Shown in pieces: positions 1 through 64,000 of a stretch of 64,000 bases of DNA. The stretch comes from Skeletonema tropicum. Lineage: Eukaryota; Bacillariophyta; Thalassiosirophyceae; Thalassiosirales; Thalassiosiraceae. The position numbers and the translations under genes were made by a program. Within the stretch, counting starts at the first letter, position 1. Each line of letters begins with the position of its first letter. The stretch is from positions 1 to 64,000 of the forward strand of contig CM074144.1 of the NCBI GenBank assembly GCA_037178625.1, given 5' to 3'. The notes beneath the pieces are model-generated. The model searched no databases, was not told where the DNA came from, and saw only the letters and a program-made list of their open reading frames with translations.

Positions 1-946
1 TGAAATCTCAAAAGTGGGAAAAGCCCATGTACACATCCATCTTTTGTGATGTTCCATGGGTGAAATCTCAAAAGTGGGAAAAGCCCATGTACATATCCAT
101 CCGCGATCACTACTACAGCCCTACTTACTACAGCCCCCAACGCACCGCGCACCACACCAACACACCTCAACACATAGGTTTGTTATATCTTGTTTTTTTG
201 CAGTCTAGTACCACCTATATTTCAGCACCTTATATTATACAGCCCATTTTTAGTATTTCTTCTTTGTCCTTATTTTTTTGTGTTACTAGAGAATGTCAGC
301 ACCTTATATTCGGAATTCCACATGTAGTCTTCTGTTAGGTTTCTAAATCGTTTATTGCACTGGTACTTATCAGAACCAATGTTCTATTTTTAATAGTTTA
401 TCACACTGGTACTTACCAGAACCAATGTTCTATTCTTAATAGTTTATTGCACTGGTACTTACCAGAACCAATGTTATAATCTCAACCAAAATGTTTCGAC
501 CTGTGGAGTACTAAACAGTGAACAAAGTAAATGCTATGAATCAATTACTGAATGGATTTTATGGCTACTTTGTATCATGGTGAAAAACGTGAGGCTCGGC
601 GATGCAGAATTCTTGCTGGATCGGAATTCTGACACTGCTCGGAGTCGATCGAGAAACGAGAAAGAATCTCGGATACAAAGAAGTATCAGAGTTCAAACTC
701 TGGTATTCCCGAGTGGTAAACGATGAGACTAGCACACCCTTGCCGAGACTTCTTTCTTGCGTTCATTGAGTTCTGTGATAACGCTGGGAGAAGACAATAT
801 TTCTGGGCGGATGTTTCGATGGTGTGCGCCTGGATGATGTTTGGTCCAGTAGTCAGCATAGTTCATTCGACCTGGGCGCCAATAGATGCGGAATTGTTTG
901 AGAGTTTCTCTATCTCGTAGCCTTGAAGTTGCTACATGACAACCTA
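1..946 (-). mobile_element. Ty1/copia retroelement fragment, copy 1 (terminal region plus RNase H tail)
   Basis: Positions 1-919 repeat 13075-13993 essentially base for base. The minus strand at 729-919 encodes the tail of a copia RNase H (motif FRIYWRPGRMNYADYWTKHH). The rest is probably LTR or untranslated sequence, with a 60-bp tandem unit at 1-120 and three short repeats around TGCACTGGTACTTACCAGAACC (about 355-470). The match to copy 2 stops at about 919, where RNase H coding is cut off. Exact LTR borders could not be fixed, and the window edge truncates the element. Confidence 0.75.
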
Positions 947-2283
947 TGACAGAAGAAAGAAGTTGTGGTTGTGTCTGGGGGTGCGATCTGGAAAATAAAG
1001 AGCTACTTCTGTAGGGATATTCGTTATCACTTAGCATAGAAGATATGTAATGTCGCCCCTTGCGGGCCCACCTGAATGACGTACTTTAAAATTTCTGTTA
1101 CATGTAAGAAGTTGTGTCTGTTTTCGACCTTGGACCTTGTTCTACATCATACAAGATGAATAGATCGGAATTTCGGGTTGGCATTCGCATCATGGTTGGC
1201 AGGGAATCGGGTCTTGCTTCAAGGTTTGTCAAGGTTCGCATAGGTAAGTAATGGTTGGAATGCATGGAATCGGGTCTTGGTTTCATTTTTTGCAATACAT
1301 AGGTGTACGTGTCACGTGTCCACTCCACGTCACCAACAGAATCAGAATTCTGATCCTATCTTCAACTTCAACTATTGGTTGGCAGGGAATCCGGTCTTGG
1401 TTTGATTTTTTGCTTGCAGCATGGAGCTTGTCTATCGTACTCGTCTCATTCTCATAATGTTTTTCATGAGCACGAAGCAAGGTGAGTTAGGGTTAGGGTT
1501 AGGTGTTGTAGTTGTACCCACACATGTAGGTAGAGGTGGAGCGTCAGGTTGGTCATTCATGCTACTTTCTGCCTCTGTGCCTGTGCATCTCATCTGATTG
1601 CCTCTTGAGTTTGAGTGGCTGAGCTGAGGCTGAGTGGGAGTGGCCGGCAGCTGTAAATTTGTGCATTCGACGTTGAAGAGTCATCTTGTGCGCAGCAGAT
1701 GCGACGATGAATATGAATACTTCCTTAGCCTTAGTCGAGTTGTATGTTGAGCATGTGCCCCACAGCCACAGCCATTTCAGCCACTCCAAACACATCAAGA
1801 TCAAGATCAAGATAGTCAACTCCCTCACCCTCATTTTGTGTCGGTATGGAGTTTTCTAGGCATTCCATCGAGTCTCTATGTCTATGTCTATGCGCCATCG
1901 AAACGTCCATTGACATTGAGAATCCCAACCCCATCATTACATCAAGTCAAGTTCGATGTGGGTGTGGGGTGACGCGACAGTGAGGTGGCGAAGTTTGCTT
2001 GTGATAGAATTGATCGCTCTGTGGAGGGCATTTCATCAAGAATGCACTTGTCATAGACTCATCCATCGAGAGGAAGAGTACCCAACAACGCATCAAGTTC
2101 AATTGATGCCAATGATGAATGATGATGATGTCGATGTTGATTCATTTCTTCTATTATTATTGACCCAAATCATTCTCTACTATTATTACATCTCACACAT
2201 TGATCACTCATACTCTTCTCTGTGTAATAATGATGCAGGTATACTAAAACACAACCTCACAACTATCTACCACCAACACCACA
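947..2283. other. Intergenic region with a short interstitial telomere-like tract
   Basis: No convincing gene is seen. The tract at 1487-1503 is 2.8 copies of TTAGGG. Two diverged copies of a segment containing GGAATC(G/C)GGTCTTG lie near 1205-1410. The remainder is low-complexity GATGAT and TTATTA sequence leading to the next gene. Confidence 0.6.
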
Positions 2284-3993
2284 ATGCGATTCTCCTCTCC
2301 ATCTCCCGTCCACTCGGTTCTTCTCTTCCTTGGTATGTCCTCTCAGGTTCATGCTACTTCTGATTCATGTCTTCGCGTCGTCACAAGCACCAGCTCTGGA
2401 TATCTCAATATGTTCGTCAACTCAGGTGATGGAAGTGGATATGTGGAGGTAACTGAAAGAGCTTTTTTTTCAAATGGCGAGACTGTTTTGGAAGAGTGCT
2501 ACACAGGGCTTATTGGGGTTCAAGTGCAAAATGCAGAACTCGATGGCTGGGCCGGGAGTATCGAGGCTTCGGTCGATGGCGGTATTACTTATTCTCCAAT
2601 GGTGTGCGAAGACAAATGCACTCCTGCTGGTGGAGCTACATCTTCTATTGCTGTCGATGGGGATGCCTCTCTGTGGGATGCTGATGCGGTCCAATGTTTG
2701 AATGGAGAGACTTGTACTCTGGCTCTGGAAGGGAGTCCAACAGAGTCTTCAACAAACTCTCCAACAGCCAATCCTTCAAAACCTCCTTCTCCAGGACCAA
2801 CCAATCTACCAACTCCAGGACCCTCACATTCTCCAACGAATTCTCCAACAAACTCTCCAACAGCCAATCCTTCAAAACCTCCTTCTCCAGGACCAACCAA
2901 TCTACCAACTCCAGGACCCTCACATTCTCCAACGAATTCTCCAACAAACTCTCCAACACCTGCAATTGAGAGCTGGGACCTTGAGCTTACTTCTGTCGAC
3001 AGCAACTTTGACAATGGTAGTGGAAGTGAAATCACCCTAACCTACAAGATTGGGGAAGGTCGCAAGTTCGGATTCACCGTACTCAAGAAAGGATGCAAGG
3101 AAGCAATTGATAGTGCCATCATCATCCCCACCAACTCTACTTCTCCCCACGAGAATGATCCTTCCCTTGACAACCTTAGTGTCTTTTTGGACGTGAAGAA
3201 GGATACAATTGTGGGCAGTAACATCTGGAATCCTGATAGCAACTTTCTTGAGTTTTGTTTCAGTCTTTGGTTGCTTTCTAGCTCCAGTGCCAGTGGTAAT
3301 GTTGTCAAGAAACTTGATCATGACTTTGGTATTGAACTCTTATTTGATACTGCCTTTGAAACTGTTGATGAAGCCCAGTTTGGTCAGATTACCCTTGGTT
3401 CCAATCAGACTGATGCGCAGGTGGATAACTACATTGAGGCGTGTACTTGTGACAGCAAGGAATCTTTTGAATGCAACCAAAACGTTCTTGGTCCTAACGA
3501 CTTCTTAAATGTTTGCATCATTTCTCTCGCTGAAGAAGTCGAGATTGATTTCCTTGATAGCCTCAAGATGGTTCAAGAAGAAAAGACGTTGGATATTGTG
3601 TGGAACAAGACTCTTGTTGACAGCTCCATCTCCTCCAAGTCCAAGGTTGCACTCAAGAATGGTGTTCACGTCGCTTCAGTCATTCCTGCTCGCTTCTTCA
3701 GCTACGAGTCGTCTTCCACTGCTCAAGTATCTGGTGTTGTGTTCCTCAAGCTTGCTGAAGGTCGTCGTCGCCTAGCTGTTGAGATTGATGATTCTACTTC
3801 ATCTGCTCCTGCTACTGGTGCTCGTATGTTGCAAAGTGTTGCTGGTGACCAGGAATCTGCGTTTGCTATGGAAGTTCAGCTTGAGAAGAATGAGTTGGGA
3901 GCTGGCGCTGAATCCAGCAGTGCTATTTATGCAGTCATGAATGTTGCTGCTGTTGTTACTGCTACTGCTGCTATTTCAATGATGTTGTGGTAG
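2284..3993 (+). CDS. Secreted Pro/Ser/Thr-rich surface protein, 569 aa, diatom type
   Basis: The ATG at 2284 opens a 569-aa ORF with no intron. The start is followed by a hydrophobic signal peptide (about residues 10-25, VLLFLGMSS then VHATSD). A cysteine-containing domain (about 28-150) follows, then a mucin-like Pro/Ser/Thr tract (about 151-226) with two exact 32-residue repeats (2755-2946) ending in NSPTNSPT. A second globular region (about 230-520) holds several cysteines and N-glycosylation sequons. The C-terminus is a short hydrophobic helix ending at the last residue (VMNVAAVVTATAAISMMLW), which suits a GPI signal or membrane anchor. It is probably a cell-surface or wall protein; no enzyme motif was recognised. 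Codon use and the open frame support a real gene. Confidence 0.85.
   Translation: MRFSSPSPVHSVLLFLGMSSQVHATSDSCLRVVTSTSSGYLNMFVNSGDGSGYVEVTERAFFSNGETVLEECYTGLIGVQVQNAELDGWAGSIEASVDGGITYSPMVCEDKCTPAGGATSSIAVDGDASLWDADAVQCLNGETCTLALEGSPTESSTNSPTANPSKPPSPGPTNLPTPGPSHSPTNSPTNSPTANPSKPPSPGPTNLPTPGPSHSPTNSPTNSPTPAIESWDLELTSVDSNFDNGSGSEITLTYKIGEGRKFGFTVLKKGCKEAIDSAIIIPTNSTSPHENDPSLDNLSVFLDVKKDTIVGSNIWNPDSNFLEFCFSLWLLSSSSASGNVVKKLDHDFGIELLFDTAFETVDEAQFGQITLGSNQTDAQVDNYIEACTCDSKESFECNQNVLGPNDFLNVCIISLAEEVEIDFLDSLKMVQEEKTLDIVWNKTLVDSSISSKSKVALKNGVHVASVIPARFFSYESSSTAQVSGVVFLKLAEGRRRLAVEIDDSTSSAPATGARMLQSVAGDQESAFAMEVQLEKNELGAGAESSSAIYAVMNVAAVVTATAAISMMLW
2755..2950 (+). repeat. Two-copy 96-bp in-frame tandem repeat encoding NSPT-rich linker
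   Basis: The unit starting at 2755 recurs at 2851 with period 96, a multiple of three, so the reading frame is kept. It lies in the Pro/Ser linker of the secreted protein and is a likely site of length polymorphism. Confidence 0.9.
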
Positions 3994-5394
3994 GGTGCAT
4001 TGGTACCAGTTGAAGATTTAAAACTTGAGATCAAGATGGGTCTCAAGTGCGGGGGGCGGGGGGAGACTCATTCAATCTGCGATGAGGTACATGACATTGA
4101 TACACAGTGCATGGACATGGATTATGGATTTGATATCTTGTTTATAATGCAGAAATAAATGAGTAAAATAAATATCTCTCTCACTAACAGCACGTACTGT
4201 GAGAGGAGCGAGCTAGTGAGAGGTTTCTACGAAGGGTCGGTCTCAAACGTTCAAGCGGCCTCGCTCTCCATGAAGTCATCTCATACTCATAGATAACTCT
4301 CATCAACAACTCTTCCCATTGCTATGATCACACCATGACTCGCATCCTCGCCGCCACATCCACAAACAATAAAAGCATCCTCTCTCCATCTCCAAAGACT
4401 CTCCAAGATGAAGCCCATCCAGCAGCCGCTCCCATCGGTTCAAAGAAGTTCTGCCACAACTGAAGCATATCCAAAAACTACAAGAAGCGGAGACAGATGC
4501 ACAGCCTGTATTCAACAAAATCTGACTTATAAGCAGACTAAGACACCGCGTCAGAATGAAGCAGCTATCTGTTACAGCGGTTTTGAACGGAAGATATGAT
4601 ATCTTCAACTTTAAGTTGAGCATATGAAAGTGAAAGTGCGATGGCGATGGTTTGATATATGGGATCTTGAAATGCTAGAGGGAGATTGCCCTTACCCTTA
4701 CTCAAACTCAAAGAGTTGGAACTGGTTGGTGTAAGAATGTTGTCGCCTGACTGGCAACATCAAGAGGTTGAGAGCGATACGATATACAATTGAGAAGGTG
4801 ATCATTTACAACTGGATCTAGTCGACTTTCTCCACGTTTGGAGCGTTTAAATCTTAATACTTCCGTTAGAGGGGATATTCGCCATGGAAAGCTGGCGTTT
4901 GCCAAGGTACCTCGTTTCATGCAAACAATCCATTTGCTCTTGCAAAACGTGATCATCGAAAGAGAGTGTTGTTCAACAGAGTTTCACGTCCACGACTCAC
5001 TGAGTACTGAACTGAGTACAATCGTATCTGTGACGCGGGAAAACACGTACAACAATTTGCTCAAAAAGTAGTTTCAAATAATAAGATACTCAAGTCTCAG
5101 TCTCAGACAATAAGTTAATATAATATATAGGTATTCAGTCAATGTAAATAATGTTGACCTTGTCCCTTGTCCTCGTTGTCGAATTCAGTATCACAATCAT
5201 ACAATCATGACTTCCCCCGCGCTCCTTGACAATTGTTGCTTTCTTTTTAACACTCCATTGCTTCGTTTTTTTCAATATGAAAGTCACAATCATCTTGTCT
5301 CCTAATGAAATCCACTCAATCAACCATCACCTCGACACACACACTCTCAACCTCTCTCAACCTCCATCATATCTATCTCTCATCTATCATCGAT
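3994..5394. other. Intergenic region, nothing recognised
   Basis: This is the 3' flank of the secreted-protein gene, with a G-rich run at 4051-4066. Short ORFs (about 4303-4623, 4708-5071) have no recognisable motif and overlap each other on both strands. No RNA gene or repeat of note was seen. Confidence 0.5.
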
Positions 5395-5932
5395 CTACAC
5401 CACCGTCCCCCTATCCTTCGGAGCCTCATAAGACCCCCTTCCCCCCTCTCCATCAATATCCTCACTATAATCCCCAATCGGCACCTTTTGATCCAAAATC
5501 TCACTCCGATGACTCGCCAACGTCGCCGCAAACGCCCCCAACAACAAACTCTGCACCAAACAAACAAAACTCGTAAACCGCTCCCCATGCACACTCATCC
5601 CCTCAGCCTGCCGATCATCGATATATCCCAAAATGAGCAAAAACAGCAAAAAGAACATTTGACTCGCCGCGCAGACGGCCCCCATGAAGAATCCGACGGC
5701 TACCGAAGTTTGAAATTTGCGCATGATGATGGTCCCGCCAATACAGAGAGAGAGGAGGACGAGGGAGGACCACAGGGAGATGAAGGCTTCTGTGCCGCCG
5801 CGGTTGGACATGGCGAAGATTGAGATGAGGACTTGGAGTATTGCTATGCCTAGGATGAAGTACCTGATATGATGTTGTGTTTAGAAAGTTGGAATTGTGA
5901 GCACATCGAAATTTGAAGAATTACATCATCAT
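5395..5932 (-). CDS. Four-helix membrane protein, 158 aa, two exons
   Basis: The long exon (5395-5863) is open upstream of its first internal ATG and encodes a hydrophobic helix there (YFILGIAILQVLISIFAM). A short first exon, 5925-5932, supplies the start: the intron at 5864-5924 has GTAATT and ATATCAG ends, and splicing gives 477 coding nt, an exact multiple of three. The protein has four hydrophobic segments (about residues 4-20, 31-50, 58-82 and 104-120) and an acidic/polar cytosolic-looking tail. The topology is MARVEL-like, but no family signature was recognised. The tiny first exon is inferred; the alternative is a start at the ATG at 5811. Confidence 0.6.
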
Positions 5933-6342
5933 GTGTTTGCGGTCAATCGATAGCCATCAAATCACTGCAAGGGCCACTGAAATAACTCGTTTGCAATCAA
6001 TCGACGCTCTTTTGGCTGTAAAGTTATCGGATTCAGAGCTGTAGCGCATCATAATAATGAGTGTCATGCCGTCTTGTCTCTCCAGAGATCGTTGCAATTA
6101 TTTTCTGACCCGCTCTTGACAGCAAATATAGCGCAGCCGAATAGTGCAACAATTATAATTCGGCAGTCTCATATTCATCGTGTATATAATATATATATAT
6201 ATATATATATTTGACAACCGCATCTCCAACTATCCACTCGATCGAGGCGAGGCAGACACACAACTCATATGTAACTTCCAATGACGACGCCCTCTAATTA
6301 TAATTTAAGCACTCACCACCACCCTAAACAAATTGCTTTTTT
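5933..6342. other. Intergenic region with (TA)n and the left stub of a subtelomeric module
   Basis: A (TA)n microsatellite lies at about 6183-6211. Positions 6323-6342 (CCCTAAACAAATTGC followed by T's) are the first bases of the subtelomeric module, whose remainder resumes at 11927. The transposon at 6343-11921 therefore split the module. Confidence 0.7.
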
Positions 6343-6430
6343 GGGGCTACGTTGGGCACGGCTTTTCTGGGCACGGGTTGGGCACGCCCTATGATGTGAC
6401 GATTCTGCCACGTCACCATACCACGCTCTC
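6343..6430. repeat. Left terminal inverted repeat of MULE (88 bp)
   Basis: It begins GGGGCTACGTTGGGCACGGC and is an exact reverse complement of 11834-11921. The heptamer GGGCACG occurs three times within the first 45 bp, a plausible array of transposase binding sites. Confidence 0.95.
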
Positions 6431-6674
6431 CCACCACCCCTTCTTTCCACCACAAGCCCCGCACACAGTCAAAGTTAGATACCCCAGTAACTACATCATA
6501 AGCCATAAAGTCACCGCGGCAACACCAACTAGCATAAATCATAGTCACTACAGCAAAACACTACCGCTCATTCCACTTTCGTCGTCAGATTTTTTCGTAT
6601 TCTTGCCGCTGCTTCAATAATTGGTCATCTACGACCTATCGAATTTACACACAACATACCTTACAAACAAATCA

Positions 6675-7955
6675 ATGTTGGTCGATTATTATGACCTACA
6701 TCGATTCGAGTTGTTCCAGCAGAAGGTTCGCCGATACGGTGGCGAAGCAGCCGTCCGTCATGACTATAATATTTACAACAGAAAATACACTCCTCCACAA
6801 TTGAAGGATCAAATGAAAAGCGGCAACTATTTACATAATCAGAACCTGAAATGGTGGCGGACAATAAACAAGAACAAACCTTCACCAAAAAAAATATCAT
6901 TTTTGTCATCATCATTGCAATATGACTCCAAAAGAGACAACAAACGGAAGGCGATGGAACTTGACAATTCAACTGTTTCATTTCAGTTCAACAAAGTCAC
7001 AGCAAAGAAGAAACGTAAAGCGGGGAAACACAAAGCACAACTCACCGCCAAACATTTAACTAACTCTCCTGCACCCCTCATTACACCACAATATGGGGAC
7101 TTTGTTGAGGTTGAATTCTCCTCCAATTCAAGCGTTTATGTTCTTTATGCTCGCGCAGATAGCGAATGCCCCCTGCTTCGTGACATACATGAATGCTGCT
7201 ATAAAGGAGCCGGAAATACTCTTGACAATTCTCTTGATGCTTTGCCCAAAAGAGCTTGGGAACAAGACAACCATGCTGGTGGGGGATATGCAGCATTTGG
7301 GATTGGATCCATGGATAAAAGACAAACTGGGCCCTTCTTTCTTATGAATCATCAATATGAAAAGGCAAAAGCTATTACTTCCTCTCTCTCTTCCATCTTT
7401 GGTAGAGTTGCGGCAGCCTTGCTGAACTACACACCTAATGTATTTAGGGAGAATGAAAAAATTAAGAGCATAAATGCAAACTTCTCTTTCCCACCAATTG
7501 GTTGCCAAGGTGCAGTTGGCTGGATGGCAAATCAAGTTGCGATTCGCCGCATAGGCAAGGGATGCCAGAAGAATGCAATGATAGAAGACAGTGTTGTGGC
7601 ATTGCACGCTGACACCGGGGATTTGAGTACAATGCACCCGCTTGTATACATACCGCGCGGTGGTCCAGATGGAAGAGGTGGAATTATAGCAGATTCCCAC
7701 TTGGTCATTGCGGAAAGCGAGACTGGTGGCAAATACATTCAAATCGAGACAAATGTGAGAGATACTGTCTGTATAGTGGTCTTCAATAGCGCACTGAATT
7801 TGCATGGGTTGGTCCAATCATCCCCTGAAGGTGAAACTGAAGATGCCTGGAGCACGAGGCTCATTCCATTCATTACAAAGCAAATGTATAACTTCATGTT
7901 AAAGAACAAATCTGCAGCGCCAATTGATAAGTTTAATGTTCTAAGAGTAAAGTAA
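6675..7955 (+). CDS. MULE accessory protein, possible 2OG-Fe(II) dioxygenase (TET/JBP-like), 426 aa
   Basis: The first ATG of the open frame is at 6675. The N-terminus is basic, with a likely nuclear signal at about residues 112-125 (KVTAKKKRKAGKHK). The C-terminal third resembles the double-stranded beta-helix of 2-oxoglutarate/Fe(II) dioxygenases: H311-x-D313 in VALHADTGDLS, a GG-containing strand (GRGGIIADSHLVI), a distal H377 in LNLHG and R395 in STRLIPF, 18 residues later. That order and spacing (HxD, about 64 residues, H, 18 residues, R) matches TET/JBP-type nucleic-acid oxygenases. The assignment rests on motifs only. The gene converges on the transposase, 272 bp apart, inside the same inverted repeats, so it is element-borne. 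A role in modifying DNA of the element or host is inference. Confidence 0.55.
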   Translation: MLVDYYDLHRFELFQQKVRRYGGEAAVRHDYNIYNRKYTPPQLKDQMKSGNYLHNQNLKWWRTINKNKPSPKKISFLSSSLQYDSKRDNKRKAMELDNSTVSFQFNKVTAKKKRKAGKHKAQLTAKHLTNSPAPLITPQYGDFVEVEFSSNSSVYVLYARADSECPLLRDIHECCYKGAGNTLDNSLDALPKRAWEQDNHAGGGYAAFGIGSMDKRQTGPFFLMNHQYEKAKAITSSLSSIFGRVAAALLNYTPNVFRENEKIKSINANFSFPPIGCQGAVGWMANQVAIRRIGKGCQKNAMIEDSVVALHADTGDLSTMHPLVYIPRGGPDGRGGIIADSHLVIAESETGGKYIQIETNVRDTVCIVVFNSALNLHGLVQSSPEGETEDAWSTRLIPFITKQMYNFMLKNKSAAPIDKFNVLRVK

Positions 7956-8227
7956 AACACATCTTTTCCTACGCATATTTGCTCAAACATTGGTACCATA
8001 CTGCCTCTGTAATGTGTGGAGAGAATTTTTTCTCTGAGAATGATCTATTCTATGTCATCTTCATTCCCAGGAATCACTGATTTTGATAGGGGATAAGCAC
8101 CTATTGATTACCCCACCAATCACCCAACCAGTGAATTAGCAACTTTTGTTGCATAAAATGAAATAGTAAAGAAGAATGCTTGTGCTCAAGCCACAAAATT
8201 AAATCAGTTGTCTTTATCTTTACAGAA

Positions 8228-11200
8228 TCATTTTCCATGAAGAAACACGTAATGGCTATTACTTTGTCCTTCTCTTGCCCATAGTGCAACTGTATTATGA
8301 TCGAAATACATGGGTTGACAATCTTTCATGGCCAATCCCCTTAGAATGATATTCGCCTTGTATACCACACTGTTCAAAACAAACACCTTTCCAACAACTT
8401 GAATCCCAATCGCATCCTTTGCAACACAAGGATCAACATCAGCTGTTGATTTTGTTTCGTCCAAAACCGAAACAGTCTCAATCAATCCCCAAGTTGATTT
8501 CACTAATCTTTTCCCAATCTGCTTTGCAGCTGCGCAATTTGCCTTGTTGTGTCCAATACCCTTACAAAGATCACAAGTTGAAATGTGACGTTTTGCCGTA
8601 ACCACTGCTTCCACTCCGCTTATCTTTCTTTTCATGCAAGTTCCACCTTCGCCCCGTTTCCTTGTAGAAGGAAGGATGCCTTGAGGGTTGTTGATGTTAT
8701 TCTTACCATCCGCAACTGTAAGATCAAGGTACGACGCAGCTGCTCCTTTTAATTCTTCTTCCCCGACATTTTGAATATTAGCAATCATGTAATTCACAAC
8801 TGGCAAAAGCTTCTGGTATGTTTCGTTGCTGCGCGATGCAGTACTGGCAAGCTGTTTGAATTTGTCCAACAGAATATTGTGCATTTGAGTCGAATTCAAA
8901 CGTTTCGCTTTCTTTGCTGTATAACGTTTTGCAATCAATGGGTTGGCAACAAGATCTGACACAAATTCCCCTACACCTTCACCGCCAGCAACTTGTACAT
9001 TATCTGTTGCATTAGTATGCAGCTCAACTGCACCAACGACTCCCTTCTCATCTGGCAGATCAAAATCGGCACCCCCAAAATCTGCTGCAGGAGTGTCATC
9101 AATGGAAGAACCACCATTTCTTTGTGGTGCTGGAGAAATTGCAGGGATTGACTTCACTTCGGTATCATTAAGTTTCCAATGATTGTGAAACTGTGAGTCA
9201 TTGAATTCAAAATCGCATACTCGTTGGATGTGCTTGCATGGCTGTCCACTGTTGATGTCCCTTTTGCACCACATGCAGTAATACACACCGTCTCTGAATT
9301 CTACAACCCTCCTTGGTTGTGTCACTCTATCTGGACCTTTTAAATAAACCAAATATGCCTTAGTCACACCTCTTGCCTGTTGCTCAGCAGACAGTACTGC
9401 CATTTCCTCATATGAGTACTCTTGAGCTTCTAGGTTTGTCTTGATGAAGTTATCCACAACTTTGACAGAACATTTCATCGAACATTCTTGAGCCGCTTTT
9501 GTTCGCATGCCTTGGACATCATCATCGTAGACTGCAACTCGTGCTTTGACTCTTTGCTTTCGTTCCTCAGAAGTCTTATCCTCATCTTTCTGAAGGTGTT
9601 GCTGGACGACACCAGTAAAAGAATGAACTTGTCCTCCAAGATGACGTTGGAACGCTGAGAATGATCCCTCGACAACGGAACTTGCCTCCATATCCAGTGT
9701 GAAATTCTCAATTCTCCAAGGATTCCCCCACCGCTCTTTATAAAGGGAAAGTTGCTGAAGATATTCTGCAGCCCCTGGCCATTTGCGGCATGCTTCATTC
9801 AAGCGAACATCCCATTCCTGTTTACATGTGGTGTTCTTCACCAGATGTTGATACACAAAGGACTTGCAATCCGCATAGCCTGGGATGTGTTTCAAATTAC
9901 GAGGGAAATCTAGTCTCATAATATGCCATGTACAGGCACCAAAGAATGTGACAGAAGGGAGAAATCGTTGTATAGGCTCCACACCAACTCCTACAAAAAC
10001 AACAAAGAATTCGGTCGTAAGCAGCTCCTTGCATGATGTTGAGATGCACACATGAACAATGGTGTTGTATACTTACCCAAATCTGACATGGTGGCTTTCA
10101 CAATTTCAGCAGCAAAGGGTGACATACTAACAAGGCTTTGCAGCACCCACGATACAGCTTCATTGCTAGCACACATAGTCATTGCTCCCATTACAGTTTG
10201 AGATTTGCCTTCATGATCTGAAACCATAACATTCCAAAAGCAAAAGTTGCTTGTATTGACACCACTCCTTGTGTCATCAATGAATATCATAGCACCATGT
10301 CTGAGAAGTCTTGCCCTCATCCTACCAGTCTGCCATGCAGTTCCACTGAATCTGTGTTCTGAATCAGTTGTAACTCGACTGTCATATCCATCTACTTCTT
10401 CCTTTAAACCTCTATGCAACATTAGCAGGTTATCAATGCTGTCTTTACTCCCGGCAGAAATCTCATTTGCTAAGTCTTCGTTATGAAGATAGTCAGTCCA
10501 TTGACCTATCTCCTCCTTAGAGCACTCATTTGGTTTCCAATTTTTTATGGGCTCATCATTTAGAAGTCTGTAACGCAAATTGGTAGCCTCTTCCAGTGTT
10601 GCATCCAGAAATCCTGATTGAATCAACCAACTTTTGACATCATCAGTGCCATATCTACGCGCTTTCACTTCTTTACGTAGGTGCGCTAAAGCATAGTCAG
10701 GATATGTTCTCCCTGCTCTCTTCCGTAATGCGAAAATCATCTCCTGGTCATCTCCACCATTACAACCGTTTGTATGCTCTAGAGAGACAGATGTTATACG
10801 GACAATTTCATCATTACGGCATGCGTCATTAGGCATTCTTTCACGTGCAGCACTGATGTGCCACTCACAGCCAGTCTTCAGAGACTGACGAGTTGGCCGG
10901 GCACCCTTGATCCCTTCTTTCTTTTGTGACTTGTGGGTTCCTGATCTAGGACAGGTGTATCGATAGCTAATGTAATTATCTGCTTGCGTTCTTTTGTTTT
11001 CTGTCTTTTTTTGTTTAGGAAACATCCGCACAGTCACGCAATAATCTTCCACTGCTTGTTTGAAGAGTTGTTCCGATGGAAACACATCGTTGTTGTTAAA
11101 AGGTGCAGTGGCAGTGGAGGTATTAGTGGATGTATTGGTGGCCAAATCTAATTCTGCCTCTTCAGTTGGTGAAGTTGTTGTGGTTGTGTTGGTGGGCATA

Positions 11201-11631
11201 TCAATGGTGCCAGTCAGACCGTTTTGCATCGTCATATCAAGAGGTTCGCTTGGGTTTTGTTGAGGAATTAGATGTTGCTGTTGCTGTTGGTTTTGAAAAA
11301 GCGATGCTTGATTGAGAAAAGGTGCAGGTGGTCGAAAATTGATGGGAAAAAGATGCTGAAGCTGATGATGATTATAACTTGGCCACTGATTGTTGGAAGA
11401 TGGCAGAGGAGGAAACAAAGTGGCGAAGTTGCTGTTGTAATGTGGCATTACGCTATGAGCAGCGCCTGTGTCATGCGGATGTTGCATGTTTGTGGAGGTG
11501 GAGGTTGACAAACACGCACCAGAGGAAGAAGCAGGACCAGGATTACCAGGATTCATTAGTAGATTGGTGCTTGGTGACGACCTCCTGCCACTGTTATCGT
11601 TGTTAATATCCTGAGAATGTGCGGATTGCAT
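8228..11631 (-). CDS. MULE transposase, 1105 aa, two exons
   Basis: Exons are 10077-11631 and 8228-9990; the 86-nt intron 9991-10076 has GTAAGT and TTTGTAG ends and splicing gives 3318 coding nt. In order, the protein has a long Asn/Gln/Thr-rich N-terminus (1-170), a FAR1/WRKY-GCM1-like DNA-binding region (about 175-270; CPRSGTHKS and KTGCEWHIS), a MULE DDE catalytic region (about 445-560; MIFIDDTRSG, then MSDLG spanning the splice, then FFGACTWHI), a SWIM-type zinc finger (YYCMWCKRDINSGQPCKHI) and a CCHC zinc knuckle (CDLCKGIGHNKANC). It cuts and pastes the element through the 88-bp inverted repeats. The splice falls inside the catalytic domain, so correct splicing is needed for activity. 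No disabling mutation was seen. Confidence 0.88.
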
Positions 11632-11699
11632 GATGTATTAATGACACTGGTAACACTTAGCTTACTTTATTTTTGTCATTGGCCGCGCTGCAGCAACAT

Positions 11700-11701
<2 letters not shown>

Positions 11702-11779
<78 letters not shown>

Positions 11780-11791
11780 GAGAGAGAGCGC
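11702..11791. repeat. (GA)n microsatellite
   Basis: About 36 consecutive GA units, then GTACATA and a few more GA units, lie between the transposase start and the right inverted repeat. It may belong to the promoter region of the element. Confidence 0.95.
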
Positions 11792-11833
11792 GCCTCTTGT
11801 TGAAAGATAATTCTGCCTTTTAGGGTTAATGGA

Positions 11834-11921
11834 GAGAGCGTGGTATGGTGACGTGGCAGAATCGTCACATCATAGGGCGTGCCCAACCCGTGCCCAGAAA
11901 AGCCGTGCCCAACGTAGCCCC
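11834..11921. repeat. Right terminal inverted repeat of MULE (88 bp)
   Basis: Exact reverse complement of 6343-6430, ending ...CAACGTAGCCCC. It is followed by TCCCA and then the resumed subtelomeric module at 11927. Confidence 0.95.
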
Positions 11922-11926
11922 TCCCA

Positions 11927-13062
11927 GCTTTTTTTTGGCATTTTGAGCTACAAATGACTCATCTTGCCAACGGGACTACTCATATTGCCAAACGTGACTA
12001 CTCATAATTCCAAAGGCTACTACTAGCTTTATTCCACTGTATTAGCTCTTTTACCAAATTTGACCAATCTGGTTCTCCTACCTCAGACCACACCTCCTCA
12101 ACTCGAACTATCGACATGGCCGACGCTTCCACTAGAGAGACACAAGATGCCATAACAAACAAACCCGTCCATACGGTAGCATAAATTTATAAATGACATA
12201 AGCGCTATGTCATGGCGCAGCTATCCGTCAAGTTTCATCACTGCAGCTATTGTATTAATTTCCATAATATCAATAGAGCAGCGACTGCTCACACATCAAA
12301 TCTCTCGCTCCGTCGCTCACTCCCATACCACCTCTTTTATTACCCCCCATGTTTAATAACACCCATATTGGCAGTAACCGCGCCTTCCTAATAATAATTA
12401 ACGCCCCCCTATTTATTATTATTCTCATAACTACGCTATACACTCGGATATTTAAAGCCACACAAGGCAATAATATTTACATGTCCAACAATAAATACAT
12501 ATTAATTCACTTGAATTAATCCTTTAAATTAGCATTATTATTTATCATAGTTGCTTATTATTTAGTTGACACTATCGGCAATACGATTCTGTCATTATTC
12601 CTCTGCATCTTCTTTTGAAGGGTAATAATACTACATTACATCAATGCATCCCCATCTGTGCGCAATTATTTCATCATGTTGATGTCGGCTACCGATGCTT
12701 CTCAGGCGATGGCGGCGGATCAATAAAACCTTCACTGATCGATTGCGCTATGTATGACGTTGAAAATATGCCGCCATACGTCTTATTGCTCCAAGTATTG
12801 GCCGAGAACGAGCCGGTGCCGCCGGGCGAGTTATTGTGATGACTTCGCTCCATTTTCTCTCTGCAGAATATTATTAGATATCATGCTACACACAATATTA
12901 TTATTCAGTTCCTTCGCCCCTCACGTCGGCTATGATGATGCGGCCATGTTGGTGCTATTTTTATGTGCAGGATTTTTGTGTGCTGTCGTCTACATAGTAG
13001 TAAGACATCATCTCCCCATGGTGATGGTCTTCGGGTTCGGATCGGGTGGTGGGAGGTGGTGA
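11927..13062 (+). repeat. Subtelomeric module plus repeat A, copy 1
   Basis: The first part (about 11927-12100) is the shared module found also at 21599, 22597 and, inverted, at 28741. The rest (about 12100-13050) is repeat A, nearly identical to 26012-26970 that abuts the telomere. ORFs inside are repeated with the unit and show no protein motif. The match to the telomeric copy ends at 13051 (TTCGGA), exactly where TTAGGG repeats start in the other copy. Confidence 0.9.
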
Positions 13063-14730
13063 TGTTTCCATGGGTGAAATCTCAAAAGTGGGAAAAGCCC
13101 ATGTACACATCCATCTTTTGTGATGTTCCATGGGTGAAATCTCAAAAGTGGGAAAAGCCCATGTACATATCCATCCGCGATCACTACTACAGCCCTACTT
13201 ACTACAGCCCCCAACGCACCGCGCACCACACCAACACACCTCAACACATAGGTTTGTTATATCTTGTTTTTTTGCAGTCTAGTACCACCTATATTTCAGC
13301 ACCTTATATTATACAGCCCATTTTTAGTATTTCTTCTTTGTCCTTATTTTTTTGTGTTACTAGAGAATGTCAGCACCTTATATTCGGAATTCCACATGTA
13401 GTCTTCTGTTAGGTTTCTAAATCGTTTATTGCACTGGTACTTATCAGAACCAATGTTCTATTTTTAATAGTTTATCACACTGGTACTTACCAGAACCAAT
13501 GTTCTATTCTTAATAGTTTATTGCACTGGTACTTACCAGAACCAATGTTATAATCTCAACCAAAATGTTTCGACCTGTGGAGTACTAAACAGTGAACAAA
13601 GTAAATGCTATGAATCAATTACTGAATGGATTTTATGGCTACTTTGTATCATGGTGAAAAACGTGAGGCTCGGCGATGCAGAATTCTTGCTGGATCGGAA
13701 TTCTGACACTGCTCGGAGTCGATCGAGAAACGAGAAAGAATCTCGGATACAAAGAAGTATCAGAGTTCAAACTCTGGTATTCCCGAGTGGTAAACGATGA
13801 GACTAGCACACCCTTGCCGAGACTTCTTTCTTGCGTTCATTGAGTTCTGTGATAACGCTGGGAGAAGACAATATTTCTGGGCGGATGTTTCGATGGTGTG
13901 CGCCTGGATGATGTTTGGTCCAGTAGTCAGCATAGTTCATTCGACCTGGGCGCCAATAGATGCGGAATTGTTTGAGAGTTTCTCTATCTCGTAGCCAGTG
14001 GAAACGCATGTCCATTGCCTTAGTGCGCTTTGGTTGCACTTTGCTGTTGATGACACCTTTGGCAGTGGAATTGTCTGTTTGGATGGGTGTGGCCGGTTGT
14101 GGATGTCCTAGTTGTTGAAGGATTAATCGAATGTAGATAGCTTCTCTTGCATTGATGTAGAGAGCAGCTAGTTCTGCTTCGGCGGCGGAAGTCATGACGT
14201 TTTTGATGATTTGCGCGATGTTCAAAATGGCTCTGTTGTTGGGTGGAAAGGGATCGTTGTTTGAAAGGAAGAAGTGTCCTCCAGCCCTGCTTCTTGCATT
14301 GGGTTCGCATAAATAGCTAGCATCGCTGTGCCTGGCTAATATCATTTCGCTAGCGTTGTAAGTTAGGACGGCTTCTTCTTGGGAGCTGACGTAATCGAGA
14401 AATTGGGTAGCCTTAGCCAGCGTGTCGGTGGTTGGATTGGATTGATTTGAGGCGATTGCGCTTAGTGGAGTCAGGAGTGTACCATCTACGGCTCGTCCTA
14501 GGTAGAGAAATTTCCTGTTATCTTGCGGATGCGACTTGCTGCTGCTTTGTCAAGGGGAGGCCTATTGTCGTCTGGTGTGGCGTACTGTGTTTTGGCACCA
14601 TAATTAGGAGGGACATGGCGATGTGGTTGGTCCTGTCTGTGCTCTGGTGGTTCATGGCCTAACTCTGTAATTGCTGTTTTGACGTAGCCAGGCATAGATA
14701 AATGTACTTTGCGTCGATCGTAATCCCAAT
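13063..14730 (-). mobile_element. Ty1/copia retroelement, copy 2, 3' half
   Basis: Positions 13075-13993 duplicate 1-919, and the copy then continues into RNase H and reverse transcriptase coding on the minus strand up to 14730. There a PH-type element end (AAACAGGGG...) interrupts the codon pair for YW in the reverse transcriptase region. Two 60-bp tandem units lie at 13075-13194. The opposite half of the element was not found in the window. Confidence 0.85.
13803..14730 (-). pseudogene. Copia Pol C-terminus (reverse transcriptase end and RNase H), frameshifted
   Basis: The reading order on the minus strand is the end of the reverse transcriptase domain (YWDYDRRKVHLSMPGYV, then RIRKITGNF), a one-base deletion near 14507, then LYLGRAVDG continuing into RNase H. 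RNase H acidic residues are visible in HSDASY, SAAEAELAAL and QTDNSTAKG, and the C-terminal GRMNYADYWTKHHPG block is typical of diatom copia Pol. The frameshift and the insertion at 14730 make it non-functional. Confidence 0.85.
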
Positions 14731-14947
14731 AAACAGGGGTGCGCAGAATGTGGCGAGAGTGGTGGCGTGGTGGTGCCTGTGGCGGGTTCAGCGCAGGCCC
14801 TCGGGGCCTGTCGAGTATTGTGTCATTTTGTAGTTGGCCATTGCACTTTGGTTTGTTAGTAGTCTTTTTACAACGGAATTCGGCTATAAAGTTGCTCTGC
14901 AATGACGTTGGCCTTAATTGGTATAATTGTGCTGTGCACAATTTGGT

Positions 14948-15265
14948 ACTTTGTGACGTAAGACGATTGGAATCAAGTGTACTAATTCCTTAAGTAACGA
15001 AGTTTACCACGTCACTCAGAGAAAAAATTAAGAAAATAGAGGGTGACGGGGATGCACACCGGAAAGAACGAAGAAGCTCATCGACAATCTGACTTAATTA
15101 GCCTGGAAAAGTCCTTTTTAGCACAAAACAAGCGATTTTTAGATCTAAATCATAAGATATAGCATCTAAATGACAATCAAAATGGGCATTTCAGCGGGGA
15201 TAGGAGGGGGGAAAATCCCAACACTTCAAGTTGAAGTTCCGGAAGTAATTCAGAGCAAAGCACCG
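14948..15265 (+). repeat. Repeat segment shared with 36342-36658
   Basis: About 318 bp are nearly identical to 36342-36658, ending at the end of the coding stretch KIPTLQVEVPEVIQSKA. In both places an ATG (15170 and 36564) opens the same 31-residue peptide and then the sequences diverge, as if a captured exon were joined to different partners. The orientation relative to the PH-B end differs between copies. Confidence 0.85.
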
Positions 15266-16129
15266 CACCCAACGAATCCGGCCGCACAGATCTCGCATAA
15301 AACGCAACAGCGCTCCACCAAATCATGACCGACGAACAACATCCAACTGAACACGATAACGACGACACCATGAACTCACCTGAAGCTACAGATGCAACTG
15401 AATCTGCTGTTGAATCTGCAGCTGAAGCTGTGGACGCAAAAAGCACGTTAAAGGAGACAACGAGTCCGCCAGACAATCAGATGAACACCCCCGGAAAGAA
15501 TAACACACCTACCGATCATACTGCCGAGGCTGTCACCAGACCAACCACCAACAACGTTATCACCCCTGACAAACCAACAGCAGGTACAGAAACGACTACG
15601 CAGCAAGTCGAGGAAGATCGACCTGAGCATTACATCAAAGGCACAAATACGGGCCTGCCAACAAAAATTAGTGCTACGGTTTTCGTTTGCTTCACCCATT
15701 TGGATCCAGAAGGCAAATTGGTAGCGGAGAATGTAAATCAAGCGGTACCAAGCAAGAGAAGATACTCGGGCTATTGAAACTGGTGGCTACGGGTAAATCC
15801 GGCGACAACAAAGAAATGAACGACAGTCAGATACACTTACACTTCAGCAAGAAAGCAGCGGAGGATGATTCCGCGGAAGATTGCGTGAGTTTACTTTTGT
15901 TGAATCTGCGCAACGAACCATTTTGTAAAATTGATCACTGTACAAATTTGGGAATGTTGATCGGCCCTCGGGGCCCCGGGTCGAAACAAGCGCAGTGAAG
16001 TGTCAATAACGGGGCCGGGAGGTGCCCAACCCCTTATGGTCACAAATTCTCCATTTTTTTCCAAACTTTTTTCTACAGGGATCTTGGTAGGAATCAGTAT
16101 AGTAGCTATTTAGTGAGAAGGTTTACCTG

Positions 16130-16392
16130 GGGGACACGTAGAGGCTCTGTAGACCCATACCGCTGTAGAATTTGTACTTGTTCCTACGTAGAAAGCGAGA
16201 AGTACCTGGCTTAAATGCGCTTTTTACAGAAATTGATTGGCTATATCTGTCGAGGATACCGTCATTCGCAGAAAGAAATGCAGGTATATTGTCATTATAG
16301 GTGACATGTTTCTTCATCACGAGAAATATTCTCCCTTTGTTGTATCTGTCAATTGAAAATAATTTTGTCTTCAAGACAAATTTATTTTCCAT
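16130..16392 (-). CDS. Small conserved ORF downstream of PIF1 in PH elements
   Basis: The translated end, FLSANDGILDRYSQS...GTSRFLRRNKY...LYVSPR, is recognisably related to the same position of PH-B elements (GTSCFLHRNTYRSYAG...LYVSLK), although the surrounding DNA is strongly diverged. Conservation at the protein level between two element types suggests a real coding exon or ORF. It could be the last exon of the helicase gene or a separate small gene. The upstream part overlaps the palindrome at 16355-16389 and may be untranslated. Confidence 0.5.
16355..16389. repeat. 35-nt palindrome after the PIF1 stop codon
   Basis: Near-perfect inverted repeat centred on the C of GTCTTCAAGAC, 34 nt downstream of the helicase stop. 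Equivalent palindromes lie at 38651-38685 (perfect, 17-bp arms) and 39833-39867. It may form an mRNA 3' hairpin or a DNA cruciform. Confidence 0.85.
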
Positions 16393-16423
16393 GCAAGTTG
16401 TGAATATCGCATTGTATCGTCCA

Positions 16424-17675
16424 CTAGGAAAAATAATCGCGTGGCAATTGGTATTCTTTCTTCGCTTCTTTCCATTTTTTGTTTGGGTTGGTTATGATTT
16501 CGGTGATGCGGTTCGTCAGGTCCTCTCTATTTTTTATTAAAGTACCACTCACTGCCTTTTGGTAAGTTGTTTTCGTCATTTCATCAAGCTTTCTTTTGTT
16601 GTATCTTGTCTTGGTTTCTTCTGCCTTGCCGTCAAGGTATTTGACCCATTTGTCCCGCTTCTTGAAGAGTTTGCAGAGTTGGCCATCTTGGTTCGTCTTG
16701 CAATTGTGTAACCGTTCTACAGACACGCTCGGCCCTGTCCAATAAATGGCACTATCCGTCGGGTGCATAACATTTTTGGAACCAAGTGTTTTGCCCCTGC
16801 TGGTAGCAACGTATCCTGTCCCAAGGCACTGGCTTCTCTCCCAGAGCTCATCTGACGGATCTATCACCATGCGATTCCATCGATCGTCCTTGCCGAACCC
16901 GGCCTCCATGCCCTGGCAGCGGTGTATTGTGATTGCGAATGCAATTTGCAGGGGCATGAACGTGGCAGTACAGCATCCTTTGTTGCAGATGTGAGTGTAG
17001 GGTGGTATTGGCACGTGCTGAGTGGAGTGGTGGAGTGGAGTGATTGCAAATTTGTGTAAAGAGGGATGATTGATCAGTGCCATGCTATATTTCGAGTTCA
17101 AGAATACATTTCTACTTTCACTCACCGTTGGATTCTTTTTGTCCCAGGGTTCAATGCCTTGCCGCGGTTTGAAGTATGGGAAATCAACGACTATATACTT
17201 TGGGAGGGATTCAACACCATTTGTGTTTGGTCCTACGGAGTGCTGCTCGTCATAAACGATGTCAATCACCTTCCCAATCGCTCCAACGTACAGGCCAGAG
17301 TTCGGATCAATGTTCGCTGTCTCCAGGCACATGTGCACACCAACGGAAACGTCTAAAGTGTACAACATCTTTTTGCCGAAGAAATGCGACTGGTACACAG
17401 TGGGATTGCCAACCATGTTGCTCTTGAATTGGCATCTGAGCCGTGCTACCGGTACTGACAGCCGTTTCTGTGTTTTTACGAGCATTTTGACATTTTGCTT
17501 ATTCATTTCCTCCCGTTTTGCGTAGGCATGCAATGTTTTTGGATCGTCCTCGATAGTGTCTCTGAACTTGGAGGAATAGTAGCTTAAATGCAAGTTGATC
17601 AAACGATGTGCGTCCTCCTTTGTTTGATCGTCACGAAGAATATTATATCTTTTAACGATATATTCGGAGCTGGAA
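16424..17675 (-). CDS. PIF1-like helicase, C-terminal half (PH-A, left arm)
   Basis: The frame runs from about 17675 (EYIVKRYNILRDDQTKED) to the stop at 16424. It shows late superfamily 1 helicase motifs: PLQIAFAITIHRCQGMEAG (motif V type, T-x-H-x-x-Q-G) and GYVATSRGKTLGS (motif VI type). A Lys/Arg-rich tail follows. Walker A and B are absent, so this is only the C-terminal half. A 108-nt intron (17018-17125, GTGAGT and CTCAG ends) happens to be open in frame; the diverged PH-B copy has a different, non-coding intron at the same place, which supports splicing. The upstream end meets an in-frame TGA near 17687, so the first exon(s) are missing or spliced from gene H. Confidence 0.75.
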
Positions 17676-17811
17676 GTAACATTGGGATCAGACGAAAAAT
17701 GTCAGCGATGAAGTGAAGTATCGGACCTCAAAATATTTTTGTCGTGGGGACAAATTTATTTTCAGAATCGTACACCGTACCACGGACACTCGTACAAGTA
17801 TAATAACTCAC

Positions 17812-19510
17812 CTTGTCTAGCAATGGACGATGCTGTATCTTTTACAGGTGTCACAACTGGAACTGGAATGACCTTTTCCGACAGCTCTCCCAACATAGAT
17901 CCAATAGTTCCAGACGCTTTTGTGTTCTGTGGAATTTCTCCAACTCCAACTGGCCGAGCTGCATTGCCATTATTGCTACGAAATACACCAGCATCGTCTG
18001 CTTCCAAGGGGGCGTTATCAACATTACCAACACCCATATTGGTGCCATCATTATCACGTTCTCCTGACAGTCTAGCAACCGAAGTAGCATTACGACACGG
18101 ATAATCCTTCACGGTAGAACCAGAAGACTCATGAAACAGGCGGTCGAGACAGCTGCGCGGAAGTCTACTGGTAGACGGAGAATCATATAAATGATCGCGA
18201 ATGGTTTGGCGGCCCACAAGACTGCAATCTTCTGAGCAGCGGCGATATGCGCGAACAGTAGCAGGTTGTTCCCCAGCATGATACAGCAACGCCGGAAGAT
18301 TAGTTGGGTCAACTGCTGACTCCTCACCAGAAGGAGTAGACGCTGGTATGTCCGTTTCAGACGGATGATGAGTATTCACTGGAGTTGCGGCACTACCATT
18401 GCTCTCTTTAGGGCACTGCTGTTCGATGTCATAATTTTTTGATGATTGCTTTAACTTTAACAAAGAACTCGCCTGCTCGACAACGTCATAATCATTATTA
18501 TTATCGCATGATCTCCATAATTTGCATGATGCATCAAATGCTTCTGCCTGCTCAAAGTTAGTGCATCTAACATGAGCGGGAGAGATGCAATCGCCTTGCT
18601 TTGTCTGCAGAAGAGGTATATCATGCTCGTTCTTGTTGTTGTCGACAACATCTTTTTTGTTGCCCGCTGTCACACCGCCATTGCTGAAGTAAATGAAAAT
18701 AGGGATAAGTAAGGATAAGTGATTAGTTTTTGACATGACGACATTCATATGGGAGAAACAATACCAGTTCAAGTTTAAAATAAATTTGCATACATCACAA
18801 TTTTATTGTTTTTGGCATGAACTCTATGGAAGGTTAATACCACACAGCAAAAAGCGACTTAAATGTAGATGAATGAGCGATCCTTTCTATGTTCGTACGA
18901 TCAATCTACGTAATGTTTTACGCAGTGTTAAGCGTTTCGCTTATACATGAAATTCTGAATCACATAAGACGCTTCTTCCAATTTCAGCTCATCTTAACAA
19001 TACACTTTCGGACTTACCCATTAGACAATACGCTGGAACACTCTGGAGCAGCCAACGACTGCAAGTTATGACTGTTATTTACACAACGGCCATAATTCAT
19101 TATTCCAGCTTTGCTTTCTGCATCCGATTTGTAGAACTGAGCCGAGCTTGAACCGTTACAGGTAACGTTGCGATTGGAAATGACATTGTAAGCGATAGAT
19201 AATTGTTCCTGTCTGGTGATCCTAGCTCAGACAATACATGTTTTAGTTCACGCATATTGCAAGAGGAAAGAACAAGCCTCAGAAGAGTATGTGGATCAGT
19301 AGAGTGTTCGAAGCATGGATTGCGCGATGATTGTAATTCTACTATTTCGCGGAAGATATGATCGCCTACACGCACTTTCGGCCATTGGACGTTGTAAATT
19401 ATTTGACGAATAGACAGAAATGAGCATCTAACACCCTTCCGAGCGCTCTTGCTGTTCACGTCGGAAGAGGATGGTTGCTGTTGCTGCGCTTTCTCTCTTG
19501 AAGAGTGCAT
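17812..19510 (-). pseudogene. Gene H of PH-A, left copy, unknown function, frameshifted
   Basis: Exon 1 is 19018-19510 (Met at 19510), exon 2 is 17812-18683, and the intron has GTAAGT and TTCAG ends. Compared with the right-arm copy (32321-32832) exon 1 has a 19-bp deletion at about 19217, which shifts the frame. Exon 1 encodes a domain with the pattern W-x2-VR-x2-D-x-IF...LL...LS...K(H/Y)-x-L-x-EL that is also recognisable in gene R of PH-B (35367-35851). Exon 2 is polar and Ser/Asn-rich and ends at a good donor (CAAG/GTGAGT). It lies just upstream of the PIF1 half in the same orientation, so H may be its N-terminal part. Confidence 0.55.
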
Positions 19511-21596
19511 ATTTTATACGGTCAATTTTGTTCGTGGTTTGGTTATGCCGGTCCGTAATGGTCACATATTTAAGATATTGATTTGCGTGCGAGGAATGTC
19601 ATACGCAAGCCACTCATTATTATTTATGCACTCTTCTAATTGCATGTGGTGTTCCGTAGCATGATAGTCGATGAGTGGCTGCGCGGAAAAGTCACGGATG
19701 GCGACATGTTCTTCCTGCCAGCAGAGAAGCTGACACGTTGAAGTTAGGAGAGGAACAAGTGACGTCATATATTTGAGAATATGTAAAACGCGATCGGTAT
19801 AAAGTACTGTCAAACGCGATCGGTAAATTATTTCGTCAAAAAGCCAACTCGGTTTTTGCATGATCGATGATCGTGCAGAAAAAGAGAAAAAGATGCCAAC
19901 ACAATGGCCTACAATGGCACCCCTAGTATGGCCGCCTATCTCAGTCCATGAGTATATTTCATAAGGTATCGATGGCCCATCCCTTAAACGACATTATGGC
20001 GATTTTTTCGCAGCAGTGTGGCGTTTCGGCTGCTGTAGGGGTGGAGATAATATCATTGCAATCCACTTCATTGAGATTTGAAATGAAAACAACCACCTTC
20101 CCTGCACCCATCGAAGATGATAAACATCTATAAGCACTACCCCTCCGCTACCCATCGCCGATGATAATATGAAGTGAGATTCTGGTTGCTCGGAATGACC
20201 ATTAAAGCCCCCCCACACCTCCAAAATACCAAGGACACAAGATGTGCACAAAATTGCATAAATAATTTGACACTCTAACACAACAATAAGCCTGTAGACC
20301 GCGGATCGAGCGGCTCTAAAGACCGCAACTCATCAACATTATTATATATAAGAAGTGTCGGCTATTTATTGTCCATAATATTGCAATAGGCTGGATAAAA
20401 ATAGCAACATCATAGACAGAAATGACATTTATGTAGCATGTATTAGTCATTTATTTATGCGGTGTAGACAGTTGTAATAATAAAACCCTGCGGCTGAATA
20501 GTTGCAAAGGGTGTTGTCTGCGATATAGTTCACTGGATATTACTATTGGTAGGGTTTGTGCAACGTGGTGGCTATGAGAGTAGCGGCTATCATGTTAGAT
20601 ACGACTGTCGAACGAAAAAACATGCATGCATGCAGTTGCGCTCCAGGTTGCTCGGACAGCGCGCTGCACTTTTTTGTTAGCTGCTATCAAAATCTTATGC
20701 AATTTTGCTTGGAACGGCTCTAAGTAAGTAAGTGAGTATGTACTATAAAACGTTTCTGTTATAAGAATGTTATTAAACAAGCATTGCAGAGCAACTTTAT
20801 AGACGGATACATTGCAAAAAAAATCCAACACGAAATCCACAGAATAATTTTGACATCATGACACATTTATGTTACAAAAACAAGCATTGCAGAGCAAATT
20901 TATAGACGGGTACATTGCAAAAAAAAAACAGGCCCCGAGGGCCCGCGCCGCACTACACACCACACACAACATGCAGTCACAAATCGCCGCGCGCACCATT
21001 TCATTCGTTGATCGATTGCGATGTTGCACAGAACGAATTTGTAAATTTGATCACTGTACAATTTTGGTAATATTGATTCGTCGATCGATTGCTGCAGCCA
21101 AACTACATCATGCTACTTGATTTGTATAATTGCTCACTGTGCGATTAAACGAATATTGATTTATAGATCCGTTGCTGAACTCACAACTAACACTTGATTG
21201 ATGCTACTCCACATTAATAACAGGAGAAGACAGAACCAGTCAATGCAACTCATATGTCATTGATTGCATCCAGTGAAGAAGCGAGGACTAGTGTGGCTTA
21301 CGGATTGCCATTCACGTATGTTCCAGAGCTATCACACTTAATCGACGTACTCAACGGAGATGATGGTAGTGGCACAGATGAAACGAAAAGAGAAATATCA
21401 GAGGCATTAACTGCTAATGTGACAACAGTCGAAGGTCAACGAAAGCTTTTGAGCACTGCAAGAAAGCACCATTGGCTAGATGAAAGTCAAAATGAAGTCA
21501 AGGTGGCAGTCCAAGACGGTATCGAGGGAGGATCGCTCCGTTGGACCAAACGGAAAAGGTGAGGTTAGCCTACCGAAGTACATTGTTGTGGATTTC

Positions 21597-22595
21597 CCTA
21601 AACAAATTGCTTTTTTTTGGCATTTTGAGCTACAAATGACTCATCTTGCCAACGGGACTACTCATATTGCCAAACGTGACTACTCATAATTCCAAAGGCT
21701 ACTACTAGCTTTATTCCACTGTATTAGCTCTTTTACCAAATTTGACCAATCTGGTTCTCCTACCTCAGACCACACCAACCTACATCCTTCTCTCGACACA
21801 ACTCACCATGGCGCCGCTCAAATACCATTCGACACAACTTGCCATAGCACATCAAATTAATGATATCGTTGTATAAAATTCAGGTGGTATCTGCGCCACA
21901 TCATCGCGCTAATATCCGCCAAATATCGTTCCTGTAACTACAATATTATTTTCCATATTATATAAGGAGCCTCGCTCGCTCATACATGTTGTTGCTTGCA
22001 ATCCCCTTGCCCAAACCATGCTCGCAATCCCCCTCCCCCATCAAATCCGAACAAAAGCGGCACCATCCCTGTAATCCTCATGATAATAAATACCACCCCG
22101 CCCAATATAATCTTTGCTACTAATAATATACATAGATATCCCCCCCACAACATAACATGTAATTAAATCATGACATATCTGGTACATTTATTATTTATTG
22201 AGTTACTCCATAGAATTATTATTATTACTAAATTCCTTTGATTATTATTCAGTTACCGTTATTGCTAATATATTAGTGCCGCCATTATGAACTTCTACTC
22301 CCTTGGAGTGTTACTATTTACCATCACTCAAATCGCTGCGCTCCAGATGTATTATTTCCATACACATGATTCGACGCTCCGCCACTCCATAGACGACGCC
22401 GCTAGCCCAGTAATTCCTCTACAAATCGCTTGCGCTATTTATTAGCTTCAATATAAGCCACCAACTGTTAAAATACTCCAGCTACTCGCCGAGGACGACC
22501 CATGACATTGGTGGATAAAGAAGCATTTGATTCGCACAAAATAACTCTACAGAATATTACTGCAGAAGTCAATCCATGCAATATTATTATTCAAA
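21597..22595 (+). repeat. Subtelomeric module plus repeat B
   Basis: The module (21597 to about 21776) begins CCCTAAACAAATTGC. Repeat B follows and is found inverted at 28216-28570 next to the right telomere, where it is cut at CTACTAAT. B and A are diverged relatives: both carry a GCCGAGRACGA block and an ATATTATTATTCA end. No coding sequence is evident. Confidence 0.85.
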
Positions 22596-22758
22596 TCCTA
22601 AACAAATTGCTTTTTTTTGGCATTTTGAGCTACAAATGACTCATCTTGCCAACGGGACTACTCATATTGCCAAACGTGACTACTCATAATTCCAAAGGCT
22701 ACTACTAGCTTTATTCCACTGTATTAGCTCTTTTACCAAATTTGACCAATCTGGTTCT
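22596..22758 (+). repeat. Subtelomeric module, third copy, split by hAT
   Basis: It runs from CCTAAACAAATTGC to CTGGTTCT (22751-22758), where the hAT element begins. The module resumes at 25998 with a second CTGGTTCT and continues into repeat A. Confidence 0.9.
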
Positions 22759-25700
22759 TAGCGTAATGGAATTTCAAAAGGGTGAAATTTCACTACTGCA
22801 ACTTTCGTGAAATTTACAGGGTGAAAGTTGCACCAATTTTGGCCAACAATGAAATTTCACAAAAATTCTGGCGCGAACGGATGGTACTGAACCAACACGT
22901 AGCACAAAAATAACCTAAGACCCTTCATTCCACCAACCACCAAACCCCAAAGAACACCACGCACCATCCAGATGATGAGTTTGTCAACTCAGCGGAGAGT
23001 AACTCTTCACCAAAATGCTGGCGACTAACAATGCAGTATTACTTATTCCTTCGTAGTAATTCAGCTTACATGCGTGTTCCTGCATTGGCATGTACCAGAT
23101 GATTTTGGGCGCGGATGGCTCTTATTTTGGGTGCGGGTATGTGCACAAATCAACTTTTTGTTCACTCTGCCGTCTACCACGCTGTCATAGTTTGCCTGGC
23201 AATAACAACAACAATTCAATAATCTTCAACAATAATGCTTTTGACATGCGCCGCCAACGCCCTTTGTGGCATGAAGAACTCCCCCCTCAACAACCCGGCT
23301 GATCATCAGTGCATGATGTGTGAAGGACCAATTCATGGTGCCCTTTGCGGTAAACTCTACTGTGAGGAAATTGTGGGCAACCCATCCTACAAAAACCCTG
23401 CAGGGGATCTTAATGATCATGCAAAAACACTTGCCAACTCCCATACCGCTCTCATGTGTCTTCACTGTGTCCAACACAAGCTCACCGCTGCGGCCCCAAC
23501 TGCCGATGCTGCCGTCGCTGCTGTCGATCCACCTGCCGTCGCTGCAGTCGATCCACCCGCAGCACCACCTGCTGCTGTGCCTTTTGCAGCAGCTCCGGAT
23601 GCCAAAAAGCAACGAGACTCAACGCTCTATTCCCAATACGAAATCACGCCCCAACCCAATGGCAAGTTACGTATTGTATGCAAGCACTGTCCTAAGTACA
23701 ACAAGTTGCTAGCGACATTTAATGCAACAAGAGCTAGAAAACATTCTCTCCACGAATGTGAAGGGTTGACATGCCCTCACACAAGGAGACAAATCGAAGG
23801 AGGGGCTCAAGCGAATAAGAAACAAGCAACGTATCTTGCACTTCAATCCAACCCAAGTGAAACTGTTGCTGCCATGCGTAGTAATCATGGCCCCGTTGCG
23901 GTGATTGATCTACTATCCAACTCTGGGGACGTTAGTGATGTCACCAAATCCACCTCCACATCCGTTCCCCCTCGCAAGAAAACAAAGCGTGTACCATCTG
24001 CACAAACTACTATGGAGCACACGTATGGTAAGAGCATGAACCAGGCATCTGCTGACATTGTACTCATGCACGAGGTACGAGCCATTGTCGCTCGTGGCGA
24101 GCCATTGAGTCGTCTATTGGATCCTTGGGTGCAAGCAAGCCTACACCAACGATACCCTGCCATCTTGAAGTTCATTCCAAGTGATGTTGAAACAATCTAT
24201 GACAAGTATGTCATTAAAATTGATAAACAAACGACATCGGAGTTGAAATCATTTATGGCAAAAATTCCCGGACATGTAAATGTTGCGATGGATGGAGTCA
24301 CTGTCTTGGGCAAACAAAAGGTACGTGATTTATGTTCTGTACAATAACTTCATTGCTTTCAATTGTCTCACTACTATTTATGTTGCCCTGCTGTATCCTC
24401 TTCTGCCTAGATCGTATACACCGTCGCGAAGAGTGACTTCTCACTCTTCCTCGAATGGAAAGATCTTGGAAGCGATAAGCATGTTACCGAAGCCGAAATA
24501 GAGGATGCTGTGAGGGTTTGTGAAAACGTCATGAAAGAATACAATGCGAAGATTGTGAGCATTCCTGTTGATAATGCTGCAAGGCATGTTGCGGATCGAG
24601 TTGGGAAGGAACTTGAAGAAAAGTATCCAGGGATGAAGGTCATAGTTACACGCGATCCGGCTCATTGCATCGATTTGCTTATGAAAGACCTAGCCAAGAC
24701 TTCAGTTATGCAACTTGTCATAAAGTATGCTAGGAAAGTCAGGGACTTCGTGAAGATTGATCGCATTGATTCTTTCCGACGCAGCGCAGCTCTAGTGGAT
24801 GAGCTCGTGTTTTACTCCAAAGTTTTCTGCCCCGTGGAGACACGGATGAACCTTCTACATGACGTTGTTGTGAGCGCTCGCAAGTGTCGTGACTTTCTTC
24901 TTGTACTTCCTGGCAAGGCGGAGTATCAAAAGTATCGTAGTGAGCGCACTGCAACAAAGCAAGCTGAGTTGGATGAGCTGATGGAGCACTTCAAGAAGGA
25001 AAATATTTGGAAGATGTTTGATGTTGTTATTGCCTTCACGCTCCCTTTCAAGGAAGCACATTTGGCTTGTTCCCGCAAGGATATGCCACTTAGTGCTTAC
25101 CCCCTCTTGGTTCAAGCGCTGCGCAATGATATTAACAAGTGTCTCACTCCCGAGTTTGATGAACTTCTTGGTCAGGGCTCAAGAGCAGAAGTTGCTGGTA
25201 TGATCCGTGAACGTTTCAATATGGATGGTGTTGATCCCAGCGGACTGAAGGTTGGTTTACTCGATGAGCATCACTTGATGTGTTTCCTCTGTGACCCAAA
25301 CTCTCGTGTGTGGAGGGAGTTGTTCTACCTGCAGACTAACAAGGCTGCGCTCGTAAGGAAGATGATCGAGTGGTATGTGCCTTTGGGTGAAGATGGTTCT
25401 GATGAGATGCGGAGGAGAGTTAAAAAGGATTTTGAGGACTTTGATACTCAAAACAATGACTGGTTTCATTCTTTTGACGTTCCACTTCCATCGCTTCCAT
25501 CTTTGGAACAGCTGCAACAGAACAACAAGTCTTTTAGTATCAAAAATGTGGTACAGTATGTGGAATCAACTGGTGCTATTTCTGGTCGCATCACGTGGTT
25601 TGAATGTTATGCAGGATCATCTGACTTCTATCGATTGGTTGCTAAGCCTCTAATGTCTATGGGAACTGTCGGATCGATGGATTGTGAGCGTAGGGCCAAA

Positions 25701-25997
25701 CCTCTGAAGAACAGCATTCTTGTGAAGGATAGGAATAGGATGAAGGATCCAACTGGTGTTGCACTTCTTCGAGGGAAGGAAAACCTCCGTCATATCATGG
25801 ATGCGAAGAAGATGCGTGGAAAGAAGCTTGCTGACAGTCTCTCTTAGAGTGATGTGTTGACTGCAGAGTGCAAAGTATTACGACTATCTCAGGATAAGCT
25901 AGAGTGAAATTTAATCCCTTGAAATTTCTGAAATTTCTGAAATTTCAACCTGCAATTTTCAACCCCCTCCAAAAATGGTGAAATTCCATTACGCTAC
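22759..25997 (+). mobile_element. Complete hAT transposon, 3.2 kb
   Basis: The element has 18-bp perfect terminal inverted repeats starting TAGCGTAATGGAATTTCA (22759-22776 and 25980-25997). The 8-bp target duplication CTGGTTCT (22751-22758 and 25998-26005) is exact and absent from uninterrupted copies of the module. Subterminal TGAAATTTC motifs are repeated on both sides. A single intact transposase gene is inside. An 8-bp duplication and a TAGNG terminus are hallmarks of hAT elements. Confidence 0.97.
23235..25847 (+). CDS. hAT transposase, 840 aa, two exons
   Basis: Exons are 23235-24320 and 24411-25847; the 90-nt intron has GTACGT and CTGCCTAG ends and splicing keeps phase 0. In order: a Cys-rich N-terminal finger (CMMC...CLHC, about 25-80), an Ala/Pro linker, a BED-type zinc finger (about 136-176; KLRIVCKHC...KHSLHEC), the RNase H-like catalytic core with a DUF659-type block (IPVDNAARHVADRVG, then RDPAHCIDLLMKDL) and a C-terminal dimerisation region (about 785-830; MDCERRAKPLKNSILVKDRN). 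Its length is normal for the family and no stop or frameshift is seen, so it could be functional. It acts on the terminal repeats of its own element. Confidence 0.9.
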
Positions 25998-26971
25998 TGG
26001 TTCTCCTACCTCAGACCACACCTCCTCAACTCGAACTATCGACATGGCCGACGCTTCCACTAGAGAGACACAAGATGCCATAACAAACAAACCCGTCCAT
26101 ACGGTAGCATAAATTTATAAATGACATAAGCGCTATGTCATGGCGCAGCTATCCGTCAAGTTTCATCACTGCAGCTATTGTATTAATTTCCATAATATCA
26201 ATAGAGCAGCGACTGCTCACACATCAAATCTCTCGCTCCGTCGCTCACTCCCATACCACCTCTTTTATTACCCCCCATGTTTAATAACACCCATATTGGC
26301 AGTAACCGCGCCTTCCTAATAATAATTAACGCCCCCCTATTTATTATTATTCTCATAACTACGCTATACACTCGGATATTTAAAGCCACACAAGGCAATA
26401 ATATTTACATGTCCAACAATAAATACATATTATTTCACTTGAATTAATCCTTTAAAAATTAGCATTATTATTTATCATAGTTGCTTATTATTTAGTTGAC
26501 ACTATCGGCAATACGATTCTGTCATTATTCCTCTGCATCTTCTTTTGAAGGGTAATAATACTACATTACATCAATGCATCCCCATCTGTGCGCAATTATT
26601 TCATCATGTTGATGTCGGCTACCGATGCTTCTCAGGCGATGGCGGCGGATCAATAAAACCTTCACTGATCGATTGCGCTATGTATGACGTTGAAAATATG
26701 CCGCCATACGTCTTATTGCTCCAAGTATTGGCCGAGAACGAGCCGGTGCCGCCGGGCGAGTTATTGTGATGACTTCGCTCCATTTTCTCTCTGCAGAATA
26801 TTATTAGATATCATGCTACACACAATATTATTATTCAGTTCCTTCGCCCCTCACGTCGGCTATGATGATGCGGCCATGTTGGTGCTATTTTTATGTGCAG
26901 GATTTTTGTGTGCTGTCGTCTACATAGTAGTAAGACATCATCTCCCCATGGTGATGGTCTTCGGGTTCGGA
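25998..26971 (+). repeat. End of the module plus repeat A, copy 2, abutting the telomere
   Basis: It repeats 12100-13051 with only small differences (for example two extra A's near 26454). The match stops at TTCGGA and TTAGGG repeats begin at 26972, while in copy 1 the sequence continues into TCGGGTGGTGGG. Confidence 0.92.
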
Positions 26972-27347
26972 TTAGGGTTAGGGTTAGGGTTAGGGTTAGG
27001 GTTAGGGTTAGGGTTAGGGTTAGGGTTAGGGTTAGGGTTAGGGTTAGGGTTAGGGTTAGGGTTAGGGTTAGGGTTAGGGTTAGGGTTAGGGTTAGGGTTA
27101 GGGTTAGGGTTAGGGTTAGGGTTAGGGTTAGGGTTAGGGTTAGGGTTAGGGTTAGGGTTAGGGTTAGGGTTAGGGTTAGGGTTAGGGTTAGGGTTAGGGT
27201 TAGGGTTAGGGTTAGGGTTAGGGTTAGGGTTAGGGTTAGGGTTAGGGTTAGGGTTAGGGTTAGGGTTAGGGTTAGGGTTAGGGTTAGGGTTAGGGTTAGG
27301 GTTAGGGTTAGGGTTAGGGTTAGGGTTAGGGTTAGGGTTAGGGTTAG
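26972..27347 (+). repeat. Telomere, (TTAGGG)n, right end of the left chromosome
   Basis: About 62 uninterrupted TTAGGG units in the orientation of a right chromosome end. The large ORFs reading through this stretch are translations of the repeat and of N's. Confidence 0.98.
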
Positions 27348-27847
27348 NNNNNNNNNNNNNNNNNNNNNNNNNNNNNNNNNNNNNNNNNNNNNNNNNNNNN
27401 NNNNNNNNNNNNNNNNNNNNNNNNNNNNNNNNNNNNNNNNNNNNNNNNNNNNNNNNNNNNNNNNNNNNNNNNNNNNNNNNNNNNNNNNNNNNNNNNNNNN
27501 NNNNNNNNNNNNNNNNNNNNNNNNNNNNNNNNNNNNNNNNNNNNNNNNNNNNNNNNNNNNNNNNNNNNNNNNNNNNNNNNNNNNNNNNNNNNNNNNNNNN
27601 NNNNNNNNNNNNNNNNNNNNNNNNNNNNNNNNNNNNNNNNNNNNNNNNNNNNNNNNNNNNNNNNNNNNNNNNNNNNNNNNNNNNNNNNNNNNNNNNNNNN
27701 NNNNNNNNNNNNNNNNNNNNNNNNNNNNNNNNNNNNNNNNNNNNNNNNNNNNNNNNNNNNNNNNNNNNNNNNNNNNNNNNNNNNNNNNNNNNNNNNNNNN
27801 NNNNNNNNNNNNNNNNNNNNNNNNNNNNNNNNNNNNNNNNNNNNNNN
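27348..27847. other. Assembly gap of exactly 500 N
   Basis: A round-number gap between two inward-facing telomeres. It most likely marks a scaffold join rather than sequenced DNA. Confidence 0.98.
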
Positions 27848-28215
27848 AACCCTAACCCTAACCCTAACCCTAACCCTAACCCTAACCCTAACCCTAACCC
27901 TAACCCTAACCCTAACCCTAACCCTAACCCTAACCCTAACCCTAACCCTAACCCTAACCCTAACCCTAACCCTAACCCTAACCCTAACCCTAACCCTAAC
28001 CCTAACCCTAACCCTAACCCTAACCCTAACCCTAACCCTAACCCTAACCCTAACCCTAACCCTAACCCTAACCCTAACCCTAACCCTAACCCTAACCCTA
28101 ACCCTAACCCTAACCCTAACCCTAACCCTAACCCTAACCCTAACCCTAACCCTAACCCTAACCCTAACCCTAACCCTAACCCTAACCCTAACCCTAACCC
28201 TAACCCTAACCCTAA
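27848..28215 (-). repeat. Telomere, (CCCTAA)n, left end of the right chromosome
   Basis: About 61 uninterrupted CCCTAA units in the orientation of a left chromosome end, ending at ...CCTAATTAGTAGC, where repeat B starts. Confidence 0.98.
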
Positions 28216-28741
28216 TTAGTAGCAAAGATTATATTGGGCGGGGTGGTATTTATTATCATGAGGATTACAGGGATGGTGCCGCTTTTGTTCGGATTTGATG
28301 GGGGAGGGGGATTGCGAGCATGGTTTGGCCAAGGGGATTGCAAGCAACAACATGTATGAGCGAGCGAGGCTCCTTATATAATATGGAAAATAATATTGTA
28401 GTTACAGGAACGATATTTGGCGGATATTAGCGCGATGATGTGGCGCAGATACCACCTGAATTTTATACAACGATATCATTAATTTGATGTGCTATGGCAA
28501 GTTGTGTCGAATGGTATTTGAGCGGCGCCATGGTGAGTTGTGTCGAGAGAAGGATGTAGGTTGGTGTGGTCTGAGGTAGGAGAACCAGATTGGTCAAATT
28601 TGGTAAAAGAGCTAATACAGTGGAATAAAGCTAGTAGTAGCCTTTGGAATTATGAGTAGTCACGATTGGCAATATGAGTAGTCCCGTTGGCAAGATGAGT
28701 CATTTGTAGCTCAAAATGCCAAAAAAAAGCAATTTGTTTAG
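28216..28741 (-). repeat. Inverted subtelomeric repeat B and module
   Basis: Reverse complement of about 21599-22124. The telomere begins inside repeat B at TAGTAGCAAAGATTA, so B is truncated here to about 355 bp, followed by the inverted module ending GCAATTTGTTTAGG at 28741. Confidence 0.9.
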
Positions 28742-29935
28742 GGGACTTCTGGCTTAGTCCTTGGAACTACTGTAACCGGATGTTTGGCAGGTCCGGGTGA
28801 AATATAGCAACTTGTGCTGTAAAGCTTCGTGCTCGTACGGTAAGTTGTTTGGTGATGCGATAGATGCATAGACTTGCTCTGCGAGATAATGCATTAGACT
28901 TGAACGCAAGTTCGAGCTGATTGTGACTTTAGCTACGACGGTATCTGGGATACTAGGTCGGATAGCTGAGTTGAAAACCTTTTGAAAGTTGTCGTCGAGA
29001 AATGAGAATGATAGTCTGCAAAGATATCGTGGTATTTCAGGAGTGATGCAACGAGTATGAGGTATGTTGTGGTTGCGCAAGCGATTACAAATTTGGAAAG
29101 ATTCGGTGACTTATGTATCGAGGCAGTATTGAGTTGATTGGGCAATCGACGTCAATCCTGAGGGGACTAGAAAAGTTCGCCCGTGACTTGGTCGGAAAGT
29201 CAGACCGTGGCCTTTCTCGTATTGAATGTGAGGGTTCTTACTCACATTGTATTGTGCATGAGATGCGCAATGAGTCGGACTGAATACTGGTTTACTGTGT
29301 ACTTTGAGGCTTGTACGCAGCTATAATCTGTTGTAACGTTTAACGAATATAACAAAAAGACGGCTTGTCACTACACGAGTGACAAGTACGCGCCTTCGGG
29401 ATATCGGTTGTGCTTAGAATAGATAGTTAGCTGTGCTATTTCTGTAGGTTAGGTACACATTTCGGGGGTTAGCTGCAGACAGTCTAGTGTGACGTGTGGC
29501 AGCAGTATTTACGACAGATGTTACCGTGAGAGGATGTACAATCTCCACGGGCGATGTTTTGTAGTTTATCAGACCCATTTGATATACGTCATCACAACGA
29601 GCTAATCATTCCCTCACACTTGTCCCCGATCCGTGTATCCGCCTGAATGTTCGCTTAGATTATCCCGACTCTGTTTGACGGTCTTATGACAGATAATTCT
29701 CAACTTGAGAGATTATCAGTTCTCGTGCTTTAACAATAGCTTCAGATACACCGAAGAATTATCTGTCAAGCCTTAGTCGTTGAGTCTTATGAGAAAATCC
29801 AACTCTCCCTGATTTAAGTGGACTCCGTTTTGCCAGGCCAACACCTTGCTTAATAGGCCTTCCTTTCATACCAAGTGGACACCCGTGATAGCTGCTCAAT
29901 ACAGCATAACATCTTTATCTGACGCCGATATCATC
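28742..29935. other. Region between the subtelomere and the split ORF, with a 90-bp repeat
   Basis: No gene is supported; a 108-codon minus-strand ORF (28754-29080) has no recognisable motif. A 90-bp block at about 29623-29712 (GATCCGTGTATCCGCCTGAA...) recurs at about 42493-42573 and 43711-43792, so it flanks each unit of the locus. A short hairpin CTTGTCACTACACGAGTGACAAG lies at about 29366-29388. Confidence 0.6.
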
Positions 29936-32320
29936 ATGCAGGAGGATCAACTTTCTTCTTCACGTGGCGATGTTACTGCCGATGAGGGTTTTGTAGACGC
30001 TTCTTTAGAGACCAGTGATAGTAGTCGAGATGCTAATATGGAATCTGATGTATTTTGCAGAGGAAGGTGGCGGAGACCGTTATCCGAGTTTTTGGATTTA
30101 CATCAAGTCCTGTTTTCTACTGAAGGGATCATATCTACACGTTTATGGATTTACGTGTCTTCTGAAGAAGTGGATATCTACCATGTGGTGGACCGTCCTT
30201 CGTTAGTAATGGGTCTCTCCTTATTAGGAAGTCAAGAGGATAAATGGTGGATTGTCACCGTGTACAGGCCTTTGCCCGCACTTAACCCGGCATCTCTCTC
30301 GATTCGATCGGTGCTTCGTCTAGTTGTCTGCTTAGGAACCCGACATTATATTCTCGACACTTCTACATTGGGTGGAGACAAATTGATCGCAGTTATTATT
30401 CTTCGCATCATGGATCCTTCTGAATTCAGTACTTTGGTAACTCCTTCTGGTGTTAATACCAACATTTATCCATCTATGGATACACGTCCTATCGGTGTTA
30501 TAGTTTGTCTTCGACAACATGACCTCAGCGCCCTTTTGATGACCCTATTCTGGAAACTCGATATTCAGTTCCTGGGCACAAGTTCTATCAAGCGACAGCA
30601 TATCGATGTTGTTATCTTTGGTGAGCATCGTCACATCGCAGATCATCTACTCGATGGTACTCATGACTTCCTAGTTGTGAATAGAGGAGTGATGTTTTTC
30701 AGTTGCGAGGGACTCATACTTACACATTATCTCTTGAGACTATGGGGAGTAATGGTAATCTTTAGTGTCGACTTTATCTGGTTGCACGATCTTTCGCAAT
30801 GGACACAACATGTTCGATACTATGAAATGGTGCGCGCGGCGATTTGTGACTGCATGTTGTGTATGGTGTGTAGTGCGGCGCGGGCCCTCGGGGCCTGTTT
30901 TTTTTTTGTGCAATGTACCCGTCTATAAATTTGCTCTGCAATGCTTGTTGTTGTAACATAAATGTGTCATGATGACAAAATTATTCTGTGGATTTCGTGT
31001 TGGATTTTTTTTTGCAATGTATCCGTCTATAAAGTTGCTCTGCAATGCTTGTTTAATAACATTCTTATAACAGAAACGTTTTATAGTGCATACTCACTTA
31101 CTTACTTAGAGCCGTTCCAAGCAAAATTGCATCGTAGATGCATAAGATTTTGATAGCAGCTAACAAAAAAGTGCAGCGCGCTTTCCGAGCACAACTGCAT
31201 GCATGCATGTTTTTTCGTTCGACAGTCAGTATCTAACATCATAGCCGCTACTCTCATAGCCACCACGTTGCACAAACCCTACCAATAGTAATATCCAGTG
31301 AACTATATCGCAGACAACACCCTTTGCAACTATTCAGCCGCAGGGTTTTATTATTACAACTGTCTACACCGCATAAATAAATGACTAATACATGCTACAT
31401 AAATGTCATTTCTGTCTATGATGTTGCTATTTTTATCCAGCCTATTGCAATATTATGGACAATAAATAGCCGACACTTCTTATATATAATAATGTTGATG
31501 AGTTGCGGTCTTTAGAGCCGCTCGATCCGCCGTCTACAGGCTTATTGTTGTGTTAGAGTGTCAAATTATTTATGCAATTTTGTGCACATCTTGTGTCCTT
31601 GGTATTTTGGAGGTGTGGGGGGGGTTTAATGGTCATTCCGAGCAACCAGAATCTCACTTCATATTATCATCGGCGATGGGTAGCGGAGGGGTAGTGCCTA
31701 TAGATGTTTATCATCTTCGATGGGTGCAGGGAAGGTGGTTGTTTTCATTTCAAATCTCAATGAAGTGGATTGCAATGATATTATCTCCACCCCTACAGCA
31801 GCCGAAACGCCACACTGCTGCGAAAAAATCGCCATAATGTCGTTTAAGGGATGGGCCATCGATACCTTATGAAATATACTCATGGACTGAGATAGGCGGC
31901 CATACTAGGGGTGCCATTGTAGGCCATTGTGGTGGCATCTTTTTCTCTTTTTCTGCACGATCATCGATCATGCAAAAACCGAGTTGACTTTTTGACGAAA
32001 TAATTTACCGATCGCGTTTGACAGTACTTTATACCGATCGCGTGTTACATATTCTCAAATATATGACGTCACTTGTTCCTCTCCTAACTTCAACGTGTCA
32101 GCTTCTCTGCTGGCAGGAAGAACATGTCGCCATCCGTGACTTTTCCGCGCAGCCACTCATCGACTATCATGCTACGGAACACCACATGCAATTAGAAGAG
32201 TGCATAAATAATAATGAGTGGCTTGCGTATGACATTCCTCGCACGCAAATCAATATCTTAAATATGTGACCATTACGGACCGGCATAACCAAACCACGAA
32301 CAAAATTGACCGTATAAAAT

Positions 32321-33350
32321 ATGCACACTTCAAGAGAGAAAGCGCAGCAACAGCAACCATCCTCTTCCGACGTGGACAGCAAGAGCGCTCGGAAGGGTGT
32401 TAGATGCTCATTTCTGTCTATTCGTCAAATAATTTACAAAGTCCAATGGCCGAAAGTGCGTGTAGGCGATCATATCTTCCGCGAAATAGTAGAATTACAA
32501 TCATCGCGCAATCCATGCTTCGAACACTCTACTGATCCACATACTCTTCTGAGGCTTGTTCTTTCCTCTTGCAATATGCGTGAACTAAAACATGTATTGT
32601 CTGAGCTAGGATGCGTAATGGATCTATATCGCACCAGACAGGAACAATTATCTATCGCTTACAATGTCATTTCCAATCGCAACGTTACCTGTAACGGTTC
32701 AAGCTCGGCTCAGTTCTACAAATCGGATGCAGAAAGCAAAGCTGGAATAATGAATTATGGCCGTTGTGTAAATAACAGTCATAACTTGCAGTCGTTGGCT
32801 GCTCCAGAGTGTTCCAGCGTATTGTCTAATGGGTAAGTCCGAAAGTGTATTGTTAAGATGAGCTGAAATTGGAAGAAGCGTCTTATGTGATTCAGAATTT
32901 CATGTATAAGCGAAACGCTTAACACTGCGTAAAACATTACGTAGAGTGATCGTACGAACATAGAAAGGATCGCTCATTCATCTACATTTAAGTCGCTTTT
33001 TGCTGTGTGGTATTAACCTTCCATAGAGTTCATGCCAAAAATAAAATTGTGATGTATGCAAATTTATTTTAAACTTGAACTGGTATTGTTTCTCCCATAT
33101 GAATGTCGTCATGTCAAAAACTAATCACTTATCCTTACTTATCCCTATTTTCATTTACTTCAGCAATGGCGGTGTGACAGCGGGCAACAAAAAAGATGTT
33201 GTCGACAACAACAAGAACGAGCATGATATACCTCTTCTGCAGACAAAGCAAGGCGATTGCATCTCTCCCGCTCATGTTAGATGCACTAACTTTGAGCAGG
33301 CAGAAGCATTTGATGCATCATGCAAATCATGGAGATCATGCGATAATAAT
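32321..33350 (+). pseudogene. Gene H of PH-A, right copy, first part
   Basis: Exon 1 is 32321-32832 (170 codons plus 2 nt, donor GTAAGT) and is open, unlike the left copy. The intron 32833-33163 ends TTCAG. Exon 2 starts at 33164 and is cut at 33350 by the nested PH-B element; its remainder resumes at 37280. The N-terminus is Gln/Ser-rich, then the W-VR-D-IF domain (about residues 40-105; VQWPKVRVGDHIF, then ELKHVLSELG). The function is unknown. Confidence 0.6.
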
Positions 33351-33506
33351 CGGCCCTCGGGGCCCCCGTTCATGGAGTGCAGAGCAGCGTAATAGGGGGC
33401 CGCAGGTGCCCTTCTATTACAGGTGGGAAAATTCATTATTTTTCACCCCCATTATTCTACAGAGTTATAGGTAGGAATCAGTACATGTGTTTTTTAGTGA
33501 GAAGGT

Positions 33507-33785
33507 TTACTTTAGGGACACGTAGAGTCCTCGGTAGAGACTACCGGCGTAGGATCTGTATGTGTTCCTATGTAGAAAGCAAGAAGTACCTGTTGAAAGC
33601 GAGAAATTGACTGTACTAGATGCGCTTTTTGAGCATCTATATCGGTCTGTACGAGAAAGAAATACAGGTTTTACACGGGCGTTAGTCGATTTAGTTTTTG
33701 TCTTTCTTCGTCGCGAGAAAATGTCTTTTTGTAAAACTGTGCTTGATATATCGAATCGTGCGCTTGCAGATGTTTTACTGATCAC
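33507..33785 (-). CDS. Small conserved ORF of PH-B
   Basis: 92 codons ending GTSCFLHRNTYRSYAGS then RGLYVSLK, matching in position and pattern the ORF at 16130-16392 of PH-A and nearly identical to 45580-45864. It sits between the helicase stop and the hairpin end and shares its strand with the helicase. The function is unknown. Confidence 0.5.
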   Translation of the reverse strand: MISKTSASARFDISSTVLQKDIFSRRRKTKTKSTNARVKPVFLSRTDRYRCSKSASSTVNFSLSTGTSCFLHRNTYRSYAGSLYRGLYVSLK

Positions 33786-34972
33786 CAGATGCAGACGCTT
33801 AATTGAGTTGTTGTATTCTTTGTGGTGAGAAAGTGTCTGTTTTGTAAAACTGTGCAGTGATCAATTTTACTAATCACCAGATGAAGATCCTGCGAAGTAA
33901 TCACTTGGGATTTCATGATCCTTCTTCGCTTCTTTCCACTTCTTGTTCGGGTTATGATGTCAGTAATCCTGGTTGTCAGGTCTGTCCTGTCTTTGATGAA
34001 ATCGCCCTTGATTGCTGCTGCGTATGATGTTTTTGTGATTTCCTCTAACTTTCTCTTGCTATACCTCGTCTTCGACTCTTCTGCCTTCCCCTCCAAGTAT
34101 TTCACCCAATTTGCTCGCTTCTTGTACGATTCGCAGAACTGGCCATTTTGCTTTCTCTTGCAATTTTTTAATCGGTTCGTTGAAATGTTGCTTCCGGTCC
34201 AGTATATGGCACTGTCCGACGGGTATGCTTGATCTTTGGAGCCAAGTGTTTTGCCTCTGCTGGTAGCCACGTACATTGTTCCAAGAAACTTGCTAATCTC
34301 CCACAACTCATCTGCTGGATCTATTATCATGCGGTTCCAGCGGTCTCCTTTGTCGAATCCAGCTTCGAGTCCTTGACAGCGGTGGATGGTGATGGCGTAG
34401 GCAATTTGCAATGGCATGAATAATGCGGTGCAGCATCCCCTGTTGCAAATCTGCTCGTAGGGTGGGATTGGCACGTGCTGTGCGCAATAAGTTGGGGTAG
34501 GATGCATTTGTATCAGTATGAAATGAGTTAGTAGTGTTTTCGCAGAGAGTGGCAATTGTCTTGTGTCTTTCGTGTGTCAACTTTTACTCACCGTTGGGTT
34601 GTTCTTGTCCCATGGGTCCTCGCCTGGTGGTGGTTTGTATGTAGGGAAATCCACAACAATGTACTTCGGTAGGCTAACCTCACCTTTACCGTTTGGTCCA
34701 ACGGAGCGATCCTTATCGTAAACGATCTCGACTACTACCCCAATAGCTGAGACGTACAATCCTGAGTTGGGATCGATGTTGGCTGACTCCAAGCAAACAT
34801 GTGCACCTACGCACACATCAAAGGTGTAGAATAGCCTCCTGCCGTAAAAGTGCAACTGGTATGCTGTGTTATTGCCCGCCATCCTGCTGCTGAATTGACA
34901 CCTGAGCCTAGCTATTGGTACTTTCAGTCGTTCGTGTGTTTTGATCAGCATGTCTACGTAGGCAGTTGCATT
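33782..34972 (-). CDS. PIF1-like helicase, C-terminal half (PH-B)
   Basis: Exons 34592-34972 and 33782-34477 are joined over a 114-nt intron with GTGAGT and GCACAG ends. The first exon opens at NATAYVDMLIKTHERLKV, which lines up with KQNVKMLVKTQKRLSV of PH-A. Helicase motifs are PLQIAYAITIHRCQGLEAG and MYVATSRGKTLGS. The N-terminal ATPase motifs are missing, because an in-frame TAA precedes 34972 and no acceptor is visible there. It is therefore probably a truncated gene, non-autonomous alone. Confidence 0.7.
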
Positions 34973-35074
34973 TGTTTATTAGGTAAAATTGTTCAGTGAT
35001 CGATTATACTAAAATGATTCAATAAGCAAGCGATACTTAGTGCGGCAGTGCACATGCACACAAAATAAACTCAC

Positions 35075-35851
35075 ATGATAGTTGAATCAGGAGAGGCCTT
35101 CTCTCCGACAGGTACCGGTTTAGACTTTTTCGTGACAGCACCTTTCTCGGACAAATCCGGTTCATCATCATCTTGAACAGGCTGATCACGGGAGCCCGAA
35201 TGAGTTTTGTCTTCAAGTACAAGTTTCCCGTTCTCATCACTGGTGTGAAGTTGAAGGTTGAAAAAAAAACTTGTAAGTAAAAAGGAAAGACAGAATTTGT
35301 AAAACGGTACAATGAACAAAAATACCAAAATCATTGAACCACACGAAGGTTAACCTTCTCTCTTACCAAAAATGCTCACAATTTGAAGTGTACGGCGCTT
35401 GGCTTGTACCTCCTTTCTGAGCAATAGCGGCAAACATTAAGAAGTTGACCGCTGCAGACACCAGATCATCTTTGTCAGTAGAATCAGTCTTACCAACTGG
35501 GACATTCGGGTAATGTTCAGACAGTTCATTCAGGATGTACTTGATTGACCCGACTTCAAAGACGGAAAGAGCAGAAAAGAGCAGTTGTTCCTTCTCCAAC
35601 TTGGCAACGTCAAACCCATCGCCTAATGCAACAGACGCTAGCAGCAAGAAGATACGATCGTCGGTACGCACCAAACGCCAATTGATGTCTGTTACGCTCA
35701 ATGCAATGACAGGAGCCGACGGTTTAGCGGCAGTCTTGACCCCTGACGAAGTAAGACGTGCATCGACATTGCTCCGATTCCGCACGGCACGGAAGCCCTT
35801 ACCATTACTACCAACGGTGGATATAACTGGATTTGTGTTGCCAAACTTCAT
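35075..35851 (-). CDS. Gene R of PH-B, N-terminal domain protein, incomplete
   Basis: Exon 1 is 35367-35851 (Met at 35851) and exon 2 is 35075-35239; intron ends are GTAAGAG and CACCAG. Exon 1 has LSVTDINWRLVRTDDRIFLLL, then FDVAKLEKEQLLFSALS and IKYILNELSEHYP, matching the H-domain pattern. Exon 2 is acidic and Lys-rich and ends at a donor-like ATGTGAGTTT, pointing to a missing downstream exon. It lies upstream of and parallel to the PIF1 half, like gene H in PH-A. Confidence 0.5.
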
Positions 35852-36341
35852 TATTTATTCGGACAATGTAGAAATGTGATGATGTAAATGATGCAATGCA
35901 TAATTTATGAGAGCTGTTGAACGGCTCGACAACGTACAAACTGCCTACATAACCGCCGCCAACGCACCAGCGCAATAATCAGCAGAGAACAATGCAATCA
36001 ATAACCAACCACGTCATGAAGTAAACGAGTTCCTTCGTAAGCTACGTCGGCAACACAAGATCTTGTGGTTCAACACATCGACAACACGTCGACAAAAAGA
36101 TTCAGCTCAACACAAGACGTCGACGTGGAGTTAAGAACTGACGTATTGATCAGTACGTGGCCAAAGATCGGCAGTTATTCAAATGCAAACACGTCGGCAA
36201 CCAACGTCGGCGTCTATTTAGACTTGCATCAATAGACGACTCGGCAGATAATGTAATTGAGCCAATGTCGACCTGAGTACTTGCTGCATGAACTTAAATA
36301 CTTTTTTGTTCATTGGATTTTGCCAACACCTGACTTCTGGT

Positions 36342-36658
36342 ACTTTGTGACGTAAGACGATTGGAATCAAGTGTACTAATTCCTTAAGTAACGAAGTTTA
36401 CCACGTCACTCAGAGAAAAAATTAAGAAAATAGAGGGTGACGGGGATGCACACCGGAAAGAACGAAGAAGCTCATCGACAATCTGACTTAATTAGCCTGG
36501 AAAAGTCCTTTTTAGCACAAATCAAGCGATTTTTAGATCTAAATCATAAGATATAGCATCTAAATGACAATCAAAATGGGCATTTCAGCGGGGATGGGAG
36601 GGGGGAAAATCCCAACACTTCAAGTTGAAGTTCCGGAAGTAATTCAGAGCAAAGCACG
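36342..36658 (+). repeat. Repeat segment shared with 14948-15265
   Basis: Carries the ATG at 36564 and the peptide MTIKMGISAGMGGGKIPTLQ before diverging into RSYATLDLPDGKDM. See the partner at 14948. It is likely a captured or shuffled exon inside PH-B elements. Confidence 0.8.
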
Positions 36659-37279
36659 TAGCTACGCTACTTTGGATCTCCCCGATGGAAAAGATATGCC
36701 TTGTACGCTGGCCCACGCCCACGAAACGCCAACAAAACTTACGACCGTTAGAACAATGACAGCTACCACGCCTTTTCTCATTCTTGAGACCTTTTGATTC
36801 AAATTTTTTGTGGCCTGTCTCCATGCAATTAGAACCGCTGATGAAGGTGGCTAAGCTCCACCGAAACTCGTAATTAATGAATCATAAAGAGTTCGGTTAT
36901 ATTGCTTACTACCATCATCTGGAAAAACTCCTAGCTTGTAATAAGGACTTCGTGGCTTATTGCATTCAAGACATTTCTTTTCACATTGATAAAGATTGAC
37001 AACGTCATTGCAGAGCAACTTTATAGCCGTATTCTATTGTAAAGAGACTAATTGGTAAAATTGTGCACAGCACAATTATACCAATTAAGGCCAACGTCAT
37101 TGCAGAGCAACTTTATAGCCGAATTCCGTTGTATAAAGACTACTGACAAGCCACACAGCAAATGGCCAACAGCAAGATGACGACACAATACTTTACAGGC
37201 CCCGAGGGCCCGCGCTGAACCCGCCACATACACCGCTGCACGCCACCACTATTGCACCATTCTGCGCGCCCCTGTTTAT

Positions 37280-37903
37280 AATGATTATGACGTTGTCGAG
37301 CAGGCGAGTTCTTTGTTAAAGTTAAAGCAATCATCAAAAAATTATGACATCGAACAGCAGTGCCCTAAAGAGAGCAATGGTAGTGCCGCAACTCCAGTGA
37401 ATACTCATCATCCGTCTGAAACGGACATACCAGCGTCTACTCCTTCTGATGAGGAGTCAGCAGTTGACCCAACTAATCTTCCGGCATTGCTGTATCATGC
37501 TGGGGAACAACCTGCTACTGTTCGCGCATATCGCCGCTGCTCAGAAGATCGCAGTCTTGTGGGCCGCCAAACCATTCGCGATCATTTATATGATTCTCCG
37601 TCTACCAGTAGACTTCCGCGCAGCTGTCTCGACCGCCTGTTTCATGAGTCTTCTGGTTCTACCGTGAAGGATTATCCGTGTCGTAATGCTACTTCGGTTG
37701 CTAGACTGTCAGGAGAACGTGATAATGATGGCACCAATATGGGTGTTGGTAATGTTGATAACGCCCCCTTGGAAGCAGACGATGCTGGAGTATTTCGTAG
37801 CAATAATGGCAATGCAGCTCGGCCAGTTGGAGTTGGAGAAATTCCACAGAACACAAAAGCGTCTGGAACTATTGGATCTATGTTGGGAGAGCTGTCGGAA
37901 AAG
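37280..37903 (+). pseudogene. Gene H exon 2 remainder fused to a PIF1 segment
   Basis: It continues H exon 2 from the PH-B insertion site and reads on to ELSEK. At about 37903 it jumps to the helicase exon end (AATCCAACG/GTGAGT), skipping about 1 kb present between the two genes in the left-arm copy. Splicing would place the next exon out of frame, so the fusion looks like a deletion by-product. Confidence 0.7.
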
Positions 37904-38022
37904 GGAATCCAACGGTGAGTGAATGTAGAAATGTATTCTTGAATTCGAAATATAGCATGGCACTGATCAATCATCCCTCTTTACACAAATTTGTAATCAC
38001 TCCACTCCACCACTCCACTCAG

Positions 38023-38616
38023 CACGTGCCAATACCACCCTACACTCACATCTGCAACAAAGGATGCTGTACTGCCACGTTCATGCCCCTGCAAATTGCA
38101 TTCGCAATCACAATACACCGCTGCCAGGGCATGGAGGCCGGGTTCGGCAAGGACGATCGATGGAATCGCATGGTGATAGATCCGTCAGATGAGCTCTGGG
38201 AGAGAAGCCAGTGCCTTGGGACAGGATACGTTGCTACCAGCAGGGGCAAAACACTTGGTTCCAAAAATGTTATGCACCCGACGGATAGTGCGATTTATTG
38301 GACAGGGCCGAGCGTGTCTGTAGAATGGTTACACAATTGCAAGACGAACCAAGATGGCCAACTCTGCAAACTCTTCAAGAAGCGGGACAAATGGGTCAAG
38401 TACCTTGACGGCAAGGCAGAAGAAACCAAGACAAGATACAACAAGAGAAAGCTCGACAAAATGACGAAAACGACTTACCAAAAGGCAGTGAGTGGTACTT
38501 TAATAAAGAATAGAGAGGACCTGACAAACCGCATCACCGAAATCATAACCAACCCAAACAAAAAATGGAAAGAAGCGAAGAAAGAATACCAATTGCCACG
38601 CGATTATTTTGCCTAG
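38023..38616 (+). pseudogene. PIF1-like helicase C-terminal exon, duplicated copy 1
   Basis: Starts after the CTCAG acceptor and runs HVPIPPYTHICNKGCC to PRDYFA. It is nearly identical to 39202-39798 (for example W for R in SVEW/SVER). It lacks the upstream helicase exon, so it is probably inert. Confidence 0.75.
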
Positions 38617-38650
38617 TGGACGATACAATGCAATATTCACAACTTGCATG

Positions 38651-38685
38651 GAAAATAAATTTGTCTTCAAGACAAATTTATTTTC
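38651..38685. repeat. Perfect 35-nt palindrome after the PIF1 stop
   Basis: 17-bp perfect arms around one central C, 34 nt after the stop at 38616. The second tandem copy has it at 39833-39867 with one mismatch, and the left arm has it at 16355-16389. Confidence 0.92.
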
Positions 38686-38751
38686 AATCGAGCAACATGA
38701 CAAATTAACGACAATCAATAAAGGATTCAACAAAGGGAGAATATTTCTCGT

Positions 38752-39798
38752 CAGAAACGGCTGTCAGTACCGGTAGCACGGCTCAGATGCCAATTCAAGA
38801 GCAACATGGTTGGCAATCCCACTGTGTACCAGTCGCATTTCTTCGGCAAAAAGATGTTGTACACTTTAGACGTTTCCGTTGGTGTGCACGTGTGCCTGGA
38901 GACAGCGAACATTGATCCGAACTCTGGCCTGTACGTTGGAGCGATTGGGAAGGTGATTGACATCGTTTATGACGAGCAGCACTCCGTAGGACCAAACACA
39001 AATGGTGTTGAATCCCTCCCAAAGTATATAGTCGTTGATTTCCCATACTTCAAACCGCGGCAAGGCATTGAACCCTGGGACAAAAAGAATCCAATGGTGA
39101 GTGAATGTAGAAATGTATTCTTGAATTCGAAATATAGCATGGCACTGATCAATCATCCCTCTTTACACAAATTTGTAATCACTCCACTCCACCACTCCAC
39201 TCAGCACGTGCCAATACCACCCTACACTCACATCTGCAACAAGGGATGCTGTACTGCCACGTTCATGCCCCTGCAAATTGCATTCGCAATCACAATACAC
39301 CGCTGCCAGGGAATGGAGGCCGGGTTCGGCAAGGACGATCGATGGAATCGCATGGTGATAGATCCGTCAGATGAGCTCTGGGAGAGAAGCCAGTGCCTTG
39401 GGACAGGATACGTTGCTACCAGCAGGGGCAAAACACTTGGTTCCAAAAATGTTATGCACCCGACGGATAGTGCCATTTATTGGACAGGGCCGAGCGTGTC
39501 TGTAGAACGGTTACACAATTGCAAGACAAACCAAGATGGCCAACTCTGCAAACTCTTCAAGAAGCGGGACAAATGGGTCAAGTACCTTGACGGCAAGGCA
39601 GAAGAAACCAAGACAAGATACAACAAAAGAAAGCTTGATGAAATGACGAAAACAACTTATCAAAAGGCAGTGAGTGGTACTTTAATAAAGAATAGAGAGG
39701 ACCTGACGAACCGCATCACCGAAATCATAACCAGCCCAAACAAAAAATGGAAAGAAACGAAGAAAGAATACCAATTGCCACGCGATTATTTTGCCTAG
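38752..39798 (+). pseudogene. PIF1-like helicase C-terminal half, duplicated copy 2
   Basis: Opens at QKRLSVPVARLRCQF and runs through the in-frame 108-nt intron (39097-39204; here it begins GTGAGTGAATG) to PRDYFA. Motifs are PLQIAFAITIHRCQGMEAG and GYVATSRGKTLGS. About 90 codons of the upstream helicase sequence present at 17404-17675 are missing. Confidence 0.75.
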
Positions 39799-39927
39799 TG
39801 GACGATACAATGCGATATTCACAACTTGCATGGAAAATAAATTTGTCTTCAAGACAAATTTATTATCAATCGACATGACAAATTAACGACAATCAATAAA
39901 GGATACAACAAAGGGAGAATATTTCTC

Positions 39928-40125
39928 GTGATGAAGAAACATGTCACCTATAATGACAATGTACCTGTATTTCTTTCTGCAAATGATGGTATCCTCGACA
40001 GATATAGCCAATCAATTTCTGTTAAAAGCGCATTTAAGCCAGGTACTTCTCGCTTTCTACGTAGGAACAAGTACAAATCCTACAGCGGTATGGGTCTACA
40101 GAGCCTCTACGTGTCCAGCAGGTAA
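39928..40125 (+). CDS. Small conserved ORF of PH-A, right arm
   Basis: 65 codons from ATG at 39928 (MMKKHVTYNDNVPVFLSAND...GTSRFLRRNKYKSYSG...LYVSSR). Same position and sense as 16130-16392 with a few substitutions. Confidence 0.5.
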   Translation: MMKKHVTYNDNVPVFLSANDGILDRYSQSISVKSAFKPGTSRFLRRNKYKSYSGMGLQSLYVSSR

Positions 40126-41357
40126 ACTTTCTCACTAAACAGCTACTATACTGATTCCTACCAAGATCCCTGTAGAAAAATTTTGGATGAATTTGGATGA
40201 ATTTGTGACCATAAGGGGTTGGGCACCTCCCGGCCCCGTTATCGACACTTCACTGCGCTTGTTTCGACCCGGGGGGCCCCGAGGGCCGATAATCAACTTG
40301 TGACCAAGATTCATGTTGCGTGGGGAGATGTTTTGCAATCGACGTATGCATTACTCGGGAGAACGGAGACACTCTTGACATCTACTACAAGCATCGATGT
40401 CTTTCAAGACGAATCCAGTGGTGTTATTATCACTCACAAGTCCCAGAAGATTGATCGTTGCATGATACTTGCTCACAGTTGTCACAACTCCGATCACACA
40501 TCCAACAAGATCTTGTTTATTACCATCGCTTGGTCTGTACTTGAATTACTTGTACGATATGATCCTTCGCACATTCAAGGCTATGCATTTGTTCGTGGCA
40601 TGATATCTTATGTCTCTACAGCTTTAGAGCTACTGCGATATCACAAGATGATGATTGGAGAGTACTGTCCTGTGAAGATGCGATACTTTATTAATTTAGA
40701 GTTTCTTTTGTCCTGCGAGATGAATGGGGAGTAAATTCCTTCAATTGAATATCTATCTGTGATGATACGACGTTACCACTATCCTGCGAAGATGAGAGAC
40801 TTTATTATTTCAGAGTTGATTTGGTACTGCGAGTCGAATGGAATTCAGTTCTACAAGACGAAGAATGGGGAGCAAGTTCTACTCTATAAGTTGATGGACA
40901 TCCAAGAAGATTCTGCCGTTGGAAGCCAAGTTGTTGTTTGTTCTCCTGCTACGAAGATTGAATTTTACCACCATCGAGCACAACTAGTCGATGCGGAATG
41001 CAATGCACTTGTTCTTAAGTCCTTACAAGACTTCGCTGCTCAGTTCTATTCACATGATTCTCGAGACCTTGCTGATAGGATCTATATCGTCGTCGCTTGC
41101 AGGTTGCATCGCTTTTCATTTGCGGAGATTACTCGAGGTCATCGACAGTATCACGTCTTGCTACGGAACGTCATCATCAACAACGTTTTCTTGGATCGAC
41201 ATCATTCTGTCATGGTTACTGCTGAGGAATATGGGGAGACATCATCATCTACTCGACTTCATCATATCATTCGTCCGTCGGAAGATACTTCCTTTTGCAA
41301 ATCTTACAACATGCTTGCTTTACTTGGTATTGCCGTGAGAGAAAATATTATTTGCAA

Positions 41358-43792
41358 TCAAGTCAATTCGGTTCTTCATCCTGATCTCGTGAGTTACGAA
41401 CGTCATCATCTCGGTCTCAATCATGGGGAGCGCAGCAAACGTGCAGCTATTCAAGAACTTATGGATGCATCACGCACTAAGTACCACGAAATCATCGTCG
41501 GAAGCAGAATTATCACCCGATGCAATCGGCTCTATGGTGGATTCTTTGTCGATATCTTTGTGTGTGGCTTCAGGTTCTTTGTTAGAAGTCCCGAGAGAGG
41601 GTTCTCTTCAAGTGTTCGCATTTTTGATGAATACGATCAACTTCATTACCAAGTCGCGGATGACCATATATACCTTGAAGTTCAAGTCACAAACGGCAAT
41701 AGGCCCTTCTCACAAATCACAAACGGCAATAGGCCCTTCGCGAACAATCACAATGCTTTATCGTCCACATGTTCTATGGCCGATCTACGTCTACCTAGTC
41801 CAAAGGAGGAAGAACTACTCATCCAATACCCTACACCTACAGGACAGATCAAGGATTATCAAGACCATACACCTACAGGTCAGATCAATGATTATCAAGA
41901 GCTACTGGAAATACCAACGATTATGGAAACAACTTCACACAATAATAAGTTTACTGCTCAGATGTTCTTTGAGATTAGCGATTACTTGTTGAAGTGGGAA
42001 GTCTGGAATACGATATACGTTTGGCTGGGGAGTGTCAACTTATGTAAGAAAGCAGATGAGCGCAACCGCAATCGTACCAGTATGTCATCAATGGTACACT
42101 ACTTATGGATATTGAAGATACTCATATCCCGATTAATGGGAATCGTCCCATTTATCTACCGCAAGTTGAACGTCGAATCTTCCGCGATCGTCGGTTCAGC
42201 AGAACTTATTTTCCCGCCATATCTTTACACAAGATACTAAAGCCAACTCGCTTTATGGCGCTCAACAACACAATCAATAATAAGAATAATGAAATAGTAA
42301 TAACTACGTTGGAATACATCCGCTGCCTCAAGGCACACTGTACTACATCAATACTTCGATAGTCGAGTAGGACGCACAACAGCAGAGCTTCAGTGCTTCG
42401 TGTCCGGCTTAAGATAGAATTAGACGTCTCAACACTGCCTTCGTTTCCTGGTACTCTACGATCCTCCTCACAAGTCCACCGATCTCGCTCCGATCCGTGT
42501 ATCCGCCTGAATGTTCGCTTAGATTATCCCGACTCTGTTTGACGGTCTTATGACAGATAATTCTCAACTTGAGATTGATAGGAAGCGCAATATCTACGTT
42601 ATTCGGAATCAAGTCAATTCGGTTCTTCATCCTGATCTCGTGAGTTACGAACGTCATCGTCTCGGTCTCAATCATGGGGAGCGCAGCAAACGTGCAGCTA
42701 TTCAAGAACTTATGGATGCATCACGCACTAAGTACCACGAAATCATCGTCGGAAGCAGAATTATCACCCGATGCAATCGGCTCTATGGTGGATTCTTTGT
42801 CGATATCTTTGTGTGTGGCTTCAGGTTCTTTGTTAGAAGTCCCGAGAGAGGGTTCTCTTCAAGTGTTCGCATTTTTGATGAATACGATCAACTTCATTAC
42901 CAAGTCGCGGATGACCATATATACCTTGAAGTTCAAGTCACAAACGGCAATAGGCCCTTCGCGAACAATCACAATGCTTTATCGTCCACATGTTCTATGG
43001 CCGATCTACGTCTACCTAGTCCAAAGGAGGAAGAACTACTCATCCAATACCCTACACCTACAGGACAGATCAAGGATTATCAAGACCATACACCTACAGG
43101 TCAGATCAATGATTATCAAGAGCTACTGGAAATACCAACCATTATGGAAACAACTTCACACAATAATAAGTTTACTGCTCAGATGTTCTTTGAGATTAGC
43201 GATTACTTGTTGAAGTGGGAAGTCTGGAATACGATATACGTTTGGCTGGGGAGTGTCAACTTATGTAAGAAAGCAGATGAGCGCAACCGCAATCGTACCA
43301 GTATGTCATCAATGGTACACTACTTATGGATATTGAAGATACTCATATCCCGATTAATGGGAATCGTCCCATTTATCTACCGCAAGTTGAACGTCGAATC
43401 TTCCGCGATCGTCGGTTCAGCAGAACTTATTTTCCCGCCATATCTTTACACAAGATACTAAAGCCAACTCGCTTTATGGCGCTCAACAACACAATCAATA
43501 ATAAGAATAATGAAATAGTAATAACTACGTTGGAATACATCCGCTGCCTCAAGGCACACTGTACTACATCAATACTTCGATAGTCGAGTAGGACGCACAA
43601 CAGCAGAGCTTCAGTGCTTCGTGTCCGGCTTAAGATAGAATTAGACGTCTCAACACTGCCTTCGTTTCCTGGTACTCTACGATCCTCCTCACAAGTCCAC
43701 CGATCTCGCTCCGATCCGTGTATCCGCCTGAATGTTCGCTTAGATTATCCCGACTCTGTTTGACGGTCTTATGACAGATAATTCTCAACTTG
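41358..43792 (+). repeat. Two-copy 1.2-kb tandem duplication
   Basis: About 41358-42573 recurs at 42608-43792. The main difference is a roughly 30-bp block (ACAAACGGCAATAGGCCCTTC, about 41691-41720) present twice in the first copy. Both copies end in the 90-bp block that also precedes the ORF at 29623. The second copy ends abruptly in a PH-A fragment. Confidence 0.92.
42550..43461 (+). pseudogene. Duplicated C-terminal part of the 29936-42240 ORF
   Basis: 303 codons; from NQVNSVLHPDLVSYER onward it copies the C-terminal 290 residues of the upstream ORF. It has a different 20-residue start (MTDNSQLEIDRKRNIYVIR) made from the spacer sequence. Probably a by-product of the duplication. Confidence 0.55.
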
Positions 43793-45246
43793 TCCGTAAT
43801 GGTCACATATTTAAGATATTGATTTGCGTGCGAGGAATGTCATACGCAAGCCACTCATTATTATTTATGCACTCTTCTAATTGCATGTGGTGTTCCGTAG
43901 CATGATAGTCGATGAGTGGCTGCGCGGAAAAGTCACGGATGGCGACATGTTCTTCCTGCCAGCAGAGAAGCTGACACGTTGAAGTTAGGAGAGGAACAAG
44001 TGACGTCATATATTTGAGAATATGTAACACGCGATCGGTATAAAGTACTGTCAAACGCGATCGGTAAATTATTTCGTCAAAAAGCCAACTCGGTTTTTGC
44101 ATGATCGATGATCGTGCAGAAAAAGAGAAAAAGATGCCACCACAATGGCCTACAATGGCACCCCTAGTATGGCCGCCTATCTCAGTCCATGAGTATATTT
44201 CATAAGGTATCGATGGCCCATCCCTTAAACGACATTATGGCGATTTTTTCGCAGCAGTGTGGCGTTTCGGCTGCTGTAGGGGTGGAGATAATATCATTGC
44301 AATCCACTTCATTGAGATTTGAAATGAAAACAACCACCTTCCCTGCACCCATCGAAGATGATAAACATCTATAGGCACTACCCCTCCGCTACCCATCGCC
44401 GATGATAATATGAAGTGAGATTCTGGTTGCTCGGAATGACCATTAAAGCCCCCCCACACCTCCAAAATACCAAGGACACAAGATGTGCACAAAATTGCAT
44501 AAATAATTTGACACTCTAACACAACAATAAGCCTGTAGACGGCGGATCGAGCGGCTCTAAAGACCGCAACTCATCAACATTATTATATATAAGAAGTGTC
44601 GGCTATTTATTGTCCATAATATTGCAATAGGCTGGATAAAAATAGCAACATCATAGACAGAAATGACATTTATGTAGCATGTATTAGTCATTTATTTATG
44701 CGGTGTAGACAGTTGTAATAATAAAACCCTGCGGCTGAATAGTTGCAAAGGGTGTTGTCTGCGATATAGTTCACTGGATATTACTATTGGTAGGGTTTGT
44801 GCAACGTGGTGGCTATGAGAGTAGCGGCTATGATGTTAGATACTGACTGTCGAACGAAAAAACATGCATGCATGCAGTTGTGCTCGGAAAGCGCGCTGCA
44901 CTTTTTTGTTAGCTGCTATCAAAATCTTATGCATCTACGATGCAATTTTGCTTGGAACGGCTCTAAGTAAGTAAGTGAGTATGTACTATAAAACGTTTCT
45001 GTTATAAGAATGTTATTAAACAAGCATTGCAGAGCAACTTTATAGACGGATACATTGCAAAAAAATCCAACACGAAATCCACAGAATAATTTTGTCATCA
45101 TGACACATTTATGTTACAACAACAAGCATTGCAGAGCAAATTTATAGACGGGTACATTGCACAAAAAAAAAACAGGCCCCGAGGGCCCGCGCCGCACTAC
45201 ACACCATACACAACATGCAGTCACAAATCGCCGCGCGCACCATTTC
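43793..45246 (+). mobile_element. PH-A fragment (terminal 1.45 kb)
   Basis: Matches left-arm 19553-21002. It retains the end ...GCGCACCATTTC followed by AT (45247-45248) and hairpin GGCCCCGAGGGCC at 45175-45187. The interior breakpoint GTCCGTAATGG joins the 90-bp spacer directly. No intact gene. Confidence 0.85.
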
Positions 45247-45248
45247 AT

Positions 45249-45571
45249 TATAATGATGTATCCCCAATGGCCTTGTCGCATAATATTTGGCGTTTAAGGA
45301 ATCGGAGGCGATTGGCTTCGCGGAAATGGCACAGGCGTGTAATTATCTTTGGCAGCGGCAGAGTTACCACTATGTAGGAGTGCAGCGGAATAACATGGTG
45401 GCCATCGTGGTTTTGAGATTTTAGAGTGGAGATGGATTTTGACTCGACTACTTCTACATACGGAGGAATAGTACGAAAATAAGCATCATAACCGCCTTAA
45501 AGAAGCGAGCGAAGTGGGTAACACACTTAGGGGGAAAAGTGGAGCAGACAACAATCAAACACGGAGTAGTA
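45249..45571. other. Unassigned sequence between two element fragments
   Basis: About 320 bp without similarity elsewhere in the window and without a convincing gene. Confidence 0.5.
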
Positions 45572-46019
45572 AATTGACGCTTCTGGTGATCAGTAAAACA
45601 TCTGCAAGCGCACGATTCGATATATCAAGCACAGTTTTACAAAAAGACATTTTCTCGCGACAAAGAAAGACAAAAACTAAATCGACTAACGCCAGTGCAA
45701 AACCTGTATTTCTTTCTCGTACAGACCGATTTAGATGCTCAAAAAGCGGCTTTAGTATAGTCAATTTCTCGCTTTTGACAGGTACTTCTTGCTTTCTACA
45801 TAGGAACACATACAGATCCTACGCCGGTAGTCTCTACCGAGGACTCTACGTGTCCCTAAAGTAAACCTTCTCACTAAAAAACACATGTACTGATTCCTAC
45901 CTATAACTCTGTAGAATAATGGGGGTGAAAAATAATGAATTTTCCCACCTGTAATAGAAGGGCCCTGCGGCCCCCTATTACGCTGCTCTGCACTCCATGA
46001 ACGGGGGCCCCGAGGGCCG
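45572..46019 (+). mobile_element. PH-B fragment (hairpin end), inverted relative to 33351-33800
   Basis: Matches the reverse complement of 33352-33790. It retains the end ...GGGGGCCCCGAGGGCCG (hairpin 46006-46018) followed by AT (46020-46021). It includes the small conserved ORF (45580-45864, ending LYVSLK). A subterminal GC-rich inverted repeat (GGGCCCTGCGGCCCC, about 45960-45974) lies inside the end. Confidence 0.85.
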
Positions 46020-46261
46020 ATAAATCCCATTACTCCTAACTTGCAAGTTCATTGTTGTGTGGGTTGGTTTGTTTCACCGAGTGATAACATTAACATACAG
46101 CAATACTATCGCGACGCACTGCATCGATTTCGATTGTCACCACACCTGAAAAAAATTGGTGTCAACTTACATCGCTCATGACGTCATACGGTAGGAATAG
46201 TATTTTACTCCAGAATTCTACAGCTAAATAAATCGACGAATAATACAAAAGAATAACAATC

Positions 46262-47031
46262 ATGATGGAAACTACCACTAACGAACTGCACCTCCCATGC
46301 AAAACGATCCGTCCTCATTATACGGATGCATTCCTTCTCGTTCGTGGAGGAATTGATACTAAGTCAGAGCCTCTGTGCTCGTCAGCCACTGGTGCCCCAG
46401 GCTACTCTGTTGAGAGTCAGCAATCAAGGGGAGGTAGTGTCGCCGATGGGCCGGAGGACGTCATCGGCTGAGACCAAACTTCTTCCCCACTTCTTCTGTA
46501 GGTGGTGGGGAAGTAGGCGAAATGGCTACAGATAGAGCTGCTACTGGCCGTCATAGATGCAACGGGTCCAGGCGACGAGCTACCATCCGTCGACAGCATG
46601 CAGTTCATGAGAATAGACATCTAGGGAGTTCATCTCAGGGAAATAACACGTTACAAGATGGGGATAAACTTCGTTATGATGCAGTTACGAAGTATATACG
46701 CGATAGAATGAGTCGTCGCAACCAGGTAGTCTCAGCAACTGATATAGATAATTTCTTGGAGGTTATCAACGCCGCGGAGAAAGGTGAGTATGTTTCTCAC
46801 AGCACCAAAAGTCACGAGGAGCAACGCCGAGCCATGCTTCAGGCGTTGGATGACAACGACTCGGCTTCTTTATTCGTCTCGCCGCAAGAGCAGCGGTCGC
46901 AATATTACATCCATGAGGGTCTCAAGTCGGCGATTGAGCGGTCGCTGCGGATGGCCAATTTTGACGTCGATTTGCTTTGGGACTATCTGGATGATATCAT
47001 GGGCGAAGGAGAGGGCGCCGATAACGAATAA
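46262..47031 (+). CDS. Hypothetical protein, 233 aa, two exons
   Basis: Exon 1 is 46262-46433, exon 2 is 46502-47031; the 68-nt intron has GTAGTG and TTCTGTAG ends and splicing gives 702 coding nt. The product is polar and Arg-rich (GRHRCNGSRRRATIRRQHAV), then a possibly helical region (KLRYDAVTKYIRDRMSRRNQ) and an acidic C-terminus (LLWDYLDDIMGEGEGADNE). No family recognised. It is the first of three parallel ORFs ending at the SET-like protein and may be part of one larger gene. Confidence 0.5.
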
Positions 47032-47080
47032 TATACCAGAAATTTTAAAGTAGGGCTAATATGACGATGAGGACCTTCAG

Positions 47081-47407
47081 ATGGCTTATCCGCAGTTTTT
47101 AGAACAGGTGTTGGCGGACATGGTAAGAGAGGTTGAGGATTCGCTGCAGAAAATAACAACAAAGGATGACGATGCCGCTCCAATGGAAACGACAACATCG
47201 AAGCATGAGGAAGCTGAAGAGGGAGATAGCAACACACAATCAAGTGGGAACAGTGGCGATGCCGATACTTCTGCGGCTACGGGAGGGAATAGTAATAGCG
47301 AGGCAGCTAGTAGCGACAATAGTATTAGCCCGAGAGGTGCTATTTTGAGAGCTTTTGATAAGATTCATGAAGATCTTCACTGTGATAATTACAAAAACGT
47401 CACATAG
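47081..47407 (+). CDS. Small acidic Ser/Thr/Asn-rich ORF, 108 aa
   Basis: Opens at an ATG shortly after an AG (CCTTCAG/ATGGC) and reads MAYPQFLEQVLADMVREVED, then a low-complexity SNSEAASSDNS tract, then a helical end (ILRAFDKIHEDLHCDNY). It may be a middle exon between its neighbours, but no donor/acceptor pair could be fixed with confidence. Confidence 0.4.
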   Translation: MAYPQFLEQVLADMVREVEDSLQKITTKDDDAAPMETTTSKHEEAEEGDSNTQSSGNSGDADTSAATGGNSNSEAASSDNSISPRGAILRAFDKIHEDLHCDNYKNVT

Positions 47408-47423
47408 ATGATCCGCAGGGCAA

Positions 47424-47945
47424 GTGGGACAACATCACAAAAGCGTACTGGAACCGCCTACCAAGCTCAATCCCCCAGTTTCTGACGATGGCTACGATTT
47501 CTACACCACGGAGGGGAGTGTTTACTTTGATTTCCTGCATGATAGCAACGTCCGAGTTCCATATCTGCCAAAACAAACAACACAACGAGGCATGTTTGCA
47601 GCGAGGGATTTTGAGCGAGACGAATTAGTCTATTCCTATATGGCCAATGGACTCTTCTTCCTTGAATTATCTACATTTGAAGCCTTCATTCGTAATTCCA
47701 CGGCATATGATGCGTGTCTTCTAGCGCAATGGTCATTTGCTCAAAAGCTCACCAGGCCTGGCCGGTATTACATTTGCTCGTCATTAGATGTGGGGGCGTA
47801 CTTTAACAGTGATGGGGGCAGGAGGGTTAATGTTTACATAGAGGACTCTAGAGACTTGAACTATTATGCTAGTCGGAATACTGCCAAGGGAGAGGAGATC
47901 ATCTATTCTTCTTCCCTTTATTTTCTGAATAAACAGATGCTCTAG
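47424..47945 (+). CDS. SET domain-like protein, C-terminal part
   Basis: Open for 173 codons from a GTG; the true 5' end is probably in an upstream exon. The order TTQRGMFAARDFERDELVYSY, then SSLDVGAYFNSDGGRRVNVY, then LNYYASRNTAKGEEIIYSSS follows a SET lysine methyltransferase: G-x-FA start, N-terminal part of the pseudoknot, and a GEEI-type end. The usual NHxCxPN is reduced to YFNSDGG, so catalysis is uncertain. It converges with the ammonium transporter gene, 128 bp away. Confidence 0.55.
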   Translation: MGQHHKSVLEPPTKLNPPVSDDGYDFYTTEGSVYFDFLHDSNVRVPYLPKQTTQRGMFAARDFERDELVYSYMANGLFFLELSTFEAFIRNSTAYDACLLAQWSFAQKLTRPGRYYICSSLDVGAYFNSDGGRRVNVYIEDSRDLNYYASRNTAKGEEIIYSSSLYFLNKQML

Positions 47946-48073
47946 AGCTTGTTGTCTAACATCAATAATCTTGATATGACACGAACTTCTCCCCCCGAAT
48001 AAATAGCTAGCTGTGATACACATGAATATAGATCCTTTCTCCCTTACTTCCAATGAAACATAAACAAGATAAA

Positions 48074-50260
48074 TTAGGCAGCATCATCAGCAGCATGCTC
48101 TGACCCTCCCACGCTGTCAGCCTGAGGAGCGGGTTCGTCAGTACCTTTCGAGGTCTTACGGCGCGAGGTGTTGAGATCCTGCAAAACACGGCGACTGGAA
48201 TAGAACTCAGACTTGGCCTTGTCGCTAACGTCTTCGGATTGGTATGCACTTCCCTTATGACGGCTTAGGTCCATACCCACCTCTTCTTCGAGAGGATCAA
48301 TACGCAGCCAATTCAAGCGCTGGAGCACGAAGCAGAAGGGAGTAAAGATGCACACCGTCCATCCAAACACAAAAAGAATTGAGCAGATTTGGATGCCCAT
48401 CAGGGTAAAGTTTCCACTTCCACGTCCCCATTCATAGAACCATCCCAAGTTGTCGGTTGCGTAACCAGCAAGTTTCATGCGACTGGGGTTGGAGAACAAA
48501 CCTGTAGCCAATACACCCCATGCGCCTCCTCCCATGTGGACGGGAATCGCATCAACTGCGTCATCGATCCTAAGGCGAAGAATAAGAGCAGATGCACCAA
48601 GGTAGACCCAGCCGGCAACTAAACCGATGACGAACCCTGCCCACGGCTCAACAGTGGCGCAGCCAGCCGTGATTGCAACAAGTCCAGTGAGACAGCCATT
48701 CATTGCTGCGGTTGTGTCCCAGGTGTAAACTCCAGTCTTTCTCTCATCTAAAATCGTGGAAGTGAACATGCCCGAGAGTGCTCTTCAGGGACCGACAGAT
48801 AATAAACATGAACAGCATGAGTTGGTTGGATGCAATAGTCAACAAAGAGTAGATACATAAATCAAATGTGCACTCACCCGGCAGCTGCCCCTAGAGTCGT
48901 ATTCACAGCAACGAGTGAGGCAACATCACCTAGTTGAGCTGAGTGAATCAAGAGAGTGGATCCAGGGTTGAATCTACATGGAAGTGGAATAAAGGAGAGG
49001 TTTAGATAATGAGTTGGGTGCGGAACGAGCACAGAAACATATTTGCTACATATCGCTGTCACTGCTTTACATCTTCTACTTACCCATACCAACTAAATGG
49101 AAGTGGAATAAACGAGAGGTTTAGATAATGAGTTGGTTAGGAACGAGCACAGAAACATACATTTGCTACAGAAGTACATGCCACTGCTTTACATCTTCTA
49201 CTTACCCAAACCACAGGGCGAAAGTTCCCAAGAATTGAAGTGCTACACTATGCGGGCCCATGGGTTTAGGCTCAGCGAGAACATTCCCATCTTCATCGTA
49301 GAACCTTCCTCTTCTTGGACCAAGTATGATTGCCATGACCAATGCAGCAACTCCACCCGTCATGTGGACTGGACCGCTCCCTGCGAGGTCAATCACTCCT
49401 GTTCCCCATAGCGGCTCCTTGGCGAAACTGGAAAGGAACCCGTTGGCACTCCAGAATGCATGCGCGCAGACAGGGTAGACAAATCCGCACAAGAAGATAC
49501 TGTAGCATAGATACGCCTAGAGAGTGCCACATGAAATGCAAAGAGTGATATACATATGAGCAGTATGTAGGGTGGATGGTGGACGATTAGATTCAGTCTT
49601 AGCTGTCAAAGATCGATTGCATCTTCATGTAAGTCACAATGAAGTAATCATGAACAAACACTCACCATCATCTGGCACCGTTCAGCGATAGTACCTGCAA
49701 CGATAGAAGAGATTGCGCACGCAAAAGCGAATTGGAAGAACCAGAACTCCATATCTGTCTCCCCCGTAAGAAAGAATCCTGCGTTGCCAATGAATGTCTT
49801 TTGTGAGCTGGTGGGATCGTCACCTCCGTAGGCGAACGCATAACCCAGGCTCCAAAAGCCAAAAGCTCCGCCAGCGGAGTCGAGGAGATTCCAGAGGAGA
49901 ACGTTTTTGACATTCTTCTCGCGGATGCTACCAGCGCAGAGCATGGCAAATCCAAGTTGCATGAAGTAGACGAGAGCTCCTGCAAAGATGAGATAGAACG
50001 AGTTGATGCCGCTAATCAAATCCTCTCTTTGCTGTGACGTAATGTAGACGAGATGGTATGAAGGTTATGTAAGAGGGCGACTAATAATGAACATGTCTTG
50101 GTCTCATAACATTAGCAGATATCCATTGCAATTGCACACGAGACACATGTTCGTATTCTCTCACCTGCTGAGCTTGTTCTGCAACACACTTGAGCAACAA
50201 GCCGATGTCGTTCTCCTCGATGGATGCCGTGCAGATCTGGTAAATGGTTGTTTCTGCCAT
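48074..50260 (-). CDS. Ammonium transporter, AMT1 type, 525 aa, five exons
   Basis: Exons (minus) are 50165-50260, 49666-50031, 49206-49516, 48878-48973 and 48074-48782; all introns are GT-AG and the total is 1578 nt. The protein is a plasma-membrane-type ammonium channel/transporter with about 11 membrane segments. Visible features are GINSFYLIFAGALVYFMQLG near the N-terminus, the phenylalanine-rich FWFFQFAFACAISS segment, the twin pore histidines in VHMTGGVAALV and PVHMGGGAWG, and a cytosolic C-terminus with LEEEVGMDLSRHKGSAY, the regulatory region of AMT1 proteins. The last acceptor (CTGAAG) is weak but gives the expected AAAGALSGMF. The gene is intact and single-copy in the window. Confidence 0.93.
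48974..49212 (-). repeat. Tandem duplication inside the third AMT intron
   Basis: About 115-120 bp (48976-49092) recur at 49097-49212, including the donor-like GGTATGGGTAAGTAGAAG. The true donor (GTAAGT next to 49206) is in the second copy, so a duplicated decoy donor lies within the intron. Confidence 0.85.
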
Positions 50261-50474
50261 GGTTGATGAGTGTCGTCCGATGCTGGTGATTCGATGCGGT
50301 AACACTTGTCTAATTTTATGAATGATTTGAACGATGAATGGAAATCATTTAATGGTTGGCATTTGGAATTGATGATGACAGATGTTGTATCTTTAGTACG
50401 TCTGGCCTTATGTATTTTCAACAGGGTTCTCGTTGTTGACACATGCAGTAGCTTGCAGTGACTTCTTGTTGAGG

Positions 50475-50585
50475 GCTGCTCGGAAGCAGTCTGAAACTTT
50501 GTTGAATGCTGCTCGGAAGCAGTCTGAAACTTTGTTGAATGCTGCTCGGAAGCAGTCTGAAACTTTGTTGAATGCTGCTCGGAAG
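50475..50585. repeat. 33-bp tandem repeat, three full copies plus a part
   Basis: The unit starts GCTGCTCGGAAGCAGTCTGA with starts at 50475, 50508, 50541 and 50574. It contains the imperfect palindrome TGCT(CGGA)AGCA. The period is a multiple of three, so one minus-strand ORF repeats FRAAFNKVSDC, but no gene context supports coding. Confidence 0.95.
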
Positions 50586-51138
50586 CGCTTTCTGTATCTT
50601 CTCAGAATGAGAACCCAAAACGACCTCTCTGACAATTATGGTTACTAAGAATCTACACGAATTGATGTCGGGTCTTTTGAAATACTCCCCTATCTAGAGG
50701 AGTAACAGTTTTTGAGCCTCTGGGTACCGGGGTTAGTTATGACTAGCCTCGCTGACGCTCGTCTAGCCGCTGCGCGGGTTTTCTAAATAAGAGAGGAGGC
50801 ACCGGCTATATACTACGATATTGATTGTGTCTACTTATATACATAGCAGTATTCAAATAGTACGTTATGTAACACTTTAATAATTATGTAATAAAGGTTG
50901 TACATTGCCTTCTACGAATGCTGTGTAGTGATTACTGAGACACAGTTGGGAGAATATTGATTTATGTGAGAGGGATTATCTATGAAGAGGTTTAATGTGA
51001 ACGTGTGGAAACGATTGAAGACAGGTAGGAAGAAATTAGAGCGAGATGTAAATCATTTGGTGAAATAATATTCTACAGGACTGTTAGTATGATTTGGCAG
51101 AGTTAGTACCCACTCTCGGATTCCTTCTTAATGTTGGT

Positions 51139-51375
51139 GTCAATCGAAAATTCTAAAAACGGGGGGGGCAAGGGGGGGTGTCCCCCCCTGAACAATCAAA
51201 TCTAAGCCAATCAAAGAAAGAGTCAATCGAAAATTCTAAAAACGGGGGGGGCAAGGGGTCAAATCAAGCCAATCAAAGAAAGAGTATCTAAGCCAATCAA
51301 AGAAAGAGTCAATCGAAAATTCTAAAAACGGGGGGGGCAAGGGGTCAAATCAAGCCAATCAAAGAAAGAGTCGAT
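51139..51375. repeat. Tandem G-run repeats with a G7/C7 hairpin
   Basis: A unit with GTCAATCGAAAATTCTAAAA, G8, CAAGGGG occurs at 51139, 51222 and 51308, alternating with AAGCCAATCAAAGAAAGAGT blocks (four copies). In the first unit G7-TGT-C7 (51172-51188) forms a perfect hairpin. Confidence 0.92.
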
Positions 51376-51832
51376 CGAAAATGCCCGTGAAGGCCAAAGG
51401 ACACGCCAAAGGGCCCGGACAGAACGACCGACCGAACGACTTAGCTCCTCTCATTATTTAGATGTAGCTACAACCTAAAATAAGACACCACAATCCGAAC
51501 CCAGCCAGCTCACTCCCCCTTCACATCATGCAAAAACCCACGAACATTCTGTCGTCAATCAAGACTCTTTCAAGGGCTTTAATAATTTATGGAAACAACA
51601 ACACTCTTTGTTCTGTGTCCTGGATTTCCTACTTCTCTTTTAACAATATCAACTTCACCTATCATACCAATACCAATACCAATCAAGTGCAACTAGAGGG
51701 AACTAATGCTAATGTATTTACAATTAACTTGCTATTTGCACAGATAAAAATGAACTAAGATATTAATCATACATGAATGAGCTGCAGAACATTCGGTAAA
51801 ACTCTTAACAATTCACAGCATCGAAGATGGAT

Positions 51833-54800
51833 TCAATTAGTTGGCGCATATGTCGGTATCCGTGTTTTATCGCTTGCCGCTGGAGCGTCTGTAAAATCTC
51901 CGAATGGGGTTGGAGCTGCTGTGACATTCTCAATCGCTGGTCCAGGTGTGGGACGATATGTAGGCATCTTGGTTTCGCCCTCTGCAGACGGCTTACTTGA
52001 CGGAGATTCGCTCACAACTATTGTTGGCGGGAATGTTGGTATATTCGGTAAGGGTTGCGCTGCCGATGGCTGACCTGATGGAGAAGTGGACGAAACAGAT
52101 GAAGGAAAAGCTGTTGTTGCCTTCTCACTTGGCGCAGAACTAGGAACAGAACTTGGCGTCGAAGTTGGTGTAGAACTTGGTCTTGGTGCTTCCGACGGTT
52201 TGCTGGTCATTGCTGCATTTGACGGACTTTGACTTTGCGTTAGGGTCGGTACTGCTGTGGGCGCTCTTGATGAGGACGTAGAAGGAGACTGACTTGATGC
52301 CTCGCTAGGTGCCTCACTGAATGTCTCTGTGGGCCTAGGAGAAGGCGCAGCCGTGGGGCTGCTCGTCACAATCGGAGTTCCTTCCGTCGGTCGATGGGAC
52401 AGTGTTGGACTTACAGTCGGCTCGTTGGAGTTGCTTGTACTGTAGATATACGCATTTCCTAGTAGTTCCGTCTCTGGATTGGAATACTTGGAGCTAACTA
52501 CAAAGTTCTCACTGCATACGGAAACACTAAATCCAAACTCGCTCAAGGCCGCAGCTTCTTGGGTCGGTAATACCTTGGCTTGAAGAAGCCATCCTTCCGA
52601 TGCTGAAGATTCTCGCTGATAGATATAAGCTGTACCAGCATCTATTCCCATTTCGTCACTAAAAGGGGCACTTACAATGAGCCAGTCATCGTGAAGGTCT
52701 ATGCTTCGTCCAAAATGGTCGCCTTCTTTTCCATCGCTTGGCTCCAATCTTGCCTCCTTGAACCAGCTGCCGTTCTCATCTTTCACATATATATTCACTG
52801 ACCCACGATCCCTTATTTCTCTCGTCAAAAGCCCTACGGTTCGATCATCAAACTTGATTGCTCCTACAGCAATGGTATCTTCGTATACACTCACGCTCCA
52901 TCCAAATTGATCATCTGGCTTCTCTCCTTCAAACTTCCCCTGTGTCGTCCATGTACCGCCTTGGTTGATGAAGACGTAAGCACTGCCACCTCTTTCATTG
53001 GCCCACACTGCACCAACAACAGCCTGATTTCCGTAGATGGACACACTGAATCCAAAGTTATCCCCTGGAGCACCATCTGCGGCGACAAGTTTCTTCGTGA
53101 ATGTCCATCCTTCTATGCCAATAATATTTGGTTGAAGTGTGAACAGGTATGCAGCTCCGGAGTTCTCGCCATTAGAATCGTTGCCGTTGGCACCAACAAT
53201 GGCCACTTTGCCCTGTATAGACACAGAAATACCAAATCGTTCATCAGCTTGAGGCTCGGGTGGTGTCAACTTTGCGACCTGACTCCATTCTGTATCTCCA
53301 TCGTCATTTACAGATCCCTCGTAAATGTAAGCAGCACCAGAGTTTTCTCCCTCGGCGTCATGCCTTTGGGCTCCTACGATGATGAAGTTTCCAGACATTG
53401 CAACAGCTCTGCCAAAGTCATCATTTGTCGCGCCATCACTGGGCTTGAGCAACGATTGAAATTCAAAGCCTTCGTTATTATTGTCGACGTACACCCTTAC
53501 GGATCCAATTCCTTGATTATCACCTTGGACGCCTATAGCAAGCGTGTTCCCTTCCACAGCAACACTGAGTATTGAGAAGAAGAATCATTTAAAAGGATGA
53601 AATTTATATTATTGATGATCGACGTCACAAAGAAACAAGGCCACGGCACAATACAATATTCAAAAACTTACCTCGAACCGAAGAAACTACTCTGAGAAGT
53701 AGCATCGGGGTACAAAATTTGCTGCAGCGGGGGAAAGACAGTAATGGTCGGCATAATTGTAGGCAAAGCGGTTGGACTTGAAGTAGTCATGTTGGTTGGA
53801 ATCAAAGTCGTCATCGATATGGAGGGTGAATCAGTTTGAGTTCTTGTTGGAGAGTACGTTGGAATGTACGTTGTTGCTACATCTGATGGAGAACTTGTCT
53901 GAGCAGCGGATGGGAATGCAGATGGATGCCCTGACAAAGAAGAAGTGGGATGCGATGTAGGGGATTCGGTTGAGATAGGTGTTGGGTTCATCGTAGGAGC
54001 AACTGGAGCAGTTGATGGACTACTCGAAGTGGCGACTGATGGAGGCGTAGTCACTGACGGAGTCGGATTGTACGTGGGAGAGTCAGTCGAGGGTGAAGCG
54101 GAAGGAATAATTGTGGGAGGATCTGTTGGGAGACCAGTTGGTGTTGGGAGACCAGTTGGTGTTGGGAGACCAGTTGGTGTTGGGAGACCAGTTGGTGCTG
54201 TTGTGGGAATGCTGGAAGGCCTATTGGATGTATCAATAATTGGAGTGCTTGTAGGCACTGTAGTAGGTGGATGAATGGGGAGTTTTCCACCCCAGCCCCA
54301 ACCCCAACCCCAACCACTGCCCTGACCACCACCACCACCACCACCACCACCACCACCACCACCCCATCCAGCGGTCTTCGCCGACTTACTTTTCGAAGAC
54401 TTGCTACTCTTTGCTGACTTGCTCTTTGCCGTCTTAGTATGGGCAATCCAGCCCCAGCTCGATCTTTTGGGTAGACTCATACCACCTTGCCAGTTAGAAC
54501 CATGGATGTTCAATCCTTCAAAATGAATTGTATGTGGTGCCCAGTGGCCAGCATCTCTCCATTGATAGCCGCGCTCCCAATGACCTCCTTTGCCGGTTTT
54601 CCCAAATTGATATCCATGCTCCCAATGACCTCCTTTGCTGGCTTTTCCATACAGACCGACAGTACTCCAGTCATGGCCCTGTTCCCAATGACCTCCTTTG
54701 CTGGCTTTTCCATATGGACCAATTCCACTCCATTGATAGCCACGCTCCCAATGACCTCCTTTTCCAGTTTTCGCAAATTGATAGCCATGCTCCCAATGAC

Positions 54801-56364
54801 CTCTTTTGCTAGATTTTCCATGCGGACCGACAGCACTCCAGTCATGGCGTTGATTCGAATCAATTACTTTGTCAACAGGGTACAAATAATAGAATTCCGT
54901 CGTCGAGTCCGAAGGAGGTGTGTTGTTGTAGACGGATGGAGATCCATTCAAAGAAGGGTACTGATACAACTCATCTGCAGGCGGTGTGTTGTGCGCTGGA
55001 GGCGAAGCATAGGCAGGAGGCTCGTTGCGGCCACTTCCTCTAGTCGTTGGACCAGCTGGCACCTGGTGGGCTGGCGGCGGTGGTGCAGTAGAACCAGTCT
55101 CTGAAGTATCGATTACTGGTGGAGAATTTCCTTCATCTTCGTCAGCTGTAGGTGCATAAGTCGGCCAGGGAGCTGTGGGCGAGTAAGTAGGATACAAGGG
55201 ATCCTTACTCCAGTCATGGTCCTGCTCCCAATGATCTCCTTGGGTAGAGTTGAAATATGGAACGATATTACTCCAGTCATGGTCCTGCTCCCAATGACCT
55301 CCGTTGCTAGGTTTTTCATTTGGACCGACATCACTCCAGTCAAGACCCTGCTTCCAATGATTCGCTGGATCCTTCACTCCATTCCATCCATTCCACCCAT
55401 TCCAGCCCTGCTGATATCCATCTGACTTCGATCTCTTTCCCGATTTGCTACTTCCCTTGCTAGATTTTCCATATGGATTGACATCATTCCAGTCATGGCC
55501 CTGCTTCCAATGATTCACTGGATCCTTCCATCTATTCCAGTGATTCCATCCCTGCTGATATCCATTTGACTTTGAACCCTTTCCCGATTTGCTTCTTTTG
55601 CTAGATTTTCCGTATGGACTGACATCATTCCAGTCAAGACCTTGCTTCCAATGGTTCGCTGGATCATTCCATTCACTCCATTCACTCCATCCACTCCATC
55701 CATTCCAGCCATGGTTGCCACTATTCCAATTCCAACTCCAGTTTGAGCCGGTCCAGCTCCAATTTGGGTCGTAATGGCGAGTTGTTGCCGTTCCATGATA
55801 CCACGATGACCACTGATTATCGTATCCATGATGACTATTGTCATGGTGTCCTGTCGGCCAGTACCTATTATCATATCGTCCTGTCAGCGAGTACGAAGGA
55901 GGTGTGTTGGCGGAGACAGGTGGAGAACCATTCGAAGAAGGGTACTCATACCACGCATCTGCAGGCGGTGTGTTGTAAACTGGAGGCGAAGTATAGGCAG
56001 GAGGCTCGTTTTGGTCATTTCCACCAGTCGTTGGAGGAACACTGTCAGAAGTACCAGCTGGCACCTGGGGAGCTGGCGGTGGCGGTGGTGCAGTAGAACC
56101 AGTCTCTGAAGTATCGATTACCGGTGAGTTTCCTTCATCTTCGCCAGCTGTCGGCGCCCAAGTCGGCCAAGGAGCTGTAGGATGATAAGTCGGATACAAG
56201 GGATCCTGTCGAAGTTGTCTTTCACTCGCTCGAGCTTTATTATTCAACTTATCGCTAACAGTTGATGCTGCAACAGCCGAGATAGTGGATAGCAGTACAA
56301 TTCCAGAGACTAATTTGCTGAGGCCTTCATCATATGCCGCCATTCTTTTCCGTCTATTCGACAT
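51833..56364 (-). CDS. Secreted FG-GAP beta-propeller protein with K/S, W/G and P/T-rich regions, 1474 aa
   Basis: Exons 53672-56364 and 51833-53564 are joined over a 107-nt intron (GTAAGT, CTCAG) with 4425 coding nt. A signal or anchor helix (about 15-35) is followed by R49-Q-L51, resembling the RXL processing site of silica proteins. Then come two diverged copies of a DPLYPTY...PPAD block, W/H/G/N-rich repeats (HWEQGHDW, YGKASKGG) with K-x-x-K and K/S clusters (SAKSSKSSKSKSAKT), a 14-Gly run with GWGWGWGWGG, and a P/T-rich linker. Seven FG-GAP-type repeats follow (FGxSVxxxGxxxxVGA; the first spans the splice), consistent with a seven-bladed integrin-like propeller. A Ser/Pro/Thr tail ends the protein. 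Likely a wall or adhesion protein; a biomineral role is inference. Confidence 0.8.
54120..54200 (-). repeat. Four-copy 18-bp tandem repeat encoding GLPTPT
   Basis: GGGAGACCAGTTGGTGTT-type units in the P/T linker of the FG-GAP protein, in frame (period 18). Confidence 0.85.
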
Positions 56365-58850
56365 GTTCTTCTATTGTAAGTCTCTTCGCAGCTATTGCTT
56401 TTCAACTGCACATGTCCGTTTCTCTTGTTTCACTCTGTTGTGCAAGGTGGTAGTTGCTTAGGACAATAGTTTACGTTCATCTGCCTTGAACGTCGAAGAG
56501 CGAACGTTCAAACTTGAGTTCGACAAAAATGTGGAGGCAATTTTTGAGATAAATTCTAATAGGGAAACTCACTCTTTAGGGACTACTTATTAATTTTCGT
56601 GTTGAGTTCTTTTTGGCCTTTTTGTTTTCGAGTACCGGTCTGTCTTCCCACGGACAGAAGTCTTCCTGTATATATAGAATGTGGTAATTACACCTTTGTC
56701 GGACCGGCACTTCAATTTACTGACTGAAATTTGTACCACAGGAGTAGAAGAGAAAGTACCTCTCTAGAGATGAAAGAGAAGTCAGTCTAGAGAAGCAATC
56801 CCAGTATGACAAGTGCAGGCGTTTTAGCAAAAGTACCTCTAGAGATGAAAGAGAAGTCAGTCTAGAGAAGCTATCCCAGTAAGACAAGTGCAGGCGTTTT
56901 GCAGACTCAGGGTTGTATGTTTAACTTGAAAGCCGATTCTATCTCCTGACTTCACCGTTCAACGTAAGTAAGAAGGTGGAACACAAGAGTTTTTGAATAT
57001 TATTCCTACTGTACAATCGCTATTTTGGCCGTAGCTAGGGGGTTCGATTCCTTCGTACAGAGACCGTCGCTAACCGGTACCACTCAAAATCCACCCTCCA
57101 AATATCATCTTTTACACCCTCATGATGTCTCCACTCCTATGGCCACAGTAGGCCACAGTTATGCACATCTAATAAAAACACCCATTATACTTGGCTCATC
57201 CAATCTTATACATAATAATCTAAGCGTCACCGACCACAATACCCAGTTGATTTACCGAAAACTATTAAATTAACGTCGCCATCAACGGCATAAAATCCAC
57301 AACTTTTACCTCCCGTCACCCCTCCCATCGACATTTCCGTGGTGATATACGACTAAAGAGAGGGTTTCCTCGCGTAAAATCGATATATATTACATGGAAG
57401 GCGTCTTTGGATACTTGGAGTGTTTTCAAACATCAACTAGTACGTGATAATGTACATTTTATCAGTGAGAGGTAATTTATTTTTCTAGCCAGAGTGTATG
57501 CAATGATCAACTTTCTAAAGAGCCCATGACAGAAGATGGGTGGTTTTCTTTGTATCACACGTTCATATAATCGAATAGAAGACTTCTGTGTGTTGGTGGA
57601 GCATCAAGGTAGAGTTTAATATCAGATAAACTATGTTATTATTTGTTGGTGTTTTACGTAAATTATTCTAGATGTAATACTTGATAAATATGATGTTGTC
57701 CACAATATCCACTATTAATATTACTCTCATGGATGCATACTATCATAGTAATGATCTATTGATACTTGTTTGGTCGATACCTACGCCGTTTGCATTAATT
57801 GTCAGTTGATTGTTGATTCGACGGAAACGACAAATTGTGTATTTTTTTCACCACATAGGCGACGTTGTGCAGTCATTACTTACTTCCGCTCCAGAGTGCC
57901 AAGCCGTTGTATTTATAGCATAGCAGAGTCGAGGGAGCGGGTTGGTTGCCTTTAGGAATGGTTTATCGCCCCTCTTTACTGCACAGCACCGCCGATATAA
58001 AATATTATATAAAATGTGTCGACACCAAGTAACCGACGTTCCGGACGACGCAATCGGGCGAAGAAGCGGGTACCAAGACACTGATGCCTCCCTATGGATG
58101 TATAGTATCGATTGTTGCGTCGTGGTGGCATCGTAAATGGTGGCAACGATGATTACCCAAGGCATTAGTCGACAACATCAATTGCATCATCCAATTTCCG
58201 ATACGTCGCGGGACAAAAATTGTTTCTCTTAGGATATGTCGAACCAAGCGGGACTTTTTCGAAGGCGATCTACAAATAGGCTTCTCCGTCTCCAGTCTCA
58301 AAAGTCCCGCTTGGTACAGTGTCGATTTTGTACTACTAGGCAGTCCACAGTGGCATCATGGTGATTGTGCTGTGGTTGTGGCTTTGGCCGTTTATCGCGG
58401 TGAAAAAGTGTGAGACAGTGCAGTCCGAAGTCGTTGGGCGAGGTGGGGCGTGACTTGAAACGGCCGTTTTTGAGTTCGCATGAGGGTATACCAATTCCTA
58501 TCGTGGATCTACAGGCCCATCTTCACTAGATAAACAGCTACTTTTACTTAGCGTTTTTTTACTTGTGTTCCACCTTAAGTATGCATGCGGCCGGCTTCAA
58601 ATTGAGGAGAGGCCCGTCTTGAGTTCGCACCTCCAAAGCCTATTGGTATCCTCTGTATTCCTGCCTCTTCTGAACACATATAAGTGTGATCAATGAGAAC
58701 ACGTCAAGAGAGGAGTTCGCACACCTCTTGCCTACCAGTAAGTATGTAACTACCCACTACCCTCACTACCCATCATCAACCCATGCCTTCCAGTCATGAT
58801 CATAATCCAACAAAAGTGCATAGAGGAACAACAACTTCACTACAAGTAAC
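56365..58850. other. Intergenic region with a small tandem duplication and an inverted repeat
   Basis: A roughly 74-bp unit at about 56755-56829 repeats at 56830-56905 (AGAGATGAAAGAGAAGTCAG...GTGCAGGCGTTTT). Its end plus the next 60 bp recur near 61285-61372. A 15-bp inverted repeat CCAAGCGGGACTTTT / AAAAGTCCCGCTTGG flanks about 36 nt at about 58252-58317. No gene is supported. Confidence 0.6.
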
Positions 58851-59318
58851 ATGGCGTCTGAATTGATCGTAGACTTCCCTCGCAAACGCAACCATGCCGT
58901 TGTGCGCTTTACCGAAACTTCACAACTTTACATAGTTGATCGGCACGAAGACAAAAACAACGAGCTGTGGTACACCAAGGCAGAATACAACTCAATGAAA
59001 CGTAACATCAAGCGAGATGTCCTCCAAGCTCGTGCAAGTGATGCGGCGTCCAAAGAAGATAGCGGCTTCTGGATTGGTATTTCTCATCTACTCACACCTG
59101 CCTGTGCGCTCGAGGTGCAGACTTGCAGACGACGATGCGTACGTGCAGTCCTCGCAGAGCAGGCGAAGCATGACCTTTCTGAAAGTTTGAGATGGGAGGA
59201 TATTACACTTGCTTCGTTAGCCGTAACAAGAAAGTCTGCATTGAGAGCGAGGATGCTCGGTTGGCTCCACCAGAATTGTATTGAAGAATATGAATATTGC
59301 AGTCAATCTTCTCTTTAG
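58851..59318 (+). CDS. Diatom-type hypothetical protein, 155 aa
   Basis: An ATG-started single-exon gene. The block RNHAVVRFTETSQLYIVDRH, then LWYTKAEYNSMKRNIKRDVL, has the look of a family that I recall as expanded in diatoms (V-x-F-x-x-x-S-x-L-Y-I then W-Y-x-x-x-[ED]-Y). The rest is helical with several Cys (ALEVQTCRRRCVRAVLAEQ). No signal peptide or membrane segment is seen. The function is unknown, and the family recollection is tentative. Confidence 0.7.
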   Translation: MASELIVDFPRKRNHAVVRFTETSQLYIVDRHEDKNNELWYTKAEYNSMKRNIKRDVLQARASDAASKEDSGFWIGISHLLTPACALEVQTCRRRCVRAVLAEQAKHDLSESLRWEDITLASLAVTRKSALRARMLGWLHQNCIEEYEYCSQSSL

Positions 59319-61628
59319 GTTGGGTCATGTACATAAAAATGTAAAGTGTACAAATAATTCAATTACAATGTAACTGAGTTTTGAACAAGTTCGAATCGCT
59401 ACTATTAAATCTACTATCTTATTTGTTTAGGTGCACATCAGATTGAGCTCATGATCATCTACTTATCTAACTCTTTGAGCAATTCCATACTGTACTGTAA
59501 AAGTTAAAATAATGTTGTACATAAGTATGCTACTGGTGGGAAATAATTCGCGTCGTGACAGCTCACAATTTTCACACACAAATCACTAACAAAATTGTAA
59601 TAGTCTAAATATGGCCATGTTGCCCGACGAAAATTCATAGATCAGTTGAAAGATAGCATCCCAAACAGTATATGTACAATATCTGATGCGGAAGAGACTA
59701 TAATTCGTCGAGATAGAGCACCTACCGACGAATTTGTGACCAATAACTGCTATTTCGAGCTAGAATGACGCATGCTTACGGCAGATCTGCATGCCTGTAC
59801 TGCTGTTGCTATGCGAGTATACTGCATATAACGTTGACCAGTGGTTCTATCGAAAGCTAATAGTCTGTACTATCGTATTATGGTCGACTATTTGTTTTAG
59901 GGGTCGACATGGAGGCACAGAACCTCCATGTAAGGGTGTAGAACTCGTGTTTTTTGTGTTTTGTTAGTGTTTTGTGTGGAGTTTCAGTGACAGTGACAAT
60001 TTTTTCCAGTGAAAATTTTTTCCCGCCAGTAGTATGTACATACTTCTAGAGGTAAGTAATTTGTGAATGTGGGTAATGGGAAACGTGACTGTGCTCATTC
60101 GACTTGGCGGGATATTATGCGGTACCTGGAAAAGTCTGAGGCCTTCTTCAACAACGCAACATATTTTCATTTATTACTTAACACTACTGTTCCATTGAAA
60201 TGAATTTGCAAGTACCTATTTTGTGTACCACATAGGATTTTTTCTACTGGGAGTTTGGACTCCATTTTTTTTTAGTCGCGAGCGTCAGTTCCTCCTCCTC
60301 GCGACTAACTGTCCGCCGTTTGTGGTTATATGGGTAGAAAAAGTGCTGGGTGGTACACAATTAAGCAACCTCCTCCAATTTCCTCCAAGTTGAAGTTTTT
60401 ACAGTCGAGTCAAATGAGTGTGGCTGCCGACAAAATATCAGTACAGTTTCATTTAATATTAGTTCCTACGCCAATGCGGTACTCACATGCCATCAACCAT
60501 CAAAAATGGACCCAGACCATGGTGAAAAGTGGCTTCCTACGACCCTCAATAACACAGTAACTAGAAGGCTTTTGACCTTACTTGCAGTGGTAATCTTCAT
60601 TTCTTGGCCATTAGGATCTCATCGATACCTTACTTGTCACCATCAGCCTGATATTAAGATTCGACTTGCAAGCTGAAGTCAACAGAACAGTACACACTAC
60701 ACTTACCAAAAATTAAGGTGGCCATGCCGGCGAGGATTGGTAATTGGTACTGTCTTCCAAAGGGGAGTGACCATTATGGTTACTTCCCTTTGGAAGAACC
60801 AGGTTACTCCCCGTTTTTTTAAGGACAGCCTTCCCGCTCCGCCTATACGGCCAGCTCACTGGCTGTGCTCAAAAAAATCGGCGGGAAATTTTTGGAATGT
60901 CTTAGTATCTTGTCGGGGGGAAGTTTCACTCGGCACATCATTTCGGCGATTTAGATAGATCTTTTTAATGAAGGCAGGTTGTAGACCTCCGGTCTCCCGC
61001 TTGGCCTCCTTAAGAGCACTTTTATGCAATGAATATCTATTGATATTTTCATTTATTACTTAACACTACACACTACACTTACCAAAAATTACGGTGGCCA
61101 TGCCGGCGAGGATTGGTAATTGGTACTCCTACGTTGGAGATAATTGTGATTGTGAGCCCATCATTCCCATCCGGTATAAGAACTGACAGGGCACGAAGAC
61201 GAAGAAGGCTCTACTTCTACTTCATTGTGTTCCTCAAGTGCACATGAATGTCAGAGTGTAAATGGTTTTGCAACGTCCCTCCCTTAAGACAAGTGCAGGC
61301 GTTTTAGCAGGAACGTCAGCGTTGTATGTTTACCTTGAAAGCCGATTCTCCTGACTTCACCTTCAACGTAAGTTTCATGAGAATTAGGGGACAAAAGGGA
61401 CCTTGACGGGTGAAGTACAGACATCTTCAAAAAGGGGAGACAAAACCAGGAGGGAGCCCAACCCACCACGAACCCTACTGAAAAACCCACACAACATAAT
61501 GCAGGAAAAGGGCTCCCACCAATAACCCTACTGAAAAACCCACACGCATAATGCAGGAAAAGATTGGAATGAAAGTAATATCGATCAATATTATATCAAA
61601 CGGAACGAACAAATTCACATATATTATA
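59319..61628. other. Intergenic region with short repeats and hairpins
   Basis: An 11-bp perfect hairpin TTAGTCGCGAG / CTCGCGACTAA lies at 60272-60308. A roughly 68-bp direct repeat (ACACTACACTTACCAAAAAT...) lies at 60692-60759 and 61066-61130. An inverted repeat CTTCCAAAGGGGAGT / ACTTCCCTTTGGAAG lies at about 60754-60806. A 40-bp unit (AACCCTACTGAAAAACCCAC) lies at about 61472 and 61524. No gene recognised. Confidence 0.6.
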
Positions 61629-64000
61629 TTAAACTAAATATTCTTGCTTCCTCTTCTTCTGTTGGGGTTCTACCGGTGCATTGTTTGTCTTTTTCGCCTT
61701 ACGCTTCTTGCCACCCTTCAACAATCCTCTATCCACCATTTTGTTGTAGCATGTTCTCCAACTGTTCTGCTCCCTACGACTTTTTGCCGCGCTCTTTGCT
61801 CCGTGCTTTCCTTGCGTTACGAGGTACGGATCTAAAAGAGGCCAAACTTTCGAGTACAGCGTCGCCACCTTGCTACCATCCCACTTACCATCCGACGGCC
61901 AAGCATCCACTGTCATTCCAAAGTGCTTTACCTTCTCCATTACTTTACCCATCTTCGAGATGTCCCTCTTTCCATTTTTAACGTGTTCGATGAAATTATT
62001 GTTAGCGTGGAGGAGTCGATACGGTGGTATGTTGTTCTTTTTATCCCCAAGAAACCACTTGGTGATCAATCCGTTCATGTTCATCTGGGGAAAAGTAAAA
62101 TCTGGAGGAAGAGGAGTCAAAATGCCTTCAGAACTCACCCCCATCGACCACTTCCGCTGCTGAAGCATCTCCTCTCTTCGCTTCTTTGCAAGCGCCTCTT
62201 TGACCAACGAGGTGACCGCAGCCTTATCCACACCATCCAACGTAGGTTCCTCTGCTGCAATGTCGTATTCTACCACTAAATCATCAACATCATTGTCTTC
62301 TTCCTCCTCGTCGTCGTCGAAGGGACGGCGGGTCCTACCACTGGGGCGCTCATAAATGTTTCCAGCTTTCTCTAGTAGCGCATCCAGCTTCTCCATGATG
62401 ATGGTTGATTGCGTAAAGTTTGTTCCTCCAACATTTCTTGAATCTAGCTGATTTACTAAGATGTCTTTGAATGATTCCTTGAGATCCTCTTTCATCTTGG
62501 CTAGCTCTTCCTTCAAGCTCTGCACCTCTACCAACAAAGCAACATCTTGAGGTATACCAGTAAGCTCTGGCGTGTCATCTGTCTTGTTCCAAGGATACTA
62601 TGTTGTCGCACAATCAGCGAATGGAACATCCTCGATCCAGAAAATGCTTGTGCGCAGTGGACAATTTGAATGCATTGAGTCAAGGTTCCCCTTCTTCTTG
62701 TGATACACAAGCGATGCAATGCATGCCTTAAACAGTAAAAATACAGCCTCATTTGAGCGTGCCTCCACGGGCATACGAGCCTTAATCCAAGCATTTACAG
62801 CAGCATGCCGGGCGGCATATTCTGCTCCGTCAAAGTCACTGAAATCGAAGTATGGCTGTGACTCCGCAAAACCAACACCCAGTCTATCCCTACCACAAAC
62901 CACCTTTCCAACGTGTTCATCACCAGCATCGGCAATCTTGATGTAGCGGTTCAACATGCCGGGCAAAGTCCAACTAGCACGAAGACAAATTGAGGAAATA
63001 GGTGGTGCCACAATGCACCCTGTTGCACAATGTGTGGCGCCCCCCTTCCTAATGGAGTGCGTGCCAAAGTCTTCTGGAGGCATACCAAGATCAATAAACT
63101 CGCCGCGGTATTCGTCACTGGAGATGATCTCCTTGAAGATAGAGTGAAAGCGCTCATATTGAGATTTTCCTTCAAAAAGTGGGCTTCGCCCTTGGAGAAT
63201 CATGGGATGGCACACTAATAGGCGGCAAACGGCAAGAAAAGGGCAAATACATGCGTTCTGCGGGTTGGAATAGATGTGGATAGGGTAATCAACGTACTTC
63301 AGACCCTCCTGATCACATTTCGTCTTGCCCAAATCAACATTGATGGAATCCTTCGACTGCGATATGAGATCAATCATTGACTGAATTACACTTTCAGATC
63401 TTGATATCATGTTCCAATCTAAAACGAGAAATGTGTGCGCCTGCACGTACTCCTTGTTCTCACTCTCCATTAGAATCTGTGCCAGTCGGATGTATGCCTT
63501 CAAAGGAAGTGGCTTTTTCCCCTCCGTTGTTCTGAGACCGAGTTTACGTCGTTCGTTTGCGGAATACCGCCTTGCACCCTTCTTGTACTTTGACAATTCG
63601 CCGAATAATCCTGGGCAGGTAGCTTCTCTATCCTTACCACACTCAGTAAAGAGGTGAGAGAGGGCAGAGCAGTATGCCTCATAAGATGACAGCTTCAATC
63701 TCACGATTATCTTTTCGCCCTTATTATCCTTCACCCCTTTTGCTACCTTCCTCAAACTACCCAAATACCTACTGAACATGACAAAAGTAATATTCTCCAG
63801 ATGAATGGGAATGGTAGATTCGTCCCCCTTCACAATCGCTCTCAACAACTTGAAGCACTCGTCACGGATGCAGTCTCTTTTCTTACTTGGTCTCCCGGCT
63901 TTCGTTTTTCGTGCTTAATCTTTGAGATGAGCTGCCTTCAATATCTCCAGCGTCGAAGTCTTAAAGAAATCTGGATAGGTTTCCAAGTTGTCAAATGCCC
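61629..64000 (-). pseudogene. Crypton-like tyrosine recombinase gene with in-frame stops, 5' truncated by the window
   Basis: One minus-strand frame runs from the window edge to 61629 and is broken only by TAA at 63915-63917 and TAG at 62598-62600. After the first stop comes a GRP-type basic motif (KTKAGRPSKKRDC), then a helical N-terminal region, then a tyrosine recombinase domain: first Arg in MISRSESV, H-x-x-R in FGTHSIRKGGATH (63050-63059) and the catalytic Tyr in MLNRYIK (62943-62945). After the TAG the frame continues as YPWNKTDDTPELTGIPQ, a coiled coil, an acidic stretch (DDDEEEEDNDVDD) and a basic Lys-rich C-terminus. Cryptons use such a recombinase to integrate circular DNA. The stops suggest an inactivated copy, or readthrough. 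Confidence 0.72.

Follow-up and report, generated by a model that had tools for sequence, protein, structure and literature searches.

A split gene and its uninterrupted relatives

The window analysed here comprises the first 64,000 nucleotides of contig CM074144.1 of the Skeletonema tropicum assembly GCA_037178625.1, and contains an open reading frame (ORF) interrupted by a 9.5-kb stretch with palindromes close to both ends, hereafter PH-A (Table 1). The split ORF is a member of a multicopy family; the genome contains 90 matches to it, and many of these have open frames near 1000 aa. In the window copy, the in-frame TAA at 40732 is an additional lesion of this gene. The host frame is open from 29936 to 30823 and again from 40291 for 147 codons up to that TAA, which bears out the continuity across the element proposed in a preliminary description of the locus. 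The empty site anticipated there was also found: CGATACTA joined directly to TAATCAACTT, equally written as CGATACTA followed by TAATCAACTTG, occurs exactly in all 20 uninterrupted relatives of the host ORF that were fetched. Moreover, 4 of 17 further PH-A insertions, searched with one combined query, yielded full-length empty-site matches (97-100%) across the joined junction, and wherever an empty site is known (six insertions), neither duplication nor loss of target bases was evident. The 9.5-kb stretch is hence confirmed as a mobile element, inserted into a repeated gene without gain or loss of a base. That the frame match arose by chance or from faulty assembly is practically untenable: nothing was found in its favour other than that the preliminary description rested on one locus, and it is refuted by the exact empty sites in 20/20 relatives and by hundreds of palindrome ends in the genome against zero in reversed controls.

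Table 1. Coordinates of the host gene, PH-A and the nested element PH-B in the window
Feature	Position	Strand	Remarks
Left part of split multicopy host ORF	29936..30822	+	Frame open through 30823
PH-A including nested PH-B, 9467 bp	30823..40289	+	TGAA...CCGA, between host A 30822 and host T 40290
Terminal stem	30833..30882	+	Arms 30833-30837 (CGCGC) and 30878-30882 (GCGCG); 10 nt inside left end; 3' hairpin if reversed
Left palindromic inverted repeat, GGCCCTCGGGGCC	30883..30895	+	60 nt from left end
Exon 1 of predicted 444-aa PH-A gene	32321..32836	+	Gene prediction
Exon 2 of predicted 444-aa PH-A gene	33164..37914	+	Split by PH-B; predicted from copy L036, which lacks PH-B
PH-B, nested element, 3929 bp	33350..37278	-	A/TAAACAGGGGCGCG...GGGCCGA/T (slashes mark borders)
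PH-B helicase-tail ORF	33782-34555	-	Inside PH-B
Partial helicase C-terminus, first of two tandem copies	37915..38616	+	Motif FAITIHRCQGM
Partial helicase C-terminus, second copy	38806..39798	+	330 aa
Right palindromic inverted repeat, GGCCCCGAGGGCC	40275..40287	+	2 nt from right end; 5' repeat if reversed
Right part of split host ORF	40290..40731	+	Ends before in-frame TAA at 40732

Exact borders and flanking bases

The preliminary description had fixed both ends to the base, flush with an AT on either side. Its insertion point was exact, but each border lay one base off, since full-length empty-site matches with A/A and A/G junctions (100%) and with A/C junctions (97-99%) place the element at 30823-40289 (the slash marks the border or junction). 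T 30823 is thus part of the element and T 40290 part of the host, so that AT is not a fixed target dinucleotide; the same empty sites, together with the variable right flank, rule it out. Indeed, A/TGAA was present in 23/23 distinct left flanks and the right end CCGA in 23/24, while the first base beyond the latter varied over the 24 distinct right flanks (15 T, 4 C, 4 A, 1 G). Of the 40 left-end matches scored, one is the window copy itself; the alignments of 38 others start 1-9 bases beyond the border, and that of one (C16, 97%) starts 20 bases beyond it. The fetched flanks differ from one another. Seven further left ends of the B type were preceded by A in five cases, and one of these ends begins with C, not T.

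A related element is nested within PH-A

What had been described as one 9.5-kb element proved to be two. The stretch referred to as PH-B is a related element, inverted relative to PH-A. BLAST evidenced its absence from all 20 other PH-A copies fetched, 19 of which carry the exact PH-B empty site, the 20th (L026) lacking that stretch; a single 9.5-kb element is ruled out on both grounds. With 33350-37278 set apart as a separate nested insertion, PH-A proper measures ~5538 bp (5.54 kb).

Palindromes and stems at the element ends

Both ends of PH-A bear 13-bp palindromic inverted repeats. Exact matches to the extended palindromes occur 325 (left) and 335 (right) times in the genome. On C1-C8, 79 of 92 left ends have a right end on the same strand within 22 kb downstream, as compared with 27/92 for the opposite strand and 22/92 for the wrong order. 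The repeat lies 60 nt from the left end in family A and 66-68 nt in family B. A 5-nt arm starting 10 nt from the end, with a partner arm that adjoins the repeat, is common to all 12 left ends that were compared, from families A, B and B'. The B' stem differs by one compensatory change (C-G to T-A), the one double change among five distinct sequences, which 105 of 500 shuffles equalled; fold z-scores of the ends ranged from +0.4 to -2.0. When the left ends, the right end in the window and the B right end are folded at lowest energy, the palindrome forms a hairpin. In the common A-type right end, devoid of the two extra G of the window copy, the lowest-energy structure is instead a different, longer stem. 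As previously noted for this locus, there is no CTRR 3' end: the termini are TGAA...CCGA or, reversed, TCGG...TTCA.

PH-A carries helicase remnants and a predicted, apparently unrelated gene

No transposase is recognisable in PH-A. The predicted 444-aa protein had no Pfam match over the cut-off, and a search for a diverged host parent, in which 95 of 279 candidates were scored, returned none among the 104 matches listed, all 96-100% identical. Both helicase tails match Pfam UvrD_C_2 under the curated cut-off, and the second shares 98-99% identity with the C-terminal part of helicase frames of 948 aa located elsewhere. The PIF1-type helicase previously ascribed to this family is represented in PH-A by two partial C-terminal copies only, and is found in the 18.4-kb elements described below. 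Apparently, PH-A is a derived form in which the ends and a duplicated helicase tail persist alongside an unrelated 444-aa gene.

18.4-kb elements share the PH-A ends and encode Rep and helicase domains

Three copies on C1, C5 and C7 span 18.44-18.47 kb between palindromes and have the end sequences of PH-A; the full length given for this partner is based on these three, and its content on stretches from different copies that together cover all but ~4.3 kb (C5:2548701-2553024 in the C5 copy). Each span contains one Helitron_like_N and one PIF1 match over the cut-off. A related copy on C9 encodes Helitron_like_N (E 1e-19), PIF1 (E 3e-17) and DUF6570 domains, as well as an Ulp1 Peptidase_C48 (E 7e-11) in a separate ORF. 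A left palindrome is located at C9:189526, 8475 bases upstream of 198001, whereas none was found from 198001 onward or upstream of a second C9 copy; an opposite-strand palindrome pair (C9:192727-196588) would account for ~3.9 kb of that distance, and the remaining ~4.55 kb would match the other copies.

The H-x-H and Y-x3-Y motifs are present in 11/11 aligned Rep sequences, including 10 homologues aligned of the 13 found, and a PDB sequence search with Rep returned no match. Rep and helicase lie in separate ORFs joined by a predicted in-frame 131-nt GT-AG intron, a junction supported by the fused protein HJC23_005173 (P0002) of the diatom Cyclotella cryptica, which is 41% identical over the searched Rep region and likewise has Helitron_like_N, PIF1 and DUF6570 domains. 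A wider protein search revealed further Rep-helicase proteins, one with an Ulp1 domain (P0020) and one with an endonuclease (P0021). Because the 18.4-kb elements combine the ends of PH-A with an Ulp1-like ORF, a two-tyrosine HUH Rep and a PIF1-type helicase, we place them in the Helitron superfamily and, judging from these predicted proteins, they are likely the autonomous partner of PH-A. Replitrons have a single catalytic tyrosine, and are ruled out by the two of Y-x3-Y.

The inverted 13-bp palindromes at both ends would also suit a DNA transposon of cut-and-paste or other type that has palindromes near its termini and acquired a helicase by chance; a PIF1-type helicase is not diagnostic by itself. 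This origin is nevertheless very improbable, given that target duplication is absent from all six insertions for which an empty site is known, that elements encoding a Helitron_like_N Rep are delimited by these very ends, and that the ORFs tested, outside which ~4.3 kb of the partner lie, had no Pfam match to a DDE transposase.

Comparison with Helitron-type systems

The locus had been presented as an element of no nameable type, possibly a new lineage related to Helitrons. The type can be named, as PH-A has its ends in common with Helitron-superfamily elements that encode a HUH Rep and PIF1, and, read in reverse, largely displays the Helitron2/HINE layout. The relation to Helitrons stands: by domains and end layout, the PH-A family is best classified as a putative Helitron variant rather than as a new class of element.

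Helitron2 elements (Bao and Jurka 2013, PMC3627910) start with a 5' T and have hairpins at both ends and 8-15 bp inverted repeats, 0-2 nt from the 5' end and ~20-30 nt from the 3' end. Reversed PH-A is alike in its 5' T, its 13-bp palindromic repeat 2 nt from the 5' end, the partner repeat upstream of the 3' stem and the lack of CTRR, but its 3' repeat lies 60-68 nt from the end. The PH-A family also differs from Helitron2 in target preference and in the Ulp1-like ORF that travels along.

In the non-autonomous Helentrons HINE/DINE-1 (PMC4067079), palindromic subterminal repeats of 12-15 bp are situated 2-4 nt from the 5' terminus and 38-60 nt from the 3' terminus, a further palindrome precedes the 3' end by 8-35 nt, and the target is unmodified. 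Repeats, 3' palindrome and target are alike in reversed PH-A, whereas its flanks are not TT on both sides and B-type spacing is 66-68 nt. Helentron targets are T-rich on both sides, unlike that of PH-A, and none of 74 PF03372 matches, the signature of the Helentron AP endonuclease, fell within the C1, C5 and C7 spans or close to the C3 copy, for which no right end is listed. Helentrons are ruled out by this lack of an endonuclease match in the partner spans.

In the FoHeli elements of Fusarium oxysporum (PMC5148889), each inverted repeat is a hairpin in its own right, with a loop of 3 nt; FoHeli1/2 insert before T, with the 3' repeat 38-51 nt from the terminus, and FoHeli4/5 have ORFs in the opposite orientation. 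PH-A resembles them in its palindromic repeats, which may form such hairpins, and, if read in reverse, in insertion before T and in ORF orientation, but has different end sequences, and in FoHeli1/2 the 3' repeat is nearer the terminus.

In Helraiser, a canonical Helitron1, a hairpin ~11 nt from the 3' end is the terminator (PMC4778049). Rep plus helicase, the absence of target duplication and, with PH-A reversed, a putative 3' hairpin are common to both, whereas PH-A has inverted repeats, no CTRR and no fixed base on the non-T side. Its flanks depart from the A/T insertion rule of Helitron1 (A on one side in 23/23, T on the other in only 15/24), and its ends rule this type out, as reversed TCGG...TTCA has TC but not CTRR. 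PH-A-type ends were mentioned in no title or abstract opening of the literature searched.

Proposed mobilisation and polarity

PH-A copies have exact borders, occur in high number, neither duplicate nor lose target bases, and share their ends with 18.4-kb elements encoding Rep and helicase domains. We regard it as likely that PH-A, which is mobile, lacks a recognisable transposase and is split by a nested relative, is mobilised in trans by the predicted Helitron-type rolling-circle transposase of these elements. In the preferred reading, the element would run opposite to the orientation initially assumed. Rep would nick at the TC-palindrome end, formerly the right end, and the helicase would peel off one strand until the stop signal, putatively the second inverted repeat together with the stem that follows it 10 nt short of the ...CATTTCA terminus. 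This strand, in single-stranded or circular form, would be joined into the target ahead of a T (A or another base/T A/T), which would leave no duplication. Genes run from the plain towards the palindrome end, both the transposase gene in family A and the helicase tail in PH-B, and the transposase gene would thus be antisense to the element polarity, an arrangement that has been reported in certain Helitron2 elements and Helentrons.

The same enzyme might instead act with the opposite polarity, starting at A/TGAA and ending at the palindrome 2 nt from the right end, as in a mirror-image Helitron2. The RepHel gene would then run in the usual direction, and the invariant host A before TGAA (23/23) would recall the A before Helitron1 5' ends. 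The common right end, whose lowest-energy fold is not a terminal hairpin, also speaks for it and weakens the preferred reading. However, the 5' end would be TG/TA rather than TC or T plus a hairpin, the palindrome serving as stop would lie nearly at the terminus with the 10-nt-spaced stem at the start, and it is the reversed reading that matches the published HINE layout at all three positions (family A). We consider this mirrored polarity improbable, and equally doubtful is the lineage that it would define, a mirror-image one likely of diatoms, with start and stop signals swapped relative to described layouts and an Ulp1-type protease alongside the transposase.

The family documents Helitron-like insertion in nature with unusual clarity, through hundreds of ends, near-alike copies, nested insertions and base-exact empty sites. 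It makes the recognition of start and stop by RepHel amenable to testing and, as genes run from the plain to the palindrome end in family A and PH-B, also whether gene direction is independent of element polarity. These observations further suggest that such elements go unnoticed in algal genomes if only TC...CTRR is searched for, a point that PMC5148889 makes for its fungi.

Exact borders of PH-A and the host reading frame that it splits

The assembly searched comprises 78.4 Mb in 125 contigs, and its introns, together with genes of Helitron type, suggest a eukaryote. Fetched copies of the palindrome-ended element PH-A provided 23 distinct left and 24 distinct right flanks. An A preceded TGAA at the left border in all 23, itself preceded by T in 17 and by A in six, and at the right border CCGA stood in 23 of 24 and CCAA in the remaining one, the next base being T 15 times, C and A four times each and G once. 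Joining the flanks of 17 copies in a single query, with the best 40 of 942 candidates scored, recovered full-length matches across the junction for four copies: L017 (host base T, 13 loci), L032 (A, one locus) and L035 (G, 26 loci), all at 100%, and L030 (C, four loci at 97-99%, with small length differences in three). The other 13 had no full-length match among those 40 candidates. Flank comparison and empty sites therefore establish that the element is exactly TGAA...CCGA, without duplication or loss. The preliminary description had set an AT at both borders; instead, T 30823 belongs to the element and T 40290 to the host, and the base after the right end varies.

That description had also proposed that PH-A splits an ORF whose empty site might be found, and both points were borne out. 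The frame stays open from 29936 as far as 30823 and reopens at 40291 for 147 codons. This ORF belongs to a multicopy family (90 matches genome-wide, many with frames near 1000 aa), and CGATACTA runs uninterrupted into TAATCAACTTG at the split point in 20/20 members fetched from these matches.

A second element nested in PH-A

BLAST of the 9.5 kb, initially taken as one element, against 20 fetched copies (from 40 scored of 137 candidates; both ends in 17) revealed two elements instead, a middle block being missing from all 20. The exact empty site of this block, ATGCGATAATAA joined to TAATGATTATG, was present in 19 copies, that stretch being missing from L026. The block is PH-B, a reversed element with ends of its own, TAAACAGGGGCGCG preceded by A and GGGCCGA followed by T. 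PH-A proper measures ~5538 bp here and 5541 bp in copy L036.

The family and its probable 18.4-kb partner

Genome-wide there are 325 occurrences of the left palindrome GGGCCCTCGGGGCCTGT and 335 of its right counterpart, GGCCCCGAGGGCCGA; the reversed control patterns of both yielded none. Among the 92 left ends listed on contigs C1-C8, 79 could be paired with a right end on the same strand no more than 22 kb away, as compared with 27 and 22 in control pairings on the opposite strand and in the wrong order, respectively. Left-right spans on these contigs group at ~3.9, 4.2, 4.35, 4.65, 5.54 and 18.4 kb.

PH-A carries two tandem partial helicase C-termini, ~1.18 kb apart, and a predicted two-exon gene of 444 aa, whose protein had no Pfam match above cut-off and which is 96-100% identical in at least 104 matches listed (95 of 279 candidates scored). 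The PH-A ORFs of 120 aa or more that were tested gave no Rep match. Profile searches of the genome returned 68 Helitron_like_N and 111 PIF1 matches, and the PH-A helicase tail shares 98-99% identity with the C-terminus of helicase frames 948 aa long. On contig C9, such a frame is surrounded by a Rep ORF and an Ulp1-like ORF, and the 6-kb upstream stretch recurs at full length in ten other copies at 95%. Copies on C1, C5 and C7 span 18.44-18.47 kb, start with TGAAATGGTGCGCGC after an A and finish with CCGA before a T, as PH-A does, and each holds one Helitron_like_N and one PIF1 match. These 18.4-kb elements are likely the autonomous partner of PH-A.

In the C9 copy, two predicted GT-AG introns (106 and 131 nt) would connect an N-terminal exon, Rep and helicase into an open protein of 1971 aa with DUF6570, Helitron_like_N and PIF1 domains, the Ulp1 Peptidase_C48 match sitting in a separate ORF. 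Thirteen homologues were found, and the 10 aligned retain H-x-H and Y-x3-Y. The only one with a name comes from the diatom Cyclotella cryptica, which makes a diatom host likely. A public Rep-helicase protein of 3251 aa (P0020) is listed with Ulp1 (C48) and PF00443 domains; Ulp1-type proteases are therefore recurrent in this Rep group.

The genome contains another Helitron lineage, a second group of Helitron_like_N genes (C1:4981812, C22:1443527 and others) that each occupy one open frame of ~2000-2400 aa; close to some of them lies a PIF1 match whose frame is equally long.

End structure, polarity and classification

Read in reverse, PH-A begins TC-GGCCC-TCG-GGGCC, a repeat 2 nt from the end that could fold as a hairpin. 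The partner repeat lies 60 nt (family A) or 66-68 nt (family B) from the opposite end, and in 12/12 left ends compared a CGCGC/GCGCG stem between them adjoins the repeat and leaves 10 nt; one of these ends, L101, has C, not T, as its first base. In type B' the outer stem pair is T-A in place of C-G, a single compensatory change equalled by 105 of 500 shuffles. Fold z-scores, between +0.4 and -2.0, were weak, and in the common right end of type A another fold is favoured over the terminal hairpin.

In reverse, the ends of family A agree with the published HINE layout as described in parts of PMC4067079, those of PH-A largely with that of Helitron2 in passages of PMC3627910, and passages in PMC4778049 describe the Helraiser terminator as a hairpin that lies 11 nt inside the 3' end. 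We prefer the reversed reading because of this agreement and because the Helraiser 3' hairpin terminates. The Rep-helicase gene would therefore run antisense to the element, an arrangement that passages of PMC3627910, PMC5148889 and PMC4067079 report for some elements.

PH-A is a non-autonomous element of the Helitron superfamily with Helitron2-like ends, and would be mobilised in trans through a rolling-circle step, with the polarity proposed here. We do not file it formally under Helitron2, since its 3' repeat spacing sets it apart. A Helentron was rejected, as none of 74 endonuclease matches lies inside the C1, C5 or C7 spans or near the C3 copy.

Coordinates of the elements, ends and frames
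Feature	Position	Strand	Remark
PH-A	30823-40289		
PH-B	33350-37278		nested in PH-A
Split host ORF, second part	from 40291		in-frame TAA at 40732, an additional stop; open beyond to 42238
Second PH-A-type element	15961-21003	minus	both ends in the window
B'-type left end	about 14730-14808		compensatory T-A stem pair
A-type left end	45247	minus	probably another element nest, with the next
B-type right end	46020	plus	near the preceding
C9 partner copy	C9:189526-211860		
Palindrome-ended element, ~3.9 kb	C9:192727-196588	opposite to partner copy	seems a further nested insertion
Candidate autonomous element	C8:102698-110516		palindrome ends; about 7.9-8.9 kb for this and the next, from coordinates only; Rep and PIF1 match
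Candidate autonomous element	C3:921969-930846		palindrome ends; PIF1 match
Long overlapping ORFs	26684-28225	both	27001-28000 only 24.9% GC, strong skew
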